A DNA stretch of 64,000 bases from Sphingobacteriales bacterium TSM_CSS (GTDB lineage: Bacteria; Bacteroidota; Bacteroidia; Chitinophagales; UBA2359), in assembly GCA_002212985.1 (NCBI GenBank), contig NBMY01000072.1, positions 1 through 64,000 on the forward strand, read 5' to 3'. Position 1 is the stretch's first letter; every line of letters starts with the position of its first letter. Positions 1-64,000 of this stretch are shown piece by piece. A program made the position numbers and the translations under genes. The notes under the pieces are model-generated. The model was not told the DNA's origin. It made no database searches and saw nothing but the letters and a program-made list of their open reading frames with translations.

Positions 1-54
1 GCAATTTAACTCGCTGATTATCAGTAGTTTGTGAAATTAAACTGTCAAACTCAG
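1..54. other. Unrelated sequence replacing the 3' part of the P-type ATPase gene
   Basis: The ATPase frame is homologous to its family down to about position 55 and then continues into unrelated sequence with stops in the two shorter frames. The patch contains the odd-length palindrome CTGATTATCAG at about 14-24. An insertion sequence end or a deletion junction would both look like this. Only 54 bases are visible, no transposase is in view, and a target duplication cannot be checked. Confidence 0.3.
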
Positions 55-1866
55 GTCTAAAGATATACCCACATCGGCGGCTTTAAGGGCAGTGGCGTCG
101 TTTATGCCATCGCCCATATAGGCTACCACTTTACCACCCTTTTGCAGCGCCCGCACCAATTGCTCTTTTTGCGAAGGCTCAATTTCGGCAAAAATATCGG
201 TTTGGGCGGCTATGGTTACCAAAGCTTCGGCGCTCATTTTGCTCAACTCGCTGCCGGTAACTACTTTTGGGGTTTCAATACCTAATTGCCGGGCTACGGT
301 AGCAGCTACCAAATGGTTATCGCCGGTAATAATTTTAAGGGCAATGCCCAGTTCTTTCAATTGGGCGGTGGTTTGGGTAATGCCTTCCTTGGGCGGGTCG
401 TACAGCACAATAAAGCCCAAAAAAATCATGCTGTGTTCATCGGTTTTATCAATAACCGGGTCGCCGGTAATATCGCGGTAGCAAACGCCAATGGTACGGT
501 AGCCTTGCGTGCTGTATTGCAAAAACAGGGCATCAATTCGGGCTTTGGCGGCTTCAATGGGTATTATTTGCCCGTTATCTTCTTCGGCAAAGGTGCATAT
601 TTCCAGAATATTGTCAACCGCGCCTTTGGTTATCATGGTATGCAGGCCGTTGTTTTCCACCACTATGCTCAGCCGTTTGCGAATAAAATCGTAGGGTACT
701 TCGTCAAACTTGGTATAACCGTTTAAAGCGCCGGCGGGTGTTGCTTGCCTTATGGCTTCGTCGAGCGGGTTTACAAAGCCGCTTTCAAATGCCGCGTTCA
801 GGGCGGCAAATTGCATTACTTTCGGGTTGTTGTTTCCCGAAATATCGGTGGTATTGTTTATTTTAACTATCCCTTCGGTAAGTGTACCGGTTTTATCCGA
901 GCAAAAAACATCTACCGCACCCAAGTTTTGGATGCCGGCTAATTTTTTTACAATTACCTTTTCTTTTGCCATGCGCTGCGCCCCGGCCGACAGGGTTATG
1001 GTTATAATAGCGGGCAACAATTCGGGAGCAAGCCCTACGGCCAATGCCAGGGCAAACAACACCGATTCGGCAAAAGGCTCGCGTTGGAGCAGATTCAGAA
1101 TTAAAATTCCGAAGGATAAGATAAGCGTAACCTGCATGAGCAAATACCCGAAACGCCTGATACCTTTTTCGAAAGCTGTTTCGTGCGGGTTTTTCTGCAA
1201 AGATTCCGATATTTTACCAAACTCGGTGTTGGGTTGTATCAGTACAGCAACGGCAACGGCCTCGCCGCTTATAACACTCGACCCCTGAAACAGCGTATTT
1301 TTGCGCCTATTTATGGGGGTATTGGCAGGTAAAATACCCGGCTCTTTCTCTACCGGAAACGACTCGCCGGTGAGCGAGGCCTCGTTTACGTGCAGGTCTT
1401 TCTGGCTAATGAGCAGGCAATCTGCCGGCACCATATCGCCTGCCGACAGCAGCACCACATCGCCCGGCACCACTTCCGGCAGCAATACCTGTTGTTCTTG
1501 CCCGTTGCGGAGTACCCTTGCTTTAACCTTTACCATTTCCTGCAATTTTTCAACGGCGCGGCCGGCGCTAAACTCCTGCCAGAAACTAAATACACCGCTA
1601 AAAAACAAGATACCCAGTATAACCATTGCATCGCTCCAATCTTGGAGCCATGCCGATAACACCACCCCAAAAGCCAGCAACAACACCAACGGGTTTGAAA
1701 ACTGCCCCAGAAACAGTTTTACCGTTTGCAGCCACCGGCGTTGTTGTTTTCGGTTTTTGGCATTTTGCAGGTAGCGGTTTTCTGCTTCGGCAACAGTTAG
1801 CCCGCCGGCGCCGGTTTGTAACCGGTTCAGCACTTCGGGTACAGGGTAACTCCAAAAGTTGTTCAT
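37..1866 (-). pseudogene. mgtA: MgtA-like Mg2+-type P-type ATPase, 3'-truncated
   Basis: This is the N-terminal two thirds of a P-type cation ATPase of the magnesium-translocating (MgtA/P3B) group, an inner-membrane pump. The 609 residues hold the cation ATPase N-terminal region, the first two transmembrane hairpins (about 52-100 and 240-290), the actuator TGES at 166-169, the phosphorylation site DKTGTLT with Asp324, and the hinge GDGIND at 585-590. Family members run to roughly 850-900 residues with six more membrane helices after the hinge. Here homology stops at about Asp604, followed by five unrelated residues and a stop. Loss of helices 5-10 should abolish transport, so I call it a broken gene. 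The start at 1866 gives a normal family N-terminus. It lies 46 bases downstream of the esterase on the same strand, so the two may once have been co-transcribed. MgtA versus another P3-type pump is not certain. Confidence 0.8.
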
Positions 1867-1912
1867 GGAAATTTTAAGAGAGGTAAATGACGTTTACCAT
1901 GCTGCGCCGGTA

Positions 1913-3013
1913 TTAATACCCTGTTTGAACCAGATTAACCAACCCCGCAACGCCGTTGTTCCACTGTACTTCAATTTGCGGGGTGCCCTGCCCCGAAATA
2001 ATTACCCCACCCGTTACCGACCACGTGTAGGCGCTGTTGGGTGTAGGAATGGCGGCTTGGTAAAGGTAGGTTCCGCTGGCGCAAACGGTTACATTGCCGC
2101 TAATTTGGGGCTGCCACGCATTGCAGTTAACACACCTGAAATTGGAGAAAAAATTCCAGATTTCCTGGCTGGCGCTTATATCCTGGTTAATGTTGCCCAA
2201 GCCGCCCAATGCTGCGCCTGTGCCCGGCCACTGATGCCCCCCGCTGTTTACCTTTAACAGTTCTACGCGGGTTTGGTCTGTGCAGGGCTGGTAGGTAAAC
2301 CGCTGTACGGTGCTGCCATCGGAAGTGTTAACATCGGGTAAATTGGTAACCGTTGCGGTGTTGGGACAACCGTTGTTGTTTGCCCAAAAATTTATCACAT
2401 CATTTACCGATTTACTTCCCAACCCGCCATTGTAAAACACCACCAAATCGGAGGTGCCGTGTATTTGCAATACCGGTATATGTTTCCATGGGGTGCAATT
2501 GTTGTAGGCTGCATCGCTCATGGTGCCGCTTACCGAGGCTATGGCAGCTAAGCAAATGTTCGACTCGCAGGCCAGCCGGTGGCTCATATACCCGCCGGCA
2601 GAAAAACCGCAACTGTAAACCCTGGTGGTATCTATGTTGTAGAGGTTGCGCATTTCGTGAACCAATTGGGTTAAAAACCCGATATCGTTGGCCGTAGAAC
2701 CACCCGGAAACCCCGAATTGGTGTTCCATGCGTTGCCCACCCCGTTGGGATATACGGCAACAAAATGGTTGGCATTGGCAATGGCGTTAAAGTTGCTTAC
2801 ATCCATGATATTTTGCGCCGTTTGTGTAAAACCATGCAACACCATTACCAGCGGCAATTGCTCTTGCGCGCTGAAACCGGTTGGGGTGTAAACAATATAA
2901 TTGCGCGTTTGCCCGTCAAACAACAGCGTAGCGTTGGTTTGAGCCTGTGTAGTAAAAGACCATAACAAGATGATAAGGCAAAAACAAGTTTTTTTAGCTG
3001 CAGAAATAACCAT
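1913..3013 (-). CDS. Secreted PHB-depolymerase/feruloyl-esterase-type hydrolase with PKD-like tail
   Basis: A secreted alpha/beta hydrolase of the polyhydroxybutyrate depolymerase/LpqC esterase family, likely cleaving an ester polymer or plant-derived ester outside the cell. I start at 3013 because this Met opens a clean signal peptide (hydrophobic core, TTQAQ cleavage region); a 30-residue in-frame extension to 3103 crosses the likely promoter. In the 366-residue form the oxyanion-hole HG is at 60-61, the nucleophile Ser138 in GFSAG, the acid Asp189 in HGTSD and the base His260 in GGHQW. Residues about 300-366 form a PKD-like beta domain (WSVTGG, then GQGTP) common in Bacteroidota secreted enzymes. 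The protein ends inside or just after that domain, with no type IX C-terminal sorting domain, so its tail may be shortened. Substrate is unknown. Confidence 0.8.
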   Translation of the reverse strand: MVISAAKKTCFCLIILLWSFTTQAQTNATLLFDGQTRNYIVYTPTGFSAQEQLPLVMVLHGFTQTAQNIMDVSNFNAIANANHFVAVYPNGVGNAWNTNSGFPGGSTANDIGFLTQLVHEMRNLYNIDTTRVYSCGFSAGGYMSHRLACESNICLAAIASVSGTMSDAAYNNCTPWKHIPVLQIHGTSDLVVFYNGGLGSKSVNDVINFWANNNGCPNTATVTNLPDVNTSDGSTVQRFTYQPCTDQTRVELLKVNSGGHQWPGTGAALGGLGNINQDISASQEIWNFFSNFRCVNCNAWQPQISGNVTVCASGTYLYQAAIPTPNSAYTWSVTGGVIISGQGTPQIEVQWNNGVAGLVNLVQTGY

Positions 3014-3054
3014 GGTAATTTCTTTTTTATGCTCCAAAGGTAAGCAATAAATAC

Positions 3055-3062
3055 CAAATATA
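3055..3062 (-). promoter_or_regulatory. Promoter -7 element of the secreted esterase
   Basis: Reverse strand reads TATATTTG, a perfect TAnnTTTG. Transcription would begin near 3051, about 37 nt before the chosen start. A second match, TACCTTTG, lies at 3035-3042 and could be used instead. Confidence 0.4.
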
Positions 3063-3140
3063 AATACCTGCCCGGCAACGGCAACAACAAAAGCGGCACG
3101 CAAATTTGCATAAAAGGAATTATAGGAACCGGAATTTTGT

Positions 3141-3148
3141 TACTTTTG
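3141..3148 (+). promoter_or_regulatory. Promoter -7 element of trpS
   Basis: TACTTTTG fits TAnnTTTG exactly and ends four bases before the trpS ATG, which places the transcription start at or one base before the start codon. No convincing TTG is at the usual upstream spacing. Confidence 0.5.
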
Positions 3149-3152
3149 CACT

Positions 3153-4172
3153 ATGGAAACAGTTGTTAGCGGAATACGCCCCACAGGCATGGTGCATTTG
3201 GGCAATTATTTTGGCGCCATTAAGAATTTTGTGCTCATGCAACAAGATTCGCGGTATCAATCGTACTTTTTTATTGCCGATTACCACTCGCTCACCACAC
3301 ATACCGAAGCAAAAGAGTTGCAGCAAAACGTAAAGGCTGCGCTGGCCATATACCTTGGCTGCGGGCTTGACCCCGAAAAATCTACCATTTACATACAAAG
3401 CCACCTGCCCCAAATACCCGAATTGTACCTGCTCTTTAACATGCTTGCTTATAAGGGCGAACTGGAAAAAGTGCCCACTTTTAAAGAAAAAGTAAGGGCA
3501 CAGGAGCAAACGGGTAAAAGCATTAACGCCGGGCTGCTTACCTACCCGGTGCTCATGGCGGTAGATATTATTATACACCGTGCCCACAAAGTGCCGGTTG
3601 GCAAAGACCAGGAACCGCACCTTGAAATGGCGCGCAATTTTGTAAACCGCTTTAATTACCTGTTTGCCAACGGCGAGGCTTATTTTCCGGAACCGTTTGC
3701 TTTTAACTACGGCGCCGAATTGGTAAAAGTGCCCAGTCTTGACGGTACGGGCAAAATGTCAAAATCGGCCGAAAACCCTCTTAGCGCCATTTACCTGTTG
3801 GACGAAGATGAGGTAATTCGGAAAAAAATTATGAAAGCCGTTTCCGATTCGGGACCCACCGAACCCAATCAGCAAAAACCCGAAGTGATAGAAAACCTGT
3901 TCGACCTGCTTCGGCTGGCCTCTGCCCCCGATACGGTAAACTACTTTGAGGAACAGTACAACAACTGCAACATACGCTACGGCGACCTTAAAAAACAGTT
4001 GGCACAGGATATGATAACATTGGTGAAACCAATTCGCGAGCGCATTAACGAAATAAAACACAACGAGGCTTTTATTAAAAAAACTGCCGAATATGGCGCC
4101 GAAAAAGCACGCCAAAGTGCAGCCGAAACCCTTAAAGGCGCTAAAGAACTGGTAGGTTTGCAGTATTTTTAA
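3153..4172 (+). CDS. trpS: Tryptophanyl-tRNA synthetase
   Basis: Class I aminoacyl-tRNA synthetase charging tRNA-Trp in the cytoplasm. The 339-residue length is normal for bacterial TrpS. The HIGH-type signature is PTGMVHLGN at about 10-18 and the KMSKS loop is intact at 201-205. The Rossmann catalytic core is followed by the helical anticodon-binding region (about 230-339). The ATG at 3153 gives the usual family start, METVVSGIRPTG. The promoter match ends only four bases upstream, and there is no room for a ribosome-binding site, so the mRNA is probably leaderless. It precedes the deoxynucleoside kinase by 53 bases and may be co-transcribed with it. Confidence 0.97.
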   Translation: METVVSGIRPTGMVHLGNYFGAIKNFVLMQQDSRYQSYFFIADYHSLTTHTEAKELQQNVKAALAIYLGCGLDPEKSTIYIQSHLPQIPELYLLFNMLAYKGELEKVPTFKEKVRAQEQTGKSINAGLLTYPVLMAVDIIIHRAHKVPVGKDQEPHLEMARNFVNRFNYLFANGEAYFPEPFAFNYGAELVKVPSLDGTGKMSKSAENPLSAIYLLDEDEVIRKKIMKAVSDSGPTEPNQQKPEVIENLFDLLRLASAPDTVNYFEEQYNNCNIRYGDLKKQLAQDMITLVKPIRERINEIKHNEAFIKKTAEYGAEKARQSAAETLKGAKELVGLQYF

Positions 4173-4225
4173 CCACTACCCAAAGCAACAAAACCAACTT
4201 GAAAACCAATTAACATCTGAACGGC

Positions 4226-4861
4226 ATGTCTAAAAAACCGGGTGTAAAACATATTGCAGTAGCAGGCAACATTGGGGCGGGTAAAACCACCCTTGCCGAA
4301 AAACTGAGCCACCACTTTGAATGGAAAATCTTTTACGAAGATGTAGATCACAACCCCTACCTCGAAGATTTTTATGAAGATATGCGGCGCTGGTCTTTTA
4401 ACCTGCAAATTTATTTCCTGAATAGCCGCTTTAATCAGGTAAGAGCCATACAAGAGGGCAATTTTACCGTAATTCAGGATCGTACCATTTACGAGGATGC
4501 CTATATTTTTGCGCCCAATCTGTATGAAATGCAACTGATGTCGGAGCGCGATTTTCAGAACTACATTACCTTGTTCAGAACCATGAGCGCCACTTTTGGC
4601 GCCCCCGATTTGTTAATTTACCTCCGCGCTTCCATAGATACGCTTCTAAAGCAAATAAACAAACGCGGCCGCGAATTTGAAACCAACATACGCATTGATT
4701 ACTTAGAACGGCTGAACAGCTACTACGAAAACTGGATTAGCAACTACAAAGCCGGACCGCTACTTATTATAAACGTTGACGAAATAAACTACGCCGATGA
4801 AGAAGCAGGACTGAGGAAGGTGATAGAGAAGGTATCGGAAAAGCTGAAGGAATTAGAATAA
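4226..4861 (+). CDS. Deoxynucleoside kinase (dAK/dGK type)
   Basis: Phosphorylates deoxynucleosides to 5'-monophosphates in the salvage pathway. The 211-residue protein begins with a P-loop, GNIGAGKTT at about 14-22. A DRT-type motif (QDRTIYED) follows near residue 90, and the pattern RAIQEG and the later RGREFE are typical of the deoxyadenosine/deoxyguanosine kinase family. The lid region with several Arg residues lies around 145-160. Which deoxynucleoside is preferred cannot be read from the sequence. It follows trpS on the same strand. Confidence 0.9.
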   Translation: MSKKPGVKHIAVAGNIGAGKTTLAEKLSHHFEWKIFYEDVDHNPYLEDFYEDMRRWSFNLQIYFLNSRFNQVRAIQEGNFTVIQDRTIYEDAYIFAPNLYEMQLMSERDFQNYITLFRTMSATFGAPDLLIYLRASIDTLLKQINKRGREFETNIRIDYLERLNSYYENWISNYKAGPLLIINVDEINYADEEAGLRKVIEKVSEKLKELE

Positions 4862-4926
4862 CCCGACACCAAGCTAGAACGGCAACCCCTGTTACCCTGT
4901 TTTTTTAGCTTTTCGAAACTTTTTAC

Positions 4927-4955
4927 TTGCAATTTTGATTTATTTAGTAAATTTG
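4927..4955 (+). promoter_or_regulatory. Promoter of tRNA-His
   Basis: TTG at 4927-4929, an 18-nt spacer and TAAATTTG at 4948-4955 match the Bacteroidota housekeeping promoter. Transcription would begin near 4959, about 12 nt before the mature tRNA. Confidence 0.6.
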
Positions 4956-4970
4956 CACCTGCATTTATAT

Positions 4971-5045
4971 GGTACTCATAGCTCAGTAGGTTAGAGCATC
5001 AGATTGTGGTTCTGAGGGTCGTGGGTTCGAATCCCATTGGGTACC
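4971..5045 (+). tRNA. tRNA-His (GTG)
   Basis: Full cloverleaf with anticodon GTG in the loop TTGTGGT (anticodon stem CAGA/TCTG), D-arm AGCTCAG...GAGC and T-arm GTGGG TTCGAAT CCCAT. The extra 5' G at 4971 pairs with C73 at 5045, the identity element of tRNA-His. The acceptor stem has one G-T wobble. CCA is not fully encoded: the three bases after C73 are CAC. Confidence 0.96.
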
Positions 5046-5051
5046 CACAAT

Positions 5052-5091
5052 AAAACCCGCCAAACTTTTACTAAAAAGTTGGCGGGTTTTT
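5052..5091. terminator. Bidirectional terminator after tRNA-His
   Basis: AAAACCCGCC pairs with GGCGGGTTTT at the outer ends, and the inner arms also pair (CAAACTTTT with AAAAAGTTG, one bulge) around a short loop. T-runs on both sides allow termination of the tRNA gene and of the exchanger genes on the other strand. Confidence 0.8.
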
Positions 5092-5112
5092 CTGTTATAA
5101 AAATGCACCTAA

Positions 5113-6072
5113 TCAGGCATTTGTAATCAGGTAAACGGTATAGCCCACAAATACCAGCAACAAAGCGGCTGCCTGCCAACGGTCTAAGATATGTCGCCGG
5201 CCAATAAACATAGTACCAAACAGCAGCACATTGCCAACAAGAAACAGCAGGCAATCGGTATTAAAAGCTGTATGGTACTCAATAGGGTGAATAAATGCAC
5301 TAAGTCCCAAAACAAAAAACAGGTTAAAAATATTAGATCCCACTACATTGCCCACGGCAATATCGCTGCGTTTTTTGCTTGCAGCCACCGCCGAAGTAAC
5401 CAATTCGGGTAAAGAGGTGCCCGCCGCTACAATGGTTAGCCCGATGAGTTTTTGACTAAGTTGCAGTTGGGTAGCAATTTGTACGGCACTATCTACCACA
5501 ATTTTACCACCCAAAACCAGCACTATTAACCCTGCGATGGTTAAAAGAACCGATTTTTTTTTGCCCAGCAGTTCAATTTCTTCATTGGCAGTAACATTGT
5601 CGGTTTTGGTGCTCAGGTAGGCGTAATACAAAAATGCCATAAAAAACATCAGCAACATTACTCCGTCTGTGCGGTCTATGCGGTTTGGGGTGCTTTGGTT
5701 AACAAATACATCATTGGCAATCAGCAGCAGTACCAATCCCGATAAAAAGGAATAGGGGATTTCGCGCCAAACCGTATTGCGCTTTACCGAAAGCGGGTAA
5801 ATAATGCCGGCAACACCCAAAATGACATAGGTGTTAAAATTGTTGCTGCCTATAATGTTGCCTAAAGCTATATCATTGGCTCCCTTAAGCGAAGCCAGCA
5901 CATTTACCACCATTTCGGGGGTAGAAGTGCCAAACGCAACAATGGTTAGCCCTATTACCAGCTCCGGAATGTTATACCTTTTAGCCAGTGAAGCAGCGCC
6001 GCTAACCAGCCAGTTGGCGCCTTTAATGAGCATACCAAACCCGGCAATCAATAAAACAATGCTTATGAACAT
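5113..6072 (-). CDS. K+-dependent Na+/Ca2+ exchanger family protein (YrbG/CaCA)
   Basis: Inner-membrane cation/Ca2+ antiporter of the CaCA superfamily, exchanging Ca2+ against Na+ or H+. The 319 residues carry about ten transmembrane helices in two inverted halves. The alpha-repeat motifs are visible in each half: GLTIVAFGTSTPE at about 41-53 and GLTIVAAGTSLPEL at about 210-223, with GNVVGSNIFN following the second. The acidic residues of both repeats, which bind Ca2+, are present. It is the downstream member of a tandem paralogous pair and ends at the bidirectional terminator behind tRNA-His. Coupling ion is inferred from the family only. Confidence 0.88.
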   Translation of the reverse strand: MFISIVLLIAGFGMLIKGANWLVSGAASLAKRYNIPELVIGLTIVAFGTSTPEMVVNVLASLKGANDIALGNIIGSNNFNTYVILGVAGIIYPLSVKRNTVWREIPYSFLSGLVLLLIANDVFVNQSTPNRIDRTDGVMLLMFFMAFLYYAYLSTKTDNVTANEEIELLGKKKSVLLTIAGLIVLVLGGKIVVDSAVQIATQLQLSQKLIGLTIVAAGTSLPELVTSAVAASKKRSDIAVGNVVGSNIFNLFFVLGLSAFIHPIEYHTAFNTDCLLFLVGNVLLFGTMFIGRRHILDRWQAAALLLVFVGYTVYLITNA

Positions 6073-6159
6073 GGGTAAAAGTTATAGCTGTAAAAGGGCA
6101 TTTTAGTGAGCAAGGGAAATGCAGGTGCAAAAATGCAAAAAAAAGCCACCTTTCACTCT

Positions 6160-7125
6160 TTAAACGGCTTCAAAAATGAGATAGCACGTGTAACCTAAGA
6201 ACACCAGCAGTAAAACCACAGCTTCCAATCTTCCCAAAATATGGCGCTTGCCCACAAACATAACCCCAAAGAGGAGTATGGTACCAACAATTAGCAACAG
6301 GCAATCGGTGTTAAAAGATAAATTATAATTAATAGGCTTAATAACAGCACTCAGCCCCAGGATGAAAAAAACATTGAAAATATTGGAGCCAACCACGTTT
6401 CCCACGGCAATATCGCTGCGTTTTTTCATGGCAGCCACTGCCGAAGTTGCCAATTCGGGTAAAGAGGTACCGGCGGCTACAATGGTTAGCCCTATGAGTT
6501 TTTCGCTTACTTGCAAGGTGCGGGCAATGTCAATGGCGTTATCAACCACCAATTTACCGCCAGCCACCAATAAGGCCAATCCGGCAAGGGTAAACCCGGC
6601 CGATTTTAATCCGCTCATTACCTTTATTTCTTCGTTGTCTTCGGGTGCATCATCGGTTTTGGTACTCAGGTAGGCATAATACAAAAAGGCAGCAAAAAAG
6701 AGCAGCAGCATAATGCCATCGGTTCGGTCTATGCGGTTGCCGGCAGTTCCGTCAACAAACACATCATTGGCTACCAGCAGCACAATAAGCGCCGCCAGCA
6801 AAGAGTAGGGAATTTCGCGCCACACTGTGTTTCGCTTTACCGAAAGGGGGTAAATAATGCCGGCAATACCCAATATAAAAAACAGGTTAAAGTTATTGCT
6901 TCCAATGATGTTCCCTAAGGCTATATCGTTTGAACCTTTAAAGGAAGCCAGCACGTTTACCACCAGTTCGGGGGTGGAGGTGCCAAAGGCAACAATCGTA
7001 AGCCCGATAACCAGTTCGGGAATGTTGTATCTTTTTGCTATAGAGGCTGCGCCGCTAACCAGCCAATCGGCGCCTTTAATGAGCAAAACAAATCCAATGG
7101 CCAGTAAAACAAGGTTTAAAATCAT
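6160..7125 (-). CDS. K+-dependent Na+/Ca2+ exchanger family protein, tandem paralogue
   Basis: Second CaCA-family antiporter, 321 residues, collinear with and very similar to its downstream neighbour. It has the same two alpha repeats (GLTIVAFGTSTPELV and GLTIVAAGTSLPELA) and the same GNVVGSNIFN motif. The middle cytoplasmic loop differs most: here it is acidic (DDAPEDNEEIKV), in the other copy shorter. The 87-base gap suggests a single transcript. The pair reflects an old tandem duplication, since many third positions and the loop have diverged. It lies downstream of the malic enzyme, separated by a terminator. Confidence 0.88.
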   Translation of the reverse strand: MILNLVLLAIGFVLLIKGADWLVSGAASIAKRYNIPELVIGLTIVAFGTSTPELVVNVLASFKGSNDIALGNIIGSNNFNLFFILGIAGIIYPLSVKRNTVWREIPYSLLAALIVLLVANDVFVDGTAGNRIDRTDGIMLLLFFAAFLYYAYLSTKTDDAPEDNEEIKVMSGLKSAGFTLAGLALLVAGGKLVVDNAIDIARTLQVSEKLIGLTIVAAGTSLPELATSAVAAMKKRSDIAVGNVVGSNIFNVFFILGLSAVIKPINYNLSFNTDCLLLIVGTILLFGVMFVGKRHILGRLEAVVLLLVFLGYTCYLIFEAV

Positions 7126-7165
7126 GTTTTTTGTTGGTTGAATAAATGGTTAAATTAAAATAACA

Positions 7166-7199
7166 TGCCGCCTTTGCCGAGTAAGCAGCAAAGGCGGCA
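7166..7199 (-). terminator. Terminator behind the malic enzyme gene
   Basis: A perfect 12-bp stem, TGCCGCCTTTGC with GCAAAGGCGGCA, around a 10-nt loop. On the minus strand it is followed by TGTTATTTTAATTT, a moderately T-rich stretch, so it can end the malic enzyme transcript before the exchangers. Confidence 0.6.
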
Positions 7200-7258
7200 C
7201 AAATATACAGACACATGTTTTCATAAACCACAGTTACTAAACGGCAATCCTTATTTGC

Positions 7259-8449
7259 TTACCATACTACCACCGGTTCTTCATTGGCAGCCATTTCAAC
7301 AGCCTGAGTTACCGCTGCAACCACCCGCTCATCTAACACCGAGGGTATTACCTGCTGTGCTGTGGGGTTACTTACGCAGCCGGCAATGGCATAGGCAGCG
7401 GCCAGTTTCATGTGGGCGGTAATGGTTTTTGCCCGGGCGTTGAGCGCCCCCCTGAAAATACCCGGAAATCCCAAAACATTGTTAATCTGGTTCGGGAAAT
7501 CGCTGCGGCCGGTTCCTACAATGGCGGCTCCGCCGGCAAAGGCGTCATCGGGCATAATTTCGGGGGTGGGGTTGGCAAGGGCAAAAACAACGGCATTGTC
7601 GGCCATCAGGCGTATATCGGCGGGGGTTAAAAGATTACCTACGCTTACGCCAATAAACACATCGGCATTGTGCAGGGCATCTTGCAAAGAACCGGTTTCG
7701 TTATAAGGGTTGGTATAGCGCAACACTTCCTGTTTAATGCCGTTTAAGTCGGTTCGGCCGCGGTGTATAATTCCTTTGGTGTCGGCCATCAGTACGCTTT
7801 TAACCGGTATGCAGGCTTCGTTATTGTTGCTTACACAGCGCAACAGGCGTGCAATGGCCACGCCGGCAGCCCCCGAACCGTTGATAACCACTTTCAGGTC
7901 TTCGAGGTTTTTGCCCAGCACCTTGCATGAATTGATTAAACCTGCTAAGGCTACCACGGCAGTTCCGTGCTGGTCGTCGTGAAAAACCGGAATGCCTATG
8001 TCTTGCAAACGCGCTTCAATTTCAAAACAGCGCGGCGCCGATATGTCTTCAAGGTTAATGCCTCCAAAAACGGGCGCAATGTTTTTTACCGTCTGCACTA
8101 TTTCATCGGTATCTTGCGTATTAAGGCAAATAGGAAACGCATCTATGCCGGCAAACTTTTTAAACAACATGGCTTTGCCTTCCATGACCGGTATGGCGGC
8201 CAGCGCACCAATATTGCCCAAACCCAATACGGCAGAACCATCGGAAACAACGGCTACGGTGTTGTTTTTTATGGTGTATTTCCACACTTCATCGGGGTTG
8301 GCAGCAATTTGCAGGCAAGGTTCGGCAACGCCGGGCGAATACAGGAGTGATAAATCGCGGGTGGTTTCAATATCCATTTTAGGGATTACGCTTATTTTAC
8401 CACCCAGTTTTTGGTGCAAGAGGAGAGATTCCCGATTAATTTTTTCCAT
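7259..8449 (-). CDS. Malic enzyme (oxaloacetate-decarboxylating malate dehydrogenase), short form
   Basis: Converts malate to pyruvate and CO2 with reduction of NAD(P)+, linking the TCA cycle to pyruvate. The 396-residue length is the short bacterial form without the phosphotransacetylase-like C-terminal domain. Visible motifs are YSPGVAEPC near 37-45, VLGLGNIG near 75, the metal-site segment INLEDISAPRCFEIE near 131-145, FHDDQHGTA near 155 and the dinucleotide-binding VINGSGAAGVA near 188. The cofactor preference is not clear. The ATG at 8449 gives the family-typical N-terminus. A terminator separates it from the two exchangers downstream. Confidence 0.93.
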   Translation of the reverse strand: MEKINRESLLLHQKLGGKISVIPKMDIETTRDLSLLYSPGVAEPCLQIAANPDEVWKYTIKNNTVAVVSDGSAVLGLGNIGALAAIPVMEGKAMLFKKFAGIDAFPICLNTQDTDEIVQTVKNIAPVFGGINLEDISAPRCFEIEARLQDIGIPVFHDDQHGTAVVALAGLINSCKVLGKNLEDLKVVINGSGAAGVAIARLLRCVSNNNEACIPVKSVLMADTKGIIHRGRTDLNGIKQEVLRYTNPYNETGSLQDALHNADVFIGVSVGNLLTPADIRLMADNAVVFALANPTPEIMPDDAFAGGAAIVGTGRSDFPNQINNVLGFPGIFRGALNARAKTITAHMKLAAAYAIAGCVSNPTAQQVIPSVLDERVVAAVTQAVEMAANEEPVVVW

Positions 8450-8669
8450 TTAGTTAATTTTTTTGCATGGTTACACCCTGTTCTGTATTCACTTAGCGGT
8501 ATAGGGCGGGCACAGGGTTGGTGTATTTGATTGGAGTTTGTACAAAAAATAAAAACGCTGAAAAGGCGGTTAAAGTTTTTCTTCACAGCGTAAAACCGTT
8601 AAAAAGCGCCTGCAAAAGCTATTGAACCGAAAAGCAAGGTGAATTGTTCTGAAAGGAAAAATGTAAAAC

Positions 8670-9062
8670 ATGTCGTTGTTAGAAAAATTATTCCCGAAAG
8701 AAGAAACACCTGCCCTTAACTGGAAAAACTTGAGTACCGAAGCCGGCTTAGCCGACCTTATCCATCGCTCATACACTGTACCCTGTGGTATATTTAAACA
8801 CAGTACGCGGTGTTCGGTTTCGGATATGGTAAAAAACCGGTTGGAAAAACGCTGGCAATTTGCCCCCGATGCCCTTGAAATGTACTACCTCGACCTCATT
8901 CGTTACCGTGCCGTATCTAACCGCATAGCCGAGTTTTTTGAGGTAAAACACGAATCGCCCCAGTTCATTGTTATTAAAGACGGAAAAGTGGCTTACCACA
9001 ACTCGCACACTGCCATTGATGCCGAAGAAGTGGCCGAAGCGCTTGGTGAAGGAAAATTATAA
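8670..9062 (+). CDS. ytxJ: YtxJ-family monothiol bacilliredoxin
   Basis: Small cytoplasmic thioredoxin-fold protein of the YtxJ (BrxC-like) family, which removes bacillithiol or other low-molecular-weight thiols from oxidised proteins. The 130 residues contain the redox motif FKHSTRCSVS with a single active-site Cys near residue 47, in place of the CXXC of thioredoxins. The family cis-Pro segment is at SPQFIVIKDGKV near 95-106. The ATG at 8670 starts the family-typical segment LLEKLFPKEE. It stands alone, with a convergent prephenate dehydratase downstream. The presence of bacillithiol itself is inferred from the family. Confidence 0.85.
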   Translation: MSLLEKLFPKEETPALNWKNLSTEAGLADLIHRSYTVPCGIFKHSTRCSVSDMVKNRLEKRWQFAPDALEMYYLDLIRYRAVSNRIAEFFEVKHESPQFIVIKDGKVAYHNSHTAIDAEEVAEALGEGKL

Positions 9063-9120
9063 ACAGTAGTAATTCTGTTGAAGGAGCTAACCGGCACACC
9101 TGCCTTTGCCGGTATATTCA

Positions 9121-9966
9121 TTACACGGTTTCAGACTTAATCCCTTCGGCATACTCGCCCAAAATATGGAGGCTGTTTACCCGCGTTCCTATGGCTTCAA
9201 TAGCTTGCCGGTAGGCCGCATAATGGGTAAAGGTAAGGTCTATATGAAAAAAATACTCCCACGGTTTACCCGGCAGCGGCAGTGATTGTATTTTGGTAAG
9301 GTTCAGTTCATAATGCGCCAACAGGGTTAATATGGCGGCCAGTTCACCCTGCCGGTGTGCGGCATGAAAACAAACCGATGCTTTGTTGGGCACCTGCAGG
9401 GGGTTGCGGGGCAGCGCGCGGTTGTGTTGCACTACCCAAAAGCGGGTAAAATTTTGCTTGTTGCTTTCAATACCCGCCACAAGTACCGAAAGGTTGTAAT
9501 ACTGCCCTGCCAGCTTACCGGCAATGGCGCCTACGCCTTTTTTACCCTTGCTGCCCACTTCGCGGGCGCTAAGGGCAGTATCGGGCGATTCAATGAGCCG
9601 AATATACGGGTATTGGTCAAAGAAATCCTGACATTGGGCAATGGCCATCGGGTGCGAATACACTTCCCGAAGGTCTTCAATTTGCTGCCCTTCCAACGCC
9701 AGCAAGTTGTGCTCTATGCGCAGATATACTTCGCCAATAATAGACAGTTCGGAGTTGCGCAACAGGGCATAGTTGGGCAAAATGGTTCCGGCCAACGAGT
9801 TTTCTATGGCTACTATGCCGTAGTAGTTGGGGCTGCACTTAAAACTACCAAACAATTGGTTAAACGACAGGCATTCAACGGTGGTAATGGGTTGGTTGCC
9901 AAAGTATTTTTGCGCTGCCAACTCATGGAAACACCCTTTTATGCCTTGTATGGCTACTTCTTTCAT
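9121..9966 (-). CDS. pheA: Prephenate dehydratase
   Basis: Converts prephenate to phenylpyruvate in phenylalanine synthesis. The 281-residue protein is monofunctional, with no chorismate mutase domain. The catalytic part (about 1-185) ends with NFTRFWVV, which holds the conserved Thr-Arg-Phe triad, and IENSLAG lies near 62. A C-terminal ACT domain (about 196-270) would bind phenylalanine; its ESRP signature reads QSLP here. I chose the ATG at 9966 because the family begins at this point and a promoter match lies just upstream. A 50-residue in-frame extension to 10116 covers that promoter. Confidence 0.92.
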   Translation of the reverse strand: MKEVAIQGIKGCFHELAAQKYFGNQPITTVECLSFNQLFGSFKCSPNYYGIVAIENSLAGTILPNYALLRNSELSIIGEVYLRIEHNLLALEGQQIEDLREVYSHPMAIAQCQDFFDQYPYIRLIESPDTALSAREVGSKGKKGVGAIAGKLAGQYYNLSVLVAGIESNKQNFTRFWVVQHNRALPRNPLQVPNKASVCFHAAHRQGELAAILTLLAHYELNLTKIQSLPLPGKPWEYFFHIDLTFTHYAAYRQAIEAIGTRVNSLHILGEYAEGIKSETV

Positions 9967-9987
9967 GCTTTTTTGCGTTAAAAGCCG

Positions 9988-9995
9988 CAAAAATA
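9988..9995 (-). promoter_or_regulatory. Promoter -7 element of pheA
   Basis: Reverse strand TATTTTTG. Transcription would begin near 9984, about 17 nt upstream of the chosen ATG, which excludes the longer in-frame start. Confidence 0.5.
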
Positions 9996-10225
9996 AACAA
10001 AGGAAGCTTAGAAACCACACCGGCATAGGCATTGCCTTGCGGTATATCATAGGATAAGTTGACTTGGCACATTGGTTTAACGGCTGCCCCCAAAGTTGGA
10101 AAGGTAAACACAGCACATGAGTATATTAATGGTAAATACCGGCTCCACATCTGCCCATGCCGCTTTTGGTAAACCTAAATGGCCAAACTGCCGAAGAAAA
10201 TCTTTCAAATTGCCGCCAATGAATG

Positions 10226-10233
10226 TACCTTTG
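10226..10233 (+). promoter_or_regulatory. Promoter -7 element of the YfcE-type phosphoesterase
   Basis: TACCTTTG, 29 nt before the ATG at 10263. It lies inside the longer in-frame reading frame that begins at 10179 and so argues for the shorter protein. Confidence 0.45.
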
Positions 10234-10262
10234 CAGAGTTGAAACCACAACAACAGTGCCTC

Positions 10263-10760
10263 ATGACCCGAATTGGCATAATTTCCGACACGCATGGCTA
10301 CCTCGATGAACGGGTGTTTTACCACTTTGAAGAATGCCACCAAATATGGCACGCCGGCGATATTGGCACGGAGGAAGTTGCCCGCGCTCTGGAAGCTTTT
10401 AAACCGGTGAAAGCCGTGTACGGCAATATTGACGGGCACCTGCTGCGGCAATCCTACCCCGAAAACCAACATTTTCTGTGCGAAGAAACACCGGTTTTTA
10501 TAACCCATATTGCCGGTACTCCGCCCAAATATGCTGCGCGAGTGTTGCATGAAATACAAACACACAAACCGGCAGTGCTGGTTTGCGGGCATTCACACCT
10601 GTTAAAGGTACTGCGCCTGCCCCAGTTTGGCAACCTGTTGCACATTAACCCCGGCGCTGCCGGAAAATCCGGATTTCACAAGGTGCGCACCCTCATACGC
10701 CTCAGCATAGCGCAACAGCGCATATACGACCTGGAAGTAATTGAACTGGGGAAAAGGTAA
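10263..10760 (+). CDS. YfcE/MJ0936-type metallophosphoesterase
   Basis: Cytoplasmic calcineurin-like phosphodiesterase of the YfcE/MJ0936 family; members hydrolyse model phosphodiesters or 2',3'-cyclic substrates with two metal ions. The 165-residue form starts with MTRIGIISDTHG. The metal-site motifs appear in order: SDTHG at about 8-12, AGDIG near 35, YGNID near 62, HI (from THIAGTPP) near 85 and GHSH near 110, with NPGA near 130. Length and motif order are those of the family. A 28-residue in-frame extension upstream lacks homology and crosses the promoter match. It is convergent with the porin gene. Confidence 0.9.
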   Translation: MTRIGIISDTHGYLDERVFYHFEECHQIWHAGDIGTEEVARALEAFKPVKAVYGNIDGHLLRQSYPENQHFLCEETPVFITHIAGTPPKYAARVLHEIQTHKPAVLVCGHSHLLKVLRLPQFGNLLHINPGAAGKSGFHKVRTLIRLSIAQQRIYDLEVIELGKR

Positions 10761-10871
10761 ACCCAATACCGCAAATGTGTTAACAATAGTGCAATTGTTG
10801 TTAATGATTTAAGGCGGAACCCACAGCTGCTAACAAAGCGTTGAAGGGCACCATAACCACACAGGTTGGCA

Positions 10872-12197
10872 TTAATGCAAAACACCCACAAACCGGTTTT
10901 TCATTTTAGGGCGGTACAGCAGCATTAAATAACACCAGTTTTGAATAGTTTTTGGGTTGCTTACCTGTTGCAGCGTTTCTAAGGCGGCAGCCGGAAACAA
11001 CTGACTATATCCGCTTTGTACCGACAGGGTTTCGTTGAACAGGTAGCCAAAAACAAAATCGGTTTCTGCTGTAAGAAACTTTGGCAACCGTTGGCCGTTG
11101 TTGTTTACAACGGCGGCTACGGCGCTAAAACCATGGGTGTTAAGTGTAATAAAGCCTTTGGCATTAAAATCGAAGCGCAACCGCAAAAAAACATCGGCAA
11201 TTCCTGCCGAATTTTCGTGCCGCCCGCTCACGTAAAACAAATCCATACAGCCGTTATGGGCGTGATTAGTGCCATACAGTGGCGTATAAGAGTAGTTTGC
11301 ACCGCTGGTATAATTGGTTGCAGTACCGCTTAGCACTTCGGCGCCGAGTGTGCTGCGCAGTTTTCGGGATTTTACTGGGTTCAGTTCAAACAAGCCCGAA
11401 ACCTGTAAACAGGCATCAAAGGCATTTACCTTTTTTCCTGCTGCGTTTTTACCTGTTTGTTGGTAATAAAACCCCGAAAAGGTGAATACCTTACCCCACC
11501 GGTATTTGAGTGCCGAAATGCCGAAAGTTTGCATAAAATACACCCCTTTACGGGTTATCTGGTTCAGTGAGTCGGTCATGGTAAACTGCCTGCCGTCATT
11601 CCAGAAAAGAACGGAAAAATCAAAGTTGCCAAAGGCGTTTTCATAGCGCAACATTTGGGCGGTTTTGTATTGGTTGGCAACGGTTAAAATATTGCCGGCC
11701 AGTTTTTCGCCGTCTTGGTTATAGCCCCCGCCAAGGTGCAGTTTAAGGTTGTTCTTTTCATATTTTAACAGGGCAAAATCATGGGTTCTGCCTTGCAACG
11801 CCCAATCTACATTGCCCAAAAACCTGAAATTGTCGTAATTTAGCTCCTGCCTGCCGGTTTTTAAGTGCCAGAAACTGTCTATTTCCACTTCGGCCCATGC
11901 TTCGTAAATAGAAAAAAAGCCATCGGTTGTTTTAAGTTGCGGCGTGTTGCCCCACGTTCTTATATCTTGGGCTGCGGCATACAGGGTTGCCTTTTTAAGT
12001 TTGTAAGCAGCTTGCAGTCTCAATCTTTGCCCAATAAAAAAAGCAGGGTCCTGGTTTTTTGCTATCAGTTTGCCATAGCCGTTTCTAAATTCTGCCCGTT
12101 GCATTAGTTGCCCCTCTACCGAAAACTGCGCCCAAAGCGCCTGGGTGCAAAACAAAAGGGCAAAACCGGTAAAAATGGCACATAAATGCTGCCGCAT
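10872..12197 (-). CDS. Alginate-export-like outer membrane beta-barrel protein
   Basis: Predicted outer-membrane porin of the alginate export (AlgE-like) group. The protein is 441 residues with a signal peptide ending in ALWAQ near residue 24. The rest is rich in alternating aromatic/polar beta strands, with family-typical segments such as GQRLRLQ near 60, EAWAEVE near 100 and GRQELNYDNFRFLG near 117. No lipobox and no sorting domain are seen. I start at 12197; an in-frame start at 12272 adds 25 residues ahead of the signal peptide. No polysaccharide genes are adjacent, so the cargo is unknown and alginate itself is not implied. Confidence 0.72.
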   Translation of the reverse strand: MRQHLCAIFTGFALLFCTQALWAQFSVEGQLMQRAEFRNGYGKLIAKNQDPAFFIGQRLRLQAAYKLKKATLYAAAQDIRTWGNTPQLKTTDGFFSIYEAWAEVEIDSFWHLKTGRQELNYDNFRFLGNVDWALQGRTHDFALLKYEKNNLKLHLGGGYNQDGEKLAGNILTVANQYKTAQMLRYENAFGNFDFSVLFWNDGRQFTMTDSLNQITRKGVYFMQTFGISALKYRWGKVFTFSGFYYQQTGKNAAGKKVNAFDACLQVSGLFELNPVKSRKLRSTLGAEVLSGTATNYTSGANYSYTPLYGTNHAHNGCMDLFYVSGRHENSAGIADVFLRLRFDFNAKGFITLNTHGFSAVAAVVNNNGQRLPKFLTAETDFVFGYLFNETLSVQSGYSQLFPAAALETLQQVSNPKTIQNWCYLMLLYRPKMKNRFVGVLH

Positions 12198-12387
12198 AAA
12201 GGTGGTTAAAAACGTTTTGAGGTAAATAAAGCCTTTGCACAGCAACAAAAAAACCGATAGTGTGCCGGGCAACTAAAAATTGTATGAAAAAAAACGCACA
12301 TCATGTATTCAGAAAACCGGTTATCGCTGTTGGATGAGATACCCGATAATAAGCCATTTTGGCATCGGGAAAAGGAAAAAATCAAAA

Positions 12388-14358
12388 TCATTCAATTTTC
12401 AGCAACAAGGCATCGGCTTCCACAAACAGCTTTTCCTGTACATACACTTCGGCAATGGTGCCGTTTTCGGTAGCTTCAATGGCATTTTCCATTTTCATGC
12501 TGCTCAAAATCAACAGTATGTCGCCTGCTTTTACCACATCGCCGGGTTTTACCAGCACTTTTACCACTTCGCCGGGCATTGGAGCGGTGTATGCACCTTT
12601 CAAAGTTTCCTTTTCTTTTTCGGGAAAAGGCGATACTTTTTGCAGGGAAATGCTGCCCCAATCGGGCCAATGAAGGTGCAAAGCAGCAGGCGTATCGGCC
12701 ACCGTAAAACAAAAACGGTGCCGGTTAATGGTGCAAACAAGGGCATGGGGTTCGGCACTGTTAAGGGTAGCATCATAATAATTGCCGTTTACATACACAT
12801 CTAATTGGTTTTGGCTTTTTGTTCGATAAGAGCACTCTATTTCTGTGCTGCCCCAACGGAAAACCTCCATTTGGTTTTGGTAGTAATTATTGCGCCAACC
12901 CGATGGTAATTGTTTGAGCAGGGTTCGTTGTCCGTTGCGCTGCTGCCACTGCCAAAGCAGCGCCGCCACGGCAAACTGCTCGGCGGCGTTTTGGGTAAGG
13001 TGACGGGCATTATAGGTAAAATGGCTGCCAATAAAATGAGTATCAAATTGCCCGTCAATAAATTGGGCATTATCTAATATTTGAACAAGGAACTCTTTGT
13101 TGGTGGTAAGCCCCAAAACGGCCAATTCCTGCAAGGCTCGTCGCATTTGACGAATGCAGTCGTAGCGGTTCGGCGCCCAGGCAATAACCTTGGCAATCAT
13201 GGGGTCGTAGTAAATGTCAATAACCGAGCCGCTTTCCACGCCGGTATCGTAGCGCATACCGCCTGTTTTGCCGGGTTGCCACAGGTATATGGTTCCGGTA
13301 GTGGGTAAAAAGTTGTTGGCGCTGTCTTCGGCATACAGGCGGCATTCTATGGCATGTCCTTTTTGTTGCAGGTCTTTTTGGCGCACCGGCAGGGCAAGCC
13401 CTTGTGCCACTTCAATTTGCAGTTGTACCAAATCAAGTCCGGTAACCATTTCGGTTACGGGGTGTTCAACCTGCAGGCGGGTGTTAACTTCCAGAAAGTA
13501 AAAATTACCTTCGGGCGAAAGTATAAATTCTACGGTGCCGGCATTGTCGTACCCTATTGCTTTGGCAGCTTCTACGGCCGCGTGCCCCATAGTTTGCCGC
13601 AGGGCAGGAGAGAGGGCCGGCGAGGGGGTTTCTTCAATAATTTTCTGGTATCGGCGTTGTATGGAGCATTCTCGCTCAAAGCAATGAATGGCATTGCCGT
13701 GTTTATCGCCAAAAATCTGAAACTCAATATGCCGTGCAGAGTCAAAGTATTTTTCAATGAGCAGGGTACCATCTCCAAAAGCCGACAGTGCCTCTCGTTT
13801 GGCTGCCTCTATTGATTTAGACAAATCGGCGGCAGTGCGCACAATGCGCATACCTTTACCTCCGCCCCCGGCCGAGGCCTTTAACAACACCGGAAACCCG
13901 ATGCGGAGGGCTTCGTTGGTTAGCGTATCGGTATCCTGATGTTCGCCGTTGTAGCCCGGTATGGTAGGCACACCGCGCTGCTGCATAATGTTTTTAGCGC
14001 CAATTTTCGACCCCATGGCTTCAATGGCTTTTGGGTTGGGGCCAATAAAAATTAAACCTTCGTCCATGCAGCGTTGTGCAAAGCCGGCATTTTCAGATAG
14101 AAAGCCGTAGCCCGGGTGTATGGCATCTGCCCCGGTCAGTTTGGCTGCTTCCATTATTTTTTGCTGGTCGAGGTATGATTCGGCGGCACTGCGCCCGCCA
14201 ATACAAACCGCTTCATCGGCTTGTTTTACAAACAGGGCATTTTCATCGGCATCGGAGTAAACGGCTACGGTGGCAATACCCATTTGGGTGCAGGTGCGCA
14301 TAATGCGCAAGGCAATTTCGCCCCGGTTAGCAATCAGTATTTTTCGTATAAGATGCAT
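12388..14358 (-). CDS. Biotin-dependent acyl-CoA carboxylase alpha subunit (MCC/PCC type)
   Basis: Carboxylates enzyme-bound biotin using ATP and bicarbonate, for transfer to an acyl-CoA by a partner beta subunit. The 656 residues contain the biotin carboxylase N-terminal domain (about 1-115), an ATP-grasp domain with the Gly-rich loop GGGGKGM near 164 and EVNTRLQVEHP near 290, the C-terminal carboxylase domain (about 335-445), a linker, and a biotinyl domain with the acceptor lysine in SSMKMEN near 628. Length and domain order fit methylcrotonyl-CoA or propionyl-CoA carboxylase alpha subunits rather than the roughly 450-residue AccC. No carboxyltransferase partner is in the window. It is divergent from pbpC. 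Confidence 0.87.
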   Translation of the reverse strand: MHLIRKILIANRGEIALRIMRTCTQMGIATVAVYSDADENALFVKQADEAVCIGGRSAAESYLDQQKIMEAAKLTGADAIHPGYGFLSENAGFAQRCMDEGLIFIGPNPKAIEAMGSKIGAKNIMQQRGVPTIPGYNGEHQDTDTLTNEALRIGFPVLLKASAGGGGKGMRIVRTAADLSKSIEAAKREALSAFGDGTLLIEKYFDSARHIEFQIFGDKHGNAIHCFERECSIQRRYQKIIEETPSPALSPALRQTMGHAAVEAAKAIGYDNAGTVEFILSPEGNFYFLEVNTRLQVEHPVTEMVTGLDLVQLQIEVAQGLALPVRQKDLQQKGHAIECRLYAEDSANNFLPTTGTIYLWQPGKTGGMRYDTGVESGSVIDIYYDPMIAKVIAWAPNRYDCIRQMRRALQELAVLGLTTNKEFLVQILDNAQFIDGQFDTHFIGSHFTYNARHLTQNAAEQFAVAALLWQWQQRNGQRTLLKQLPSGWRNNYYQNQMEVFRWGSTEIECSYRTKSQNQLDVYVNGNYYDATLNSAEPHALVCTINRHRFCFTVADTPAALHLHWPDWGSISLQKVSPFPEKEKETLKGAYTAPMPGEVVKVLVKPGDVVKAGDILLILSSMKMENAIEATENGTIAEVYVQEKLFVEADALLLKIE

Positions 14359-14377
14359 ATTTCAGTAAAATGTGCGC

Positions 14378-14406
14378 CAAAATTAACACCAAAACCGTTT
14401 ATTCAA
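14378..14406 (-). promoter_or_regulatory. Promoter of the carboxylase alpha subunit
   Basis: On the minus strand, TTG (14404-14406), an 18-nt spacer and TAATTTTG (14378-14385). Transcription near 14374 gives a leader of about 16 nt. Confidence 0.5.
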
Positions 14407-14500
14407 AACAAAAGGCAAAGATTTGATGTAAGTTTTGAAAAAACAGTCAATCGGCAGGATAAAGGTTTTTTCCCGAAATTTAATTACCGCATAAAACCCG

Positions 14501-14508
14501 TATCTTTG
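14501..14508 (+). promoter_or_regulatory. Promoter -7 element of pbpC
   Basis: TATCTTTG, 24 nt before the ATG at 14533. It lies within a longer open frame starting at 14221, so the long frame is not the translated form. Confidence 0.5.
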
Positions 14509-14532
14509 CAGGTAAAGGCAGCAATAAGCAGC

Positions 14533-16881
14533 ATGAGCGTACAACAAAAACTGATACAATGGTTTGAGCAGCAGCTACACAAGTGCCGTCGCAACGAGCG
14601 GTTGTTGTTTGCCGCCTGTGCCCTGTATTGTATGGCGCTGTTTGCTGATATGCTACTTCCGCCCCAAAGCACAAAGGTAGAATACTCGCAAATTATTACC
14701 GATAAAGAGGATAACATTTTATACGCCTTTCTTACCCGCGACGACAAGTGGCGCATGATGACCGAACTGAATGAAATAACCCCCGAACTGCGAAAGGCGA
14801 TTGTTTTTAAAGAAGACAAGTATTTTTATTTTCATTATGGCATAAACCCTGTTGCCATAGTAAGGGCAGCGGTAAACAATATGGCATATGGCAAACGAAC
14901 ATCGGGGGCAAGCACCATAACCATGCAGGTAGCGCGCCTGTTGCAGCCCAAAAAACGCACTTACGGCAACAAAACTATAGAAATACTGCGCGCCCTGCAA
15001 TTAGAGTGGCATTACAGCAAACTGCAAATTTTGCAGCTATACCTCAATCTGGTGCCCTATGGCAGCAATATTGAAGGGGTAAAATCGGCTTCGGTGTTGT
15101 ATTTTAACAAAATGCCCAACCATTTAAGTTTGGCCGAAATTACCGCTTTGTCTATTATTCCAAACCGACCTACCTCGCTTCAAATTGGTAAAAACAACGC
15201 ACAACTTACCGAAGCCCGCAATAAATGGCTGCAACGGTTTGCCCGCGCCCGCCTGTTTACCAAAGATGCCATTGACGATGCACTGCTGGAACCCTTTAAT
15301 GCCGGCAGGCTGGAAGCACCTAAACTGGCGCCCCACTTTGCATGGCGAATGAAGGACATGTTTCCCGATATGCCCATTGTTAAAACCAATCTGCGCTACA
15401 ACACCCAACTGAAAACCGAAACCATGGTCAGCAATTACATCAAACGCCTGTATTACCAGCATATACGCAATGCGGCGGTAGTAGTGCTAAACAACCGAAC
15501 CATGGAAGTGGAAGCCTATGTTGGCTCGGCCGATTTTTTGAATACCGAAGACGGCGGCCAGGTGGACGGTGTAAAAGCCCTTCGCTCGCCGGGCAGCGCA
15601 CTGAAACCCTATTTGTATGCCCTTGCATTTGACAAAGGCGTGGTTACGCCCAAACTGAAAGTTAGTGATGTGCCATCCAATTTTTCGGGTTATACGCCGG
15701 TTAATTTTGACGGCACTTACAACGGCAGTGTTACCATAGAAGACGCACTCGCTTATTCGCTCAACATACCGGCGGTAAAGGTGCTGAACGAACTGGGGGT
15801 AAATTACTTTGTTGACCAATTGTCGAAAGCGGGGTTTGGACAGGTGCAGGCAGACCGCAGTAAAATGGGTTTGTCTTTGGCGTTGGGCGGGTGTGGTGTG
15901 CGGTTAGAGGAATTGGTAAAACTGTATGCCGCTTTTGCCAACAAAGGTTTGTTTTACCCGGTAAGATGGCTGAAAAACGAACCTGCCGATACCGGTTCTG
16001 TAAGACTTTTTTCTGAGCAGGCTGCCTATGTTATCACCGAAAACCTTACACGCATTAGCCGTCCAGATTTGCCTAAAAGCATAGAAAGCAGCAAAAGTCT
16101 GCCCAAAATTGCCTGGAAAACCGGCACTTCCTATGGCCGCAAAGATGCCTGGAGCATTGGCTACAATGCCAACTACACTATTGGTGTTTGGGTGGGCAAT
16201 TTTTCGGGTGAGGGCGTGCCCGAATTGGGCGGCGCAGTAACCGCTACTCCGCTGCTGTTCGAAATATTTAATACAGTAAATTATTCGCCCGGCAGCGATT
16301 GGTTTGCCCCACCCGAAAACTTAGAATACCGATGGGTTTGCTCTGAAACCGGGCTATTGCCGCAACCCGACTGCAACAACCGCGTAATGGATTATTACCT
16401 GCCCATGATTTCTACCAACAAAATGTGCCATCACCAGCAGGAGGTATTTGTTTCGGCCGACAGCAGCTTTACCTATTGCACTGCCTGTTTGCCCGAAACC
16501 GGCTATAAAAAGAAAAAATATCCCCTTTACCCGCCAGAAATTGTGGCTTTCTACGAACAACAGGGAATTCCTTACGAAAAAATTCCGCCCCATAACCCCA
16601 ACTGCGACCGCCTGTTTAGTGGCAACGCACCCCGTATTACCTCGCCCGTAAACGGTTTGGAATACCTGCTCGACCCATTAGACAACACCGAACTGATGCT
16701 TACCTGCAACACCTCTAACGATGTGCAATTGGTGCATTGGTATATTAACGAACTTTACCTGCAACCGGCGCCGCCAACAGGTAAACTGTTTTTTACCCCT
16801 AAACCCGGACGAAACAAAATTACCTGTGTTGACGACAAAGGAAGGAAGGAGCAAATTTGGATTACTGCCAAATTTCTTTGA
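14533..16881 (+). CDS. pbpC: Penicillin-binding protein 1C (bifunctional transglycosylase/transpeptidase)
   Basis: Inner-membrane anchored peptidoglycan synthase, 782 residues. A single transmembrane helix lies near 25-45. The glycosyltransferase 51 domain (about 65-225) shows EDKYFYFHYG, with its catalytic Glu, and GASTITMQVARLL. The transpeptidase domain (about 300-590) has SALK (SxxK, in SPGSALKP), SLN (SxN) and KTGTS (KTG). A C-terminal PBP1C-specific beta domain (about 690-782) completes the architecture. The ATG at 14533 is preferred over the long frame from 14221 because a promoter match sits at 14501. In enterobacteria pbpC is next to an alpha-2-macroglobulin gene; here that partner lies 9.4 kb further on. 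Confidence 0.93.
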   Translation: MSVQQKLIQWFEQQLHKCRRNERLLFAACALYCMALFADMLLPPQSTKVEYSQIITDKEDNILYAFLTRDDKWRMMTELNEITPELRKAIVFKEDKYFYFHYGINPVAIVRAAVNNMAYGKRTSGASTITMQVARLLQPKKRTYGNKTIEILRALQLEWHYSKLQILQLYLNLVPYGSNIEGVKSASVLYFNKMPNHLSLAEITALSIIPNRPTSLQIGKNNAQLTEARNKWLQRFARARLFTKDAIDDALLEPFNAGRLEAPKLAPHFAWRMKDMFPDMPIVKTNLRYNTQLKTETMVSNYIKRLYYQHIRNAAVVVLNNRTMEVEAYVGSADFLNTEDGGQVDGVKALRSPGSALKPYLYALAFDKGVVTPKLKVSDVPSNFSGYTPVNFDGTYNGSVTIEDALAYSLNIPAVKVLNELGVNYFVDQLSKAGFGQVQADRSKMGLSLALGGCGVRLEELVKLYAAFANKGLFYPVRWLKNEPADTGSVRLFSEQAAYVITENLTRISRPDLPKSIESSKSLPKIAWKTGTSYGRKDAWSIGYNANYTIGVWVGNFSGEGVPELGGAVTATPLLFEIFNTVNYSPGSDWFAPPENLEYRWVCSETGLLPQPDCNNRVMDYYLPMISTNKMCHHQQEVFVSADSSFTYCTACLPETGYKKKKYPLYPPEIVAFYEQQGIPYEKIPPHNPNCDRLFSGNAPRITSPVNGLEYLLDPLDNTELMLTCNTSNDVQLVHWYINELYLQPAPPTGKLFFTPKPGRNKITCVDDKGRKEQIWITAKFL

Positions 16882-17100
16882 GCATACTGGTTTTACTAAA
16901 AAAATAAAATCTTGGGCTTTGTTGCTGGTTATTTCTTTCAATAAACATTCGGGCTTTTGCGCCTTGCCTTGCATTCTTTTCGGGAAGCATTGCCATTGCA
17001 AGGTGGTTGACAAAGCATTTTGCAAACGGCGCGCCATAGTTAAAGGCAATCAATAACCCAACCATTTTAGTATGGGTATTTTTTAGGCAAAATACAGGGG

Positions 17101-17562
<462 letters not shown>

Positions 17563-17568
17563 TTATTT

Positions 17569-19362
17569 TTATTGTTTATGGTTGTTGCTATTTTTAAATC
17601 TGAAAGGTTGGTACTCCACACCGCCACCGGTAAAACCGGCATTTTTGTAAAACTCTACAAAGGTAAGCCTAATGGGGTGAACAAATGAACTTAGCGCCGA
17701 AATGCCAAAATTTAATCCATGCCCCAGCAGCAAAATAACTATGAAAAACAACTCGCCCAGAACAGGCGGCAATGTCAAAGCGCTAAGGGCAATAGTATTA
17801 ACCACAAATCCCAGCGTTGCCGATGATAAACCCAACGCAAACAGCCGAACATACGACAAAACATCGCCAAACAGGCCGGTAATGCCATATAAATCCCACA
17901 GGCCAAGCCCTATGCGTTTCAATATACCCGCATTGGGGTCGCTAAACACAATAACACAAAACAGTGCAAGGCCCAAAAGCAGATAAGCAGGCAGCGTATA
18001 GGCGGTAAATATATACAGTAAACCGCCGGCAATGCCCAATATCCAGCCCAAAGGCGAAATGGCAAATTGCGCTCCTTTTTGCACCCAGTTGTTGGCTGCC
18101 CTAAGCGCCATGCCAAATACAATTTGAACCAGCCCTATGATGAGCGATACATTAAACAGACTGTTTACGTTGATGAAATACGTTTTTACCTCTGTTAAAA
18201 ACCCGATATTGCTTTTTGCCAAGTCAATACCGGCTACCGTACCGGTAAGCAACCCGAAAGCAACGGCGGCCGCCCCCAGTAACTGAGCAAGGGTAAACAG
18301 CGGTCGCATTTGGCTATATTGTTTTTTGTATTTAAGCACGGTAACGGCTGCCATAATGAGCAGGCCATAAGCCACATCGCCTAAGCACATACCAAAAAAC
18401 AGCATGAAAAAAGGCGCAAAAAATGGGGTAAGGTCAATTTCTGTATAAGCGGGCAGCGAAAACAGGTTTACCACCGGGTGAAAGAGTGCCGCAAACCGGT
18501 TATTTTCGAGCAAAACGGGTACCCGATCGTTTGTATCGGGTTTTTGCTCTACCCAAACCATTTGCAATTGGTTCAGCAATGCAAGCAGTTGTGTTCTGTT
18601 TTTTTGAGGAACCCATGCTTGCAGCAGCATGAGCTTGCCATCTGCTTCGGGGCGCGTGTTTTGCAGGGCATTTTCGCGGGCCAGTTCATTTTCGAGGTCA
18701 TCGGCAAATTGGTGCAGCAGGTTGCAATGGGTTGCCAGCCTGTTAAATTCCATATTCACCTCCTCAAAACCGACATTTACTTCGGCAAATTTTTGGTAAA
18801 GGGTTTCTATGTTGGCGGCGGGCAAGTGTTGCAACTCAGCGCCGTGTAAAAGGGGCGGCAATTCCAGTTCTGAAATAAGTACGAAGTATAGTTTGCCTTT
18901 GTGTCGGTTTATAATGGCAATTTTATGGTTTTTGCTCCAGATGAGCCGGTAATCCTGTTCGGCACAATGAAAAAAATGAAAAAATACGCGGCGGTTTTGG
19001 AGCAGTTCAATAATATCTGCCGGCACATTGCCCCATGGTTCTAATGCTGCAATTTGGGTTTGCAGTTCTTTTTTATGTTTTTTAAGTTCTGTTTCTCTTT
19101 GTAAAAGGGTTTCAAATTGTTCCAAAAGTTGTTCGCTGCCCAAAAACGGCACATTTTCGGCTTGGGAAACAGTTCTTTTGCTTAAAAGCGCCAGAGCTTC
19201 ATGAACTTTGTGTAATTGCCGTAGCAATTTTTCTGCCTGTGCCGAAAGTTGAGTATTTACCGTTTCAATATGCACCAATCCCAGCCGGTGCAGTTGTTCC
19301 AGAAACCGGTTATAATCGGCATGATATACCACAAAGGCATATTTAAGCATGGGGGCAATCAT
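17569..19362 (-). CDS. ntpI: V-type ATPase subunit I (a-subunit, stator/ion channel)
   Basis: The 597-residue membrane stator subunit that forms the ion half-channels against the K ring. The N-terminal half (about 1-300) is soluble with coiled-coil stretches. The C-terminal half (about 300-590) holds seven or so transmembrane helices, beginning near PFFAPFFMLFFGMCLGD and including SYVRLFALGLSSA, the segment with the essential Arg of the family. Gene lies 8 bases after subunit D and 12 before K, so all are one transcript. Confidence 0.94.
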   Translation of the reverse strand: MIAPMLKYAFVVYHADYNRFLEQLHRLGLVHIETVNTQLSAQAEKLLRQLHKVHEALALLSKRTVSQAENVPFLGSEQLLEQFETLLQRETELKKHKKELQTQIAALEPWGNVPADIIELLQNRRVFFHFFHCAEQDYRLIWSKNHKIAIINRHKGKLYFVLISELELPPLLHGAELQHLPAANIETLYQKFAEVNVGFEEVNMEFNRLATHCNLLHQFADDLENELARENALQNTRPEADGKLMLLQAWVPQKNRTQLLALLNQLQMVWVEQKPDTNDRVPVLLENNRFAALFHPVVNLFSLPAYTEIDLTPFFAPFFMLFFGMCLGDVAYGLLIMAAVTVLKYKKQYSQMRPLFTLAQLLGAAAVAFGLLTGTVAGIDLAKSNIGFLTEVKTYFINVNSLFNVSLIIGLVQIVFGMALRAANNWVQKGAQFAISPLGWILGIAGGLLYIFTAYTLPAYLLLGLALFCVIVFSDPNAGILKRIGLGLWDLYGITGLFGDVLSYVRLFALGLSSATLGFVVNTIALSALTLPPVLGELFFIVILLLGHGLNFGISALSSFVHPIRLTFVEFYKNAGFTGGGVEYQPFRFKNSNNHKQ

Positions 19363-19370
19363 ACAAACGT

Positions 19371-19961
19371 TTAAGTATTTTCTTTTTTTAGCTTAATAAG
19401 TTTTTGGGCGGCTTTTGCCAGGTGGTCTTCGTCTTCGAGGTAGCGTTTTATTTTTCTTATGGCTTCTTCGTGTTCGGGAATTTGCACCCTTTCATACAAG
19501 TGCAGTTTTTGGGTAGTTTTTTTTCGTTCGGTATCCAGCAGCTCTGCTTTTGTTTGGAGCAGGTGTATCTGTATTTGTTTTTCGGTCAAACTTTTAAGCA
19601 GTTCTATACCTTGTGCAAACCATAGCGGGCGGGTAAAAAAAGCTACCGGTGCCACTTCAAATTCGGTATGGTCATATTCGGGGCAGGCCACGCCGGCAAA
19701 TCTTACGGTTTGTGTATGCACTTGTTTTACTGTAAGCAGGTTGGGTTCCCATTCCTGCCACAGCGTCTCAAAAGCGGCATAACTGTTGAGTTCGTTTTGA
19801 TAATGTTGTCTGAGTTCGGCTGTTTTATGATGCAGCAATTTAACCTCATTCCGAAGGGCACTTTCTTTGGAACGTATGGTAGGTAAGGCTGCAAGGCGCA
19901 TTTTTAGCCCTTTTTCTACCTGTTGCAGCGATATTTTATTGTATTGAAATTGCAGTCGCAT
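19371..19961 (-). CDS. ntpD: V-type ATPase subunit D (central stalk)
   Basis: Central rotor shaft of the V1 sector, 196 residues, mainly two long helices (about 1-60 and 125-190) that form the antiparallel coiled coil inside the A3B3 ring, with a short domain between. The start overlaps the end of subunit B by 26 bases, which suggests translational coupling. Confidence 0.9.
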   Translation of the reverse strand: MRLQFQYNKISLQQVEKGLKMRLAALPTIRSKESALRNEVKLLHHKTAELRQHYQNELNSYAAFETLWQEWEPNLLTVKQVHTQTVRFAGVACPEYDHTEFEVAPVAFFTRPLWFAQGIELLKSLTEKQIQIHLLQTKAELLDTERKKTTQKLHLYERVQIPEHEEAIRKIKRYLEDEDHLAKAAQKLIKLKKENT

Positions 19962-21282
19962 CGTTATCTTTCCAATAAAGGTTTACCAATTCATCTTTTA
20001 CCGATACCTCTTCTTTGCGGAAAAACTGCCCGAAAAGTTGCCAAACGGTATCTAAAATAGCGTCCATAGGCAGGTTTACTTCAACCGACAGTAGTTGTTG
20101 GTTATAAGCCCGGGCAAATTGCAGCGTTCGAAGGTCGTAATCAGTGAGGTCGAAACCGTTTTCCATTTTTGTACGGGCTTCGGCGGCATCGGCATACAGG
20201 CGTATGGCGGCATTCATTACCTGTGGGTGGTCTTGCCTGGTTTTTTTGCCAATTACTAACTGTTTAAGCCTCGACAAGCTGCGGAACGGGTCAATAATTA
20301 CCTTTCCGGTTTCGGGGTCTTTGCGCAAAAACAGTTGCCCTTCAGTAATATAGCCCGTGTTATCGGGTATGGCGTGGGTTATATCGCCTTGGCTAAGGGT
20401 TGTTACGGCAATAATGGTAATAGAGCCGCCGTCTTTAAACTGTACGGCTTTTTCGTAAATTCGGGCCAAATCTGAGTATAAAGAGCCGGGCATACTATCT
20501 TTAGAGGGTATTTGGTCCATACGATTGGCTACAATGGCTAAAGCATCGGCATATAAAGTCATGTCGGTAAGCAATACCAGTACCTTTTCCTTGTGGTTTA
20601 CGGCAAAATACTCTGCAGCGGTAAGGGCTGAGTCGGGTATGAGCAAGCGTTCAACGGGCGGGTTTTCCGAGGTGTTTACAAAGGCAATAATTTTGTTTAA
20701 AGCGCCGGCTCTTCTGAACTCTTCTTTAAAATAGAGGTAGTCGTCGTGGGTTAGTCCCATACCGCCCAAAATAATTTTATCGGCATTGGCACGCAGGGCT
20801 ACGGTGGCCATAACCTCGTTGTAGGGTTGGTCGGGGTCGGCAAAGAAGGGTATTTTTTGTCCTGCCACTAAGGTATTGTTAAGGTCAATGCCTGCAATAC
20901 CGGTAAAAATGGGAATATTGGGTTGCCTGCGCCGCACGGGGTTTACCGATGTGCTGCCGGTTTCGGTTTCAATACCTTCAATTTCGGGTCCGCCGTCAAC
21001 AGGGCGGCCGTAGGCATCTAAAAATCGTCCGTTGAGTTTTTCGCTTACTGCCAAAGAGGGAGCCTGCCCCAAAAACACCACTTCGGCATAGTTTGAAATG
21101 CCTTCGGCGCCGGCAAAAACCTGAAGGGTTACCTCAGAACCTTTAATTTTTACCACCTGCGCCAACCTGCCGTCAACCAGCGCCAGTTCTTCGTAACCTA
21201 TTTCGCTGGCCAGAAGCATACAGGTAGCTTTGGTTACGTTTTCTATTTTGGTAATTCGTTTTTGAAAGGGTTTCAGTTTCAT
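19936..21282 (-). CDS. ntpB: V-type ATPase subunit B
   Basis: Non-catalytic nucleotide-binding-fold subunit of the V1 head, 448 residues. It lacks a P-loop, as expected for B. Typical segments include PFFADPDQPYNEV near 145-157, LLTDMTLYADAL near 237 and PGSLYSDLARIYE near 265, the last contributing the arginine to the catalytic interface. It follows subunit A by 11 bases. Confidence 0.95.
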   Translation of the reverse strand: MKLKPFQKRITKIENVTKATCMLLASEIGYEELALVDGRLAQVVKIKGSEVTLQVFAGAEGISNYAEVVFLGQAPSLAVSEKLNGRFLDAYGRPVDGGPEIEGIETETGSTSVNPVRRRQPNIPIFTGIAGIDLNNTLVAGQKIPFFADPDQPYNEVMATVALRANADKIILGGMGLTHDDYLYFKEEFRRAGALNKIIAFVNTSENPPVERLLIPDSALTAAEYFAVNHKEKVLVLLTDMTLYADALAIVANRMDQIPSKDSMPGSLYSDLARIYEKAVQFKDGGSITIIAVTTLSQGDITHAIPDNTGYITEGQLFLRKDPETGKVIIDPFRSLSRLKQLVIGKKTRQDHPQVMNAAIRLYADAAEARTKMENGFDLTDYDLRTLQFARAYNQQLLSVEVNLPMDAILDTVWQLFGQFFRKEEVSVKDELVNLYWKDNDATAISIQ

Positions 21283-21293
21283 GCAGCAACTAC

Positions 21294-23075
21294 TTATGGG
21301 TTGTTTTGCAAAGCAAGGTGTAGGGTAATAAGTTGGTTCACTTCATCGGAATAGCTGTTGAAGATATCGGATTTAAATTCGGAATAATTCATTTGCCGAA
21401 GGGTGTTGATTATTTTTTTAAAAAAGCTGCGGGTTTCCACAAAGTTAGCGAAAACAATATTTTTATTGCAAATATAAAGGCAAAGTCCGGTCATAAACTG
21501 CTGCCGGTGAAGCGGGGTAAGCTGGTCAACGGCATCAAAGGCATCTTGCTGCAGCAGTACAAAATCTATGAGTTCGGCGCGCCAGTAATGGAGGTGAAAG
21601 TCAATAGAAACACCGTCATCGCCCAGAATGTTAATTTGGTCGGCGGCTTCTTTACCTTTGAGGAGATAGTTTTTGAGTTGCTGCACTTGTTGCAGCCATT
21701 GGTTGCCGGCAATTTTTGCCATATAGGCGGCAAATTCGGGGTATTCGGTGTATTTAGAGTAGCTTTCTATGGGGTCAATGGCGGGGTATCGTTTGCTGTC
21801 GGCCCTGCGTTGCGACAGGGCATAAAAGCATCGGGTGGATTTTTTGGTAGCTTCGGTAACAGGTTCTTTAAAGTTTCCGCCTGCGGGCGAAACGGTTCCT
21901 ATAAAAGTTACGGAGCCGGTTTTGCCATTGTTGAGTTGTACTACTCCTGCACGGGCATAGAAGTTGGCAATTACGGCAGGCAGGTCAACGGGGTAAGCAT
22001 CGGGTCCGGGCAGGTCTTCGAGGCGGTTGGCCATTTCGCGCAAGGCCTGTGCCCATCTGGAGGTAGAGTCGGCCAGCAGCAGCACCCGCAAGCCCATATT
22101 GCGGTAATATTCGCAAATGGTCATGGCGGTATAAACCGATGCTTCCCTTGCCGAAACGGGCATACTGGAGGTATTGCCAATAATAACGGTGCGTTGTATA
22201 AGTTTGTTTCCGGTTCGGGGGTCAACCAGTTCGGGAAATTCGGCAAAGATGTCAACCAGTTCGTTGGCCCGTTCGCCGCAGGCTGCCACCACTACCACGT
22301 CGGCATCGGCTTGTTTGGCAATAGATTGCTGCAACACGGTTTTACCGCACCCGAACGGACCCGGAATAAAACCGGTACCGCCTTCGAGCATGGGGTGCAG
22401 GGTATCCATGATTCGGATACCGGTTTCGAGCAACTTTTGGGGGCGTAATTTTTGTCGATAGGCTCGTAGGGGCAGTTTGACGGGCCATTTGCGCACCATG
22501 TTTAGGGGGTGTTCTTTGCCGTTGTGATCGGCAAGAATGGCAATGGTTTCTTGTATGGTGTATTGCCCTGGCGGCGCAATCCATTGCAGGGTAAAGCGTT
22601 GCTGCCAGTCAAAAGGCACCATAATCATGTGTTGCAACCCGTGTTCGGGCACTTTACCCAGCCAATCGCCTACGCTAAGTACTGCGCCGGGTTGGGTCAG
22701 CGGTTCAAACTGCCAGAGTTGGGTATCGTTTAAAGGGTAGGCCTGTTTGCCCCGTTGCAGAAAGAGACCTTCCAGTTTATCGAGGTCGTTTTGGAGCCCG
22801 TCGTAATTTTTTGAAAGCAGCCCCGGGCCAAGATACACCTCCAACATACTGCCCGAAAAAGCAACTTCTGCGCCGCATTGCAGACCGCGCGTACTGTCGA
22901 ACACCTGTGCAAATACGGTATTGCCGCTAATTTTAATTACTTCGGCAATCAGTTTTTCATCTTCGGCACCGGTGCTTAGGTAGCAAATTTCGTTTTGGCG
23001 CACAGGCCCGTTTGGTTCAATAAGAACCAAATTGGCAATAATACCTTTAATTTTGCCGGTGGTGGTAGTGGTCAT
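21294..23075 (-). CDS. ntpA: V-type ATPase subunit A (catalytic)
   Basis: Catalytic subunit of the V1 head, 593 residues, hydrolysing or making ATP. The P-loop GPFGCGKTV is near 238-246, followed by AACGERANELVD near 264. The bulge (non-homologous) region typical of A subunits precedes the P-loop. Its ATG overlaps the stop of the preceding DUF2764 gene by four bases (ATGA type), again indicating coupled translation. Confidence 0.96.
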   Translation of the reverse strand: MTTTTTGKIKGIIANLVLIEPNGPVRQNEICYLSTGAEDEKLIAEVIKISGNTVFAQVFDSTRGLQCGAEVAFSGSMLEVYLGPGLLSKNYDGLQNDLDKLEGLFLQRGKQAYPLNDTQLWQFEPLTQPGAVLSVGDWLGKVPEHGLQHMIMVPFDWQQRFTLQWIAPPGQYTIQETIAILADHNGKEHPLNMVRKWPVKLPLRAYRQKLRPQKLLETGIRIMDTLHPMLEGGTGFIPGPFGCGKTVLQQSIAKQADADVVVVAACGERANELVDIFAEFPELVDPRTGNKLIQRTVIIGNTSSMPVSAREASVYTAMTICEYYRNMGLRVLLLADSTSRWAQALREMANRLEDLPGPDAYPVDLPAVIANFYARAGVVQLNNGKTGSVTFIGTVSPAGGNFKEPVTEATKKSTRCFYALSQRRADSKRYPAIDPIESYSKYTEYPEFAAYMAKIAGNQWLQQVQQLKNYLLKGKEAADQINILGDDGVSIDFHLHYWRAELIDFVLLQQDAFDAVDQLTPLHRQQFMTGLCLYICNKNIVFANFVETRSFFKKIINTLRQMNYSEFKSDIFNSYSDEVNQLITLHLALQNNP

Positions 23076-23923
23076 AGGGTAGAAGCCGGTTGTTGGTAAA
23101 TGGATGAAATAAGTTGGGAAACCAGCGCTGCGAGGTTTTTACTGGGTAAGTTTGCTGCCGATGCGGTATAGCCCGAATTGCGCAAGTGGTACCAACGCAG
23201 GGCAATTTGCTGCTGAAGCGCATACCCTATTACTTTTTCTATGCCAAAAAAGTAAAAAAACTGTTCGTTTTCAATAAATTGCCATTTCAGGTCATCGAGC
23301 ATTTTTTCGCGCTCCATGGGATTTTCGGTGTTCCATATGTCTGCTGTTTGAGTTACGGGTATAAGAGCTTCCTGTTCAGATAAGGCATTGTATTTACCAG
23401 TTAAGTATGCCACTTCTTCCTTGGCTACCAAGTGGTTTTGCATATCAGGCAGCCCATGCGTTGTATATTGAAGAAGTGAAAAATTAGTGAGTTCCAGTAC
23501 AAAGCGGCTCCATTTTTGCAAAAACGGGTTTTCACAGGTAAGTAAAAAACGGTGATAGTAGCCGGCAAGTGCTGTTTCGGCCTGTGCATAGGATTCCGTT
23601 TTGCCGTAGTGTTGCCACCATTGGGTAAAAAAATCGTCGAGGTAGGGGTTGGGCAGCCATTTAAGGGCAATAATTGTATGCAGTTCCTGTGGGGTATAAT
23701 TACCAGAGTGGTTGTATGGTTGTTGTCGGTTATACAATTGGTTGAGCAGGTTGGCATGGTCGGCAGGCATATAGGCCAGTTTCAGCAGGGCCAGGTCATT
23801 GGGGTGCATAAAATCGGCGTACTGCGTTGCCAGATTGCCTTCATCGGGCAATATACTACCATCGGCCATTAGGTTGGGCAGGCTACTTACCAACCCGTAA
23901 TAGTTGCGGGTTTGGCTACTCAT
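23072..23923 (-). CDS. DUF2764 protein of the V-type ATPase operon
   Basis: A 283-residue protein that occurs between subunits E and A in V-ATPase operons of Bacteroidota, Chlamydiae and spirochaetes. The start NYYGLVSSLPNLMADG is characteristic of DUF2764. The rest is helical with no signal peptide or membrane segment. By position and helical content it may serve as the central-axis C subunit, which is otherwise missing from the operon; this is inference. It overlaps E by 8 bases and A by 4 bases. Confidence 0.82.
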   Translation of the reverse strand: MSSQTRNYYGLVSSLPNLMADGSILPDEGNLATQYADFMHPNDLALLKLAYMPADHANLLNQLYNRQQPYNHSGNYTPQELHTIIALKWLPNPYLDDFFTQWWQHYGKTESYAQAETALAGYYHRFLLTCENPFLQKWSRFVLELTNFSLLQYTTHGLPDMQNHLVAKEEVAYLTGKYNALSEQEALIPVTQTADIWNTENPMEREKMLDDLKWQFIENEQFFYFFGIEKVIGYALQQQIALRWYHLRNSGYTASAANLPSKNLAALVSQLISSIYQQPASTL

Positions 23924-24536
23924 TGTTTCTGAAAATTTTGGCTATTTCGGGGTGCATGAAATTGCCGATATAGGTTTTAAAATCTTCATCGGTGAAAGAA
24001 ATTACATAGTTTTGCCCGGTTTTACCAATTTTAAACCCCGAAGCAATACTTTTATCGGGCAAAATAACCGGTTCCTGCTCCAGTACAGCGGCAATTTGCT
24101 TGGCCAGAATATTGGCAATATAAATTTCCTTATCAGGCGCTACCCGAATGGTAATTTGCCCTTTTCCACCTTCAAAAAGCTGCTTTACCACTTCGGGTAG
24201 CAGTGCGGCAATGGTTTCGTTGCTGTTAAGCGCCAGTTCAACGGGCAGGTCAATTGCTTTTTGTTTAATTAAACCCGCAATATCTTGTTTCAGTTTTTCC
24301 AATGCGCGGGTAATGACCAGTTGCAACTCTGCGTGGGTTCGGTTTTTGAGTGCTTCGGCATCGACCTGTGTCTGGGTTAGCAGAGTTTGTTTTTCGATTT
24401 CGGCCTGTTGTATAATGTCGGCGGCCTGCATTTGGGCTTTTTGTAAAATTTCTGCCGCTTCAAGTTCAGCTTTTTCAATGCCTTCTTCGTATAATTTGCG
24501 TGCTATTTGCTGCAATTTTTGCTCCATAACCAACAA
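23916..24536 (-). CDS. ntpE: V-type ATPase subunit E (peripheral stalk)
   Basis: First gene of the operon, 206 residues. The N-terminal 90 residues are a charged, Ala/Glu/Gln-rich helix for the peripheral stalk coiled coil. The C-terminal domain (about 110-206) is the globular part that caps the A3B3 head. No separate G/H stalk partner, F subunit or C subunit gene is found in the operon. No clear promoter consensus is seen upstream; the 126-base gap to the next gene is otherwise empty. Confidence 0.88.
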   Translation of the reverse strand: MLVMEQKLQQIARKLYEEGIEKAELEAAEILQKAQMQAADIIQQAEIEKQTLLTQTQVDAEALKNRTHAELQLVITRALEKLKQDIAGLIKQKAIDLPVELALNSNETIAALLPEVVKQLFEGGKGQITIRVAPDKEIYIANILAKQIAAVLEQEPVILPDKSIASGFKIGKTGQNYVISFTDEDFKTYIGNFMHPEIAKIFRNNE

Positions 24537-24662
24537 CGACTTAGTTTGGCACTAAAGTAGTTTATTTACAAGAATAATTTGCCCATTTGTTTGCAATTTT
24601 TTCAATCTAATGATGGCCTTATATTCATAAACAGAGGCCCGGAGTTGAAACGGGCAAGGCGG

Positions 24663-25517
24663 CTAAGGTTGTTGCTGTTGTGGTTTAAGAAAGACAAACC
24701 AATATACCAGCCCAACCAAAACTGCTCCGCCCATAATGTTGCCTATGGTAACGGGCAGCAAATTGCCGGTTATAAAACGTTCCCAGTTTAGGGAGGTGTA
24801 ATTTTGGGCAGTAGCGTTAATATGTGTCCAAAAATCGGCATCGGCATGTTGTTTCAGCAAAATACCCATGGGTATAAAATACATGTTGGCAATACTATGT
24901 TCAAAACCGGCAGCCACAAAGGCAGTAATGGGGTAAACTATGGCTGCAATTTTACCTGTTAACGACCTGGCGCTGAAACTAAGCCAAACTGCTAAACATA
25001 CCAGTATGTTGCATAAAATGCCCAATGCTATTGCCTGAACAAAACCCAGTTCGCATTTTGCTTTGGCAATGGCCAGCATATTGGCGCCCACCACGCCGTT
25101 TCCAAAAGCATACTGCCCCGAAAGGTACATGAGCGCCACCATAGAAAAAGCACCTGCAAGGTTGCCTATATACACCAGCGCCCAGTTTTTTAATACCTGT
25201 GCGGTTTTTATTTTGTGGTTTGCCCATGCCATAATTATAAGGTTGTTGCCGGTAAACAACTCGGCGCCGCCGGCTATTACCAGCACCAGCCCCAAACTAA
25301 AAACCAAGCCACCCAAAAGTTTGGTAACGCCAAAGGGTAGGGTAGAGCCGGCTGTAACTGTGGTAGAAAATACAGCTCCCAGAGCTATAAAGGAACCAGC
25401 CAATACCGATAACATAAGCGTTTTTACAAATGGCATATTGGCTTTGGCAACACCTACCTGTTCGGCTTTTTTGGCCATTTCGGCAGGTAATAGCGAGTCT
25501 ATCATTTCTTCCTGCAT
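24663..25517 (-). CDS. Formate/nitrite transporter family channel (FocA/NirC type)
   Basis: Inner-membrane channel for formate, nitrite or a similar monovalent anion, 284 residues with six predicted transmembrane helices. Recognisable segments are GSFIALGAVFSTTV near 36-49, GGAELFTGNNLIIMAW near 103-118, and a C-terminal NLLPVTIGNIMGGAVLV near 255-271. The substrate cannot be assigned, since no formate or nitrite enzyme gene is adjacent. The first residues (MQEEM) allow a start four residues later. Confidence 0.87.
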   Translation of the reverse strand: MQEEMIDSLLPAEMAKKAEQVGVAKANMPFVKTLMLSVLAGSFIALGAVFSTTVTAGSTLPFGVTKLLGGLVFSLGLVLVIAGGAELFTGNNLIIMAWANHKIKTAQVLKNWALVYIGNLAGAFSMVALMYLSGQYAFGNGVVGANMLAIAKAKCELGFVQAIALGILCNILVCLAVWLSFSARSLTGKIAAIVYPITAFVAAGFEHSIANMYFIPMGILLKQHADADFWTHINATAQNYTSLNWERFITGNLLPVTIGNIMGGAVLVGLVYWFVFLKPQQQQP

Positions 25518-25597
25518 GGATGTTTTGAATTGAGTTTGAAAAAAAATCCCTGTTCAAAGGGTTTGGGGTGAGCATAGCGAAGTCCGACTTAATACTG

Positions 25598-25605
25598 CAA
25601 AAGTA
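25598..25605 (-). promoter_or_regulatory. Promoter -7 element of the formate/nitrite channel
   Basis: Reverse strand TACTTTTG; transcription near 25594 gives a leader of about 75 nt. Confidence 0.4.
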
Positions 25606-25704
25606 AGCAATATTTGTTATGTGCAGTCATCCCCAAAGTTATAAAAGTAAGGGTACAATGTTCTTTGGTACTATTGCTCCCATCAATTTGCAGTTATTGC
25701 TGTT

Positions 25705-26250
25705 TTATCTAAGCCGTTTTTGCAGGTGAATGCGGTAATTGGCAAGTGTTTGGGCGGGTTTTACCTTAACTATTTTAAACCCGTTGCCTATTGCAAACAG
25801 CAGCATGTTGGCAAACCGGTTACGTGTTTTAAACACAAGGCGGGTATAACCGTTTTGTTTTGCCCATTTTTCTTGTTCCTTTGCAAGTGCGCGGGCTATA
25901 CCCATGCGCCGGTATTGCGGCAGCACTGCGCCCATAAAACTGTAGAAGGTGCGGTTGTTGTAGCGCTGGTACCCTGCTTTAAAACCGGCAGGTTGGCCGT
26001 TTACCCATGCAATGAGTATAAGATGCACTTTGTTTTGCATTCGGTTTTGATACAACTGTATTTCAGCTTCTGCAGTAAGCGGGGCGTATTGAAATTCGGG
26101 TATTTGCTGCGAAATGGCAACAGCTTCTTCAATAGTGCCGGTGGTAATGGTTGGGGCGTTACTGGTACTCATGTCAACAAGGGGCATATGCTTTTTTGAA
26201 GCTAAAACACTGTATTGTTCCGATGCGGGTTTTGCTAACAATTCCCGCAT
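25705..26250 (-). CDS. GNAT-family N-acetyltransferase
   Basis: A 181-residue protein with the GNAT acetyl-CoA-binding motif: beta strand AGFKAGYQ near 88, then VLPQYRRMGIARALAKEQE near 109-127 (the Q/RxxGxA pyrophosphate loop), and a final motif with NGFKIVKVKP near 155-165. Substrate unknown. The N-terminus is uncertain: internal Met residues at 22 and 27 are also possible. It begins only 30 bases after the alpha-2-macroglobulin stop on the same strand, so it is probably in that transcript. Confidence 0.75.
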   Translation of the reverse strand: MRELLAKPASEQYSVLASKKHMPLVDMSTSNAPTITTGTIEEAVAISQQIPEFQYAPLTAEAEIQLYQNRMQNKVHLILIAWVNGQPAGFKAGYQRYNNRTFYSFMGAVLPQYRRMGIARALAKEQEKWAKQNGYTRLVFKTRNRFANMLLFAIGNGFKIVKVKPAQTLANYRIHLQKRLR

Positions 26251-26280
26251 CGGAATAATACAGACTCGGTACAGGGCAGT

Positions 26281-29200
26281 TTACCTGGCCGCTATAAGAA
26301 CGGTTGCGGCGCCGTTGTATGAATGATACTCGCCATTGTACATGGCATCGGCGGCGGCAGGCCCCATGCGGAAACGGCCCGGCGAAACGGCGCGCACTAC
26401 ATAGTAAAAGTTTTTGCTTTTGTTTTCGGCAGTGGTAAACAGGTTAATGCGGTCGTCTCGTATATCCTGATGTTGCGGCAGGGTGGCATCTTTCACCCAA
26501 GGCATATCGGGCAGTTCGCCAATGCGCGGGTTTTCAATTTCAAACCCTGCGGGCAACATATCGGTTACCACTACATTGGGCACGTTGCCGCTGCCGGTAG
26601 ATTGCAGCGAAAGTTGTATGACAACCAGGTCGTTTTGTTTCAGGTTGAGTTTGGTTAGTTCCTTGCCGTTTCGGTCAAAAAAGCGTTTGCGCACTTTCAG
26701 GTAGCTGTCTTCCTGTACAAACTTACCATCGGCGCTAAGGCCTTCCATGTTCCAGAAGTAGTAGAGGTTGCCTTTTTTGCCGGTGGTGCTAATTTGCAGG
26801 TTGTTGGCTTTAAAGTCGGCATAGTTTAGTTTAAGGTCTTTGCCGGTAAAGCTGGCAATGGTTTTTCCATTGGCCGATACGGTGGCCTGCACATCGCTGT
26901 CGGCATTTTGGCGGGCAACCTTACCCAATGCCAGAAAAGTAAACACACATTCCTGAGTATTGTGCCAGCGTTGTTTTTTAAAATCGGAAACCAATTGTTT
27001 TGACAGGGCGCCAATTTGGGCATTGTTGGGGTCGGCCTCCATCAGTACGTTGAGAGCAATGGCTTTATCTCTGATGGGCGATGCGAAACTGCCGTCAAAT
27101 TCGGGTTGGCTTACTTCTCCCGAAAAAGAAGGCGGCAGCGTTTGCGCAAACTTAGTTTTATCGCCCGATAAAGCAAAGGCAGCTGCCAGCAGATAACGCC
27201 CGTCAAGGCTCAGTGCATCGGGTTTGGCCTTGTAGTAGTTCATGAGCGGTATGGCGGGTTTTCCGGCCGAGGCCAGCACATACAGCGTGTAGGGGATTTC
27301 CTTGCAGGCAATTTCTTTTTCGCGCAATTTGTTGGCAGAATCGTAGTATTTGTATTTGTAGGTTTCTTTTTTGTTGAGGCGCTTTTGCATATAGGCAAAC
27401 AGGTTATCTATGGTAGTTTCTTTTACCTCAAACCCTGCTTTTTGTGCTTCCATAAGGAAATGGGCGGCAAAAATACTGCCCCACCAACTCTCCTCATCAC
27501 CGCCGGGCCAATAAGCCATGCCGCCGTTTGCCAGTTGCATTGACTCTAATTTTTTAATGGCTTCCTGCACGTTGAAGTTGGGGTTGGTATTGGTAGCACC
27601 CAATGCGGTTCGGGGTGTTTTACCTATGTTTTTGGCAATATCGTAGTAATAAATTTGCGGAAATGCTACCGATATTGTTTGTTCAACACAGCCATAGGGG
27701 TACTCTACCAAATACTCCAACCCGCCGGCAAGTTCCATAAGCGGCGAGCGGCTAAGCAGCAACTGGGCATCTATGGAGTTGGGCAGGTAGTTGTTTTCCA
27801 TATTAATAGTTTGCGCTTGCCCGGGCTGAATAGAACCCGAATTGCTGATTTTTTGCAGCGAGGCAGGGGGCCTTACGGCTATTTCGGTTTCTTCGGTAAA
27901 AGTTTCGCCCATAGCATCGGCCGAAACGGTAATTTTACCCACGCCTATATCGGGTTTTGCCACTACTTTAAACTCGGCGCGGTTTTCGGCGCCGGCATTG
28001 AGCGAAAGGCTTGTACTATTGCTGCCAACTACCGATAAAAAGTTGTTTGCCGCAATAGTTACCTTTGCCTGTGTGCTGTTTTTGGTGGTATTGGTAAGGG
28101 TAACGGGTACGGTAATGGTATCGCCGGGGCTAAGGAAACGGGGCAGTCCGGTGCTTACTACTACGGGGTCGGCCACTTTTATATGGGTATCAGCCGAGCC
28201 GAAAGATTTGTCTTTGTAAGCAACGGCCATAGCCCTTAAATCGCCCGAAAACTGGGGTATATCAATGACAAACTCGGCTTTACCGGCGCTGTTTGATTTT
28301 ATGAGGCCGCTCCAATAGGTTACTAATTTGGCGCGTTTGGCCGTAACAGGGTTAATGCGTTTGTTAAGATTGTAACCATCGCCGCCCGACAACATGCCGC
28401 CGGCCATAATTTCGGGAAACAGGTAGGGGTAAATATCAAAACTTTCTACCTCTAAGGCCCGGCGTTGGTAAAAGAAGTTGTAGGGGTCGGGGGTTTTGTA
28501 GTCTTTAATTTGCAAAATACCCTCGTCCACCACGGCAATGGCCAGTTCGGTATTGGGGGTTGTTTCTACCAAAATTTTCTGTTTGGTTTTAGCGCGTGTC
28601 GTTTCGTTGGCAATTACTTTTACCGGCAGTTTGTTTTTGGCATTTTCAACCGCTATGCTGGCGTAGCCGTGAGCTACGGTAAGCGGCACGCTTAGTTCTT
28701 TTGCAGGGCGTATAAGGGTAGCGGCTACAAAAACGTTGGGCACATACTCATCGGGTATTTGAAGGTCTATTTTTGCTACTTTTTTATCGGTATTGACAAA
28801 GAGGTAACGCAGCACTTTGTCGCGTTCAACAGTAACCAACATTCTGCCTTCAAAGGGCGCTTTCAGCAGTACGTTGGCGGTTTGCCCGGCTTGGTAGCTT
28901 TCTTTGTCAAATTCAATATCAATGGTTCCTTCCTGATTTACCTCAAATGAAGTGCTTTGGGTATCGCCATAGCGGTAGGCATAGAAACCGTACACAACAG
29001 CGCCCTTGGTAGTGCTGCTGCCAGGCCGGCTAAGCCGCAGTTCATACTCGCCCGATTCTACGGGTTTGTACTTGTAAATAAAGTTTTTTCCGCTAATGTT
29101 AATATCCTGGCTTACTTCGGTAATTTCCTGCCGCTGCGATTCGTAGCGGTATCTGCCGCTGCCGCCAACGCTTTGCATTACGGTTCGCCACTCAAAACGC

Positions 29201-31740
29201 ACAATTTCGAGGTGGGCTTTAGCGCTGGTGGCCTTGCCGGCTTTGTCAACGGCTACCAAAGGAATATCAACGGGTGTTCTGGTAGAAACATAACCGCCCA
29301 CATCGGCAATACCGTAAAAAACATCTTGCGTATAGACATCAAATGGCGCCATGCTATATACCGGCCTGCCCGATTCATCGAAAACCGTGGCAAAGAGTTT
29401 ACCGCTCAATACGCCCATATCAGCATATTCGGGATTAATATCAAATTTTTCGGCAAATGTGCCGCTTTCATTGGTTTTTCCCTGGGCTACAACCTGTTCA
29501 AAATAGTGTTCATCGGTAATATTAAAAATATAGTTCGGAAAGTCTTTGGCAACAAAAGGTTTGCGGTTAAGGTTCATGGTAACCTCGTAGTTGCGGTTGG
29601 CGGCCGGCGGCCCGAAAAGGTTGGTAGCCTTACCCTGCAACAGTACCGATTGCCCGGGTTTTACCTCCTTACTATCAGTATTTACTTCTACTTTAATGCG
29701 GTCGGGCATAAACTCCTCTACACTAATGCTTTTGGAGTTGAGCAAAATATCGTTACCGGTATAAAGTTCAAGCGTATAGGTGCCGGTAACCATGTTGGCG
29801 GGCACGTCAAAATCAGCCTGGCAGGCGCCATCGGAGTTCAGCGTTTTACCTATGGTTTTGTATTCTTTGCCGTTTGGCAGCAATAATTTTAGTTTTACAG
29901 GTACATTTTTCGGGGTTGCCCACGCATCGGAGGTGCGCACAATGGCGGCAGCGTGTATGGTTTCGCCGGGGCGGTACATATCGCGTTCGCCGTAAATAAA
30001 GGCTTCGTAATTGGCGGGGTTGGCCCGGCGGCCGCCCACATCGTAGCGGGCAGTATTGACATTGGTTTGGTCAAATAGCATAAAACTGTAATCGCCGTCT
30101 TTGCGGGCGCTTATCATGGCAATTTTAAAATCGGGGTATTTGCTTTTAAGGCTGGGCAGCACGGCAACGCCCTGTTCGTTTGACACTGCGGTGTGCAGTA
30201 CCTGATTGTTGCGGCTGATAAACGAAATTTCGGCGCCCGGCAGCGGTTTGGCGTCGCTAATGGTATTAACAAAAACATGCACCTGGTCGCCATCGTTTTT
30301 GGCAATCAGTCCAATATCGGAGTAGCATACAATTTTAGAATCGGTAATAAATTTTCTTTCGGTATCTTGAACCTGAATAATATATACACCATTGAACTGC
30401 GGAAGTTTATCTTCAAAATCGAGGTGAAGGAGGTTGATTTTCCCCAATGCTTCCAGTTGCGAGGTTTTGTAGGTTTTTTCCCAAACGGTTTGCCCGTAGT
30501 TTTCTGTGTCGTAGTAGTTATATTCGTGATAGTCGTAGTCATCGCTTGCTGCATCGTAGTTGCTTTCATAGCCGTATTGCTGCCCCTGCCGCATAAAAGT
30601 CATAATATTGTTTTCAAATACTTTGGCAATGGTAATTTTTACCTCTTTTACGTTTACCATGCGCACGGCAATATTTTTATAGGCGCGGTTGGAGAGGTAC
30701 ATGGCTTTTCTGTTTACAAACTCTACGGTAGGTTCTACCTCGCCGAAGGCAATTTGTGCGTTGTATTTACCCGACATTTTACCGCCGAAAATGCCGGTTA
30801 GTTTATTGGCAATGCTTAGTTGGTAAGTTTGGCTCATATCAAATGCCGATGAAACAATGCTGAAGCCGCTTCCGTAAGTTTCTACATCAAAAGGCACGGC
30901 AGGAGTAATGGTAATAACCTGTCGCAGGTTATCGGAAGCTACTTGCTGCGAAGTAATAACATCTATGCGTCCTTCGGCGCCATCGTGTGTGGCTTCTAAG
31001 CTGTTTATGGTAAGCACGGTAATAGACTGCAAATCAGATTTGCCGGTGAGCTCCTTTTTGCTGGGTTGGTTAGCACCCAACACGGGCATACCCGGCTCTA
31101 CCGAAACCGACAGCGAAATATCGTCTTCATCGGGTTGAAAATCGGCAAATTCAATATTCATTTCTTCGCTTGGGGCAGTGTTGAGTAAGGTAAAGGTGCG
31201 GTTGCTGCCATTAATGGAGGCCTTCAGGTATTCGGCAAAAGATTTGGGGTCGGTGGGGTACAGTAGTTTTATGGTGGCAGCCAAAACCGGTTTGTTGGTA
31301 GCAGCCGATTTTTTCCAATAGGCGTTTACCGATTTAATATCTATGTCGGGCGTATGAAAATTAAAGGTGTTGTTGGCCGATAGTTTAAATTCATTTTTGG
31401 TATGTCGCAGCACCTCTTTGGTTAATTTGCCCGAAAAGGCAGAGTTGGGAGCAAAAGGCTCAAAGGGCGAAAACACCAGCGTGTTGGCATTGGTCCAACG
31501 GAAACGTCCGTTAATGGGCGGGTTAAACTGAATGTAAGCGGTGCTGTCCCACTGCATCAGTAAAGAGTCGGGGGACAGGTTTTGGGAGAAGGTGAACGAC
31601 AGGTTTTCGGTTCTTGAAATTTCTTCTTCAAAGTTTTTAGATTGAATTTCTACTGTTTTGCTGCCCATTGTGCGGTTGCAGGCAACAAATAAAAAGGCAA
31701 GCAGACAAAATAAGGCGGCAATTTGGATAAATGTTTTCAT
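26281..31740 (-). CDS. Alpha-2-macroglobulin-like lipoprotein (giant protease inhibitor)
   Basis: A 1819-residue periplasmic lipoprotein of the bacterial alpha-2-macroglobulin (YfhM) family, which traps proteases by a bait region and thioester. The signal peptide ends in a lipobox (LFVAC, Cys21). Macroglobulin-type beta domains fill the first 1250 residues, with a bacterial MG1-like N-terminus. The thioester motif GCVEQ is intact with Cys1351, followed by the helical thioester (TED) domain (QLANGGMAYWPGGDEESWWG near 1395). A receptor-type domain with Bacteroidota character closes the protein. I start at MKTF (31740), not four codons upstream. PBP1C, its usual genomic partner, is in this window but not adjacent. 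Confidence 0.92.
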   Translation of the reverse strand: MKTFIQIAALFCLLAFLFVACNRTMGSKTVEIQSKNFEEEISRTENLSFTFSQNLSPDSLLMQWDSTAYIQFNPPINGRFRWTNANTLVFSPFEPFAPNSAFSGKLTKEVLRHTKNEFKLSANNTFNFHTPDIDIKSVNAYWKKSAATNKPVLAATIKLLYPTDPKSFAEYLKASINGSNRTFTLLNTAPSEEMNIEFADFQPDEDDISLSVSVEPGMPVLGANQPSKKELTGKSDLQSITVLTINSLEATHDGAEGRIDVITSQQVASDNLRQVITITPAVPFDVETYGSGFSIVSSAFDMSQTYQLSIANKLTGIFGGKMSGKYNAQIAFGEVEPTVEFVNRKAMYLSNRAYKNIAVRMVNVKEVKITIAKVFENNIMTFMRQGQQYGYESNYDAASDDYDYHEYNYYDTENYGQTVWEKTYKTSQLEALGKINLLHLDFEDKLPQFNGVYIIQVQDTERKFITDSKIVCYSDIGLIAKNDGDQVHVFVNTISDAKPLPGAEISFISRNNQVLHTAVSNEQGVAVLPSLKSKYPDFKIAMISARKDGDYSFMLFDQTNVNTARYDVGGRRANPANYEAFIYGERDMYRPGETIHAAAIVRTSDAWATPKNVPVKLKLLLPNGKEYKTIGKTLNSDGACQADFDVPANMVTGTYTLELYTGNDILLNSKSISVEEFMPDRIKVEVNTDSKEVKPGQSVLLQGKATNLFGPPAANRNYEVTMNLNRKPFVAKDFPNYIFNITDEHYFEQVVAQGKTNESGTFAEKFDINPEYADMGVLSGKLFATVFDESGRPVYSMAPFDVYTQDVFYGIADVGGYVSTRTPVDIPLVAVDKAGKATSAKAHLEIVRFEWRTVMQSVGGSGRYRYESQRQEITEVSQDINISGKNFIYKYKPVESGEYELRLSRPGSSTTKGAVVYGFYAYRYGDTQSTSFEVNQEGTIDIEFDKESYQAGQTANVLLKAPFEGRMLVTVERDKVLRYLFVNTDKKVAKIDLQIPDEYVPNVFVAATLIRPAKELSVPLTVAHGYASIAVENAKNKLPVKVIANETTRAKTKQKILVETTPNTELAIAVVDEGILQIKDYKTPDPYNFFYQRRALEVESFDIYPYLFPEIMAGGMLSGGDGYNLNKRINPVTAKRAKLVTYWSGLIKSNSAGKAEFVIDIPQFSGDLRAMAVAYKDKSFGSADTHIKVADPVVVSTGLPRFLSPGDTITVPVTLTNTTKNSTQAKVTIAANNFLSVVGSNSTSLSLNAGAENRAEFKVVAKPDIGVGKITVSADAMGETFTEETEIAVRPPASLQKISNSGSIQPGQAQTINMENNYLPNSIDAQLLLSRSPLMELAGGLEYLVEYPYGCVEQTISVAFPQIYYYDIAKNIGKTPRTALGATNTNPNFNVQEAIKKLESMQLANGGMAYWPGGDEESWWGSIFAAHFLMEAQKAGFEVKETTIDNLFAYMQKRLNKKETYKYKYYDSANKLREKEIACKEIPYTLYVLASAGKPAIPLMNYYKAKPDALSLDGRYLLAAAFALSGDKTKFAQTLPPSFSGEVSQPEFDGSFASPIRDKAIALNVLMEADPNNAQIGALSKQLVSDFKKQRWHNTQECVFTFLALGKVARQNADSDVQATVSANGKTIASFTGKDLKLNYADFKANNLQISTTGKKGNLYYFWNMEGLSADGKFVQEDSYLKVRKRFFDRNGKELTKLNLKQNDLVVIQLSLQSTGSGNVPNVVVTDMLPAGFEIENPRIGELPDMPWVKDATLPQHQDIRDDRINLFTTAENKSKNFYYVVRAVSPGRFRMGPAAADAMYNGEYHSYNGAATVLIAAR

Positions 31741-32083
31741 GGGAAGATTCATATATAAGGCTTGTTAATAAGTTGTTGCGCCGTTTAAGCAAGGACTTCT
31801 GCGAAGGCTATGTTATGTAGCTGAAAAATACCCCGCTAAAGGAGGCAAAAAGTACGCAAAATGTTCCAAGTCCGATAGTTTTTTTACACATTTTTTAAGA
31901 AAAATGTGTTTGGCGGTAAAAAAGGGCTTTCTATTGGTTTGGTAAGCAGAAAAACGCAAACAAAAACCGGCAAAACCCCTGTTGCGTTGTTGCAACTATT
32001 GGGGGTTCTGCCGGTTATATGGGTATTGGCGTTGTTGGGTTTATTGCATCTAATTTACAGGCAACACGCCCTTTGTAACAAAA
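31741..32083. other. Gene-free interval with two hairpins
   Basis: No protein gene is seen. It holds the terminator of the upstream repeat lipoprotein gene (31958-32016) and a second perfect hairpin, ACACATTTTT/AAAAATGTGT, at 31886-31909. No TAnnTTTG element was found for the alpha-2-macroglobulin gene. Confidence 0.6.
31958..32016 (-). terminator. Terminator of the repeat lipoprotein gene
   Basis: The stem AACCGGCA-A-AACCCC (31965-31979) pairs with GGGGGTT-C-TGCCGGTT (32001-32016), one mismatch. On the minus strand it is followed by TTTTTGTTTG, a good T-tract, 68 bases after the stop. Confidence 0.7.
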
Positions 32084-34435
32084 TTAATAGGGAAAACAGA
32101 AAGTTCCGGAGAAATTTGCATCGGGTAAAAACGTAACAGATGGGAATTGTGAGTTTGAGATAATATTGCCCGGTACTCCCGAAAAACTTCCGGAAATATT
32201 ATCGGGTCCAACATTATTTATGGTAACAGTACCTTCCGTAATGATGGCAGAAATTGTGTTGTTGTTCACCAACATCATACCAATAGGGCTATTAAGCGCC
32301 ACATTACTATAAGAGGCAATATTGTAAGTACCCGTTTCAAAGGCGCCGGGCAATATTAGGGTACAGTAAATGGGACCGTCTTGAAGTTTCAGATTAGTAT
32401 AACCGGTTGGCAGGTTAAATGTTTGGGGTAGGTTTAAGGTGGGGCTGGCAGTAGCCAGCGGAACTGTAATTTGCTGCGATAATACATAGTTGGTAAGCGA
32501 ACCAAAACTTATTACGGCATTATCTGTAATCAATTGAACACCTGCAATAGGGCAATCAACATAAGCAAGCAAATTACAAAGCTGGAAAGAAGCATTAGTT
32601 ATCTGATTTGCCGGAGGTGTGAGGGTAATTTCGCCGTTATAATAATCACCGTCGGCAAATGCACTGGCTTTAAGTGTAACCGGTTCATTGCCGGGCACCT
32701 GAATTGAGAAAGCTCCGCCGACTACCTGCAAGTTGTATATAAAGTCATTTGTTATAACATGCATAATAACGGTGAGAGGCGTACCGCTACAAGAAGATAC
32801 CGTTCCGCTTACTGTAGCGGGGCAAGATAGTTCAATATTAGGAGCAATATGAAGGTTTTCTCCTTCTGGTACAGGTAAAACGGTTATGGTTTCCGATTCG
32901 GTAATTAGAGATGACAGGTGTCTGGTTGCGGTAATACTTACGGGCAAATTTGACGGAACGCTAAAGCTATAATCGCCATAGGTTGTGCTGTAGTAGTATG
33001 AACCGCCTTCCCATACAGCGTTTATTTGTGACGCAGTTGGTTGTTGGCTACAATCAACAACTGTACCCTGTATTGTAACAGGGCACCCAAGTTCAATGGC
33101 GGGCAGCGTATAAGTGCTTCCTTCAGCAAGGGCTGGAATGGTAAAATTGTAACGTTGTACAACCATGGCCGATTGTATCTGAATAACTATTTGCAATTCT
33201 GTGCCGCCCGGAATGATACGAGAAAAGTTGTTAGGAATAGCTATATAATCGGGCCAATAAGTATTTGAGTTCATAACCAGATAAGCGCTGTAATCGCTGC
33301 AAAGGTTAAGGTTGCCGCTTAAAAAGGCAGGACAATTCATTACCAGCGGCTCAAGGGTCATAACCCCCTCTTCGGGAGCCGAGGCAACATAAATGGTATT
33401 GCTGCTTTCAAGTCCGAAATTAAAAATAGGGTCAACCAAAACGTTAAACTCCAACCCCGAAGCCACATTAGAAATATAAGACCCGTCGGCATTGGTAGTA
33501 ACCAGCAGCGGGCCTACACTTACCACTACTCCGGGCATGGGGCTGCCATTGCAATCTACAACCGTTCCGATAACAAAAGATTTAATTGAAACAGGGTCAT
33601 CGCAGTTCCACCAGGTAAAATGGCTTACCTCTCCCACATATTTATTGCCCTGTAGCGTAGCGCTTCCTTCTTCTACCCAAATATTGTTTTGCTCATCAAA
33701 ATACCAGAGCGGAATTTGAGCAGGCGCATTGGCAAGCATACTTTCGGGCACTTCCATTTCAAGGGTTGCCGTTTGGCCGGGCGCTAATTGCAGCGTTTGT
33801 CCGTTGCTTCCGGTTAGTTCCACTCCCATAGCGCCGTAAGAAATAAGGCGTTGTGTTTGCCGGCTGGCATCAAGTCCGCGCAAATCTCCGCCTTGCATTA
33901 GCAGCCCAAAGGCGGGGTTATCGGGGTTGGCATAGGTATAAGCCACCGTAACCTCGCCGCTGTAAGGCGTTCCGTTTTCCTGCACAAAACTGTTGGGCTT
34001 AAATAAAACCCGCGCTTTATCTGCTACGGCAACTTCGGACGGCGCATCGGCAGTTATATTGGTTGTATTTTTAGTGTTCAGCGCCAGCCTTACCTTGGCA
34101 TCTTTTCCGGCCGAAGTGCTGGCATAAGATTTATGAAAATACCCTTCCTTATCTGCTTCTATTACAAAACGACTGTCTTTTGTTCTTACGCTTGCAAAAG
34201 AAAATACACCCATTGCATCAGAATAAACGCCAATTACCTGCCCCAAACCATTTTCGGTGGTAATATGCACCCCCTCCAATGGCTGCCCGTTTTCGGTTGT
34301 AACTATGCCATATACTTTTAACGAACCAATATATGCCGGCCCATCGGTAACAGAACCCGAATCGTCAAACATGCAGCCGCCAAAAGTAAATAAAACTGTA
34401 ATAAGCATTACAGGGTAAAGTCTTGTAGCTTTCAT
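32084..34435 (-). CDS. Lipoprotein with carboxypeptidase-regulatory-like domain and five Cys-paired repeats
   Basis: A 783-residue cell-surface or periplasmic lipoprotein (lipobox FGGC, Cys21). Residues about 38-120 form a carboxypeptidase regulatory-like beta sandwich (VYGIVTTENGQPLEGVHI). A middle region (about 125-270) is of unknown fold with GEVTVAY. From about 278 on there are five tandem modules of 82-88 residues, each opening with a Cys (WWNCDDP, MNCPAF, LGCPVT, LSCPAT, FQLCNL) and a second Cys after about 12-18 residues in most copies (VVDCNG, NLCSD, VVDCSQ, SSCSG, VDCPIA). The repeats resemble degenerate carboxypeptidase-regulatory domains. No catalytic residues are seen, so adhesion or binding is likely. 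Confidence 0.65.
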   Translation of the reverse strand: MKATRLYPVMLITVLFTFGGCMFDDSGSVTDGPAYIGSLKVYGIVTTENGQPLEGVHITTENGLGQVIGVYSDAMGVFSFASVRTKDSRFVIEADKEGYFHKSYASTSAGKDAKVRLALNTKNTTNITADAPSEVAVADKARVLFKPNSFVQENGTPYSGEVTVAYTYANPDNPAFGLLMQGGDLRGLDASRQTQRLISYGAMGVELTGSNGQTLQLAPGQTATLEMEVPESMLANAPAQIPLWYFDEQNNIWVEEGSATLQGNKYVGEVSHFTWWNCDDPVSIKSFVIGTVVDCNGSPMPGVVVSVGPLLVTTNADGSYISNVASGLEFNVLVDPIFNFGLESSNTIYVASAPEEGVMTLEPLVMNCPAFLSGNLNLCSDYSAYLVMNSNTYWPDYIAIPNNFSRIIPGGTELQIVIQIQSAMVVQRYNFTIPALAEGSTYTLPAIELGCPVTIQGTVVDCSQQPTASQINAVWEGGSYYYSTTYGDYSFSVPSNLPVSITATRHLSSLITESETITVLPVPEGENLHIAPNIELSCPATVSGTVSSCSGTPLTVIMHVITNDFIYNLQVVGGAFSIQVPGNEPVTLKASAFADGDYYNGEITLTPPANQITNASFQLCNLLAYVDCPIAGVQLITDNAVISFGSLTNYVLSQQITVPLATASPTLNLPQTFNLPTGYTNLKLQDGPIYCTLILPGAFETGTYNIASYSNVALNSPIGMMLVNNNTISAIITEGTVTINNVGPDNISGSFSGVPGNIISNSQFPSVTFLPDANFSGTFCFPY

Positions 34436-34958
34436 ACGTTTATACAGTTTAAAGGTGGGAAAAATAACGTTTCCTAATTATTGCAGTATGTTTACAGAAC
34501 CTGCCTTGTTATGAAAAACTAATAAAATTCCGAAAATTTCAGAAACTCAATTTCATGTTTCAGTTTTCAATATCCCTTACCATAACCCATGTAAACTCGC
34601 TTTGTTTCTAAACGAGATTATTATTAAAAACGTTGCCTCCTTTCAAAAAAAATAAAGAAAAAAATACACAATTTCTGATAGTACCTGACTGCTAATAATA
34701 AATGCCCGATGCTTTCTACTGCAACCTTGGTTGTAATGTTTCATGATTGCCCGATGTGCCATGCAGATAAAGGGCAAACGTTACTGTTTTATTTGCTTTG
34801 GCTTCATGCAAAGAGCAAGTTTAACATATTGTACAGGGTTGGCAGGCTGTGCAGTTTCTATACACCCCAAAAAAGCCTTTTTTGGCATCAACTGTTGGTT
34901 TACAGGTAGCAATCAAGAAAAATTGTGCCGTACACGCCAATCTTTGCACTTTACACCT
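34436..34958. other. Gene-free interval upstream of glyQS
   Basis: About 520 bases with AT-rich first half. Short frames exist (34709-34909, 34743-35000) but have no ribosome site, no recognisable family and overlap the glyQS promoter. No riboswitch or T-box-like structure was recognised. Confidence 0.5.
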
Positions 34959-34966
34959 TATCTTTG
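34959..34966 (+). promoter_or_regulatory. Promoter -7 element of glyQS
   Basis: TATCTTTG ends eight bases before the ATG at 34975, giving a predicted leader of about five bases. It excludes the 42-residue in-frame extension from 34849. Confidence 0.55.
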
Positions 34967-34974
34967 CGCCCGCT

Positions 34975-36528
34975 ATGAAAAATTTGGGAGACGTTTTTAA
35001 GAAACTGATATCGCATTGTAAGGAGTACGGTTTTATTTACCCCTCCAGCGAAGTATATGACGGGTTAAGTGCTGTATATGATTACGGCCCGTATGGTGTT
35101 GAGCTAAAAAACAACATCAAAACCTATTGGTGGAAAGCCATGGTGCAAATGCACGAAAACATAGTAGGCATTGACTCTGCTATTTTTATGCACCCCAAAA
35201 TCTGGAAAGCATCGGGGCACGTTGATGCTTTTAATGACCCGCTGATTGATAACCGTGACTCAAAAAAACGCTATCGCGCCGATGTACTCATTGAAGAATA
35301 CCTTGGCAAAATAGACGATAAAATTGACAAGGAAATTGAAAAAGCCGCCAAGCGTTTTGGCAGCGCTTTTGACGAAGGCGTTTTCCGAAGCACCAACGAG
35401 CGGGTGCTCAAATATGCCGAAGAACGCGGCCGCATTGCCCAACGCTATGTAAAAGCTATGGAGGACAACGATTTGGCAGAACTAAAACAAATTATTGTTG
35501 ACTGCGAAATTGTTGACCCCGAAGGCGGCTCGCGCAACTGGACCGATGTGCGGCAGTTTAACCTCATGTTTGCCACCCACTTTGGCGCATTGGCCGGCGC
35601 AACCGAAGAAGACAACCGCGTATATTTGCGCCCCGAAACCGCACAAGGCATTTTTGTCAATTTCCTGAACGTGCAACGCACCACGCGCCAAAAGTTGCCC
35701 TTTGGCATTGCCCAAATTGGCAAGGCCTTCCGCAACGAAATTGTGGCGCGGCAGTTTATTTTCCGTATGCGCGAGTTTGAACAAATGGAAATGCAGTTTT
35801 TTGTGCCCCCCGGCTCCGAAATGGAATGGTACAACTATTGGCGCGAAGAACGCCTGAAATGGCACAAGGCAATATTTAACTCCAGCCAGTTGCGGTTTCA
35901 CGTGCACGAAAAATTGGCGCATTACGCCAACGCAGCCGTTGACATTGAATTTGAATTTCCCTTCGGGTTTAAAGAGATTGAGGGCATTCACTCGCGCACC
36001 AATTTCGATTTGGGCAATCATCAGGAATTTTCGGGTAAAAAAATGCAGTATTTCGACCCCGATTTAGGTGAAAGCTACGTGCCTTTTGTTGTGGAAACAT
36101 CGGTAGGCGCCGACCGCACTTTTTTGGCCGTTATGACCTCTGCCCTTCAGGAAGAGGAAGTGCCCGATGCCGAAGGAGGCACCGCCCTGCGCACTGTGCT
36201 GAAACTGCACCCGGCTTTGGCGCCGGTAAAAGTGGCCGTTTTACCCTTGGTAGCCAAAGATGCGCTTACAGACAAAGCACGTCAAATTTTCTCAGAACTC
36301 AAAATGTCGGTTCAGTGCCAGTACGATGAGAAAGATTCCATTGGCCGCCGTTACCGAAGGCAGGATGCCATAGGCACACCCTACTGCGTAACCGTAGATT
36401 TTGATACACTTACCGATGATACCGTTACCATTCGCAACCGCGATACGCTGCAACAGGAACGTGTGCCAATTTCGGCAGTAGAGGCTATTATTACCAAAGC
36501 AACCGGCATTAACCAATTGCTGCGGTAA
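34975..36528 (+). CDS. glyQS: Glycyl-tRNA synthetase, single-chain class II form
   Basis: Charges tRNA-Gly. The 517-residue protein is the alpha2-type enzyme (like archaeal/eukaryotic and Bacteroidota forms), not the alpha2beta2 form. Class II motifs are visible: YGPYGVELKNNIK (motif 1 area near 38-50), YLRPETAQGIFVNF near 216-229, FRNEI (motif 2 core) near 252 and the motif 3 area ETSVGADRTFLAVM near 372. The C-terminal anticodon-binding domain (about 400-510) contains VKVAVLPLVAKD. The ATG at 34975 (MKNLGDVFKK) is preferred because the promoter match sits just upstream. A bidirectional terminator follows the gene. Confidence 0.95.
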   Translation: MKNLGDVFKKLISHCKEYGFIYPSSEVYDGLSAVYDYGPYGVELKNNIKTYWWKAMVQMHENIVGIDSAIFMHPKIWKASGHVDAFNDPLIDNRDSKKRYRADVLIEEYLGKIDDKIDKEIEKAAKRFGSAFDEGVFRSTNERVLKYAEERGRIAQRYVKAMEDNDLAELKQIIVDCEIVDPEGGSRNWTDVRQFNLMFATHFGALAGATEEDNRVYLRPETAQGIFVNFLNVQRTTRQKLPFGIAQIGKAFRNEIVARQFIFRMREFEQMEMQFFVPPGSEMEWYNYWREERLKWHKAIFNSSQLRFHVHEKLAHYANAAVDIEFEFPFGFKEIEGIHSRTNFDLGNHQEFSGKKMQYFDPDLGESYVPFVVETSVGADRTFLAVMTSALQEEEVPDAEGGTALRTVLKLHPALAPVKVAVLPLVAKDALTDKARQIFSELKMSVQCQYDEKDSIGRRYRRQDAIGTPYCVTVDFDTLTDDTVTIRNRDTLQQERVPISAVEAIITKATGINQLLR

Positions 36529-36546
36529 ACATTTTTGATTTTGTGT

Positions 36547-36586
36547 AAACACGTTGGTTTTGCCGGTTGCAGAACCAACGTGTTTT
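36547..36586. terminator. Bidirectional terminator behind glyQS
   Basis: Perfect 13-bp stem AAACACGTTGGTT / AACCAACGTGTTT around a GC-rich loop, flanked by T-rich sequence on both strands; serves convergent glyQS and the small lipoprotein gene. Confidence 0.75.
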
Positions 36587-36587
36587 A

Positions 36588-37199
36588 TTATTGCTCCTTT
36601 AGTTTAACTTTTACAGGTGTAGCCCTTTTTACCGGAAGCACCAAAAAACCTGCTTCGGTACTGTTGGGCGGAATGGTTATGCTTTCGAGGTAATTGTATT
36701 CCAAATCATTGGCAAGCCTTAATTGGGAAATGGTTTTTTTTGTGCCCGATATAACTCTTGCCAAAATTGCGACACCATCAACGGTTTCCCATGTATTTTC
36801 TCCAACTCTATACAACCAATCGTCATCAGACATCTCATTGTCAAGTGGTACGGTGAAAGATTCTATTACAGTTTTTAATGGCAGCGGCTGTATGGTGTCA
36901 TTGTTATTGGTGAGAATAACAAAATCCTCTACCATATTTAATTTTCTGCCAGACAGGTTATTAATCTTTAGTGCAACTAAATTCGTTTTATTTGCCTTTT
37001 CTATGTCGGAAAACATTCTGTTCCTGCAACCTGCAAGCACATGATAATTAATAGACACCTTGATGGCAGAGTCGGGTGAAGAATATACATTTTCCTCATA
37101 AGTTAACCTTTCGGGCTGAATGGAACGATAGGTTAAAGTGCAAGCCTGGGTGCACAAGCAAGCTGATGCAAGCACAATAATTCCAGTAATTTGTTTCAT
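36588..37199 (-). CDS. Unrecognised lipoprotein, 203 aa
   Basis: Family not recognised. A short signal peptide ends in a lipobox (CTQAC, Cys20). The rest appears as a mixed beta domain, with several stretches that read as an immunoglobulin-like beta sandwich (NLVALKINNLSGRKLN; YLESITIPPNSTEAGFLVL), as in small envelope proteins that describe how native residues interact with ligands. No catalytic motif is visible. It starts 42 bases downstream of the UMF1 transporter gene on the same strand and may share its transcript. Confidence 0.6.
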   Translation of the reverse strand: MKQITGIIVLASACLCTQACTLTYRSIQPERLTYEENVYSSPDSAIKVSINYHVLAGCRNRMFSDIEKANKTNLVALKINNLSGRKLNMVEDFVILTNNNDTIQPLPLKTVIESFTVPLDNEMSDDDWLYRVGENTWETVDGVAILARVISGTKKTISQLRLANDLEYNYLESITIPPNSTEAGFLVLPVKRATPVKVKLKEQ

Positions 37200-37241
37200 T
37201 TGCTTTCGGATTATATATGTGGCAAAACAACTTACAAAACC

Positions 37242-38570
37242 TCAAAGCCGTTCCTTTTCCTTATTACCGTAAGCCGCCTGCACATCGGCTCGGGCTTTTT
37301 CTTCATCTACAAAATAAAACAACAACGCGCCGGCTATAAACAATATAGATACAGAACTGATGCTGATTCGCGATGCCGTATCGGAAGAATAGCCCCAATA
37401 CCTTGCTGTAATACCGCTTAACCCGATTAAAATGGGCCCGATGACCGATGCAAACTTCCCCAGCATATTGTAAAACCCGAAAAACTCGGCCGATTTATCG
37501 GCCGGAATAATGCGTGCATAAAAAGAACGGCTGAGCGCTTGTATGCCGCCCTGTACCAACCCAATAACACCGGCCAAAATGTAAAACTCGTTTTTGTTGG
37601 TCATAAAAGCGCCCCAAATAGAAATAAACAAATATACACCTATGGCTATAAAAATTGCCTTTTGTGCGCCAATGCGGTCGCCCAGCAGGCCAAAACCAAT
37701 TGCCGCCGGAAACCCTATAAATTGTACCATAAGCAGGGCGGTAATGAGGTCGGTAGCCTTAAAACCAATAGACTGCCCGTAGTTTACCGCCATGGTAACA
37801 ATGGTATCAACTCCGTCTATATACAACCAATAGGCAGCCAAAAACAGAAAAACGCTTTTAATTTTTCTAATTTCGTGAAATGTATCTATAAACTGTTTAA
37901 ACCCTTCTTTTACAAATGCCAGTCCGGGTTTCATGGTTCCTCCTTTGGGTTCGCGCACCAGGAGCAGCAATGGCATAGAAAACACTGCCCACCAAATACC
38001 CACACTAAGGAATGAAAATTTAACGGCCTCGGTTTGCGAGGCAAAGCCAAAAGTATGGGGGTAAAGCGTGGTAGCCACGTTAAAGGCAAAGAGCAATCCG
38101 CCTCCAAGGTAACCCAAAGAAAACCCTAATGCCGAAACGCGGTGCATACGGTTGGGAGAAGCAACGCCGGTAATGAGCGAGTCGTAAAACACATTGCCGC
38201 CTGTAAAGCCGATGGTGGCCATAACGTAGGTAAAAATAGCCATTTGCCAGTTTCCTTGTTGGACCAGATAAAGACTGCAGGTCATAACCACCCCAATGAG
38301 CGCAAAAAAACTGAGAAACTTCTTTTTAACCGACCCTTGGTCGGCAATTGCGCCCAATACAGGCGCCATAAGGGCAACGGTAATGCTTGCCAAAGAATTG
38401 GCAAACCCAAGCCGTGCCGTGCTGATAACAGGGTCGGCACCGGCGCTCCAATATTCCTTAAAAAAAATTGGGAAAAAACCCGCCATTATAGTGGTGGCAA
38501 ATGCCGAATTTGCCCAATCGTACAGGCTCCACGAAATAATGGCTTTCCGGGTATCGAGTTGTGTTTGCAT
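37242..38570 (-). CDS. MFS transporter, UMF1/Atg22-like
   Basis: Inner-membrane major facilitator of the UMF1 (Atg22-like) family, 442 residues with about twelve transmembrane helices. Characteristic segments are SWSLYDWANSAFATTIMAGF at about 13-32, LAPVLGAIADQ-type loop near 67 (ALMAPVLGAIADQ) and VNYGQSIGF near 265. Yeast Atg22 exports amino acids from the vacuole; substrates of bacterial members are not established. It is divergent from dcd across a 336-base interval. Confidence 0.87.
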   Translation of the reverse strand: MQTQLDTRKAIISWSLYDWANSAFATTIMAGFFPIFFKEYWSAGADPVISTARLGFANSLASITVALMAPVLGAIADQGSVKKKFLSFFALIGVVMTCSLYLVQQGNWQMAIFTYVMATIGFTGGNVFYDSLITGVASPNRMHRVSALGFSLGYLGGGLLFAFNVATTLYPHTFGFASQTEAVKFSFLSVGIWWAVFSMPLLLLVREPKGGTMKPGLAFVKEGFKQFIDTFHEIRKIKSVFLFLAAYWLYIDGVDTIVTMAVNYGQSIGFKATDLITALLMVQFIGFPAAIGFGLLGDRIGAQKAIFIAIGVYLFISIWGAFMTNKNEFYILAGVIGLVQGGIQALSRSFYARIIPADKSAEFFGFYNMLGKFASVIGPILIGLSGITARYWGYSSDTASRISISSVSILFIAGALLFYFVDEEKARADVQAAYGNKEKERL

Positions 38571-38906
38571 AGGTGGTTGGTGTTAACTTGCAAAAAAGTG
38601 AGCAAAAGGTAGTTCATTTACCCGAATTTACAAGCATACAGCCAAAGTTTACCTTAAAACAGAGCAATAAAATTGGCGTAAGAGCAAATTTTAGTTCTAT
38701 CTTTCCCGGTAACAAAACCGAAATGGGTAAAAATTCAATGTTCCTTAAAAAAGAATAAGCGGCTTAGCAGTTAGTTTAAGGTTTCTTGTGTATTTTTGTC
38801 AACAATTAGCTGGTTTGGGCCGGCAGCAGGCGCAGCATTCCGGTTTGCCCGTTATTTACTAAACATTATACTATTTCCTTTTAAAGCAAAACCGCTCAAA
38901 CCCATC
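38571..38906. other. Divergent intergenic interval between the MFS gene and dcd
   Basis: Contains the dcd promoter (38791-38798) and a roughly 105-nt dcd leader. No second start, RNA gene or clear structure was recognised. The reading frame that runs through it to dcd begins at a TTG inside the promoter and is not a gene. Confidence 0.5.
38791..38798 (+). promoter_or_regulatory. Promoter -7 element of dcd
   Basis: TATTTTTG; transcription near 38802 gives a leader of about 105 nt before the ATG at 38907. Confidence 0.45.
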
Positions 38907-39443
38907 ATGATACTTTCAGATAAAGCCATTATGGAATGCATTAAGAAAGGTTCAATTGTTATAGAACCTTTTCGGCATGAGTCTTTGGGAACCAACTCTT
39001 ATGATGTTCATTTGAGCAGGTATATGGCAGTGTATAAAAACCATGTTTTAGATGCCCGCAAACATAATGAGATAGAAGAACTGGTAATACCACCCGAAGG
39101 GTATGTGTTACAGCCGGGCACGCTCTACCTTGGCGTTACCGAAGAATATACCGAGACACATGAGCACGTGCCGTTTTTGGAAGGCAAATCGAGTATCGGG
39201 CGTTTAGGCATAGATATTCACGCCACTGCCGGCAAGGGCGATGTGGGTTTTTGCAATACGTGGACTTTGGAAATTTCTTGCGTGCAGCCTGTGCGCATTT
39301 ACGCCGGTATGCCTATTGGGCAACTCATTTACTTTTCCATAGAGGGCGAGGTAGGTAATTTGTACAACAAAAAGGCAAATGCAAAATACACCAACCGCAC
39401 CCTTAAGCCCGTTGAAAGCATGATGTGGAAAAATACCTTTTAA
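38907..39443 (+). CDS. dcd: dCTP deaminase
   Basis: Deaminates dCTP to dUTP for thymidylate synthesis; homotrimer. The 178-residue protein starts with the family-typical MILSDKAI. The dUTPase-like fold shows GTNSYDVHL near 29-37, the catalytic segment EGKSSIGRLGI near 97-107 with the conserved Ser-Ser-Ile-Gly-Arg, and the mobile C-terminal tail with KYTNRTLKP. It ends in an overlap with udk: both genes use the same palindromic TTAA for their stops. Confidence 0.95.
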   Translation: MILSDKAIMECIKKGSIVIEPFRHESLGTNSYDVHLSRYMAVYKNHVLDARKHNEIEELVIPPEGYVLQPGTLYLGVTEEYTETHEHVPFLEGKSSIGRLGIDIHATAGKGDVGFCNTWTLEISCVQPVRIYAGMPIGQLIYFSIEGEVGNLYNKKANAKYTNRTLKPVESMMWKNTF

Positions 39444-40057
39444 GCGCCATAGTGCAGGTGCATTCTAATCATAGAAGCCAAAATATTTATAGCCACCTCG
39501 TTGTTGCCTCCCTGCGGCACAATAATATCGGCAAAGCGTTTGGTAGGTTCAATAAACTGCAGGTGCATGGGTTTTACCGTTCTCTCATAACGTTCCAACA
39601 CTTGCTTTACGCTACGGCCGCGCTCCAATATGTCGCGGCTGATGCAGCGGATAAGGCGGTCATCGGGGTCGGCATCTACAAATACCTTTATATCCATGCA
39701 GGCGCGCAGGTCGGCATCGGTCATTATTAAAATGCCTTCCACAATCAGCACATCTGTGGGGTTAATGAGCATGGTTTCCTGCATACGGGTGCAGGTAAGG
39801 TAAGAGTAAAAGGGCATGTGTATGGGCTGCCCGTTTTTGAGGTTGTTTACATGGTTTACCAGCAACTCAAATTCTATGGAGGCCGGGTGGTCAAAATTTA
39901 GCTGGTGCCTTTCTGTTAGCGGCAGGTGGCTGTTGTCGCGGTAGTAATTGTCCTGCGGCAATACCATCACCCTGTTTTCGGGCAACAACTCCATAATTTT
40001 ACGGACAACCGTAGTTTTTCCCGACCCAGTTCCGCCCGCTATACCAACTACCAGCAT
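39440..40057 (-). CDS. udk: Uridine kinase
   Basis: Phosphorylates uridine and cytidine with ATP or GTP, salvage pathway. The 205-residue protein has the P-loop GGTGSGKTT at about 8-16, the DNYYRD segment near 37, HPASIEF near 57 and RCISRDILERGRS near 137-149. Length is typical. It lies 77 bases after the histidine kinase stop, on the same strand, but has its own promoter match. It is convergent with dcd. Confidence 0.95.
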   Translation of the reverse strand: MLVVGIAGGTGSGKTTVVRKIMELLPENRVMVLPQDNYYRDNSHLPLTERHQLNFDHPASIEFELLVNHVNNLKNGQPIHMPFYSYLTCTRMQETMLINPTDVLIVEGILIMTDADLRACMDIKVFVDADPDDRLIRCISRDILERGRSVKQVLERYERTVKPMHLQFIEPTKRFADIIVPQGGNNEVAINILASMIRMHLHYGA

Positions 40058-40088
40058 GAGTAAAAAAACAGATGAATGAAGTAAAGTG

Positions 40089-40096
40089 CAAAAGTA
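40089..40096 (-). promoter_or_regulatory. Promoter -7 element of udk
   Basis: Reverse strand TACTTTTG; leader of about 28 nt. Confidence 0.45.
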
Positions 40097-40134
40097 GTAA
40101 AAAAGGCGGGTAAAGGGTTGTTTTACGGGTTGTT

Positions 40135-43100
40135 TTACAGTGGCTGCATGGTATTGTTCTGATAGTTTTTGGGCAGGTTAAAAAAGAAGGTACTGCCTTT
40201 GCCGGGTGTAGATTCGAGCCATATTTTACCACCGTAGAAGTCAATAATTTTTTTGCAAATTGCCAGTCCAATTCCGGTTCCTTCGTATTCGTGCTGGCTG
40301 TGCAGGCGCTTAAACATGGTAAATATTTGAGCTTTATATTCGGGGGCAATGCCAATGCCGTTATCGGTTACGGCAACAACAATTTCAGTACCGGTTTCCG
40401 AAGCGCTAACGCTAACCATAGGTCGTGCGCTTTTGTTAAACTTAATACCGTTTTTCACTAAGTTTTCCAGCACATGAACAATAAGGCTGGTATGTGCTTG
40501 TGGCAGTTCGGGCAGGTTGTCGTAAGCTATTGAAGCTTTTTTTTCATTAATGAGCGATTTAAGGTCGGCAACTACAATTTGCATAATTTCATTCAGGTTA
40601 ACCGGTGCTGCCGGCCCCAGATTGCGGTCAATACGCGAGTAAAGCAGCAAGTCGTCAATTAGGGCATCCATACGCTTACCCGCTTCAATTATAAAATTAA
40701 TATACTCTTTGGCGGTTAGGTCTAGTTGTTTCCCAAATCGTGCTTCGAGCAGTTGTATAAAACTGACCATGGTTCGCAGGGGTGATTTTAGGTCGTGCGA
40801 GGCAATATAGGCAAATTGCTGGAGGTCTTTGTTGCTTCTTTCCAATTCTTTTGAGTATGTCTGCAATTGGGTTTCTCGGTTTTTAAGTTCGGTAATATCT
40901 ACGGCATAGCTTATTATCATGCTTAATTCGGGTGTGTTTTCGGAGGTTTTTGCCCGGTAAAACGGCAGGTAAACTACCGAGAGTATTTTTAGTTTATCCT
41001 TTTCGTCTTTCAGGTACTCTTCCAATTGCACCTGTTTGCCAAGGGCAATGGCTTTGTTAATGCCAATTTGTTCGGCGGTAGTGTCGGGCTGTGTGGCGGC
41101 GTCGGGGTTAGTTTCGGTGTCTGGTGTGTCGTTGCCGGGTGCAACTTGTCGTATAACGGTGGTATCATTTTTAGCATTGGCATTTATGAAAATTGGCTTT
41201 TTCGTTTGGTCAAATACCCTTATTTCAAGCGGAATGTTGTTGAGAATGCTTTCATAAAAGAGGCGCTGCCGGTTTATTATGGTTTCCGATTTTTTTTCAT
41301 CGGTAACATTTTCCATAATTCCCAAAAGCAATTGGGGTACACCTTCCTTATCGTACAAAATAACCTTTATAATACGTATATAAAGAGCGTTGCTGTAAAT
41401 ATTTACAATTTGTGTGTGAGCATGGTCTTTGCCCTGCAGTTCGGGTGTTGCCGCAAAAATGCTTTTACTTCGCTGGTTTTTAAAAACTTCGGGAATGGTT
41501 TTACCAATTACCTTCGTTCGGGCAATTTGCAAGAACACTTCTGCGGCATGGTTCCAGATAATAATTTGTTCCTGTCGGGTTAAATCGGTAACAAATACGC
41601 CAACAGGCAGGTTTTCAATAAGGTTATTTAAGAAATCTTTTTGTTTGCGCAGTTCTTCTTCGGCTTCTTTACGGGCGGTAACATTGCGCGAGGTAGCCAT
41701 TACGCTGGCCAGTTCGCCTTTGTTGTTGTAAATCGGGTTTGAAATGGTTTCAAACCACTGGTATTTACCATAGCGGTCTTTAATGCGGTATTGTATGGTA
41801 TGACCGGGTTTCCCTTCGGTAATTCCCCTGAAATCTTCAAGAATGGTTTGCCGGTCATCGGGGTGAATGGCATCTACAGAGGGCAGTTCATTGTTGGAGT
41901 AACCCATTTGCGAAACAGAGGGGCTGATGTAGGTGAGTTTACCCGAAAGATCATAGACCGATATAATATCTTCGGTATTGTCTGCCAGCAGTTTATACTC
42001 GCGGCGGCTTAACCGCAGTTGCTCATTGGCCTGTGTAAGTTCATCTAAAGTTTGCTGCAATTTTTGGGTGCGTTCATTTACCGCATGTTCCAGCATTTGG
42101 TTTTGTTCTTTTATAAGCCGCTCGTTTTCCTGATAAGCCTTAAGCGCCTGTTGCTGAATATTGTCTTTTTCGCGCTGTGCCTGTTCTTTTTCTTTTTTAT
42201 AGTCCGAAAGCCTGTCTGCCAATGCCAGCATAAACAAAACCAGTTGCATGACAGAGCCTATTTGCAACAAATTGGCGGTAAAAATATTATACGGTATAAA
42301 CGCAAAATCTCTGAGCACATATAATATTACCGCAACTAAGTAAACCAGCCAGCCAAGCAGAAAAAAGCGCGCCCTTTTAAGACCTTTGCCGAATAATATA
42401 AGAGATAATACAATAATGTAAATGGCGCCGAAAAATATAACAAGTTGTATAAAGGTGCCGCTAAGCAAATAATACCCCAGCACATTGAGTACAATGGTTG
42501 CAGACCCGCAGACCATAAGCGCAAGCAGCCCTTTGTGTAATCGTGGGGTGTTATTTCGGGTATTGAGCAGCGCTATGGTGAGCAAGGCTGCCAAAATACC
42601 CATAACAGCCGCTGTGGTTGCCTGAAAATTGTTAATCCAGAATATGTTGCGCCATAGAATATCTATGGCATAGCCCTTGTGGTCTATATTGTTAACCCCC
42701 GAAAGAAAGGCGAAAACGGCATAATAAAAAAACAGCGGAGTACGGGTAGTAGCCCCTACATACAGGTTGTAAATAATTACAACCAGTATAAAACCTATGT
42801 ATATGCCCTGTATAAGGTCTGTCCAATGGCTTTCTGCCCAAAAAGCTTTGAGCGTACCCAATTTAAGCGGTATTTGTATGGGCGAATTACTCCTTATGCG
42901 AAGATAACAGGTACGAATTTCATTTTTGGGTACGTTAAGGGCAAACAGGTAAGCCGGGGTTTCAAATTCGCGTCGTTCAAAGGGCAGCATCATGCCTGTT
43001 TCGTGGGTGGCATAGGTATTGGAGTCGGTAAGCAGGTAAAACTGGATAGTGTCTAACCGGGGGTTATTCAGTTTGAGGTAAAGTGCATCGTTGGTGGTGT

Positions 43101-43368
43101 TTTGTACGGTTATTTTACACCATATAGCAGAGGAGGTAATAGAAAAATTGGGCATGTTTTGCCCGCTTTTTTTAAACCCTTGCTGTAATTCGGGGTATTT
43201 GAGCAGGTTGTCAATGGTCAGCAGCAAATCCTTGTCTTCAAGCACCAAAATATCCGAGCCGATATTTATACTTTTACCATTGCCCGAAAAGGTAATAACC
43301 GACTGTGCAAGCGGTTTAACCGGAAACACACACAACCAAAAGGCTAAATATAATATATTTTTATTCAT
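40135..43368 (-). CDS. 7TMR-DISM sensor histidine kinase with PAS domains
   Basis: Membrane-bound sensor kinase, 1077 residues. A signal peptide (to about 22) precedes a periplasmic DISM extracellular-2 beta domain (about 30-165), which often binds carbohydrate-like ligands. Seven transmembrane helices (about 190-385) follow, then a coiled coil (about 395-450), two clear PAS domains with PAC segments (about 455-575 and 580-700) and a third weaker PAS-like unit (about 705-840). The HisKA dimerisation helix has IASHDLKSPL with His858; the ATPase domain shows ENLVKNGIKF (N box), DNGIGI and GTGIGLAI (G boxes). No receiver domain or response regulator gene is nearby, so it is an orphan. Start set at MNKN (43368), which opens the signal peptide. 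Confidence 0.9.
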   Translation of the reverse strand: MNKNILYLAFWLCVFPVKPLAQSVITFSGNGKSINIGSDILVLEDKDLLLTIDNLLKYPELQQGFKKSGQNMPNFSITSSAIWCKITVQNTTNDALYLKLNNPRLDTIQFYLLTDSNTYATHETGMMLPFERREFETPAYLFALNVPKNEIRTCYLRIRSNSPIQIPLKLGTLKAFWAESHWTDLIQGIYIGFILVVIIYNLYVGATTRTPLFFYYAVFAFLSGVNNIDHKGYAIDILWRNIFWINNFQATTAAVMGILAALLTIALLNTRNNTPRLHKGLLALMVCGSATIVLNVLGYYLLSGTFIQLVIFFGAIYIIVLSLILFGKGLKRARFFLLGWLVYLVAVILYVLRDFAFIPYNIFTANLLQIGSVMQLVLFMLALADRLSDYKKEKEQAQREKDNIQQQALKAYQENERLIKEQNQMLEHAVNERTQKLQQTLDELTQANEQLRLSRREYKLLADNTEDIISVYDLSGKLTYISPSVSQMGYSNNELPSVDAIHPDDRQTILEDFRGITEGKPGHTIQYRIKDRYGKYQWFETISNPIYNNKGELASVMATSRNVTARKEAEEELRKQKDFLNNLIENLPVGVFVTDLTRQEQIIIWNHAAEVFLQIARTKVIGKTIPEVFKNQRSKSIFAATPELQGKDHAHTQIVNIYSNALYIRIIKVILYDKEGVPQLLLGIMENVTDEKKSETIINRQRLFYESILNNIPLEIRVFDQTKKPIFINANAKNDTTVIRQVAPGNDTPDTETNPDAATQPDTTAEQIGINKAIALGKQVQLEEYLKDEKDKLKILSVVYLPFYRAKTSENTPELSMIISYAVDITELKNRETQLQTYSKELERSNKDLQQFAYIASHDLKSPLRTMVSFIQLLEARFGKQLDLTAKEYINFIIEAGKRMDALIDDLLLYSRIDRNLGPAAPVNLNEIMQIVVADLKSLINEKKASIAYDNLPELPQAHTSLIVHVLENLVKNGIKFNKSARPMVSVSASETGTEIVVAVTDNGIGIAPEYKAQIFTMFKRLHSQHEYEGTGIGLAICKKIIDFYGGKIWLESTPGKGSTFFFNLPKNYQNNTMQPL

Positions 43369-43702
43369 TTGTTTTGTGAAACGCTCATGTATAAGGTTGG
43401 TCCAATTGCCCGAGTGCTTGCTATACAACTGCAATAATACTTATTAAACAGGTTTTTGAGCAGTTTGTACACCATTTAGCATGAAAGCTTGACTCCTCCC
43501 AAAAGCAAACTGTTGTACCTGTGCGCTTGCCCGAAGCACAACAGCAATTTTTATGCAATTAATTTGTATGAATAGCCGCCATTTCAATCGGCACCCTCTC
43601 CAGAAACCGGGGCTGAATAGTCAATATATTTAAATAAATATTAATTAATTGCGGGTTGTTTTACAAGTTTCCCGAATGCCTTTTTTACACCAAAAACAAT
43701 GC
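43369..43702. other. Divergent, AT-rich intergenic interval
   Basis: About 330 bases between the kinase and sulfotransferase starts. It contains an AT-rich patch at about 43619-43650 and no recognisable RNA or gene. Only the sulfotransferase promoter could be identified. Confidence 0.5.
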
Positions 43703-43710
43703 TAATTTTG
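43703..43710 (+). promoter_or_regulatory. Promoter -7 element of the sulfotransferase gene
   Basis: TAATTTTG ends four bases before the ATG at 43715, so transcription is predicted to begin at or next to the start codon. Confidence 0.5.
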
Positions 43711-43714
43711 CAAA

Positions 43715-44632
43715 ATGAACCCAAAACCTTCATTTTTTATTGTTGGCGCCCCCAAATGCGGCACTACTGCGCTGTACTTTTACCTTAAACAACACCCGCA
43801 ACTGTATTTGCCGCAAAAAGAACTGTACTTTTTTGGAAGCGATTTTACTTTCCGCCACCCGCGACCGTCGTTGCAATACTATGGTTCTTTGTTTACAAGC
43901 GCACTACCTGCGCAACTTTGCGGAGAGGCTTCGGTATGGTACTTGTATTCAAAAAAGGCCGCCGAAGAAATATTTGCCTTTAACCCCAATGCCAAAATCA
44001 TCATCATGTTGCGCAATCCTGTGCAAATGCTGTATGCCCTGCACAGCCAGCAAATATATGAGGGCAACGAAAACCTGTCGGTTTTTGAAGAGGCCTTACT
44101 GGCCGAGCCGTTGCGCAGGCGCGGAAAAATGCTGCCGCCCCTCATAGGCTGCCCTTACGAAGGGTTATACTACTCCGATGTTGCCCGATATACCCCACAG
44201 GTGAGCCGCTATTTAAACGTTTTTGGCCCCGATAGGGTAAAGATTATTCTGTATGATGATTTTGCCGCCAATGCCGCGGCAGTTTACCAACAAGCCCTCG
44301 AGTTTTTGGGCGTTGATGCCGGATTTACTGTAGCAACCAAACGCATAAACCCTAACAAAACCATAAAATATCCCTTGTTGCGCAATTTGCTCAAGTACCG
44401 TTCTGCCGCATGGGTAAAGGTGGTTAAAACGCTGCTGCCGTCAAAAAAAGCGCGCAAATGGGTGCAAAACAAATTATGGGCGGCCAATACCCAATACGAA
44501 GAGCGCAAGCCCCTTGACCCGCAAACCCAAGCCTTTTTAGAACAGGCTTTTACCCCCGATATTGCCGCTTTAAGCCGCCTGCTTAACCGAAACCTCATGC
44601 ATTGGGTAGCCGGCAACACCAACAATAAGTAA
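43715..44632 (+). CDS. PAPS-dependent sulfotransferase domain protein
   Basis: A 305-residue cytoplasmic sulfotransferase that would transfer sulfate from PAPS to an unknown acceptor. The 5'-phosphosulfate-binding loop is PKCGTTALYFYLKQHPQ at about 12-28, and the 3'-phosphate region is KIIIMLRNPVQMLYALHS near 94-111 with the conserved Arg and a following Ser. A DRVKIILYDDF segment near 170-180 is typical of the heparan/NodH-like group. Usual targets are surface glycans; no glycosyltransferase is nearby. Promoter and start are almost superimposed, suggesting a leaderless mRNA. Confidence 0.85.
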   Translation: MNPKPSFFIVGAPKCGTTALYFYLKQHPQLYLPQKELYFFGSDFTFRHPRPSLQYYGSLFTSALPAQLCGEASVWYLYSKKAAEEIFAFNPNAKIIIMLRNPVQMLYALHSQQIYEGNENLSVFEEALLAEPLRRRGKMLPPLIGCPYEGLYYSDVARYTPQVSRYLNVFGPDRVKIILYDDFAANAAAVYQQALEFLGVDAGFTVATKRINPNKTIKYPLLRNLLKYRSAAWVKVVKTLLPSKKARKWVQNKLWAANTQYEERKPLDPQTQAFLEQAFTPDIAALSRLLNRNLMHWVAGNTNNK

Positions 44633-44687
44633 TTTGTTGTGTATATTGTGCCTTATTTAACCTCAATTTTAACGTTGTATATCTGCT

Positions 44688-45104
44688 ATGGTTACTCCAA
44701 AAAATTTAACGGGTTTTATATTGCTACTATTCTTCCTTTTCACAGCTTGTGGCAATGGTAAAAGCAATTCGGGAAATACTACTTCGCCGCCTGCCGTTTT
44801 AGAAAATAAAACGGTAATAGAAAACGGCGAAGAGTACATCATAACCAAATCGGGTAAAAAAATTCCGAAAGCCGAAAAAGGCATTACCATTGTTTCCGAA
44901 ACCGGCTGGTCTGCCAAAGACATGGAGTTTCATCTGCAGTACTGTCAGGAAATGTTGCAGGGAAATACAGACGTAGATGCACTGGCATTTTGCAAATGCT
45001 TTCTGGAAAAAATACAATACTATTACCAACCCATTTACCTGCGCGAAGCTTACGACGACCAGATTAAGTGGAACGCTGCCTGTATTGAGGCTGCTCAGAA
45101 ATAA
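44688..45104 (+). CDS. Small Cys-rich lipoprotein, 138 aa
   Basis: Function not recognised. The lipobox is LFTAC (Cys21), followed by a Gly/Ser/Asn-rich linker, a beta segment (NGEEYIITKSGKKIPKAEKG) and a helical C-terminal part with four Cys: YCQEM, AFCKCF and NAACIE. A Cys-X1-Cys pair with flanking Cys suggests one or two disulfides in a small helical domain, a layout seen in other unnamed Bacteroidota lipoproteins. A terminator follows. Confidence 0.65.
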   Translation: MVTPKNLTGFILLLFFLFTACGNGKSNSGNTTSPPAVLENKTVIENGEEYIITKSGKKIPKAEKGITIVSETGWSAKDMEFHLQYCQEMLQGNTDVDALAFCKCFLEKIQYYYQPIYLREAYDDQIKWNAACIEAAQK

Positions 45105-45125
45105 CATTTAACCCAAAAACAAAAA

Positions 45126-45163
45126 GGGCAACCCCGTTGCGAAGTTGCCCATTTTTGATTTTT
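45126..45163. terminator. Bidirectional terminator between the Cys-rich lipoprotein and nqrF
   Basis: Stem GGGCAAC (45126-45132) with GTTGCCC (45144-45150), an 11-nt loop that can fold further, then ATTTTTGATTTTT on the plus strand and TTTTTGTTTTTG on the minus strand. Confidence 0.75.
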
Positions 45164-45186
45164 AAAATCCCCATGTTGACAGAAAA

Positions 45187-46440
45187 TTATCCGCCAAAAT
45201 CGTCAAATGCTATGTTTTCTTCCGGAACTCCCATATCGTCCAGCATTTTGAGCGATGCAGCCAACATTGCCGGCGGCCCGCAAAGGTAGTATTCTACTTC
45301 TTCGGGTTCGGGGTGTTTGCTCAGGTATTCATTGAACAATACTTTGTGAATAAACCCAACCGAACCTGTCCAGTTATCTTCGGGCAGCGGTTCGGAAAGT
45401 GCGATATGATAAGAGAAATTGGGAAATTCTTTTTCTATTGCTTTGAACTCATCGGTATAAAATAGTTCTTTGAGCGAGCGGCCGCCATACCAATAAGACA
45501 CTTTGCGGGTTGTGTTTTTTTCGGTATGGAACAGGTGGAACAGGTGTGAGCGTAAAGGAGCCATACCGGCACCACCGCCTATATACACCATTTCTTTATT
45601 GGTAGGTTTAATAAAAAACTCGCCGTAAGGTCCCGAAATCGTTACTTTATCGCCCGGTTTGCGCGAAAAAATATAAGAAGAACAAATGCCGGGGTTAACA
45701 TCCATAAACTTATTTTTGGCTCTGTCCCAAGGCGGTGTGGCAATACGGATGTTGAGCAAAATAATGTTGCCCTCGGCAGGGTGGTTACCCATAGAATAAG
45801 CCCTGAAAATAGGTTCGGGATTTTTCATTTTCAGGCTCCACATGTTAAACTTATCCCATTCGGGTTTAAATTGCGGTTCTACTTCAATGTTTTTGTAATC
45901 TACTTCACAGGGCGGCACATCAATTTGGATATAACCTCCAGATTCGAAGTGCAAAAATTCGCCTTCGGGCAGTTTTACCACAAATTCTTTAATATAGGTG
46001 GCCACATTTTTGTTGGAAACCACCTCGCACTCCCACTTTTTAATGCCGAAAACTTCTTCGGGCACTTTAATTTTCATGTCGTTGCGCACTTTCACCTGGC
46101 AGGCAAGCCGCCAATGGTCTTGCGCCTGTTTTCGGGTAAGGTGGTTGAGTTCGGTAGGCAACACATCACCTCCGCCTTCCAATACCTGACATTTGCACAT
46201 GGCACAAGTGCCGCCACCACCACAGGCAGAGGGTAAAAACAGGTGTTTTTCAGACAGGGCAGCCAACAAAGAAGACCCGGGGGCTACCTGCAACGGCTCG
46301 TTTTCTTCGCCATTTACGTAAATATTAACATTTCCTGCCGGTACCAGTTTAGCTTTTGCATATAAAAGCATACCGGTAAGCAAAAATATAATGAACAGGA
46401 ACACTACCGTACCGCCTATAATTACTGGCGCCATAAACAA
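45187..46440 (-). CDS. nqrF: Na+-NQR subunit F (NADH-oxidising flavoprotein)
   Basis: Entry point of electrons into the Na+-translocating NADH:quinone reductase, 417 residues. One N-terminal transmembrane helix (about 5-28) is followed by a 2Fe-2S ferredoxin domain with [14 protein letters not shown] near 72-85 and the fourth Cys in WRLACQVKV near 116. The FAD domain shows RAYSMGN near 216 and the NADH domain [12 protein letters not shown] near 290 with YLCGPPAM near 390. It is the last gene of the operon. The start could be Met1 or Met3. Confidence 0.96.
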
Positions 46441-46467
46441 TGGTTTTAAATGAGTTAAAGCAAAAAA

Positions 46468-47082
46468 TTATAGTTTAATACCCATAAGGCTCATAAAAGC
46501 AATGCCCATAAGGCCGGTGAGAATAAAGGCAATGCCCAAACCCCTAAGTGCAGGAGGTATATTGGAGTAGCGCAGTTTTTCGCGTATGGCAGCCATGGCA
46601 ATAATGGCAATGGCCCAGCCAATACCTGCGCCAAGGCCGTAAACAACCGATTCGGGAAAATTATACTCCCGTTGCACCATAAATAAAGCACCAGCCAAAA
46701 TGGCGCAGTTTACGGTAATAAGGGGCAGAAAAATACCCAATGCATTATACAGTGTTGGCGAAGTTTTTTCTACCACCATTTCTACCAATTGTACCAGTGC
46801 GGCAATAACCGCAATGAATACAATAAAAGAAAGAAAGGTTAAATCTACCGTAGCCAAGGACGGATGAATCCAGCCCAAAGCGCCTTCTACCAGCAACAGG
46901 TTTTGAAAAAGCCAGTTAATGGGTACGGTAATTCCCAATACAAAGACAACCGCTGCTCCAAGGCCAACGGCTGTTTTTACCGATTTTGAAACTGCCATAA
47001 AAGAACACATGCCAATAAAATAGGCCAGTACCATGTTTTCGAGAAAGGCAGATTTAATGAATATATTTAATAAATCTTGCAT
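46468..47082 (-). CDS. nqrE: Na+-NQR subunit E
   Basis: Integral membrane subunit of the sodium pump, 204 residues with six transmembrane helices, related to NqrD in inverted topology. [14 protein letters not shown] near 17-30 carries one of the conserved Cys that hold the iron centre at the NqrD/E interface; the other is in [14 protein letters not shown] near 115-128. It lies 47 bases after nqrD and 27 before nqrF. Confidence 0.96.
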
Positions 47083-47129
47083 TGTATGTTCGTTTTCGAA
47101 TGTTTTACAATAAACAAAAATGCCGGGGT

Positions 47130-47810
47130 TTAGCTTATGTCAACCAATTTGGGGTTGCGGCTGCGTTGTATCCAAATAATAATGGCTATAATAAACATAG
47201 AGGCCGCCGGTGTAACCATTAAGCCATTGTTTACATAACCTGCCGTATAAAAAGCCTGAGGTATTATCTGATAACCCAATATTGTACCCGAACCCAGCGA
47301 TTCGCGCAACAGGGCAATAATTACCAAAATGGCACCATAACCAAGACCATTTCCTATACCGTCAAGAAATGACGGCCAAGGTTTGTTGGCCATGGCAAAT
47401 GCTTCGAGACGGCCCATTACAATACAGTTGGTAATAATTAACCCAATGAATACCGATAATTTTTTACTCACATCATACACAAATGCGCGCAACAATTGGT
47501 CAACAATTACTACAAGGGCTGCAATTACCACCAATTGCACAATCATGCGTATTCGATTGGGAATGGTATTGCGCATGGCGGAAATAATAAGATTGGCGAA
47601 CGCGGTTACAATGGTTACCCCGATGGCCATAATAATGGCCGGTTTTAATTGGGTAGTAACTGCCAAAGCCGAACACAAGCCCAGAATTTGAATGGTAATG
47701 GGATTATTATCTCCAATAGGGTCGGTAATTAATTTTCTGTTTTTGGGAGAAAACCATGCATCCTTTTTCTGTTCCTGAACGGCAGTTGTTGTTTCGGTAG
47801 CTTGGCTCAT
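47130..47810 (-). CDS. nqrD: Na+-NQR subunit D
   Basis: Integral membrane subunit, 226 residues with six transmembrane helices after a polar N-terminal 30 residues. [15 protein letters not shown] near 46 and [17 protein letters not shown] near 127 hold the conserved Cys residues for the shared iron centre with NqrE. Gaps to nqrC and nqrE are about 50 bases. Confidence 0.96.
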
Positions 47811-47859
47811 AATATGCCGATTTTTTTAGTGTTAGGTAAAGTTGTATGTATTAAACGTT

Positions 47860-48660
47860 CTATTTGCCGCTTTTGTTGCCTGCTGCATTTTGCGGCGTGG
47901 AAGTGGCGGTTGTATCTGCGGGAGTGGTTGGCGTGGCAGCGCCTGTGCCGGCATTACCTCCGGCAGTTCGCAACTTGGCAAAGTACGCTTTATAGTTGGA
48001 AAAACTTTTTTCCAGCATGTTGTTTACCCCTGTACCGGTAATAGTAGCGCCCGATATGCCGTCAACTTCGTAAAATTTGTCTTTCTCTTCGTGCCTGCCT
48101 TTTAAAATATGCAGTTTAAACTGGTCGCCTTCCGATAGCTTCTTATCATGAAACTGGTCTTGAAACCATGGAGAAGTAATTTCGGCGCCCAAGCCGGGAG
48201 TTTCACCTTTATGGTCAAAATATGTGCCTTCAATGGTGTTCATGTCGTCATCAATGGCAATATAACCCCAAATCTCGTCCCATAAACCTGCGCCGTGCAT
48301 GGGAATGATATATTTTTTCCCTTCTGCGCCGGTATAAATGTAAACGGGTAATTTGCGGTCGGCAGGGTTTTTCTTGTTTTCCGCTTTCATGTTAATGTCA
48401 AAGGCTTTTACTCCCTGCACTTCGTTGCCCTGTGCATCAACCACAATTTCTTTTACGTTTTCGGAGTATTCTTTCAGAATCTCTTTTTTATCCTCTAAGC
48501 GGTGAACAGCGCTGATGATTGACCTTTTTTTGTCGAAATCTATGGCTTGCTGTTGTATGGGTTTTAAACCTGTAGCGGCGGCTGCAAGCGCAACGGCTAC
48601 TACCAATGTCATAACACTGGCGTAGATAAATGTGTACGAGTTGCTGTTGGTATTAGGCAT
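47860..48660 (-). CDS. nqrC: Na+-NQR subunit C (covalent FMN)
   Basis: Subunit with one N-terminal transmembrane helix and a periplasmic domain carrying FMN bound by a phosphoester to a threonine. The 266-residue protein has the acceptor motif DGISGATITG with Thr near 206. A C-terminal Gly/Ala/Thr-rich tail of about 30 residues extends beyond the usual end. It overlaps the end of nqrB by 8 bases. FMN attachment requires an ApbE transferase, which is not in the window. Confidence 0.95.
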   Translation of the reverse strand: MPNTNSNSYTFIYASVMTLVVAVALAAAATGLKPIQQQAIDFDKKRSIISAVHRLEDKKEILKEYSENVKEIVVDAQGNEVQGVKAFDINMKAENKKNPADRKLPVYIYTGAEGKKYIIPMHGAGLWDEIWGYIAIDDDMNTIEGTYFDHKGETPGLGAEITSPWFQDQFHDKKLSEGDQFKLHILKGRHEEKDKFYEVDGISGATITGTGVNNMLEKSFSNYKAYFAKLRTAGGNAGTGAATPTTPADTTATSTPQNAAGNKSGK

Positions 48661-49882
48661 GGCTTCTTTTTAACCTCCTTTTAATGTTAGCTTCAATCAC
48701 ATAGTGGTCAATCAGTGGTGCAAATACGTTCATAAACAAAATGGCAAGCATCCAGCCTTCTGGGTAGGCGGGGTTCAGTACCCTCACTATCATACCCACT
48801 ACCCCAATAAAGAAACCATACAACCATTTACCGGTAGCCGTTTGTGCGGCAGTTACGGGGTCGGTGGCCATATAGGCCATGGCAAACAAGAAACTGCCTA
48901 TGATAAGGTGGTAGTAAAACGGAACGCTTAAAAACTGGTTAGTGGTTGGAAATGTAGCGGCATACCCGTTAAAAACAAGTCCCATAGTTAACAAGCCCAA
49001 AATCATGGAAACCATTATTTGCCAACTGCCTATGCCGGTAATGATGAGCATAAGAGCGCCCACAATAATAGCCGGTTTGCACATTTCGCCAACCGAGCCG
49101 GGTATATCGCCCCAAAACATCTGGCTTACGGTGTAATGTTTGGTAACGGCTTCCCAGCCGCCTTTTGCAGCCAGTGCAAGGGGGGTTGCGCCCGAAAAAC
49201 CATCTACTACATCTTTCACATTGCCCGACGTTAGGTGTTGCAGCCCGAATATATGGTGCAAAAAATTGTAATCGTATGATACCCAACAAGCATCGCCCGA
49301 AATATCGGTAGGGTAGGCAAAAAACACAAAAACGCGTGCAGTTAGCGCAATGTTCATAAGGTTCATGCCGGTACCGCCAAAAGCTTCTTTGGCAATAACC
49401 ACTGCAAAGGCCACACTCAGCGCTACCATCCACAAGGGAAGATCGGGCGGCATAATAAGCGGAATGAGCATACCGCTTACCAAAAAACCCTCTTCCACGC
49501 CATGCCCCCTTTTTGAGGCAAAATAAAATTCTATGCCCAAACCTACCACGTGTACCACCACAATCATGGGCAAAATTTGCAGTAAGCCATAGAGCAGCTT
49601 GTAGCCAAGCCCTTCGGTTAACCCCGGGTACAGTCCAAACGCATTAAAGTGCTGATGTCCTATGTTAAAAATGCCAAACAACAGGCATAATTGAAGGGCC
49701 AGCACTACGGTAACCATTGTACGTTTAAGGTCTAACCCGTCTCTGATATGTGCGCCGGTGCCGGGTGTAACCGATTTGGGCGTAAAAAGAAAAGTTTCAA
49801 AAGCATCGTAGGCCGTATGCAGAAACTTGCTTTTTTCGGCGTAGGGTTTTACTTTGTCTAACTGGTTTCTGAAAAAATTCAT
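48653..49882 (-). CDS. nqrB: Na+-NQR subunit B (covalent FMN, riboflavin)
   Basis: Large membrane subunit, 409 residues with about ten transmembrane helices, holding covalent FMN and riboflavin and forming much of the sodium path. The FMN threonine is in DGFSGATPLA near residue 233. I take the ATG at 49882 (MNFFRNQLDK) rather than the in-frame ATG seven codons upstream (49903), because family members start here. It is separated from nqrA by 96 bases and overlaps nqrC. Confidence 0.95.
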   Translation of the reverse strand: MNFFRNQLDKVKPYAEKSKFLHTAYDAFETFLFTPKSVTPGTGAHIRDGLDLKRTMVTVVLALQLCLLFGIFNIGHQHFNAFGLYPGLTEGLGYKLLYGLLQILPMIVVVHVVGLGIEFYFASKRGHGVEEGFLVSGMLIPLIMPPDLPLWMVALSVAFAVVIAKEAFGGTGMNLMNIALTARVFVFFAYPTDISGDACWVSYDYNFLHHIFGLQHLTSGNVKDVVDGFSGATPLALAAKGGWEAVTKHYTVSQMFWGDIPGSVGEMCKPAIIVGALMLIITGIGSWQIMVSMILGLLTMGLVFNGYAATFPTTNQFLSVPFYYHLIIGSFLFAMAYMATDPVTAAQTATGKWLYGFFIGVVGMIVRVLNPAYPEGWMLAILFMNVFAPLIDHYVIEANIKRRLKRSHA

Positions 49883-49978
49883 ATTGCTTGTGTTAATTAC
49901 CAAACAAAAAAGTGTGCCATAAGTTGAAGCTTTTTGCTTTTAACAACAGGCTTTTGTGCCGGTTATTGGAGGCAGATT

Positions 49979-51328
49979 TTAAGACTGCTCGCGCATAATG
50001 CTTAGTCCTTCGCGCAAAATGTGTTGTACTTCGGTTTTTGAAGGGCATACAAATTCGCAGAGCGCCAGATCTTCTTCCACCACTTCGTAAATACCCAGTC
50101 CTTCCATCAGGTCTAAGTCTTTGCAAAGTATGGCTTTCAGCAGTTGCATGGGCAGTATGTCCATGGGCGTAACATCTTCATAAGCGCCGGTAACCACCAT
50201 GGCGCGGTGTTCGCCGTGAGTATTGGTGTTTACGTTGTATTCCTTACCGGGGCTTAAAAAGCCGGCAAAAGTTCGGGATAAGCTGGGGCGCGGGTAACTT
50301 GGCAGCAACCACCCGAAAAATTCGTACTTGTCGCCTTCTTCTATTACACTAAGTTGCTGATGATAAAAGCCAAGGTGTTCTGTTGCTGTTATTTTTTTAC
50401 CCGTAAGCACATTGCCGCTTATTAGTCGAACATGGTCGTTGTTAAGATTACCGGCAACAAGGCTGTCTGTAGAGGCACCCAGATAGGTTTTGAAGTATCT
50501 GGGTTGTTGTATGCAGGGTCCGCCAACAGCTATCAGTCTTTCGGTGTTAAATTGTCCGTCGTTAAATACGCGGCCTATTGCTACTACATCTTGCGGGTTA
50601 ATTGTCCATACAATATCGCCTTTATTTATGGGGGCAATATGGTGAATTTGAACCCCTACACACCCCGCCGGGTGCGGCCCCGATACCGTATGCAGTTCAA
50701 TGCCTTTGGCTTCGGTAAAGGTTTTGGAGGGGGTTGTGCGGCCGTCAACACTTAAATGCACCTTGCCGCCGGTAAGTTTACGCAGCACCTCAATGCCGGC
50801 CTGAAATGCTTCTTTTTGTCCTTCCATTACATAGTTATAGTCAGGTGCAAGGGGCGCACTGTCAAAACCCGATATGAAAATGTTTTTAGGGACATCGGTA
50901 TGCGATGCAATAATATTGAACGGTCGTTGCCTGAAAAACGGCCAGCAGCCGGTTGACAGCAGATGTTTTACCACTTCCTCGCGGCTTGCACTGCTAATGC
51001 GTATGCGTTCCAGCGGGGCAAACTCCATTTTGGAGTCGGCAAGTATCACCACTTCTTCAACAGACCTTTTTGCGCCGCGTTTTATTTCGGCAACTTCACC
51101 GCTAACCGGTGATGTGTAAATAACATCGGGGTTTTTCTTGTCATAAAACAGAGGAGTTCCGGCCTTTACTTCATCGCCCACGTTTACCAACAGTTTGGGT
51201 ATGGGCGATATGCCGTTAAAATCGGCAGGGTTTACGGCAAATGTGCGGCTTTTAAGCTGAACGGTTTCTTTTTGGGGGGCGCCTTTTATTTTTATGTCAA
51301 ACCCCCGTTTGAGCTTTATATTAGCCAT
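49979..51328 (-). CDS. nqrA: Na+-NQR subunit A
   Basis: Peripheral cytoplasmic subunit, 449 residues, thought to help bind ubiquinone. It opens with the family segment IKLKRGFDIKIKGAP and contains biotinyl-/Rnf-like beta folds (GDEVKAGTPLFYD near 51). The central region shows HPAGCVGVQIHHI near 220-232 and the end LCEFVCPSKTEVQHIL near 425-440. It is the first gene of nqrABCDEF, with a promoter just upstream. Confidence 0.95.
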   Translation of the reverse strand: MANIKLKRGFDIKIKGAPQKETVQLKSRTFAVNPADFNGISPIPKLLVNVGDEVKAGTPLFYDKKNPDVIYTSPVSGEVAEIKRGAKRSVEEVVILADSKMEFAPLERIRISSASREEVVKHLLSTGCWPFFRQRPFNIIASHTDVPKNIFISGFDSAPLAPDYNYVMEGQKEAFQAGIEVLRKLTGGKVHLSVDGRTTPSKTFTEAKGIELHTVSGPHPAGCVGVQIHHIAPINKGDIVWTINPQDVVAIGRVFNDGQFNTERLIAVGGPCIQQPRYFKTYLGASTDSLVAGNLNNDHVRLISGNVLTGKKITATEHLGFYHQQLSVIEEGDKYEFFGWLLPSYPRPSLSRTFAGFLSPGKEYNVNTNTHGEHRAMVVTGAYEDVTPMDILPMQLLKAILCKDLDLMEGLGIYEVVEEDLALCEFVCPSKTEVQHILREGLSIMREQS

Positions 51329-51365
51329 TACGGTGCAAATTGTTTAGGAAACAAAAAATGAATTG

Positions 51366-51397
51366 CAAATGTACAACTACTTTTTACAAATTTGCAA
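51366..51397 (-). promoter_or_regulatory. Promoter of the nqr operon
   Basis: On the minus strand TTG (51395-51397), a 21-nt spacer and TACATTTG (51366-51373). Transcription near 51362 gives a leader of about 34 nt. Confidence 0.55.
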
Positions 51398-51544
51398 CTG
51401 TTTGCTTTCATTATATTTTCAAATTTTTGGCATAACAAGGTTGCAACACTTAGTTTTAACAATTAAGACAAGGGGCGGTTCGGTAAAATGATTATTTGTT
51501 GTTAAAAGGCGATTTAAAACAGCATCAAACTCACAAACGCCCCA

Positions 51545-52177
51545 TTATATTCTGATGTACAATACATATTTTTCGGTGAAGTAATCGAGGTCGTCATACA
51601 TTTCGCCAATGTAGTAGTGGTGAACGCGGCGTTTAAGAGCCGTAATTTCCTCGGTAAGGTCGCCTCCTTTCAGGGCTATGAGTCCATTGGGCAGGCTGTT
51701 ATATTGTTCATCGGAATGAACTACCAGATTTTTGCTCCATGTATAAAGGTCGGAAAGTTTGGCTACGCCGCGGCTGATGGCAAAATCAAATATTTTACCC
51801 GATACCTGCTCTGCCCGTTTTTGTTCGGCCTTTACGTTTTTTAGCCCGAATGCTTCAATGGCAGCCTGCACCACTTTTATTTTTTTGCCGATAGAGTCAA
51901 TGAGGTAAAACTGTGCCTGCGGAAACATAATAGCCAGCGGGATGCCCGGAAACCCGCCGCCTGTTCCTATATCTATAATGTGAGTATAGGGTTTAAACTG
52001 CACCACTTTGGCTATTGCCAGCGAGTGCAATACATGATGTTCGTAAAAATGGTCGAAGTCTTTGCGCGAAATGAGGTTAATTTGTTCGTTCCACTCGCGG
52101 TAAAAGGGTTCCAACCGGCTGTACAGTTCCAGTTGTTCTGTGGTTAGCTTAGGAAAATAACGGCGTATGAGTTGCAT
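51545..52177 (-). CDS. rsmG: 16S rRNA (guanine527-N7)-methyltransferase RsmG
   Basis: Methylates G527 of 16S rRNA with S-adenosylmethionine. The 210-residue protein shows the SAM-binding motif DIGTGGGFPGIPLAI near 70-84 and SISRGVA-type segment (FAISRGVAKL) near 131-140. N-terminal NLISRKD near 36 is typical. Length is normal. A promoter match lies 29 bases upstream of the start. It is not linked to mnmG (gidA), its common neighbour. Confidence 0.95.
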   Translation of the reverse strand: MQLIRRYFPKLTTEQLELYSRLEPFYREWNEQINLISRKDFDHFYEHHVLHSLAIAKVVQFKPYTHIIDIGTGGGFPGIPLAIMFPQAQFYLIDSIGKKIKVVQAAIEAFGLKNVKAEQKRAEQVSGKIFDFAISRGVAKLSDLYTWSKNLVVHSDEQYNSLPNGLIALKGGDLTEEITALKRRVHHYYIGEMYDDLDYFTEKYVLYIRI

Positions 52178-52205
52178 AGGAACGGTTGGTGTAGGTAATT
52201 GCCCG

Positions 52206-52213
52206 CAAAGGTA
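52206..52213 (-). promoter_or_regulatory. Promoter -7 element of rsmG
   Basis: Reverse strand TACCTTTG; leader of about 25 nt. Confidence 0.5.
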
Positions 52214-52269
52214 CTAAGTTACAGAAAAAAATGGCCGAGGCGCCGGTAAATACCTGCTTTGTTTTTGGG

Positions 52270-53208
52270 TTACCCTATGCCGGATACCTGCCATGCAAAA
52301 ATTTGCCGGTCGTCTCCGGCAGACAGCAACAGGTTATTGTGGGGCAGCCAAAGCAGATTGTTTACCGAGTTTTTATGTGCGGTTATGCCGGTTTTGGTTT
52401 GGTCAATAACTTTTAACAATGAGTAATTGTCCGAATGCCATATTTTTATGGTTTTATCGCGCGAGGCAGTGGCAAACCAGCCGGTATTGGGCGGACAAGC
52501 AATACTGTTTATGGTAAACAAGTGTGCCGGTATGCTGTGCAGCAATTGCAATTGCGGTGTTTGTGCGGTTTGCAACTGCCATATTGCCAGAAAAGCATCG
52601 CGCGAGCCGCTGAGCAGGTACTGCCCGTTTGGGGTAAAACGCACCGAAAAAACCGAGTTTTGATGAAATGCCGTTTGGGGCACAGCTTGCCGCGTTTGGG
52701 TATTGAAAAGGTAAATTACATGATTGCTGCAACCCAAGGCCAACAAAGGCAAGTTGGGGTGCAGGTGCGCACTGCGTATGCTGCTGTTGCATATTGGGCT
52801 AACCTGCTGCGCGCTGAGTTGCGGCAGGTTTATTGCCCAAAGCAGACCACCGCCGGTACCAGCAAACAATGTATTTCCGCACTGCTCAAGGCAAAAAACG
52901 GCTTTGTCTAACTGAATGGGCGGGTCGATTACCCGGTTTTGGGCAAGGTCAATAAAATACAAAGCCCCCGACATGCTGCCCAAAGCCAGCAACCCGAAAC
53001 CGGCAAGATACCGCATGGAAAACACATTAGACGGCACCTGTGCCAGCAAACGACCTTCATCGGGATCTTGTACATTCCATGCCACTACCCAGCCGTTGCC
53101 GTCGGCGCTGTAAAATGTTTGAGGTTGACCGGCTTCGGCCAGTGCAAATACGGCGGCGCGGTGGCCGGTAAACCGGGCAACTTGTTCTACGGAAATGGTG
53201 TTTTTCAA
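52270..53208 (-). CDS. WD40 repeat protein
   Basis: Cytoplasmic beta-propeller of about 312 residues with around six or seven WD40 blades, e.g. FTGHRAAVFAL, LYFIDLAQNR, LLSGSRDAFLAIWQL, FATASRDKTIKIWHSD and LLSAGDDRQIFAWQV at the end. Such proteins are scaffolds; the partner is unknown. I prefer a TTG start at 53208 (TTG AAA AAC ACC), because a longer ATG frame (53313) runs through a promoter match and encodes a Cys/Pro-rich segment that does not look like a propeller. The exact start remains open. Confidence 0.72.
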   Translation of the reverse strand: MKNTISVEQVARFTGHRAAVFALAEAGQPQTFYSADGNGWVVAWNVQDPDEGRLLAQVPSNVFSMRYLAGFGLLALGSMSGALYFIDLAQNRVIDPPIQLDKAVFCLEQCGNTLFAGTGGGLLWAINLPQLSAQQVSPICNSSIRSAHLHPNLPLLALGCSNHVIYLFNTQTRQAVPQTAFHQNSVFSVRFTPNGQYLLSGSRDAFLAIWQLQTAQTPQLQLLHSIPAHLFTINSIACPPNTGWFATASRDKTIKIWHSDNYSLLKVIDQTKTGITAHKNSVNNLLWLPHNNLLLSAGDDRQIFAWQVSGIG

Positions 53209-53249
53209 AATTAACTGCCGGCCTGGGTTTGGGTAAAAAGCCGAAGGCA

Positions 53250-53257
53250 CAAAAATA
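53250..53257 (-). promoter_or_regulatory. Promoter -7 element of the WD40 gene
   Basis: Reverse strand TATTTTTG; transcription near 53246 gives a leader of about 37 nt to the TTG start and lies inside the longer ATG frame. Confidence 0.4.
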
Positions 53258-53458
53258 CAAACATACGGCAACAAAACGGTGCATGTTTGTATAATACCAT
53301 TCCATGGCTCCAATCCAATTGGTTTGTGCCGGCTTTTCGCAACTTTGGAAGTGGGCTGAATTGGTTGTGCGCTTACAGTTATTTAAACATGTGTAATTGA
53401 ATAATGTGCCATATCGGACAGATTTGACCAGCCATTATTGTGATTGCAATTATCTTTA

Positions 53459-53627
53459 GAGGCTGTACGAAATGTGATATTAGTACATATCACTTGCAGT
53501 TAAGCGGTAATTCCTTTGCGAGCTTTGCGGTTAAAATTACATCATACCCCAAAAATACGCGAAACTAAAAGCAATAAATGAAAACATTAGCCCAAAAGTA
53601 GCCACAGACACTTTTCGTACAGCCTCT
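53459..53627. mobile_element. MITE-like element with perfect terminal inverted repeats
   Basis: The ends GAGGCTGTACGAAA (53459-53472) and TTTCGTACAGCCTC (53614-53627) are perfect 14-bp inverted repeats, flanked on both sides by TA, as expected for a TA target duplication; including the flanks the inverted repeat is 17 bp. The 169-bp element has no coding capacity. The interior includes CTTTGCGAGCTTTGCGG, a type of short repeat often seen in Bacteroidota intergenic regions. A non-autonomous relative of a TA-targeting (IS630/Tc1-type) element is the simplest reading. Confidence 0.6.
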
Positions 53628-53968
53628 AACAACTTTGCATACATTTGTTACCTCGCTACACCATTGCAGGCATCAGAGGGGAGCGTTTGTTACTTGTTTT
53701 AAGGCGGTTCTAAGTGGTTTTTTGCAGTTTAAATGGCTTATTGGTAGTATTTTATGTTTATTTAATGAGGCATTGTTGGTATATGCAACAACCAAAGACA
53801 AAGAATGCATTATGCATGAAACACAATTATTTAAATATGTTTAATAATTCACACAAATTTCTTTTAATGAAAATCCTTTTTCTACAAAGACACTTATCAT
53901 TCTGCAATTTCACTATTTGGAAAAGAAACCTTTACCTGCATTAAGGCAGCCGCAAAAGCCCGTTTGCG
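53628..53968. other. Gene-free, AT-rich interval before the E1 gene
   Basis: About 340 bases. Short frames such as 53635-53844 and 53714-53944 have no support (no ribosome site, unusual composition, no recognisable family). Nothing else was recognised. Confidence 0.45.
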
Positions 53969-54000
53969 TTTGCAAACCCGGAAAAATTGCCTTAACTTTC
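53969..54000 (+). promoter_or_regulatory. Near-consensus promoter of the fused E1 gene
   Basis: TTTG (53969-53972), a 20-nt spacer and TAACTTTC (53993-54000), one mismatch to TAnnTTTG; leader about 20 nt to the ATG at 54024. Confidence 0.3.
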
Positions 54001-54023
54001 GGCAAAATTTGTACCTGCCCACA

Positions 54024-56114
54024 ATGCCAAAAACGCAACCTCAAACGGTAGCCACGCTGCCGGTACCGCAGCACTTGTTGTTAAAAACCTATCGGCTCAT
54101 GCAAACCGCCCGCCACATGGCCGAAACCTACGATGCCAACCGGCAAATTTGCAAATATGTACACAGCACCTCGCGCGGGCATGAGGCCATACAACTTGCA
54201 GCCGGTTTCCAGTTGCAGGAGTATGATTATGCCGCCCCGTATTACCGCGATGAGTCTTTGCTGCTGGGCATGGGGTATGCGCCCTACCAACTCATGCTGC
54301 AATTGCTGGCAAAAGCCGATGATTATTTTTCGGGCGGACGCTCTTATTATTCGCACCCTTCGGCAAAATTGGCCGGTTTCCCCAAAATTCCGCACCAGTC
54401 AAGCGCTACCGGTATGCAGGCCATACCCGCCACAGGCATGGCGCAGGGCATAAAATACAAGGAAACCATGGGCTTTTTGCACAACCACCAAAAACCCATT
54501 GTATTGTGTTCTTTGGGCGATGGTTCGGTAACAGAAGGTGAGGTTTCGGAGGCGTTTCAGTTTGCGGTATTGCACCAGTTGCCCATACTGTATTTAATTC
54601 AGGACAACGATTGGGGCATATCGGTAAGTGCCGACGAGGCGCGCAGCATGGATGCCTATGAATATGCCGCCGGCTTTAAAGGAATGAAACGAATGCGCGC
54701 CAACGGCACCAATTTTGTGGAATGTTACTTAGCTGTTGAAGAGGCCGTTGCCTATGTACGCAACAAACGCAAACCCCTGCTGCTGCATGTAAAAGTGCCG
54801 CTGTTGGGGCACCATACATCGGGTGTGCGCAAAGAATGGTATCGCAGCCCTGAAGACCTGGCCGAACACGCCTCGCGCGACCCGCTTCCGCACCTTGAGC
54901 ACTATCTGCTGCAAAACGGTGTGGCTACCGCCGAAGAACTGGCTGCCATTGCCGAAGAAACTGCCCACGAGGTAGCAGATGCCTTTGCCCACGCCGTTGC
55001 CGCTCCCGAACCTGCCCCCGATACACTGCTGCTGCATGAGTTTGCCCCCACTCCCGTAACCGAAGAGCGCGGACAGAGAAGTCCTGCCAACGGCCGAAAA
55101 GTAGTAATGGTAGATGCCGCCCTTTACGCTATGGACGAAATATTGGCCACACACCCCGAAGCCGTTTTTTACGGGCAGGATGTAGGCCGCAGGTTGGGCG
55201 GCGTATTTAGAGAAGCCGCCACGCTGGCCGAAAAATACGGCGATGCCCGGGTGTTTAATACCGCCATACAAGAGGCCTATTTGGTGGGCTCTACGGCGGG
55301 CATGTCGGCAGTAGGGCTGAAGCCTGTTGTGGAAATACAGTTTGCAGATTATATTTGGAGTGGGGTAAACCAGTTGGTGGTAGAACTTTCCAAATCGTGT
55401 TACCTCAGCATGGGCAAATATCCTGTGCAGGCGCTCATTCGGGTACCTATTGGCGCATATGGCGGCGGCGGTCCCTACCATTCGGGTTGTATAGAAAGCA
55501 GCATATTGGCTGTAAGGGGCATAAAGGTAATTTACCCCTCTAACGCTGCCGATATGAAAGGCTTGCTGAAAGCCGCTTTTTTAGACCCCAATCCTGTGGT
55601 TTGTTTTGAACACAAGGGGTTGTACTGGTCGAAAGTGCCCGGTACCGAAGAAGCCAAAACCATTGAACCCGATGAAGAATACCTGATACCGCTTGGCAAG
55701 GCCAATGTGGCTTTGCCGGCCGAAGAAAGACAGGTAAAGGAAGGTAATTCGGTTGCTGTTATTACCTACGGTATGGGGGTGTATTGGGCAAAAAATGCCG
55801 CGCAGCGATTTAAGGGCAGCATAGAAGTATTAGACCTTCGAACCCTGAACCCGCTTGATGAAACCGCCATTTATGAACAGGTAAAACGCCATAACAAGGT
55901 AATTATACTAACCGAAGAACCCGTTACCAATTCGTTTGCCCAAACCATTGCCGGCCGCATTGCCCAAAATTGCTTTGAATACCTCGATGCGCCGGTGCGG
56001 GTTATGGGTGCAGCTTCGGTGCCGGCAGTGCCGCTCAACATAGGGTTGGAGCGTGAAATGCTGCCCAATGAAGATAAATTAGCAAAAGAAATAGAATCAT
56101 TGCTCAAATGGTAG
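54024..56114 (+). CDS. 2-oxoacid dehydrogenase E1, alpha and beta subunits fused
   Basis: Thiamine-diphosphate-dependent E1 of a branched-chain 2-oxoacid or pyruvate dehydrogenase complex, decarboxylating the 2-oxoacid and passing the acyl group to E2. The 696-residue protein carries the alpha domain first (about 1-345), with the ThDP motif GDGSVTEGEVSEAF near 166 ending at the DNDWGIS Asn, then a short acidic linker and the beta domain (about 365-696) with FYGQDVGRRLGGVF near 390 and HSGCIESS near 490. Such fusions are common in Bacteroidota, usually annotated as branched-chain E1. Start at 54024 (MPKTQPQ) rather than 20 codons upstream, where the frame crosses the promoter. No E2 or E3 is adjacent. 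Confidence 0.9.
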   Translation: MPKTQPQTVATLPVPQHLLLKTYRLMQTARHMAETYDANRQICKYVHSTSRGHEAIQLAAGFQLQEYDYAAPYYRDESLLLGMGYAPYQLMLQLLAKADDYFSGGRSYYSHPSAKLAGFPKIPHQSSATGMQAIPATGMAQGIKYKETMGFLHNHQKPIVLCSLGDGSVTEGEVSEAFQFAVLHQLPILYLIQDNDWGISVSADEARSMDAYEYAAGFKGMKRMRANGTNFVECYLAVEEAVAYVRNKRKPLLLHVKVPLLGHHTSGVRKEWYRSPEDLAEHASRDPLPHLEHYLLQNGVATAEELAAIAEETAHEVADAFAHAVAAPEPAPDTLLLHEFAPTPVTEERGQRSPANGRKVVMVDAALYAMDEILATHPEAVFYGQDVGRRLGGVFREAATLAEKYGDARVFNTAIQEAYLVGSTAGMSAVGLKPVVEIQFADYIWSGVNQLVVELSKSCYLSMGKYPVQALIRVPIGAYGGGGPYHSGCIESSILAVRGIKVIYPSNAADMKGLLKAAFLDPNPVVCFEHKGLYWSKVPGTEEAKTIEPDEEYLIPLGKANVALPAEERQVKEGNSVAVITYGMGVYWAKNAAQRFKGSIEVLDLRTLNPLDETAIYEQVKRHNKVIILTEEPVTNSFAQTIAGRIAQNCFEYLDAPVRVMGAASVPAVPLNIGLEREMLPNEDKLAKEIESLLKW

Positions 56115-56204
56115 CAGTTTGGGGGGCGTACTGCCTGTTTGCGGTCGGGTTACAGACAAAACGGGGGTAAATGCGGTCAGCAGTGTAAAATTTCGGATTT
56201 ATTC

Positions 56205-56234
56205 TTGTAAATAACGCACAAATTTGTATTTTTG
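56205..56234 (+). promoter_or_regulatory. Promoter of the small lipoprotein gene
   Basis: TTG (56205-56207), a 19-nt spacer and TATTTTTG (56227-56234): the best full match in the window. Transcription near 56238 gives a leader of about 37 nt. Confidence 0.65.
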
Positions 56235-56274
56235 CTGTCAAACAATTCACCAAACACAGTTTAAAATCCGGTTT

Positions 56275-56790
56275 ATGAAAAAAATCAGTTCTTTTTTTAT
56301 TGTTTGCACCACCATGGTGTTACTATCAGTAGCTTGCAATGCACAGCAAAAGCAAGACTCAAAAGTGCGCAATAGCCAGCTTTCTGAGCAGCCTGCCGCT
56401 ACCGATAAAGCAACAACTGCCGCCGCCAATGAGGCTGTAAAAGTGCAAACCAACCCAAGGGCAGGCGAGTTCAACCAAGGTTATATGGTACTGCCCGGTT
56501 TTACCCCCACCGGCAACCAGGAGGTGGACAACGCCAACTATGCCGCCGCCAAACAGGAGTTTGTGGCCAAATACCCCAACGATTACATTCAGCGTATGGA
56601 ACAGCTAACCAATGAGGGCCGCCAAGAGTGGGAAAAACAACAGACCAACCAACAAACCCGGGAGGTTCCGCAAGCGCCCGCCACCGATAAGGTAATTGAA
56701 ATTCCGCGCTCGCGCTACAACGGCATGACCGCCGACCAGAAAAAACGCATTGACGGCAACCCGCAATTTAAAATTGTGGACGATAAGTAG
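56275..56790 (+). CDS. Small Gln/Ala-rich lipoprotein, 171 aa
   Basis: Function not recognised. A signal peptide ends with lipobox LSVAC (Cys21). Residues 22-60 are a low-complexity Gln/Ser/Ala/Thr linker. The rest contains FNQGYMVLPGFTPTGNQEVD and a helix-rich C-terminus with FVAKYPNDYIQRMEQ and ADQKKRIDGNPQFKIVDD. The segment AAKQEFVAKYP looks like a repeated Bacteroidota motif found in proteins that compare residue positions with stated numbers of the precursor. No enzyme motif is seen. The ATG at 56275 is fixed by the signal peptide and the promoter; a 17-codon extension is not credible. Confidence 0.6.
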   Translation: MKKISSFFIVCTTMVLLSVACNAQQKQDSKVRNSQLSEQPAATDKATTAAANEAVKVQTNPRAGEFNQGYMVLPGFTPTGNQEVDNANYAAAKQEFVAKYPNDYIQRMEQLTNEGRQEWEKQQTNQQTREVPQAPATDKVIEIPRSRYNGMTADQKKRIDGNPQFKIVDDK

Positions 56791-56813
56791 CCAAGCTTTT
56801 TCTGCCGCAAACA

Positions 56814-56848
56814 AAAAACCCCCGATGCAAGAAACATCGGGGGTTTTT
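56814..56848. terminator. Bidirectional terminator between convergent small genes
   Basis: Perfect 14-bp stem AAAAACCCCCGATG / CATCGGGGGTTTTT around a 7-nt loop (CAAGAAA), A-run and T-run on the two sides. Confidence 0.85.
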
Positions 56849-56872
56849 AAATTTAATGATTGGGGTTAACGG

Positions 56873-57196
56873 CTATTTACTTAACTGTTTGTTTAAAAAC
56901 TGAATAATAAACGCCAATGCCAAACCGGTTACAGCGCCGGTAATAATTTCGTCGGCATAATCTGCCAATGTTCCGCCGCTGCTGGCACCCAAAATAATAA
57001 AGAACAGCGCGCCAACCAATGCGCCCAGCAGGTAGTAGTTTATTTTAAGCGTTTGCGTGCCGGCAAAGCCTATAACAGCGCCTAATATAACAGGCAGTAC
57101 AATGTACAGGTACATAGAACCCGCACCAAACAGAAAAAACTCTATTACGCCCAGCACCAGTCCGGCTAATGCACCAATAACAATTTGATTGTTCAT
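56873..57196 (-). CDS. Small integral membrane protein, 107 aa
   Basis: Four predicted transmembrane helices (about 6-25, 28-47, 53-72 and 83-103), Gly- and Ala-rich, with few charged residues. No family recognised. The pattern resembles small membrane proteins with Gly-zipper packing (VIGALAGLVLGVIEFFLFGA). It stands alone between a terminator and a divergent unknown gene. Confidence 0.6.
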   Translation of the reverse strand: MNNQIVIGALAGLVLGVIEFFLFGAGSMYLYIVLPVILGAVIGFAGTQTLKINYYLLGALVGALFFIILGASSGGTLADYADEIITGAVTGLALAFIIQFLNKQLSK

Positions 57197-57377
57197 AAGT
57201 GTTTGATTTTGATTGGTTATTAATAAATTACAATTTTATGACGGTAAGGTAAATTTAAGTCACGCAATAACCAAAGAAATTTGGGTTTATTTTCCCTTTT
57301 TTCAAAATTACCCTTGCAGCATTGAACACAGACGCATTTTTTTGAGGTAAATTACTGCCTTTAAGCCTGTAACACCT

Positions 57378-58496
57378 ATGAATACACCCGCTACCAACCT
57401 CTTTTTTGTTGCCCGAAATACAGTTTTTCCTGAGGGGGCATTGTTTGAACTGGTTAACCAACTGTACCTGCCCGATGGAAAAAATTTTCGGTCTGCTGAA
57501 ACGGAAGAAGAAAAACGGCAGCCCGATGCCGGCTACCTGTTTCCCGATTTGGGAAAAGGCGAACCGGGTTTAATGCCTGCCGCCGACCTGTTGCCTTGCC
57601 CCCCGTTTGCCGAAAATCTGCCTCCTGGTAAAGGCGCTTTGCAGGTAACCCGCTTAGGCATTGTTTACGACCAACCTTTGAAAAAGCCAGCCGTTAATGC
57701 GCCAATTATTGCATACAGCGAAATACTTGTTCATGAAACCCTGCATTGGCAAAGGCTGGGCTTGCCTGCAGCCCAATTGCCTGTTATTACACATATTGAG
57801 GTGTTTGACAAACTGCGCCAAACTGAAACCGAAGACTACCTTTACCCGGCCATAACCCGGCATAACGACATTGACTATTATTGTGCCGAAATGAGTCATA
57901 TACATTTCGGGTTTTACCGGCTTCGGTTTTTTACCGAAGAAGGGTATTCTTATTATGCCGATGTTATTAAACACTTTCCGGCATCGGTAAAGCAAAAGTA
58001 TGATGCCTTGCTGTTAGAGGATGATAACCCAAGCCGCGCTTCTTTGCCCAACGCCTTGCGTTTTTCTGAATTTGGTTACGAATTACCCGCTGCCGGCAAG
58101 GAGGTAAAAATGCCCGGAACAGAGCCTGTGTCAATCAGTGAACTGGCACAGTTTATAGCTGCCCGAAAACCCGGCACCCAACCCGATGCAGAAAATGCCG
58201 TTCAAATTTTAAACCTGTCGCTTGCCCTTACCACTGAGTGGGGCGAAAATTTTGGCAAGCCCATTGAAGAGCGTTTGCGACGCCGGCACCCCGAAATTGA
58301 CAGTTCGCTATGCCAACAGTTGCAGCAATATGCCAATGAAGCGGCGTATTATATTTATGAACAGGCGGCACAGGTAGTATTGCACAACCTGTCTGAGGCA
58401 TCAGCCCGTCAAAATGCCTTGCAAAAGTACCCTTGGTTAAACAACGAAAACCTTTCGAGGCTGCTTAACATTGGGTTTTATTATGCCATAAGGTAA
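57378..58496 (+). CDS. Unrecognised 372-aa protein with an HEXXH-like motif
   Basis: Not recognised as a known family. It has no signal peptide or membrane helix, so it is probably cytoplasmic. Aromatic- and Asp/Glu-rich, with a segment ILVHETLHWQRL at about 116-127 that fits the zinc-metallopeptidase pattern (HEXXH, His119, Glu120, His123). A possible later Glu ligand, e.g. in CAEMSHIHFG near 170-180, cannot be assigned. The C-terminal third (about 250-372) is helical. The HEXXH pattern may be chance. It has no clear partner genes. Confidence 0.55.
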   Translation: MNTPATNLFFVARNTVFPEGALFELVNQLYLPDGKNFRSAETEEEKRQPDAGYLFPDLGKGEPGLMPAADLLPCPPFAENLPPGKGALQVTRLGIVYDQPLKKPAVNAPIIAYSEILVHETLHWQRLGLPAAQLPVITHIEVFDKLRQTETEDYLYPAITRHNDIDYYCAEMSHIHFGFYRLRFFTEEGYSYYADVIKHFPASVKQKYDALLLEDDNPSRASLPNALRFSEFGYELPAAGKEVKMPGTEPVSISELAQFIAARKPGTQPDAENAVQILNLSLALTTEWGENFGKPIEERLRRRHPEIDSSLCQQLQQYANEAAYYIYEQAAQVVLHNLSEASARQNALQKYPWLNNENLSRLLNIGFYYAIR

Positions 58497-58512
58497 GCAA
58501 AAAACTCAAAAA

Positions 58513-58654
58513 CACTGAAAATGTCAAAAGTACATAGCTGAAAGGTCAACATTTTTTAGTTATGATTTATGAATGGTTGGTGAGCATGTTGAACCAATGA
58601 ATGATGATTTTTGGCACTGAAAGTGTCAAAAATGAATAGCCGTATGTGCAACAT
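58513..58654 (+). repeat. Imperfect direct repeat with a hairpin in the second copy
   Basis: Two copies of about 40 bp, starting CACTGAAAATGTCAAAA (58513-58552) and CACTGAAAGTGTCAAAA (58615-58654), 102 bp apart and agreeing at about 31 of 40 positions. The second copy contains the left part of a perfect hairpin CCGTATG-TGCAA-CATACGG (58640-58658). No gene overlaps. Confidence 0.5.
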
Positions 58655-58679
58655 ACGGTAAAAACACACCCGAATATAC

Positions 58680-58810
58680 GAGGCTGTCTAATAAGTCCGA
58701 TTCTATGTTAAAACAGTATTCGCCTTAATTCAAAATCTATTCATTTTCAAGCAGTTAAACGGTATTTTTTATTTTAATTTATTTAAAACATACCCTTTTT
58801 AGACAGCCCC
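58680..58810. mobile_element. MITE-like or degenerate IS remnant with imperfect inverted repeats
   Basis: The left end GGCTGTCTAATAAG (58682-58695) matches the reverse complement of CTTTTTAGACAGCC (58795-58808) at 13 of 14 positions. The outer base G is shared but not the flank. The 130-bp interior has no coding capacity. The start GAGGCTGT is also shared with the 53.5-kb element, although the rest of the ends differ. Confidence 0.45.
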
Positions 58811-58833
58811 AATGCATAAAATGTAATGGGCTT

Positions 58834-59979
58834 TCAATTGGCGGCATAAGTAATGCGGTAAATACAATCGGCAAAATCATCGCTCACCAGTAGTGAGCCA
58901 TCGGGCAGTTGCAGCAAGGCCACCGGTCGCCCCCACACTTTACCGTTTTCGGGCAGCCAGCCCTCTGCAAAGGGTTTGTAGCCGGCCGACATTTGCTGTT
59001 CATTAAGGGCAACAGTGGTAAGGCGGTAGCCAATTTTTTTGCTTCTGTTCCATGAGCCGTGTTCGGCAATGAAAATTCGGTTTTTATATTCGGGCGGAAA
59101 CATGTTTCCGGTATAAAAAATTACCCCCAGCGGGGCAACATGCGGCCCAAGGTTTTGTATTGGCGGCACAAAATCGGAGCAAGGGTGTTTACTGCCAAAT
59201 TCGGGGTCGGCAATGCTGCCGCCGTGGCAATAGGGATAACCAAAGTGCAAACCCTGTTTAGAGGCTCGGTTCAGTTCGCAGGGAGGCAGGTCGTCGCCCA
59301 GCCAGTCGCGGCCGTTATCGGTAAACCAAAGTTCGTTGGTTTCGGGATGCCAGGTAAAGCCTACGGTGTTTCGTATGCCGCTTGCAAACACCTCCAAACC
59401 GGTACCATCGGGGTTCATTCGCATGATGGAGGCAAACCGCTCATCATCGCTTTCGCAAATATTGCAGGGTGCACCAACCGGCACATACAATTTATCATCG
59501 GGACCAAAGGCAATGTATTTCCAGCCGTGGTGCGTTTCGGTGGGAAAACTTCCGTTTACCAACACCGGTTTGGGCGGCTTTATCAGGTTATCTTCAATAT
59601 TATCGTAGCGCCATATTTTGTTCACTTCGGCTACGTACAAAGCGCCGTTTCTGAAGGCAACGCCGTTGGGCATATTCAATCCAGAGGCAATAGTGATGAC
59701 CGAATCGGCAAGGTAGTCGCCGTTTGTATCTTTAATGGCATACACATTACCCTCGTTTCGGGTGCCTGCAAACAGGGTACCTTTGTTTCCTAAGCACATG
59801 GAGCGGGCGTTTACCACCCCTTTGGCATACAATTCAATGGTAAAACCGGGTGGAAGGGTAATGTTTTCAACCGGTTTGCGCCCTGTTTTAATAAGCGGAG
59901 GCGGCGAAACATGGCAGGCCACGGCACAGCACAACAGGCAAAAAACCAACAACAGCAGGGAGTAGGGCAGGGGTTTCAT
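58834..59979 (-). CDS. Sorbosone-dehydrogenase-like (PQQ-type) beta-propeller lipoprotein
   Basis: Periplasmic or outer-membrane lipoprotein, 381 residues, of the L-sorbosone dehydrogenase/soluble glucose dehydrogenase superfamily. The signal peptide ends in lipobox AVAC (Cys22). Blade motifs include LPPGFTIELYAKGV near 42, NGVAFRNGALYVAEVNKIWR near 99-118, GPDDKLYVPVGAPCN near 154 and NELWFTDNGRDWLGDD near 212. Several family members bind PQQ and oxidise sugars or aldehydes; others may be non-enzymatic. Substrate unknown. Confidence 0.82.
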   Translation of the reverse strand: MKPLPYSLLLLVFCLLCCAVACHVSPPPLIKTGRKPVENITLPPGFTIELYAKGVVNARSMCLGNKGTLFAGTRNEGNVYAIKDTNGDYLADSVITIASGLNMPNGVAFRNGALYVAEVNKIWRYDNIEDNLIKPPKPVLVNGSFPTETHHGWKYIAFGPDDKLYVPVGAPCNICESDDERFASIMRMNPDGTGLEVFASGIRNTVGFTWHPETNELWFTDNGRDWLGDDLPPCELNRASKQGLHFGYPYCHGGSIADPEFGSKHPCSDFVPPIQNLGPHVAPLGVIFYTGNMFPPEYKNRIFIAEHGSWNRSKKIGYRLTTVALNEQQMSAGYKPFAEGWLPENGKVWGRPVALLQLPDGSLLVSDDFADCIYRITYAAN

Positions 59980-60149
59980 ATAAAACAGGGGTTAAAATAA
60001 TTGTAACACATACAAGGATAACAAACCGGTGGCTATTTGGTGTGTTGCTTGCTGAAAAAAAATACAGCGCAAAATAATAAATTTGAACCAATCAGCCCGT
60101 CTTGAGTATTTTTATTGCATCAGTTGCCTTTAAAATTTCTATTTTTACT

Positions 60150-61580
60150 ATGAGCCGTACCCGATTTAAAACAGCCAATATCGTTTTTTTTCTGCTTTTA
60201 ACCTTTCTTATAGTTTACCTGTTCAATAGGCAAAAAGCAGAGCAAAAGCTAATAGAATGGGGGCTGAAAAGCCCGCCCGATACCACCAATACACAGGTAC
60301 TGCCACCCGATACCGGTTTGCTGCCATTGCCATCCGATAGCATACTGCGCAACAACCTTTTGCCCGGTTTACAACCGCCCGATACCAGCGGGCTGTCAAC
60401 CTGGCGCATTTTAACCCAGGGTCATACCGGTTTTTATGTAGGCGGTCCCAACCGTTTTATGGTACAGGCCGCCGAAATTGACCCCGAACAAATAACCCCG
60501 GTAGTAAGCGGCAGCCATGCAGCTATAGAAACCATTGATAAAGAAAAAGGACTTTACCGACTTTATGCACAAGAGGCTGGTACTACAGAAATATCGTTGT
60601 TTTATGTAAACAGCAGCGGCGCTACCGATGTATTGGGAAGCCAAAGTTTTACCATTCTTGCCAAAGCTCCCGCAGAATTGCAACAACCCGATGCAGGGTA
60701 TTTATGGAGCATTGTTACCCAAGTACCCGATACTTTGTTATATGGCAACAACAACCCTCTAATAATAGCTGTTGCCGAAACTGCCCCTCAAAGCATTGAG
60801 GCTTCCATTAGCGGGCAGGGCAACGAACTGCTGTTAACCGATACAGCCAACGCTGTTTACAATGCCGTTATCAGAACGGCCGGAAGTGTAACCATTACCG
60901 TTAGCATTACCAATGGCACACAAACACGGCTGTTGGGCAGCAAACAATTTGTGGTAAGCGGCGCCGGATTGCCCTCCGGCAAAACGCAGGCAGATACAAA
61001 CAACCAACAACCATCGGCAGATTCTACACCCGTAATACTGGCACAAAAAACTTTAACCTTGTATGCCGGCATACCCAACACTTTGTATCTTCAGTTACCG
61101 CCGCAAACCACCCTGCAAACAAACAACGGAACTCTGGCATATAACGGTAAAACCTGTACCATCACACCTTCAAAACCGGGTTTCCTGAAACTTGCCGCAC
61201 AGGATAATAACGGAAACCCGCTGTTTAACAGGCAATTTGAAGTGGTGCAAACACCCAATCCGGCTATTGCCATATCGGGCAACAGCGGCGGCAATGTACC
61301 GGCGGCAACGCTGCAAAATGCAAAAAGGCTGGAACTGGTAAAGGTAAACGGTTTTGACAAACCCGACTTTACCCTGTTGTCTTTCGACCTTGTTTTTTAC
61401 CACCCCAACGGGCGAGGTATGGTAAAGGTAAGCAATAAAGGCCCCGATTTTAACCCAGAAATCTTGCAACACTTGCAACTTATAAACTCCGCCGATTTGC
61501 TGTACTTCAACAATATACGGGTTGCCGCAACAGACGGCAGTAAACGCACACTATCAACTGCCGTTTTTGTGGCACAGTAA
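60150..61580 (+). CDS. Membrane-anchored protein with Ig-like repeats and a GldM-type C-terminal domain
   Basis: A 476-residue protein. One N-terminal transmembrane helix (NIVFFLLLTFLIVYLF, about 9-24), then a Pro/Asp/Thr-rich linker (about 35-80). Three beta units follow, each opening with a Tyr-x-Gly-x-x-Asn-type segment: FYVGGPNRF (about 93), LYGNNNPLI (about 197) and LYAGIPNTL (about 309). The last part, RLELVKVNGFDKPDFTLLSF and DLLYFNNIRVAATDGSKRTL, resembles the C-terminal domain of GldM/PorM, the periplasmic rod of the type IX secretion/gliding motor. The helical domain of true GldM after the membrane helix is absent, and gldK, gldL and gldN are not here. I start at 60150; the upstream in-frame ATG at 60102 would add a second hydrophobic stretch. 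Its function is open; a periplasmic rod or cargo adaptor is possible. Confidence 0.6.
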   Translation: MSRTRFKTANIVFFLLLTFLIVYLFNRQKAEQKLIEWGLKSPPDTTNTQVLPPDTGLLPLPSDSILRNNLLPGLQPPDTSGLSTWRILTQGHTGFYVGGPNRFMVQAAEIDPEQITPVVSGSHAAIETIDKEKGLYRLYAQEAGTTEISLFYVNSSGATDVLGSQSFTILAKAPAELQQPDAGYLWSIVTQVPDTLLYGNNNPLIIAVAETAPQSIEASISGQGNELLLTDTANAVYNAVIRTAGSVTITVSITNGTQTRLLGSKQFVVSGAGLPSGKTQADTNNQQPSADSTPVILAQKTLTLYAGIPNTLYLQLPPQTTLQTNNGTLAYNGKTCTITPSKPGFLKLAAQDNNGNPLFNRQFEVVQTPNPAIAISGNSGGNVPAATLQNAKRLELVKVNGFDKPDFTLLSFDLVFYHPNGRGMVKVSNKGPDFNPEILQHLQLINSADLLYFNNIRVAATDGSKRTLSTAVFVAQ

Positions 61581-61624
61581 CCGGGTGGGTATAATTTTTG
61601 AACTACAGCAAAACATAAATTTCT

Positions 61625-61632
61625 TAATTTTG
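61625..61632 (+). promoter_or_regulatory. Promoter -7 element of the papain-family protease gene
   Basis: TAATTTTG; transcription near 61636 gives a leader of about 100 nt before the ATG at 61735. A weaker element, TACTTTTA, lies at 61702-61709. Confidence 0.4.
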
Positions 61633-61734
61633 CGTTAATGCTATGCAGTTTTTTGTAAAGAGTTGCATTGCAAGGAGTGCAGTTTTTGTACTTCGGGTAC
61701 ATACTTTTAATACTATAACCCCCTGAATGAAATC

Positions 61735-63195
61735 ATGAAAATCATTACCCGCATTTTTTTTCTGTTGTGTTGTTTTTCCATCTTGTTGCAGCCGTTGCAG
61801 GCACAAAAAAAACGGGCTACCGGTCTTCGGTTCGATGATGCCGAATACAATGCCGTTCAGCGTAAAAGCGATTTTAAAGGGCATCTTTTTGCAACCATGC
61901 CTTTTTCGGCAAGTCTTAAACAATACTGTCCCAATATCGGCAATCAGGGCGAAATTGGCTCTTGCGTTGGTTGGGCAAGCACTTATGCAGCTACTACCAT
62001 ACTCAATGCCATTAAATACAACTGGACCGACAAACAAACCATTACCAACCATGCCCTTTCGGCTTTGTTTGTGTATAACCAAATAAAAATAGGCACCTGC
62101 GACGATGGGTCGCGCATACCCGATGCCGCTGATTTCCTTAAACAAAACGGCTCCTGCCTTAACAACAGTTTTACCTCTTCCGATTGCTATGTTTTGCCGC
62201 CCGATAACCTGTTTGCCGAAGCCGGCCAATACAAAATTAAAGATTACGCTATTCTTTTTACCACCGACGAAACCAATCCCAATGAGCGCATCTACAAAAT
62301 TAAGCAAAGCATAGCCGATAAAAAACCGGTTATAATTGGTATGACCGTAAGCGACGATTTTATGAATATACCACAGGGCACCGACACTTGGAACTATAAC
62401 CCCGATAACTTTATTTACGCCGGCGGACATGCCATGTGCATTATTGGTTTTGACGACAGCAGAGGCGCTTTTGAAGTAATGAACAGTTGGGATACCAATT
62501 GGGCCAACAACGGCTTTGTATGGATAAAATACAACGACCTGGCCACTTTAACCAAATATGCTTTTCAGTTTTACCTGTTCGATAAAAATGAAGACAACGA
62601 TATTGCCAACTTAGCCGGCGAGTTTAATTTCCGCTATGTAGTGCCCGGCAATGGCATAGTTTTTGAAAACGCAACAGTTACCCACAAAGGCAACGGTTAC
62701 TACGAAACCGACCGAAAAGACTGGCAACTGGGACAGTTATTTCAGTTAGTGGCAAAAAATAAACGCAACAATGAATATGTTTATGTGTTTAGTGTTGATG
62801 CAGATTACAATGTGAATGTTCATTTTCCCCGAAAACAAGAGTACAGCAAAACCCGGTTTCACGGTTTTAACGAAGCGCCCTTAGTGCCCGAAAACAATGT
62901 GGAAATCATTATTCCGACGCCCGATTCGGGGTTGAGCATTACCACACTGGGCACCGATTACCTGTGTGTGCTGTTCTCTACCCGCGAAATTTCCGATTTT
63001 GGCGCTATGGTGCAGCGCATTCAAAGCGAAATGGAATATGGCAGCAGCATGGAAGAAGCCCTGCAAAACAATATTGGCGAAAAATTAGTGCCATCTTACA
63101 ACATTCAATACCAGTCAGATAAAATGGGTTTTACCTGCAACAGCAATGCAGGCAGCATAGTGCCGTTGGTGCTTCGGGTCGATTCGGGGCAATAA
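61735..63195 (+). CDS. Secreted papain-family (C1) cysteine protease with DUF4384-like domain
   Basis: A 486-residue exported protease. The signal peptide ends with PLQAQ near 24. The C1 catalytic domain (about 55-290) has the oxyanion Gln71 (NQGEIGSC), the nucleophile Cys77 (GSCVGWAS), His232 (YAGGHAMC) and Asn250 (VMNSWDTNW); all four are present, so it should be active. A beta domain after it (about 320-425) shows QLFQLVAKNKRNNEYVYVFS and NVNVHFPRK, a pattern of DUF4384, a domain otherwise often attached to caspase-like proteases. There is no type IX sorting domain, so it is probably periplasmic. The next gene begins 45 bases downstream. Confidence 0.82.
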   Translation: MKIITRIFFLLCCFSILLQPLQAQKKRATGLRFDDAEYNAVQRKSDFKGHLFATMPFSASLKQYCPNIGNQGEIGSCVGWASTYAATTILNAIKYNWTDKQTITNHALSALFVYNQIKIGTCDDGSRIPDAADFLKQNGSCLNNSFTSSDCYVLPPDNLFAEAGQYKIKDYAILFTTDETNPNERIYKIKQSIADKKPVIIGMTVSDDFMNIPQGTDTWNYNPDNFIYAGGHAMCIIGFDDSRGAFEVMNSWDTNWANNGFVWIKYNDLATLTKYAFQFYLFDKNEDNDIANLAGEFNFRYVVPGNGIVFENATVTHKGNGYYETDRKDWQLGQLFQLVAKNKRNNEYVYVFSVDADYNVNVHFPRKQEYSKTRFHGFNEAPLVPENNVEIIIPTPDSGLSITTLGTDYLCVLFSTREISDFGAMVQRIQSEMEYGSSMEEALQNNIGEKLVPSYNIQYQSDKMGFTCNSNAGSIVPLVLRVDSGQ

Positions 63196-63240
63196 TTCCG
63201 GTTACAGCCGGTTTTCGTCAGTTAAAAAAATAGAATTTAA

Positions 63241-64000
63241 ATGAAATGTTTTCCCGGAATAGCTTTTAGCTTGTTCTTTTTGATTTCGCAATTGGTGGTA
63301 GCACAAGGGCAAATAATTGGATGCTCTTACGATGGAAGTGTGGTAAATACAGATAATTTATGCCGGTCTCTTAAATTTGCCTCCAACTCCGATGCCGAGT
63401 CTTCCATTGATGATATGCTTCGGCAAATTGGGTTAAAGCGCAATTTTGCTATAATGGAATGCCCCGGCACCGAAAACTGTATGGCAGTTACCATAGAAGG
63501 CATACGGTTTATAATTTATGACAATGCTTTTTTGAGCAAGTTTAAAACCTACCGCTTTTCTGAAGCCCCGCTGATAGGCGGCAGCAGCAGCACTACTGCC
63601 GATTGGGCGGCAATTAGCATTATGGCACACGAAGTAGGGCATCACCTCAACGGTCATACCCTGCAGGCGGGTGGCAGCAAGCCCGATTTAGAACTGGAAG
63701 CCGATGAGTTTTCGGGTTTTATCTTGTATAAATTGGGCGCCACCTTGGAGCAGGCACAACAAGCCATGCGCAGCCCCCTTATTTCAGACTATGGAACCTT
63801 TACCCACCCGCCCCGGCAGCAGCGTCTCAATGCCATTGCCACCGGCTGGAACAATGCCCGAAACCTGACGGCGCCCCCCGATTTACCCCCCTTGTTTGAC
63901 CAGCCCAACCTGCCAGAAATGGTATATATTGAAGGCGGCAGTTTTAATATGGGCTACAACTCGCTACTGAGTTTAGATGAAGGCCCTGTTCATCCGGTTA
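63241..64000 (+). CDS. Secreted M48-like metallopeptidase fused to an FGE-type sulfatase-modifying domain (partial)
   Basis: A reading frame that starts at 63241 and is still open at the window edge (253 codons visible). It begins with a signal peptide (AFSLFFLISQLVVAQG). The M48-type zinc site follows: HEVGH at 130-134 in ISIMAHEVGHHLNGH, with a later ELEADE segment whose Glu151 is the likely third ligand. From residue 227 a second domain starts with MVYIEGGSFNMGYN, the opening of formylglycine-generating-enzyme-type (SUMF1-like) domains, the same fold found in GldJ/GldK/PorK. It probably shares the transcript of the papain-type protease. What the fused domain does cannot be read here. Confidence 0.78.
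   Translation, partial: MKCFPGIAFSLFFLISQLVVAQGQIIGCSYDGSVVNTDNLCRSLKFASNSDAESSIDDMLRQIGLKRNFAIMECPGTENCMAVTIEGIRFIIYDNAFLSKFKTYRFSEAPLIGGSSSTTADWAAISIMAHEVGHHLNGHTLQAGGSKPDLELEADEFSGFILYKLGATLEQAQQAMRSPLISDYGTFTHPPRQQRLNAIATGWNNARNLTAPPDLPPLFDQPNLPEMVYIEGGSFNMGYNSLLSLDEGPVHPV

Follow-up and report, generated by a model that had tools for sequence, protein, structure and literature searches.

A gene that runs off the end of the window encodes an exported M48-type peptidase fused to a domain of the SUMF1/FGE fold. The window is the whole stretch of 64,000 bases analysed here, corresponding to bases 1-64000 of the 74,266-base contig C52 of the source genome (G000). In two relatives, a diversity-generating retroelement (DGR) targets the FGE end of fusions built in the same way. 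We consider it probable, with appreciable room for doubt, that the protein is an M48-type zinc peptidase held on its ligand or substrate by a non-catalytic module of the FGE-type C-type-lectin (CLec) fold. The fusion would be exported and either periplasmic or released. Its C-terminal domain would act as a recognition module without catalytic function and would keep the peptidase on one particular ligand or substrate.

The fusion protein and its peptidase module

The open frame of the fusion gene contains no stop up to the end of the window and terminates at contig base 64599, yielding a protein of 452 residues (Table 1). The earlier note on this DNA, made from the letters of the window, had placed a HEVGH metallopeptidase and a SUMF1-type domain in one exported protein. 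The complete gene bears this out: both domains are matched by Pfam profiles within a single ORF, the stop or frame break feared right behind the window is absent, and the FGE domain is whole. The second domain is indeed of the SUMF1 fold. Residues 224-450 cover positions 2-255 of the 255-position FGE-sulfatase profile (E 9.1e-55), a full-length match.

Table 1. Positions of the features described in the text. Features without a locus label lie on contig G000:C52, numbered as in the window.
Feature	Location	Strand	Evidence or remark
Protein with GldM third and fourth domains	60150..61580	+	Profile matches; the T9SS GldM of G000 is another gene
Exported papain-family (C1) peptidase with DUF4384	61735..63195	+	45 bp upstream of the fusion
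M48-FGE fusion gene	63241..64000, on to 64599 in G000:C52	+	Open frame; first 253 of 452 codons in the window
Sec signal peptide, type I, MKCFPGIAFSLFFLISQLVVAQ, without lipobox Cys	63241..63306	+	Read by eye from the sequence
M48-type metallopeptidase module, about residues 24-208	63310..63864	+	Profile match, alignment, model
HEVGH zinc-binding/catalytic site, residues 130-134	63628..63642	+	H130, E131, H134 invariant (40 aligned)
ELEAD third-ligand motif, residues 151-155	63691..63705	+	E151, D155 invariant (40 aligned)
FGE/SUMF1 C-type-lectin-fold domain, start at residue 224 (end, residue 450, past the window)	63910..64000	+	Pfam
Complete diversity-generating retroelement with three M48-FGE targets	L044 (G147:C654) 7978-15364
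RT of the G147 retroelement	G147:C654 10249-11247	minus	RVT_1; IGNLTSQ and YMDD motifs by eye
Template repeat of the G147 retroelement, RGGSWNNNPTNCRVANRNNNNPTNSNNNVGFRLA	G147:C654, near 9609-9739
Retroelement with M48-TSP3-FGE target	L239 (G686:C29) 5378-9330		RT on the opposite strand

From its N terminus, the protein consists of the signal peptide, the M48-type module, a short linker and the full FGE-sulfatase domain. The signal-peptide region forms a helix (residues 8-21) in an AlphaFold model of the peptidase part contained in the window, which has a mean pLDDT of 79.7. The stop codon directly follows the FGE domain, and the protein ends in ...GFRVVKEQ. The sorting tail that the earlier note had envisaged is thus absent, there being no CTD of T9SS cargo at the C terminus. 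A sister species (G129) encodes the same protein with 91% identity and in the same gene order, so the fusion is not an accident of assembly.

The Pfam profile Peptidase_M48 matches the window protein weakly (24.7 bits, cut-off 20.3). The HExxH motif and the downstream glutamate ligand of peptidase family M48 are both present, and an alignment of 40 homologues of the peptidase part shows no substitution at H130, E131, H134, E151 or D155. This conservation suggests an active zinc site and proteolytic activity. Because the first 253 residues of the fusion found no match by sequence in the PDB, a fold search was used for this part. The top match of the peptidase model is E. coli BepA (E 3.7e-4, probability 1.00), with a TM-score of only 0.40, followed by the putative Zn-dependent peptidase 3c37 and then BlaR1 (TM-score about 0.4 or below). 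Since the TM-scores lie at about 0.4 or lower, the modelled fold would be a distant relative of all three.

Partners of the module and retroelements in relatives

The peptidase module is a promiscuous Bacteroidota cassette with many C-terminal partners. Of 395 Bacteroidota genomes, 16 carry it at E<=1e-8, and a profile search at E<=1e-10 detects it in 40 of the order's 398. Named holders among the matches listed include Emticicia, Runella, Hymenobacter, Pontibacter, Rufibacter and Aequorivita, along with a few Pseudomonadota and Chloroflexota. All 49 scanned module proteins match M48 of Pfam, and their C-terminal partners comprise MORN (8), TPM (6), TPR, Sel1, SH3, DUF4384 and others.

FGE partners occur in 15 genes from nine genomes of two families, so that the fusion, which the earlier note proposed to seek in other genomes, does recur. 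Eleven belong to the window's family (G000, G129, two in G123, four in G147, two in G099, and G151); those of the other family are found in G745 (two), G761 and G686. Among the matches listed, from which near relatives may be absent, none of the 52 named module loci has an FGE partner. In the FGE tree, the eleven fusions from the family of the window are not monophyletic (AU p 9.7e-47), and at least four changes are forced by their distribution. In the M48 tree, a quick tree with many open forks, the window module lies nearest to three G123 modules that have no FGE domain. As the fusions are not one clade and the nearest modules are without FGE, the domain was probably joined to the peptidase module more than once.

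Two further module loci were noted. Six adjoining M48-module genes with differing C-termini occupy positions 2459-13302 of an Aequorivita locus (L087). At L250 (G250:C76, 2384-4823), an M48 module is fused to what looks by eye like a FISUMP-type domain, beside a papain-DUF4384 gene.

The retroelement of G147 contains an HRDC-domain accessory gene alongside the RT. Each of its three variable repeats forms the 3' end of an M48-FGE gene close by. Relative to the template repeat, 15, 13 and 12 of 31 adenines are changed in these repeats, versus 1, 2 and 1 of 71 other bases, an adenine bias with Fisher values of 1e-8 to 2e-6. The retroelement of G686, a genome from another family than the window's, is an independent case. 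Its target differs from the template at 11 of 26 adenines and at 1 of 68 other bases; its variable repeat falls short of the template in length, which puts the end of the target gene out of frame. Both genomes therefore hold the three marks of a DGR target: an RT, a template repeat and adenine-specific changes in the variable repeat.

Three FGE genes of G123 (L005, L199 and L200), two of them fused to M48, have hypervariable ends, with variable codons between constant ones, and near-identical 3' flanks. Neither a template nor a related RT was found in the G123 assembly. Four genomes of the window's family (G111, G012, G099 and G042) contain retroelements whose FGE targets are without peptidase.

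Since a retroelement rewrites the same kind of fusion in relatives, the FGE domain may choose what the protease meets. It could otherwise be a self-inhibitory or stabilising lid, or a structural appendix, with no specific target outside the protein. Such a role, to which we give a minor chance, would agree with the great diversity of module partners and with the short tails of some versions, but the independent acquisition of FGE partners points to outward recognition, as does the adenine-directed diversification of the C-terminal variable stretch in G147 and G686.

For the species of the window itself, the evidence points to a fixed recognition surface and not to a diversified one. No related RT is found in G000 or G129, whose assemblies are both about 87% complete, and the 3' end of the window gene has no further copy in G000, G129 or G012. 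Within the stretch from RGGSW to GFR, where variation would be expected, 3 of 24 codons differ between the window gene and G129, close to the 42 of 452 over the whole protein. In these assemblies the gene thus has neither a template repeat with RT nor a hypervariable 3' end, and it was rejected as a retroelement target. The window protein could still be the target of a retroelement that acts in trans or that the assembly lacks, which is conceivable given an assembly 86.9% complete and a same-genus genome (G012) with a retroelement and FGE target of its own. We regard this as very unlikely in view of the missing RT and second copy and the unremarkable codon changes; in addition, the tail of the window protein, GFRVVKEQ, differs from that of the G012 target, GFRLAVAPV.

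Neighbouring genes and the gliding/T9SS ring

The papain-family gene upstream of the fusion has its Cys, His and Asn in place, as read by eye; its DUF4384 match (23.2 bits) lies under the cut-off of 27. Homologues of this papain-DUF4384 gene are located beside or near M48 modules, always on the same strand, in eight genomes (G000, G129, G147, G151, G123:C65, G761, G277 and G250). The copy in G151 has an in-frame stop. The fusion probably works together with this neighbouring peptidase, to judge from their arrangement. The DUF4384 literature offers no function of use for this locus.

In PADLOC, neither the fusion nor the papain gene nor the GldM-domain gene had a match, and a known defence system was set aside on this ground. 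A phage origin of the peptidase was likewise discarded, as tblastn against 50,697 phage records gave no match. Locus L002 (10516-14265) encodes a very large exported repeat protein with Ig/cadherin-like repeats, as judged by eye, that runs off the contig end.

The earlier note had pointed to a GldM-like gene upstream and proposed that the fold tethers the protease to a gliding or secretion ring. The upstream gene does contain the third and fourth domains of GldM, but it scores 35.8 bits against a cut-off of 180 for whole-protein GldM (NCBIfam), and the papain-DUF4384 gene lies between it and the fusion. Its product is a stand-alone protein with an N-terminal membrane segment, as seen by eye. 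The true GldM of G000 is encoded at C59:9900-11423 (354.7 bits, cut-off 180), near a GldK-like FGE protein (C59:12456-13559). The fusion scores 131 against GldK (cut-off 350) and 58 against GldJ (cut-off 458; both NCBIfam). In the FGE tree, a branch with 100/99 support separates the GldK row from all fusions.

These scores, the tree and the position of GldM and GldK on C59 led us to discard the ring link, and it is most improbable that the peptidase is anchored to the ring, or given access to ring-bound substrates, by its FGE-fold domain. The fold is common to GldK, GldJ and PorK, the fusion has weak GldK and GldJ matches, and the GldM-domain gene stands two genes upstream; against this, the recurrent neighbour is the papain-DUF4384 gene and not a gld gene, and the protein has no CTD tail. 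What survives of the proposal is, in general terms, delivery of the protease by the fold to a bound target; the ring as that target is unsupported. A ligand-binding CLec-fold domain of the kind that retroelements diversify would be the better model.

The FGE domain and comparison with known systems

The best solved relative of the FGE domain is the Treponema denticola variable protein TvpA (2y3c), and solved FGEs and PorK are also related. The FGE subtype of the CLec fold is a known ligand-binding scaffold (PMC6328139). In the alignment, the catalytic stretch GGSYLCHDSYC of S. coelicolor FGE corresponds to GGSWATPTTDC in the fusion. The first cysteine is replaced by Thr422 and the second is kept as Cys427, so that the active-site pair raised in the earlier note is incomplete. 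FGE catalysis requires both cysteines of the pair. The domain is thus likely to serve in binding rather than as an FGE enzyme. A catalytic domain, whether formylglycine-type or another FGE-fold oxidase, with the peptidase processing the modified protein, is highly unlikely and was dismissed on the cysteine pair: the FGE-sulfatase match is strong and weak PvdO and EgtB matches exist, but the first catalytic cysteine is a threonine and the PvdO, EgtB, SenA and OvoA scores are far under cut-off.

Taken together, the fold, the lost FGE cysteine, the repeated acquisition and the retroelement targeting in relatives suggest recognition of the peptidase's target by the FGE domain. In the FGE tree, most of the diversified G147 and G123 fusions lie apart from the window domain, and a function carried over from them to the window gene is for this reason an analogy.

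A wider proposal is more doubtful, and we offer it tentatively. The fusions may represent an exported Bacteroidota protease family in which a DGR-reprogrammed targeting domain sits on a fixed M48 cutter with a papain-DUF4384 partner, the window gene being a fixed, single-aim member. Most known proteins diversified by retroelements are adhesins, phage receptors or intracellular sensors. A diversified domain fused to an exported protease could open to study the question of whether protease targeting evolves on demand in bacteria, and the window gene, as a simple fixed version, is suited to structural and activity work. A literature search with most subscription journals outside its reach found no paper on M48 with a diversity-generating retroelement or on M48 with FGE-sulfatase.

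Several known systems resemble the fusion in part. Periplasmic M48 peptidases of the BepA/LoiP type are also exported zinc peptidases with a C-terminal interaction domain. In the fusion, however, the partner is of the FGE/C-type-lectin fold and not TPR, the module is Bacteroidota-centred, and the TM-score to BepA is 0.40. GldK, GldJ and PorK of the T9SS ring share the SUMF1 fold, but the fusion scores far below their cut-offs, lies on a separate branch, and the true copies are elsewhere in the genome. Formylglycine-generating enzyme is matched over the full length of its Pfam profile, except that the fusion has Thr in place of the first catalytic cysteine.

The DGR variable proteins TvpA, Mtd and TaqVP have the same FGE subtype of the CLec fold, whereas no retroelement was found for the window gene and no diversification is seen in it. 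Conflict systems with DGR-diversified sensors and peptidase effectors are known (PMC10907252, PMC7159879); M48 is not named in the latter. As in the fusion, a CLec sensor and a peptidase are joined or encoded in one operon in these systems. They mostly employ trypsin, caspase or S8 peptidases together with STAND or MoxR NTPases, whereas the fusion is an exported M48 peptidase without an NTPase.
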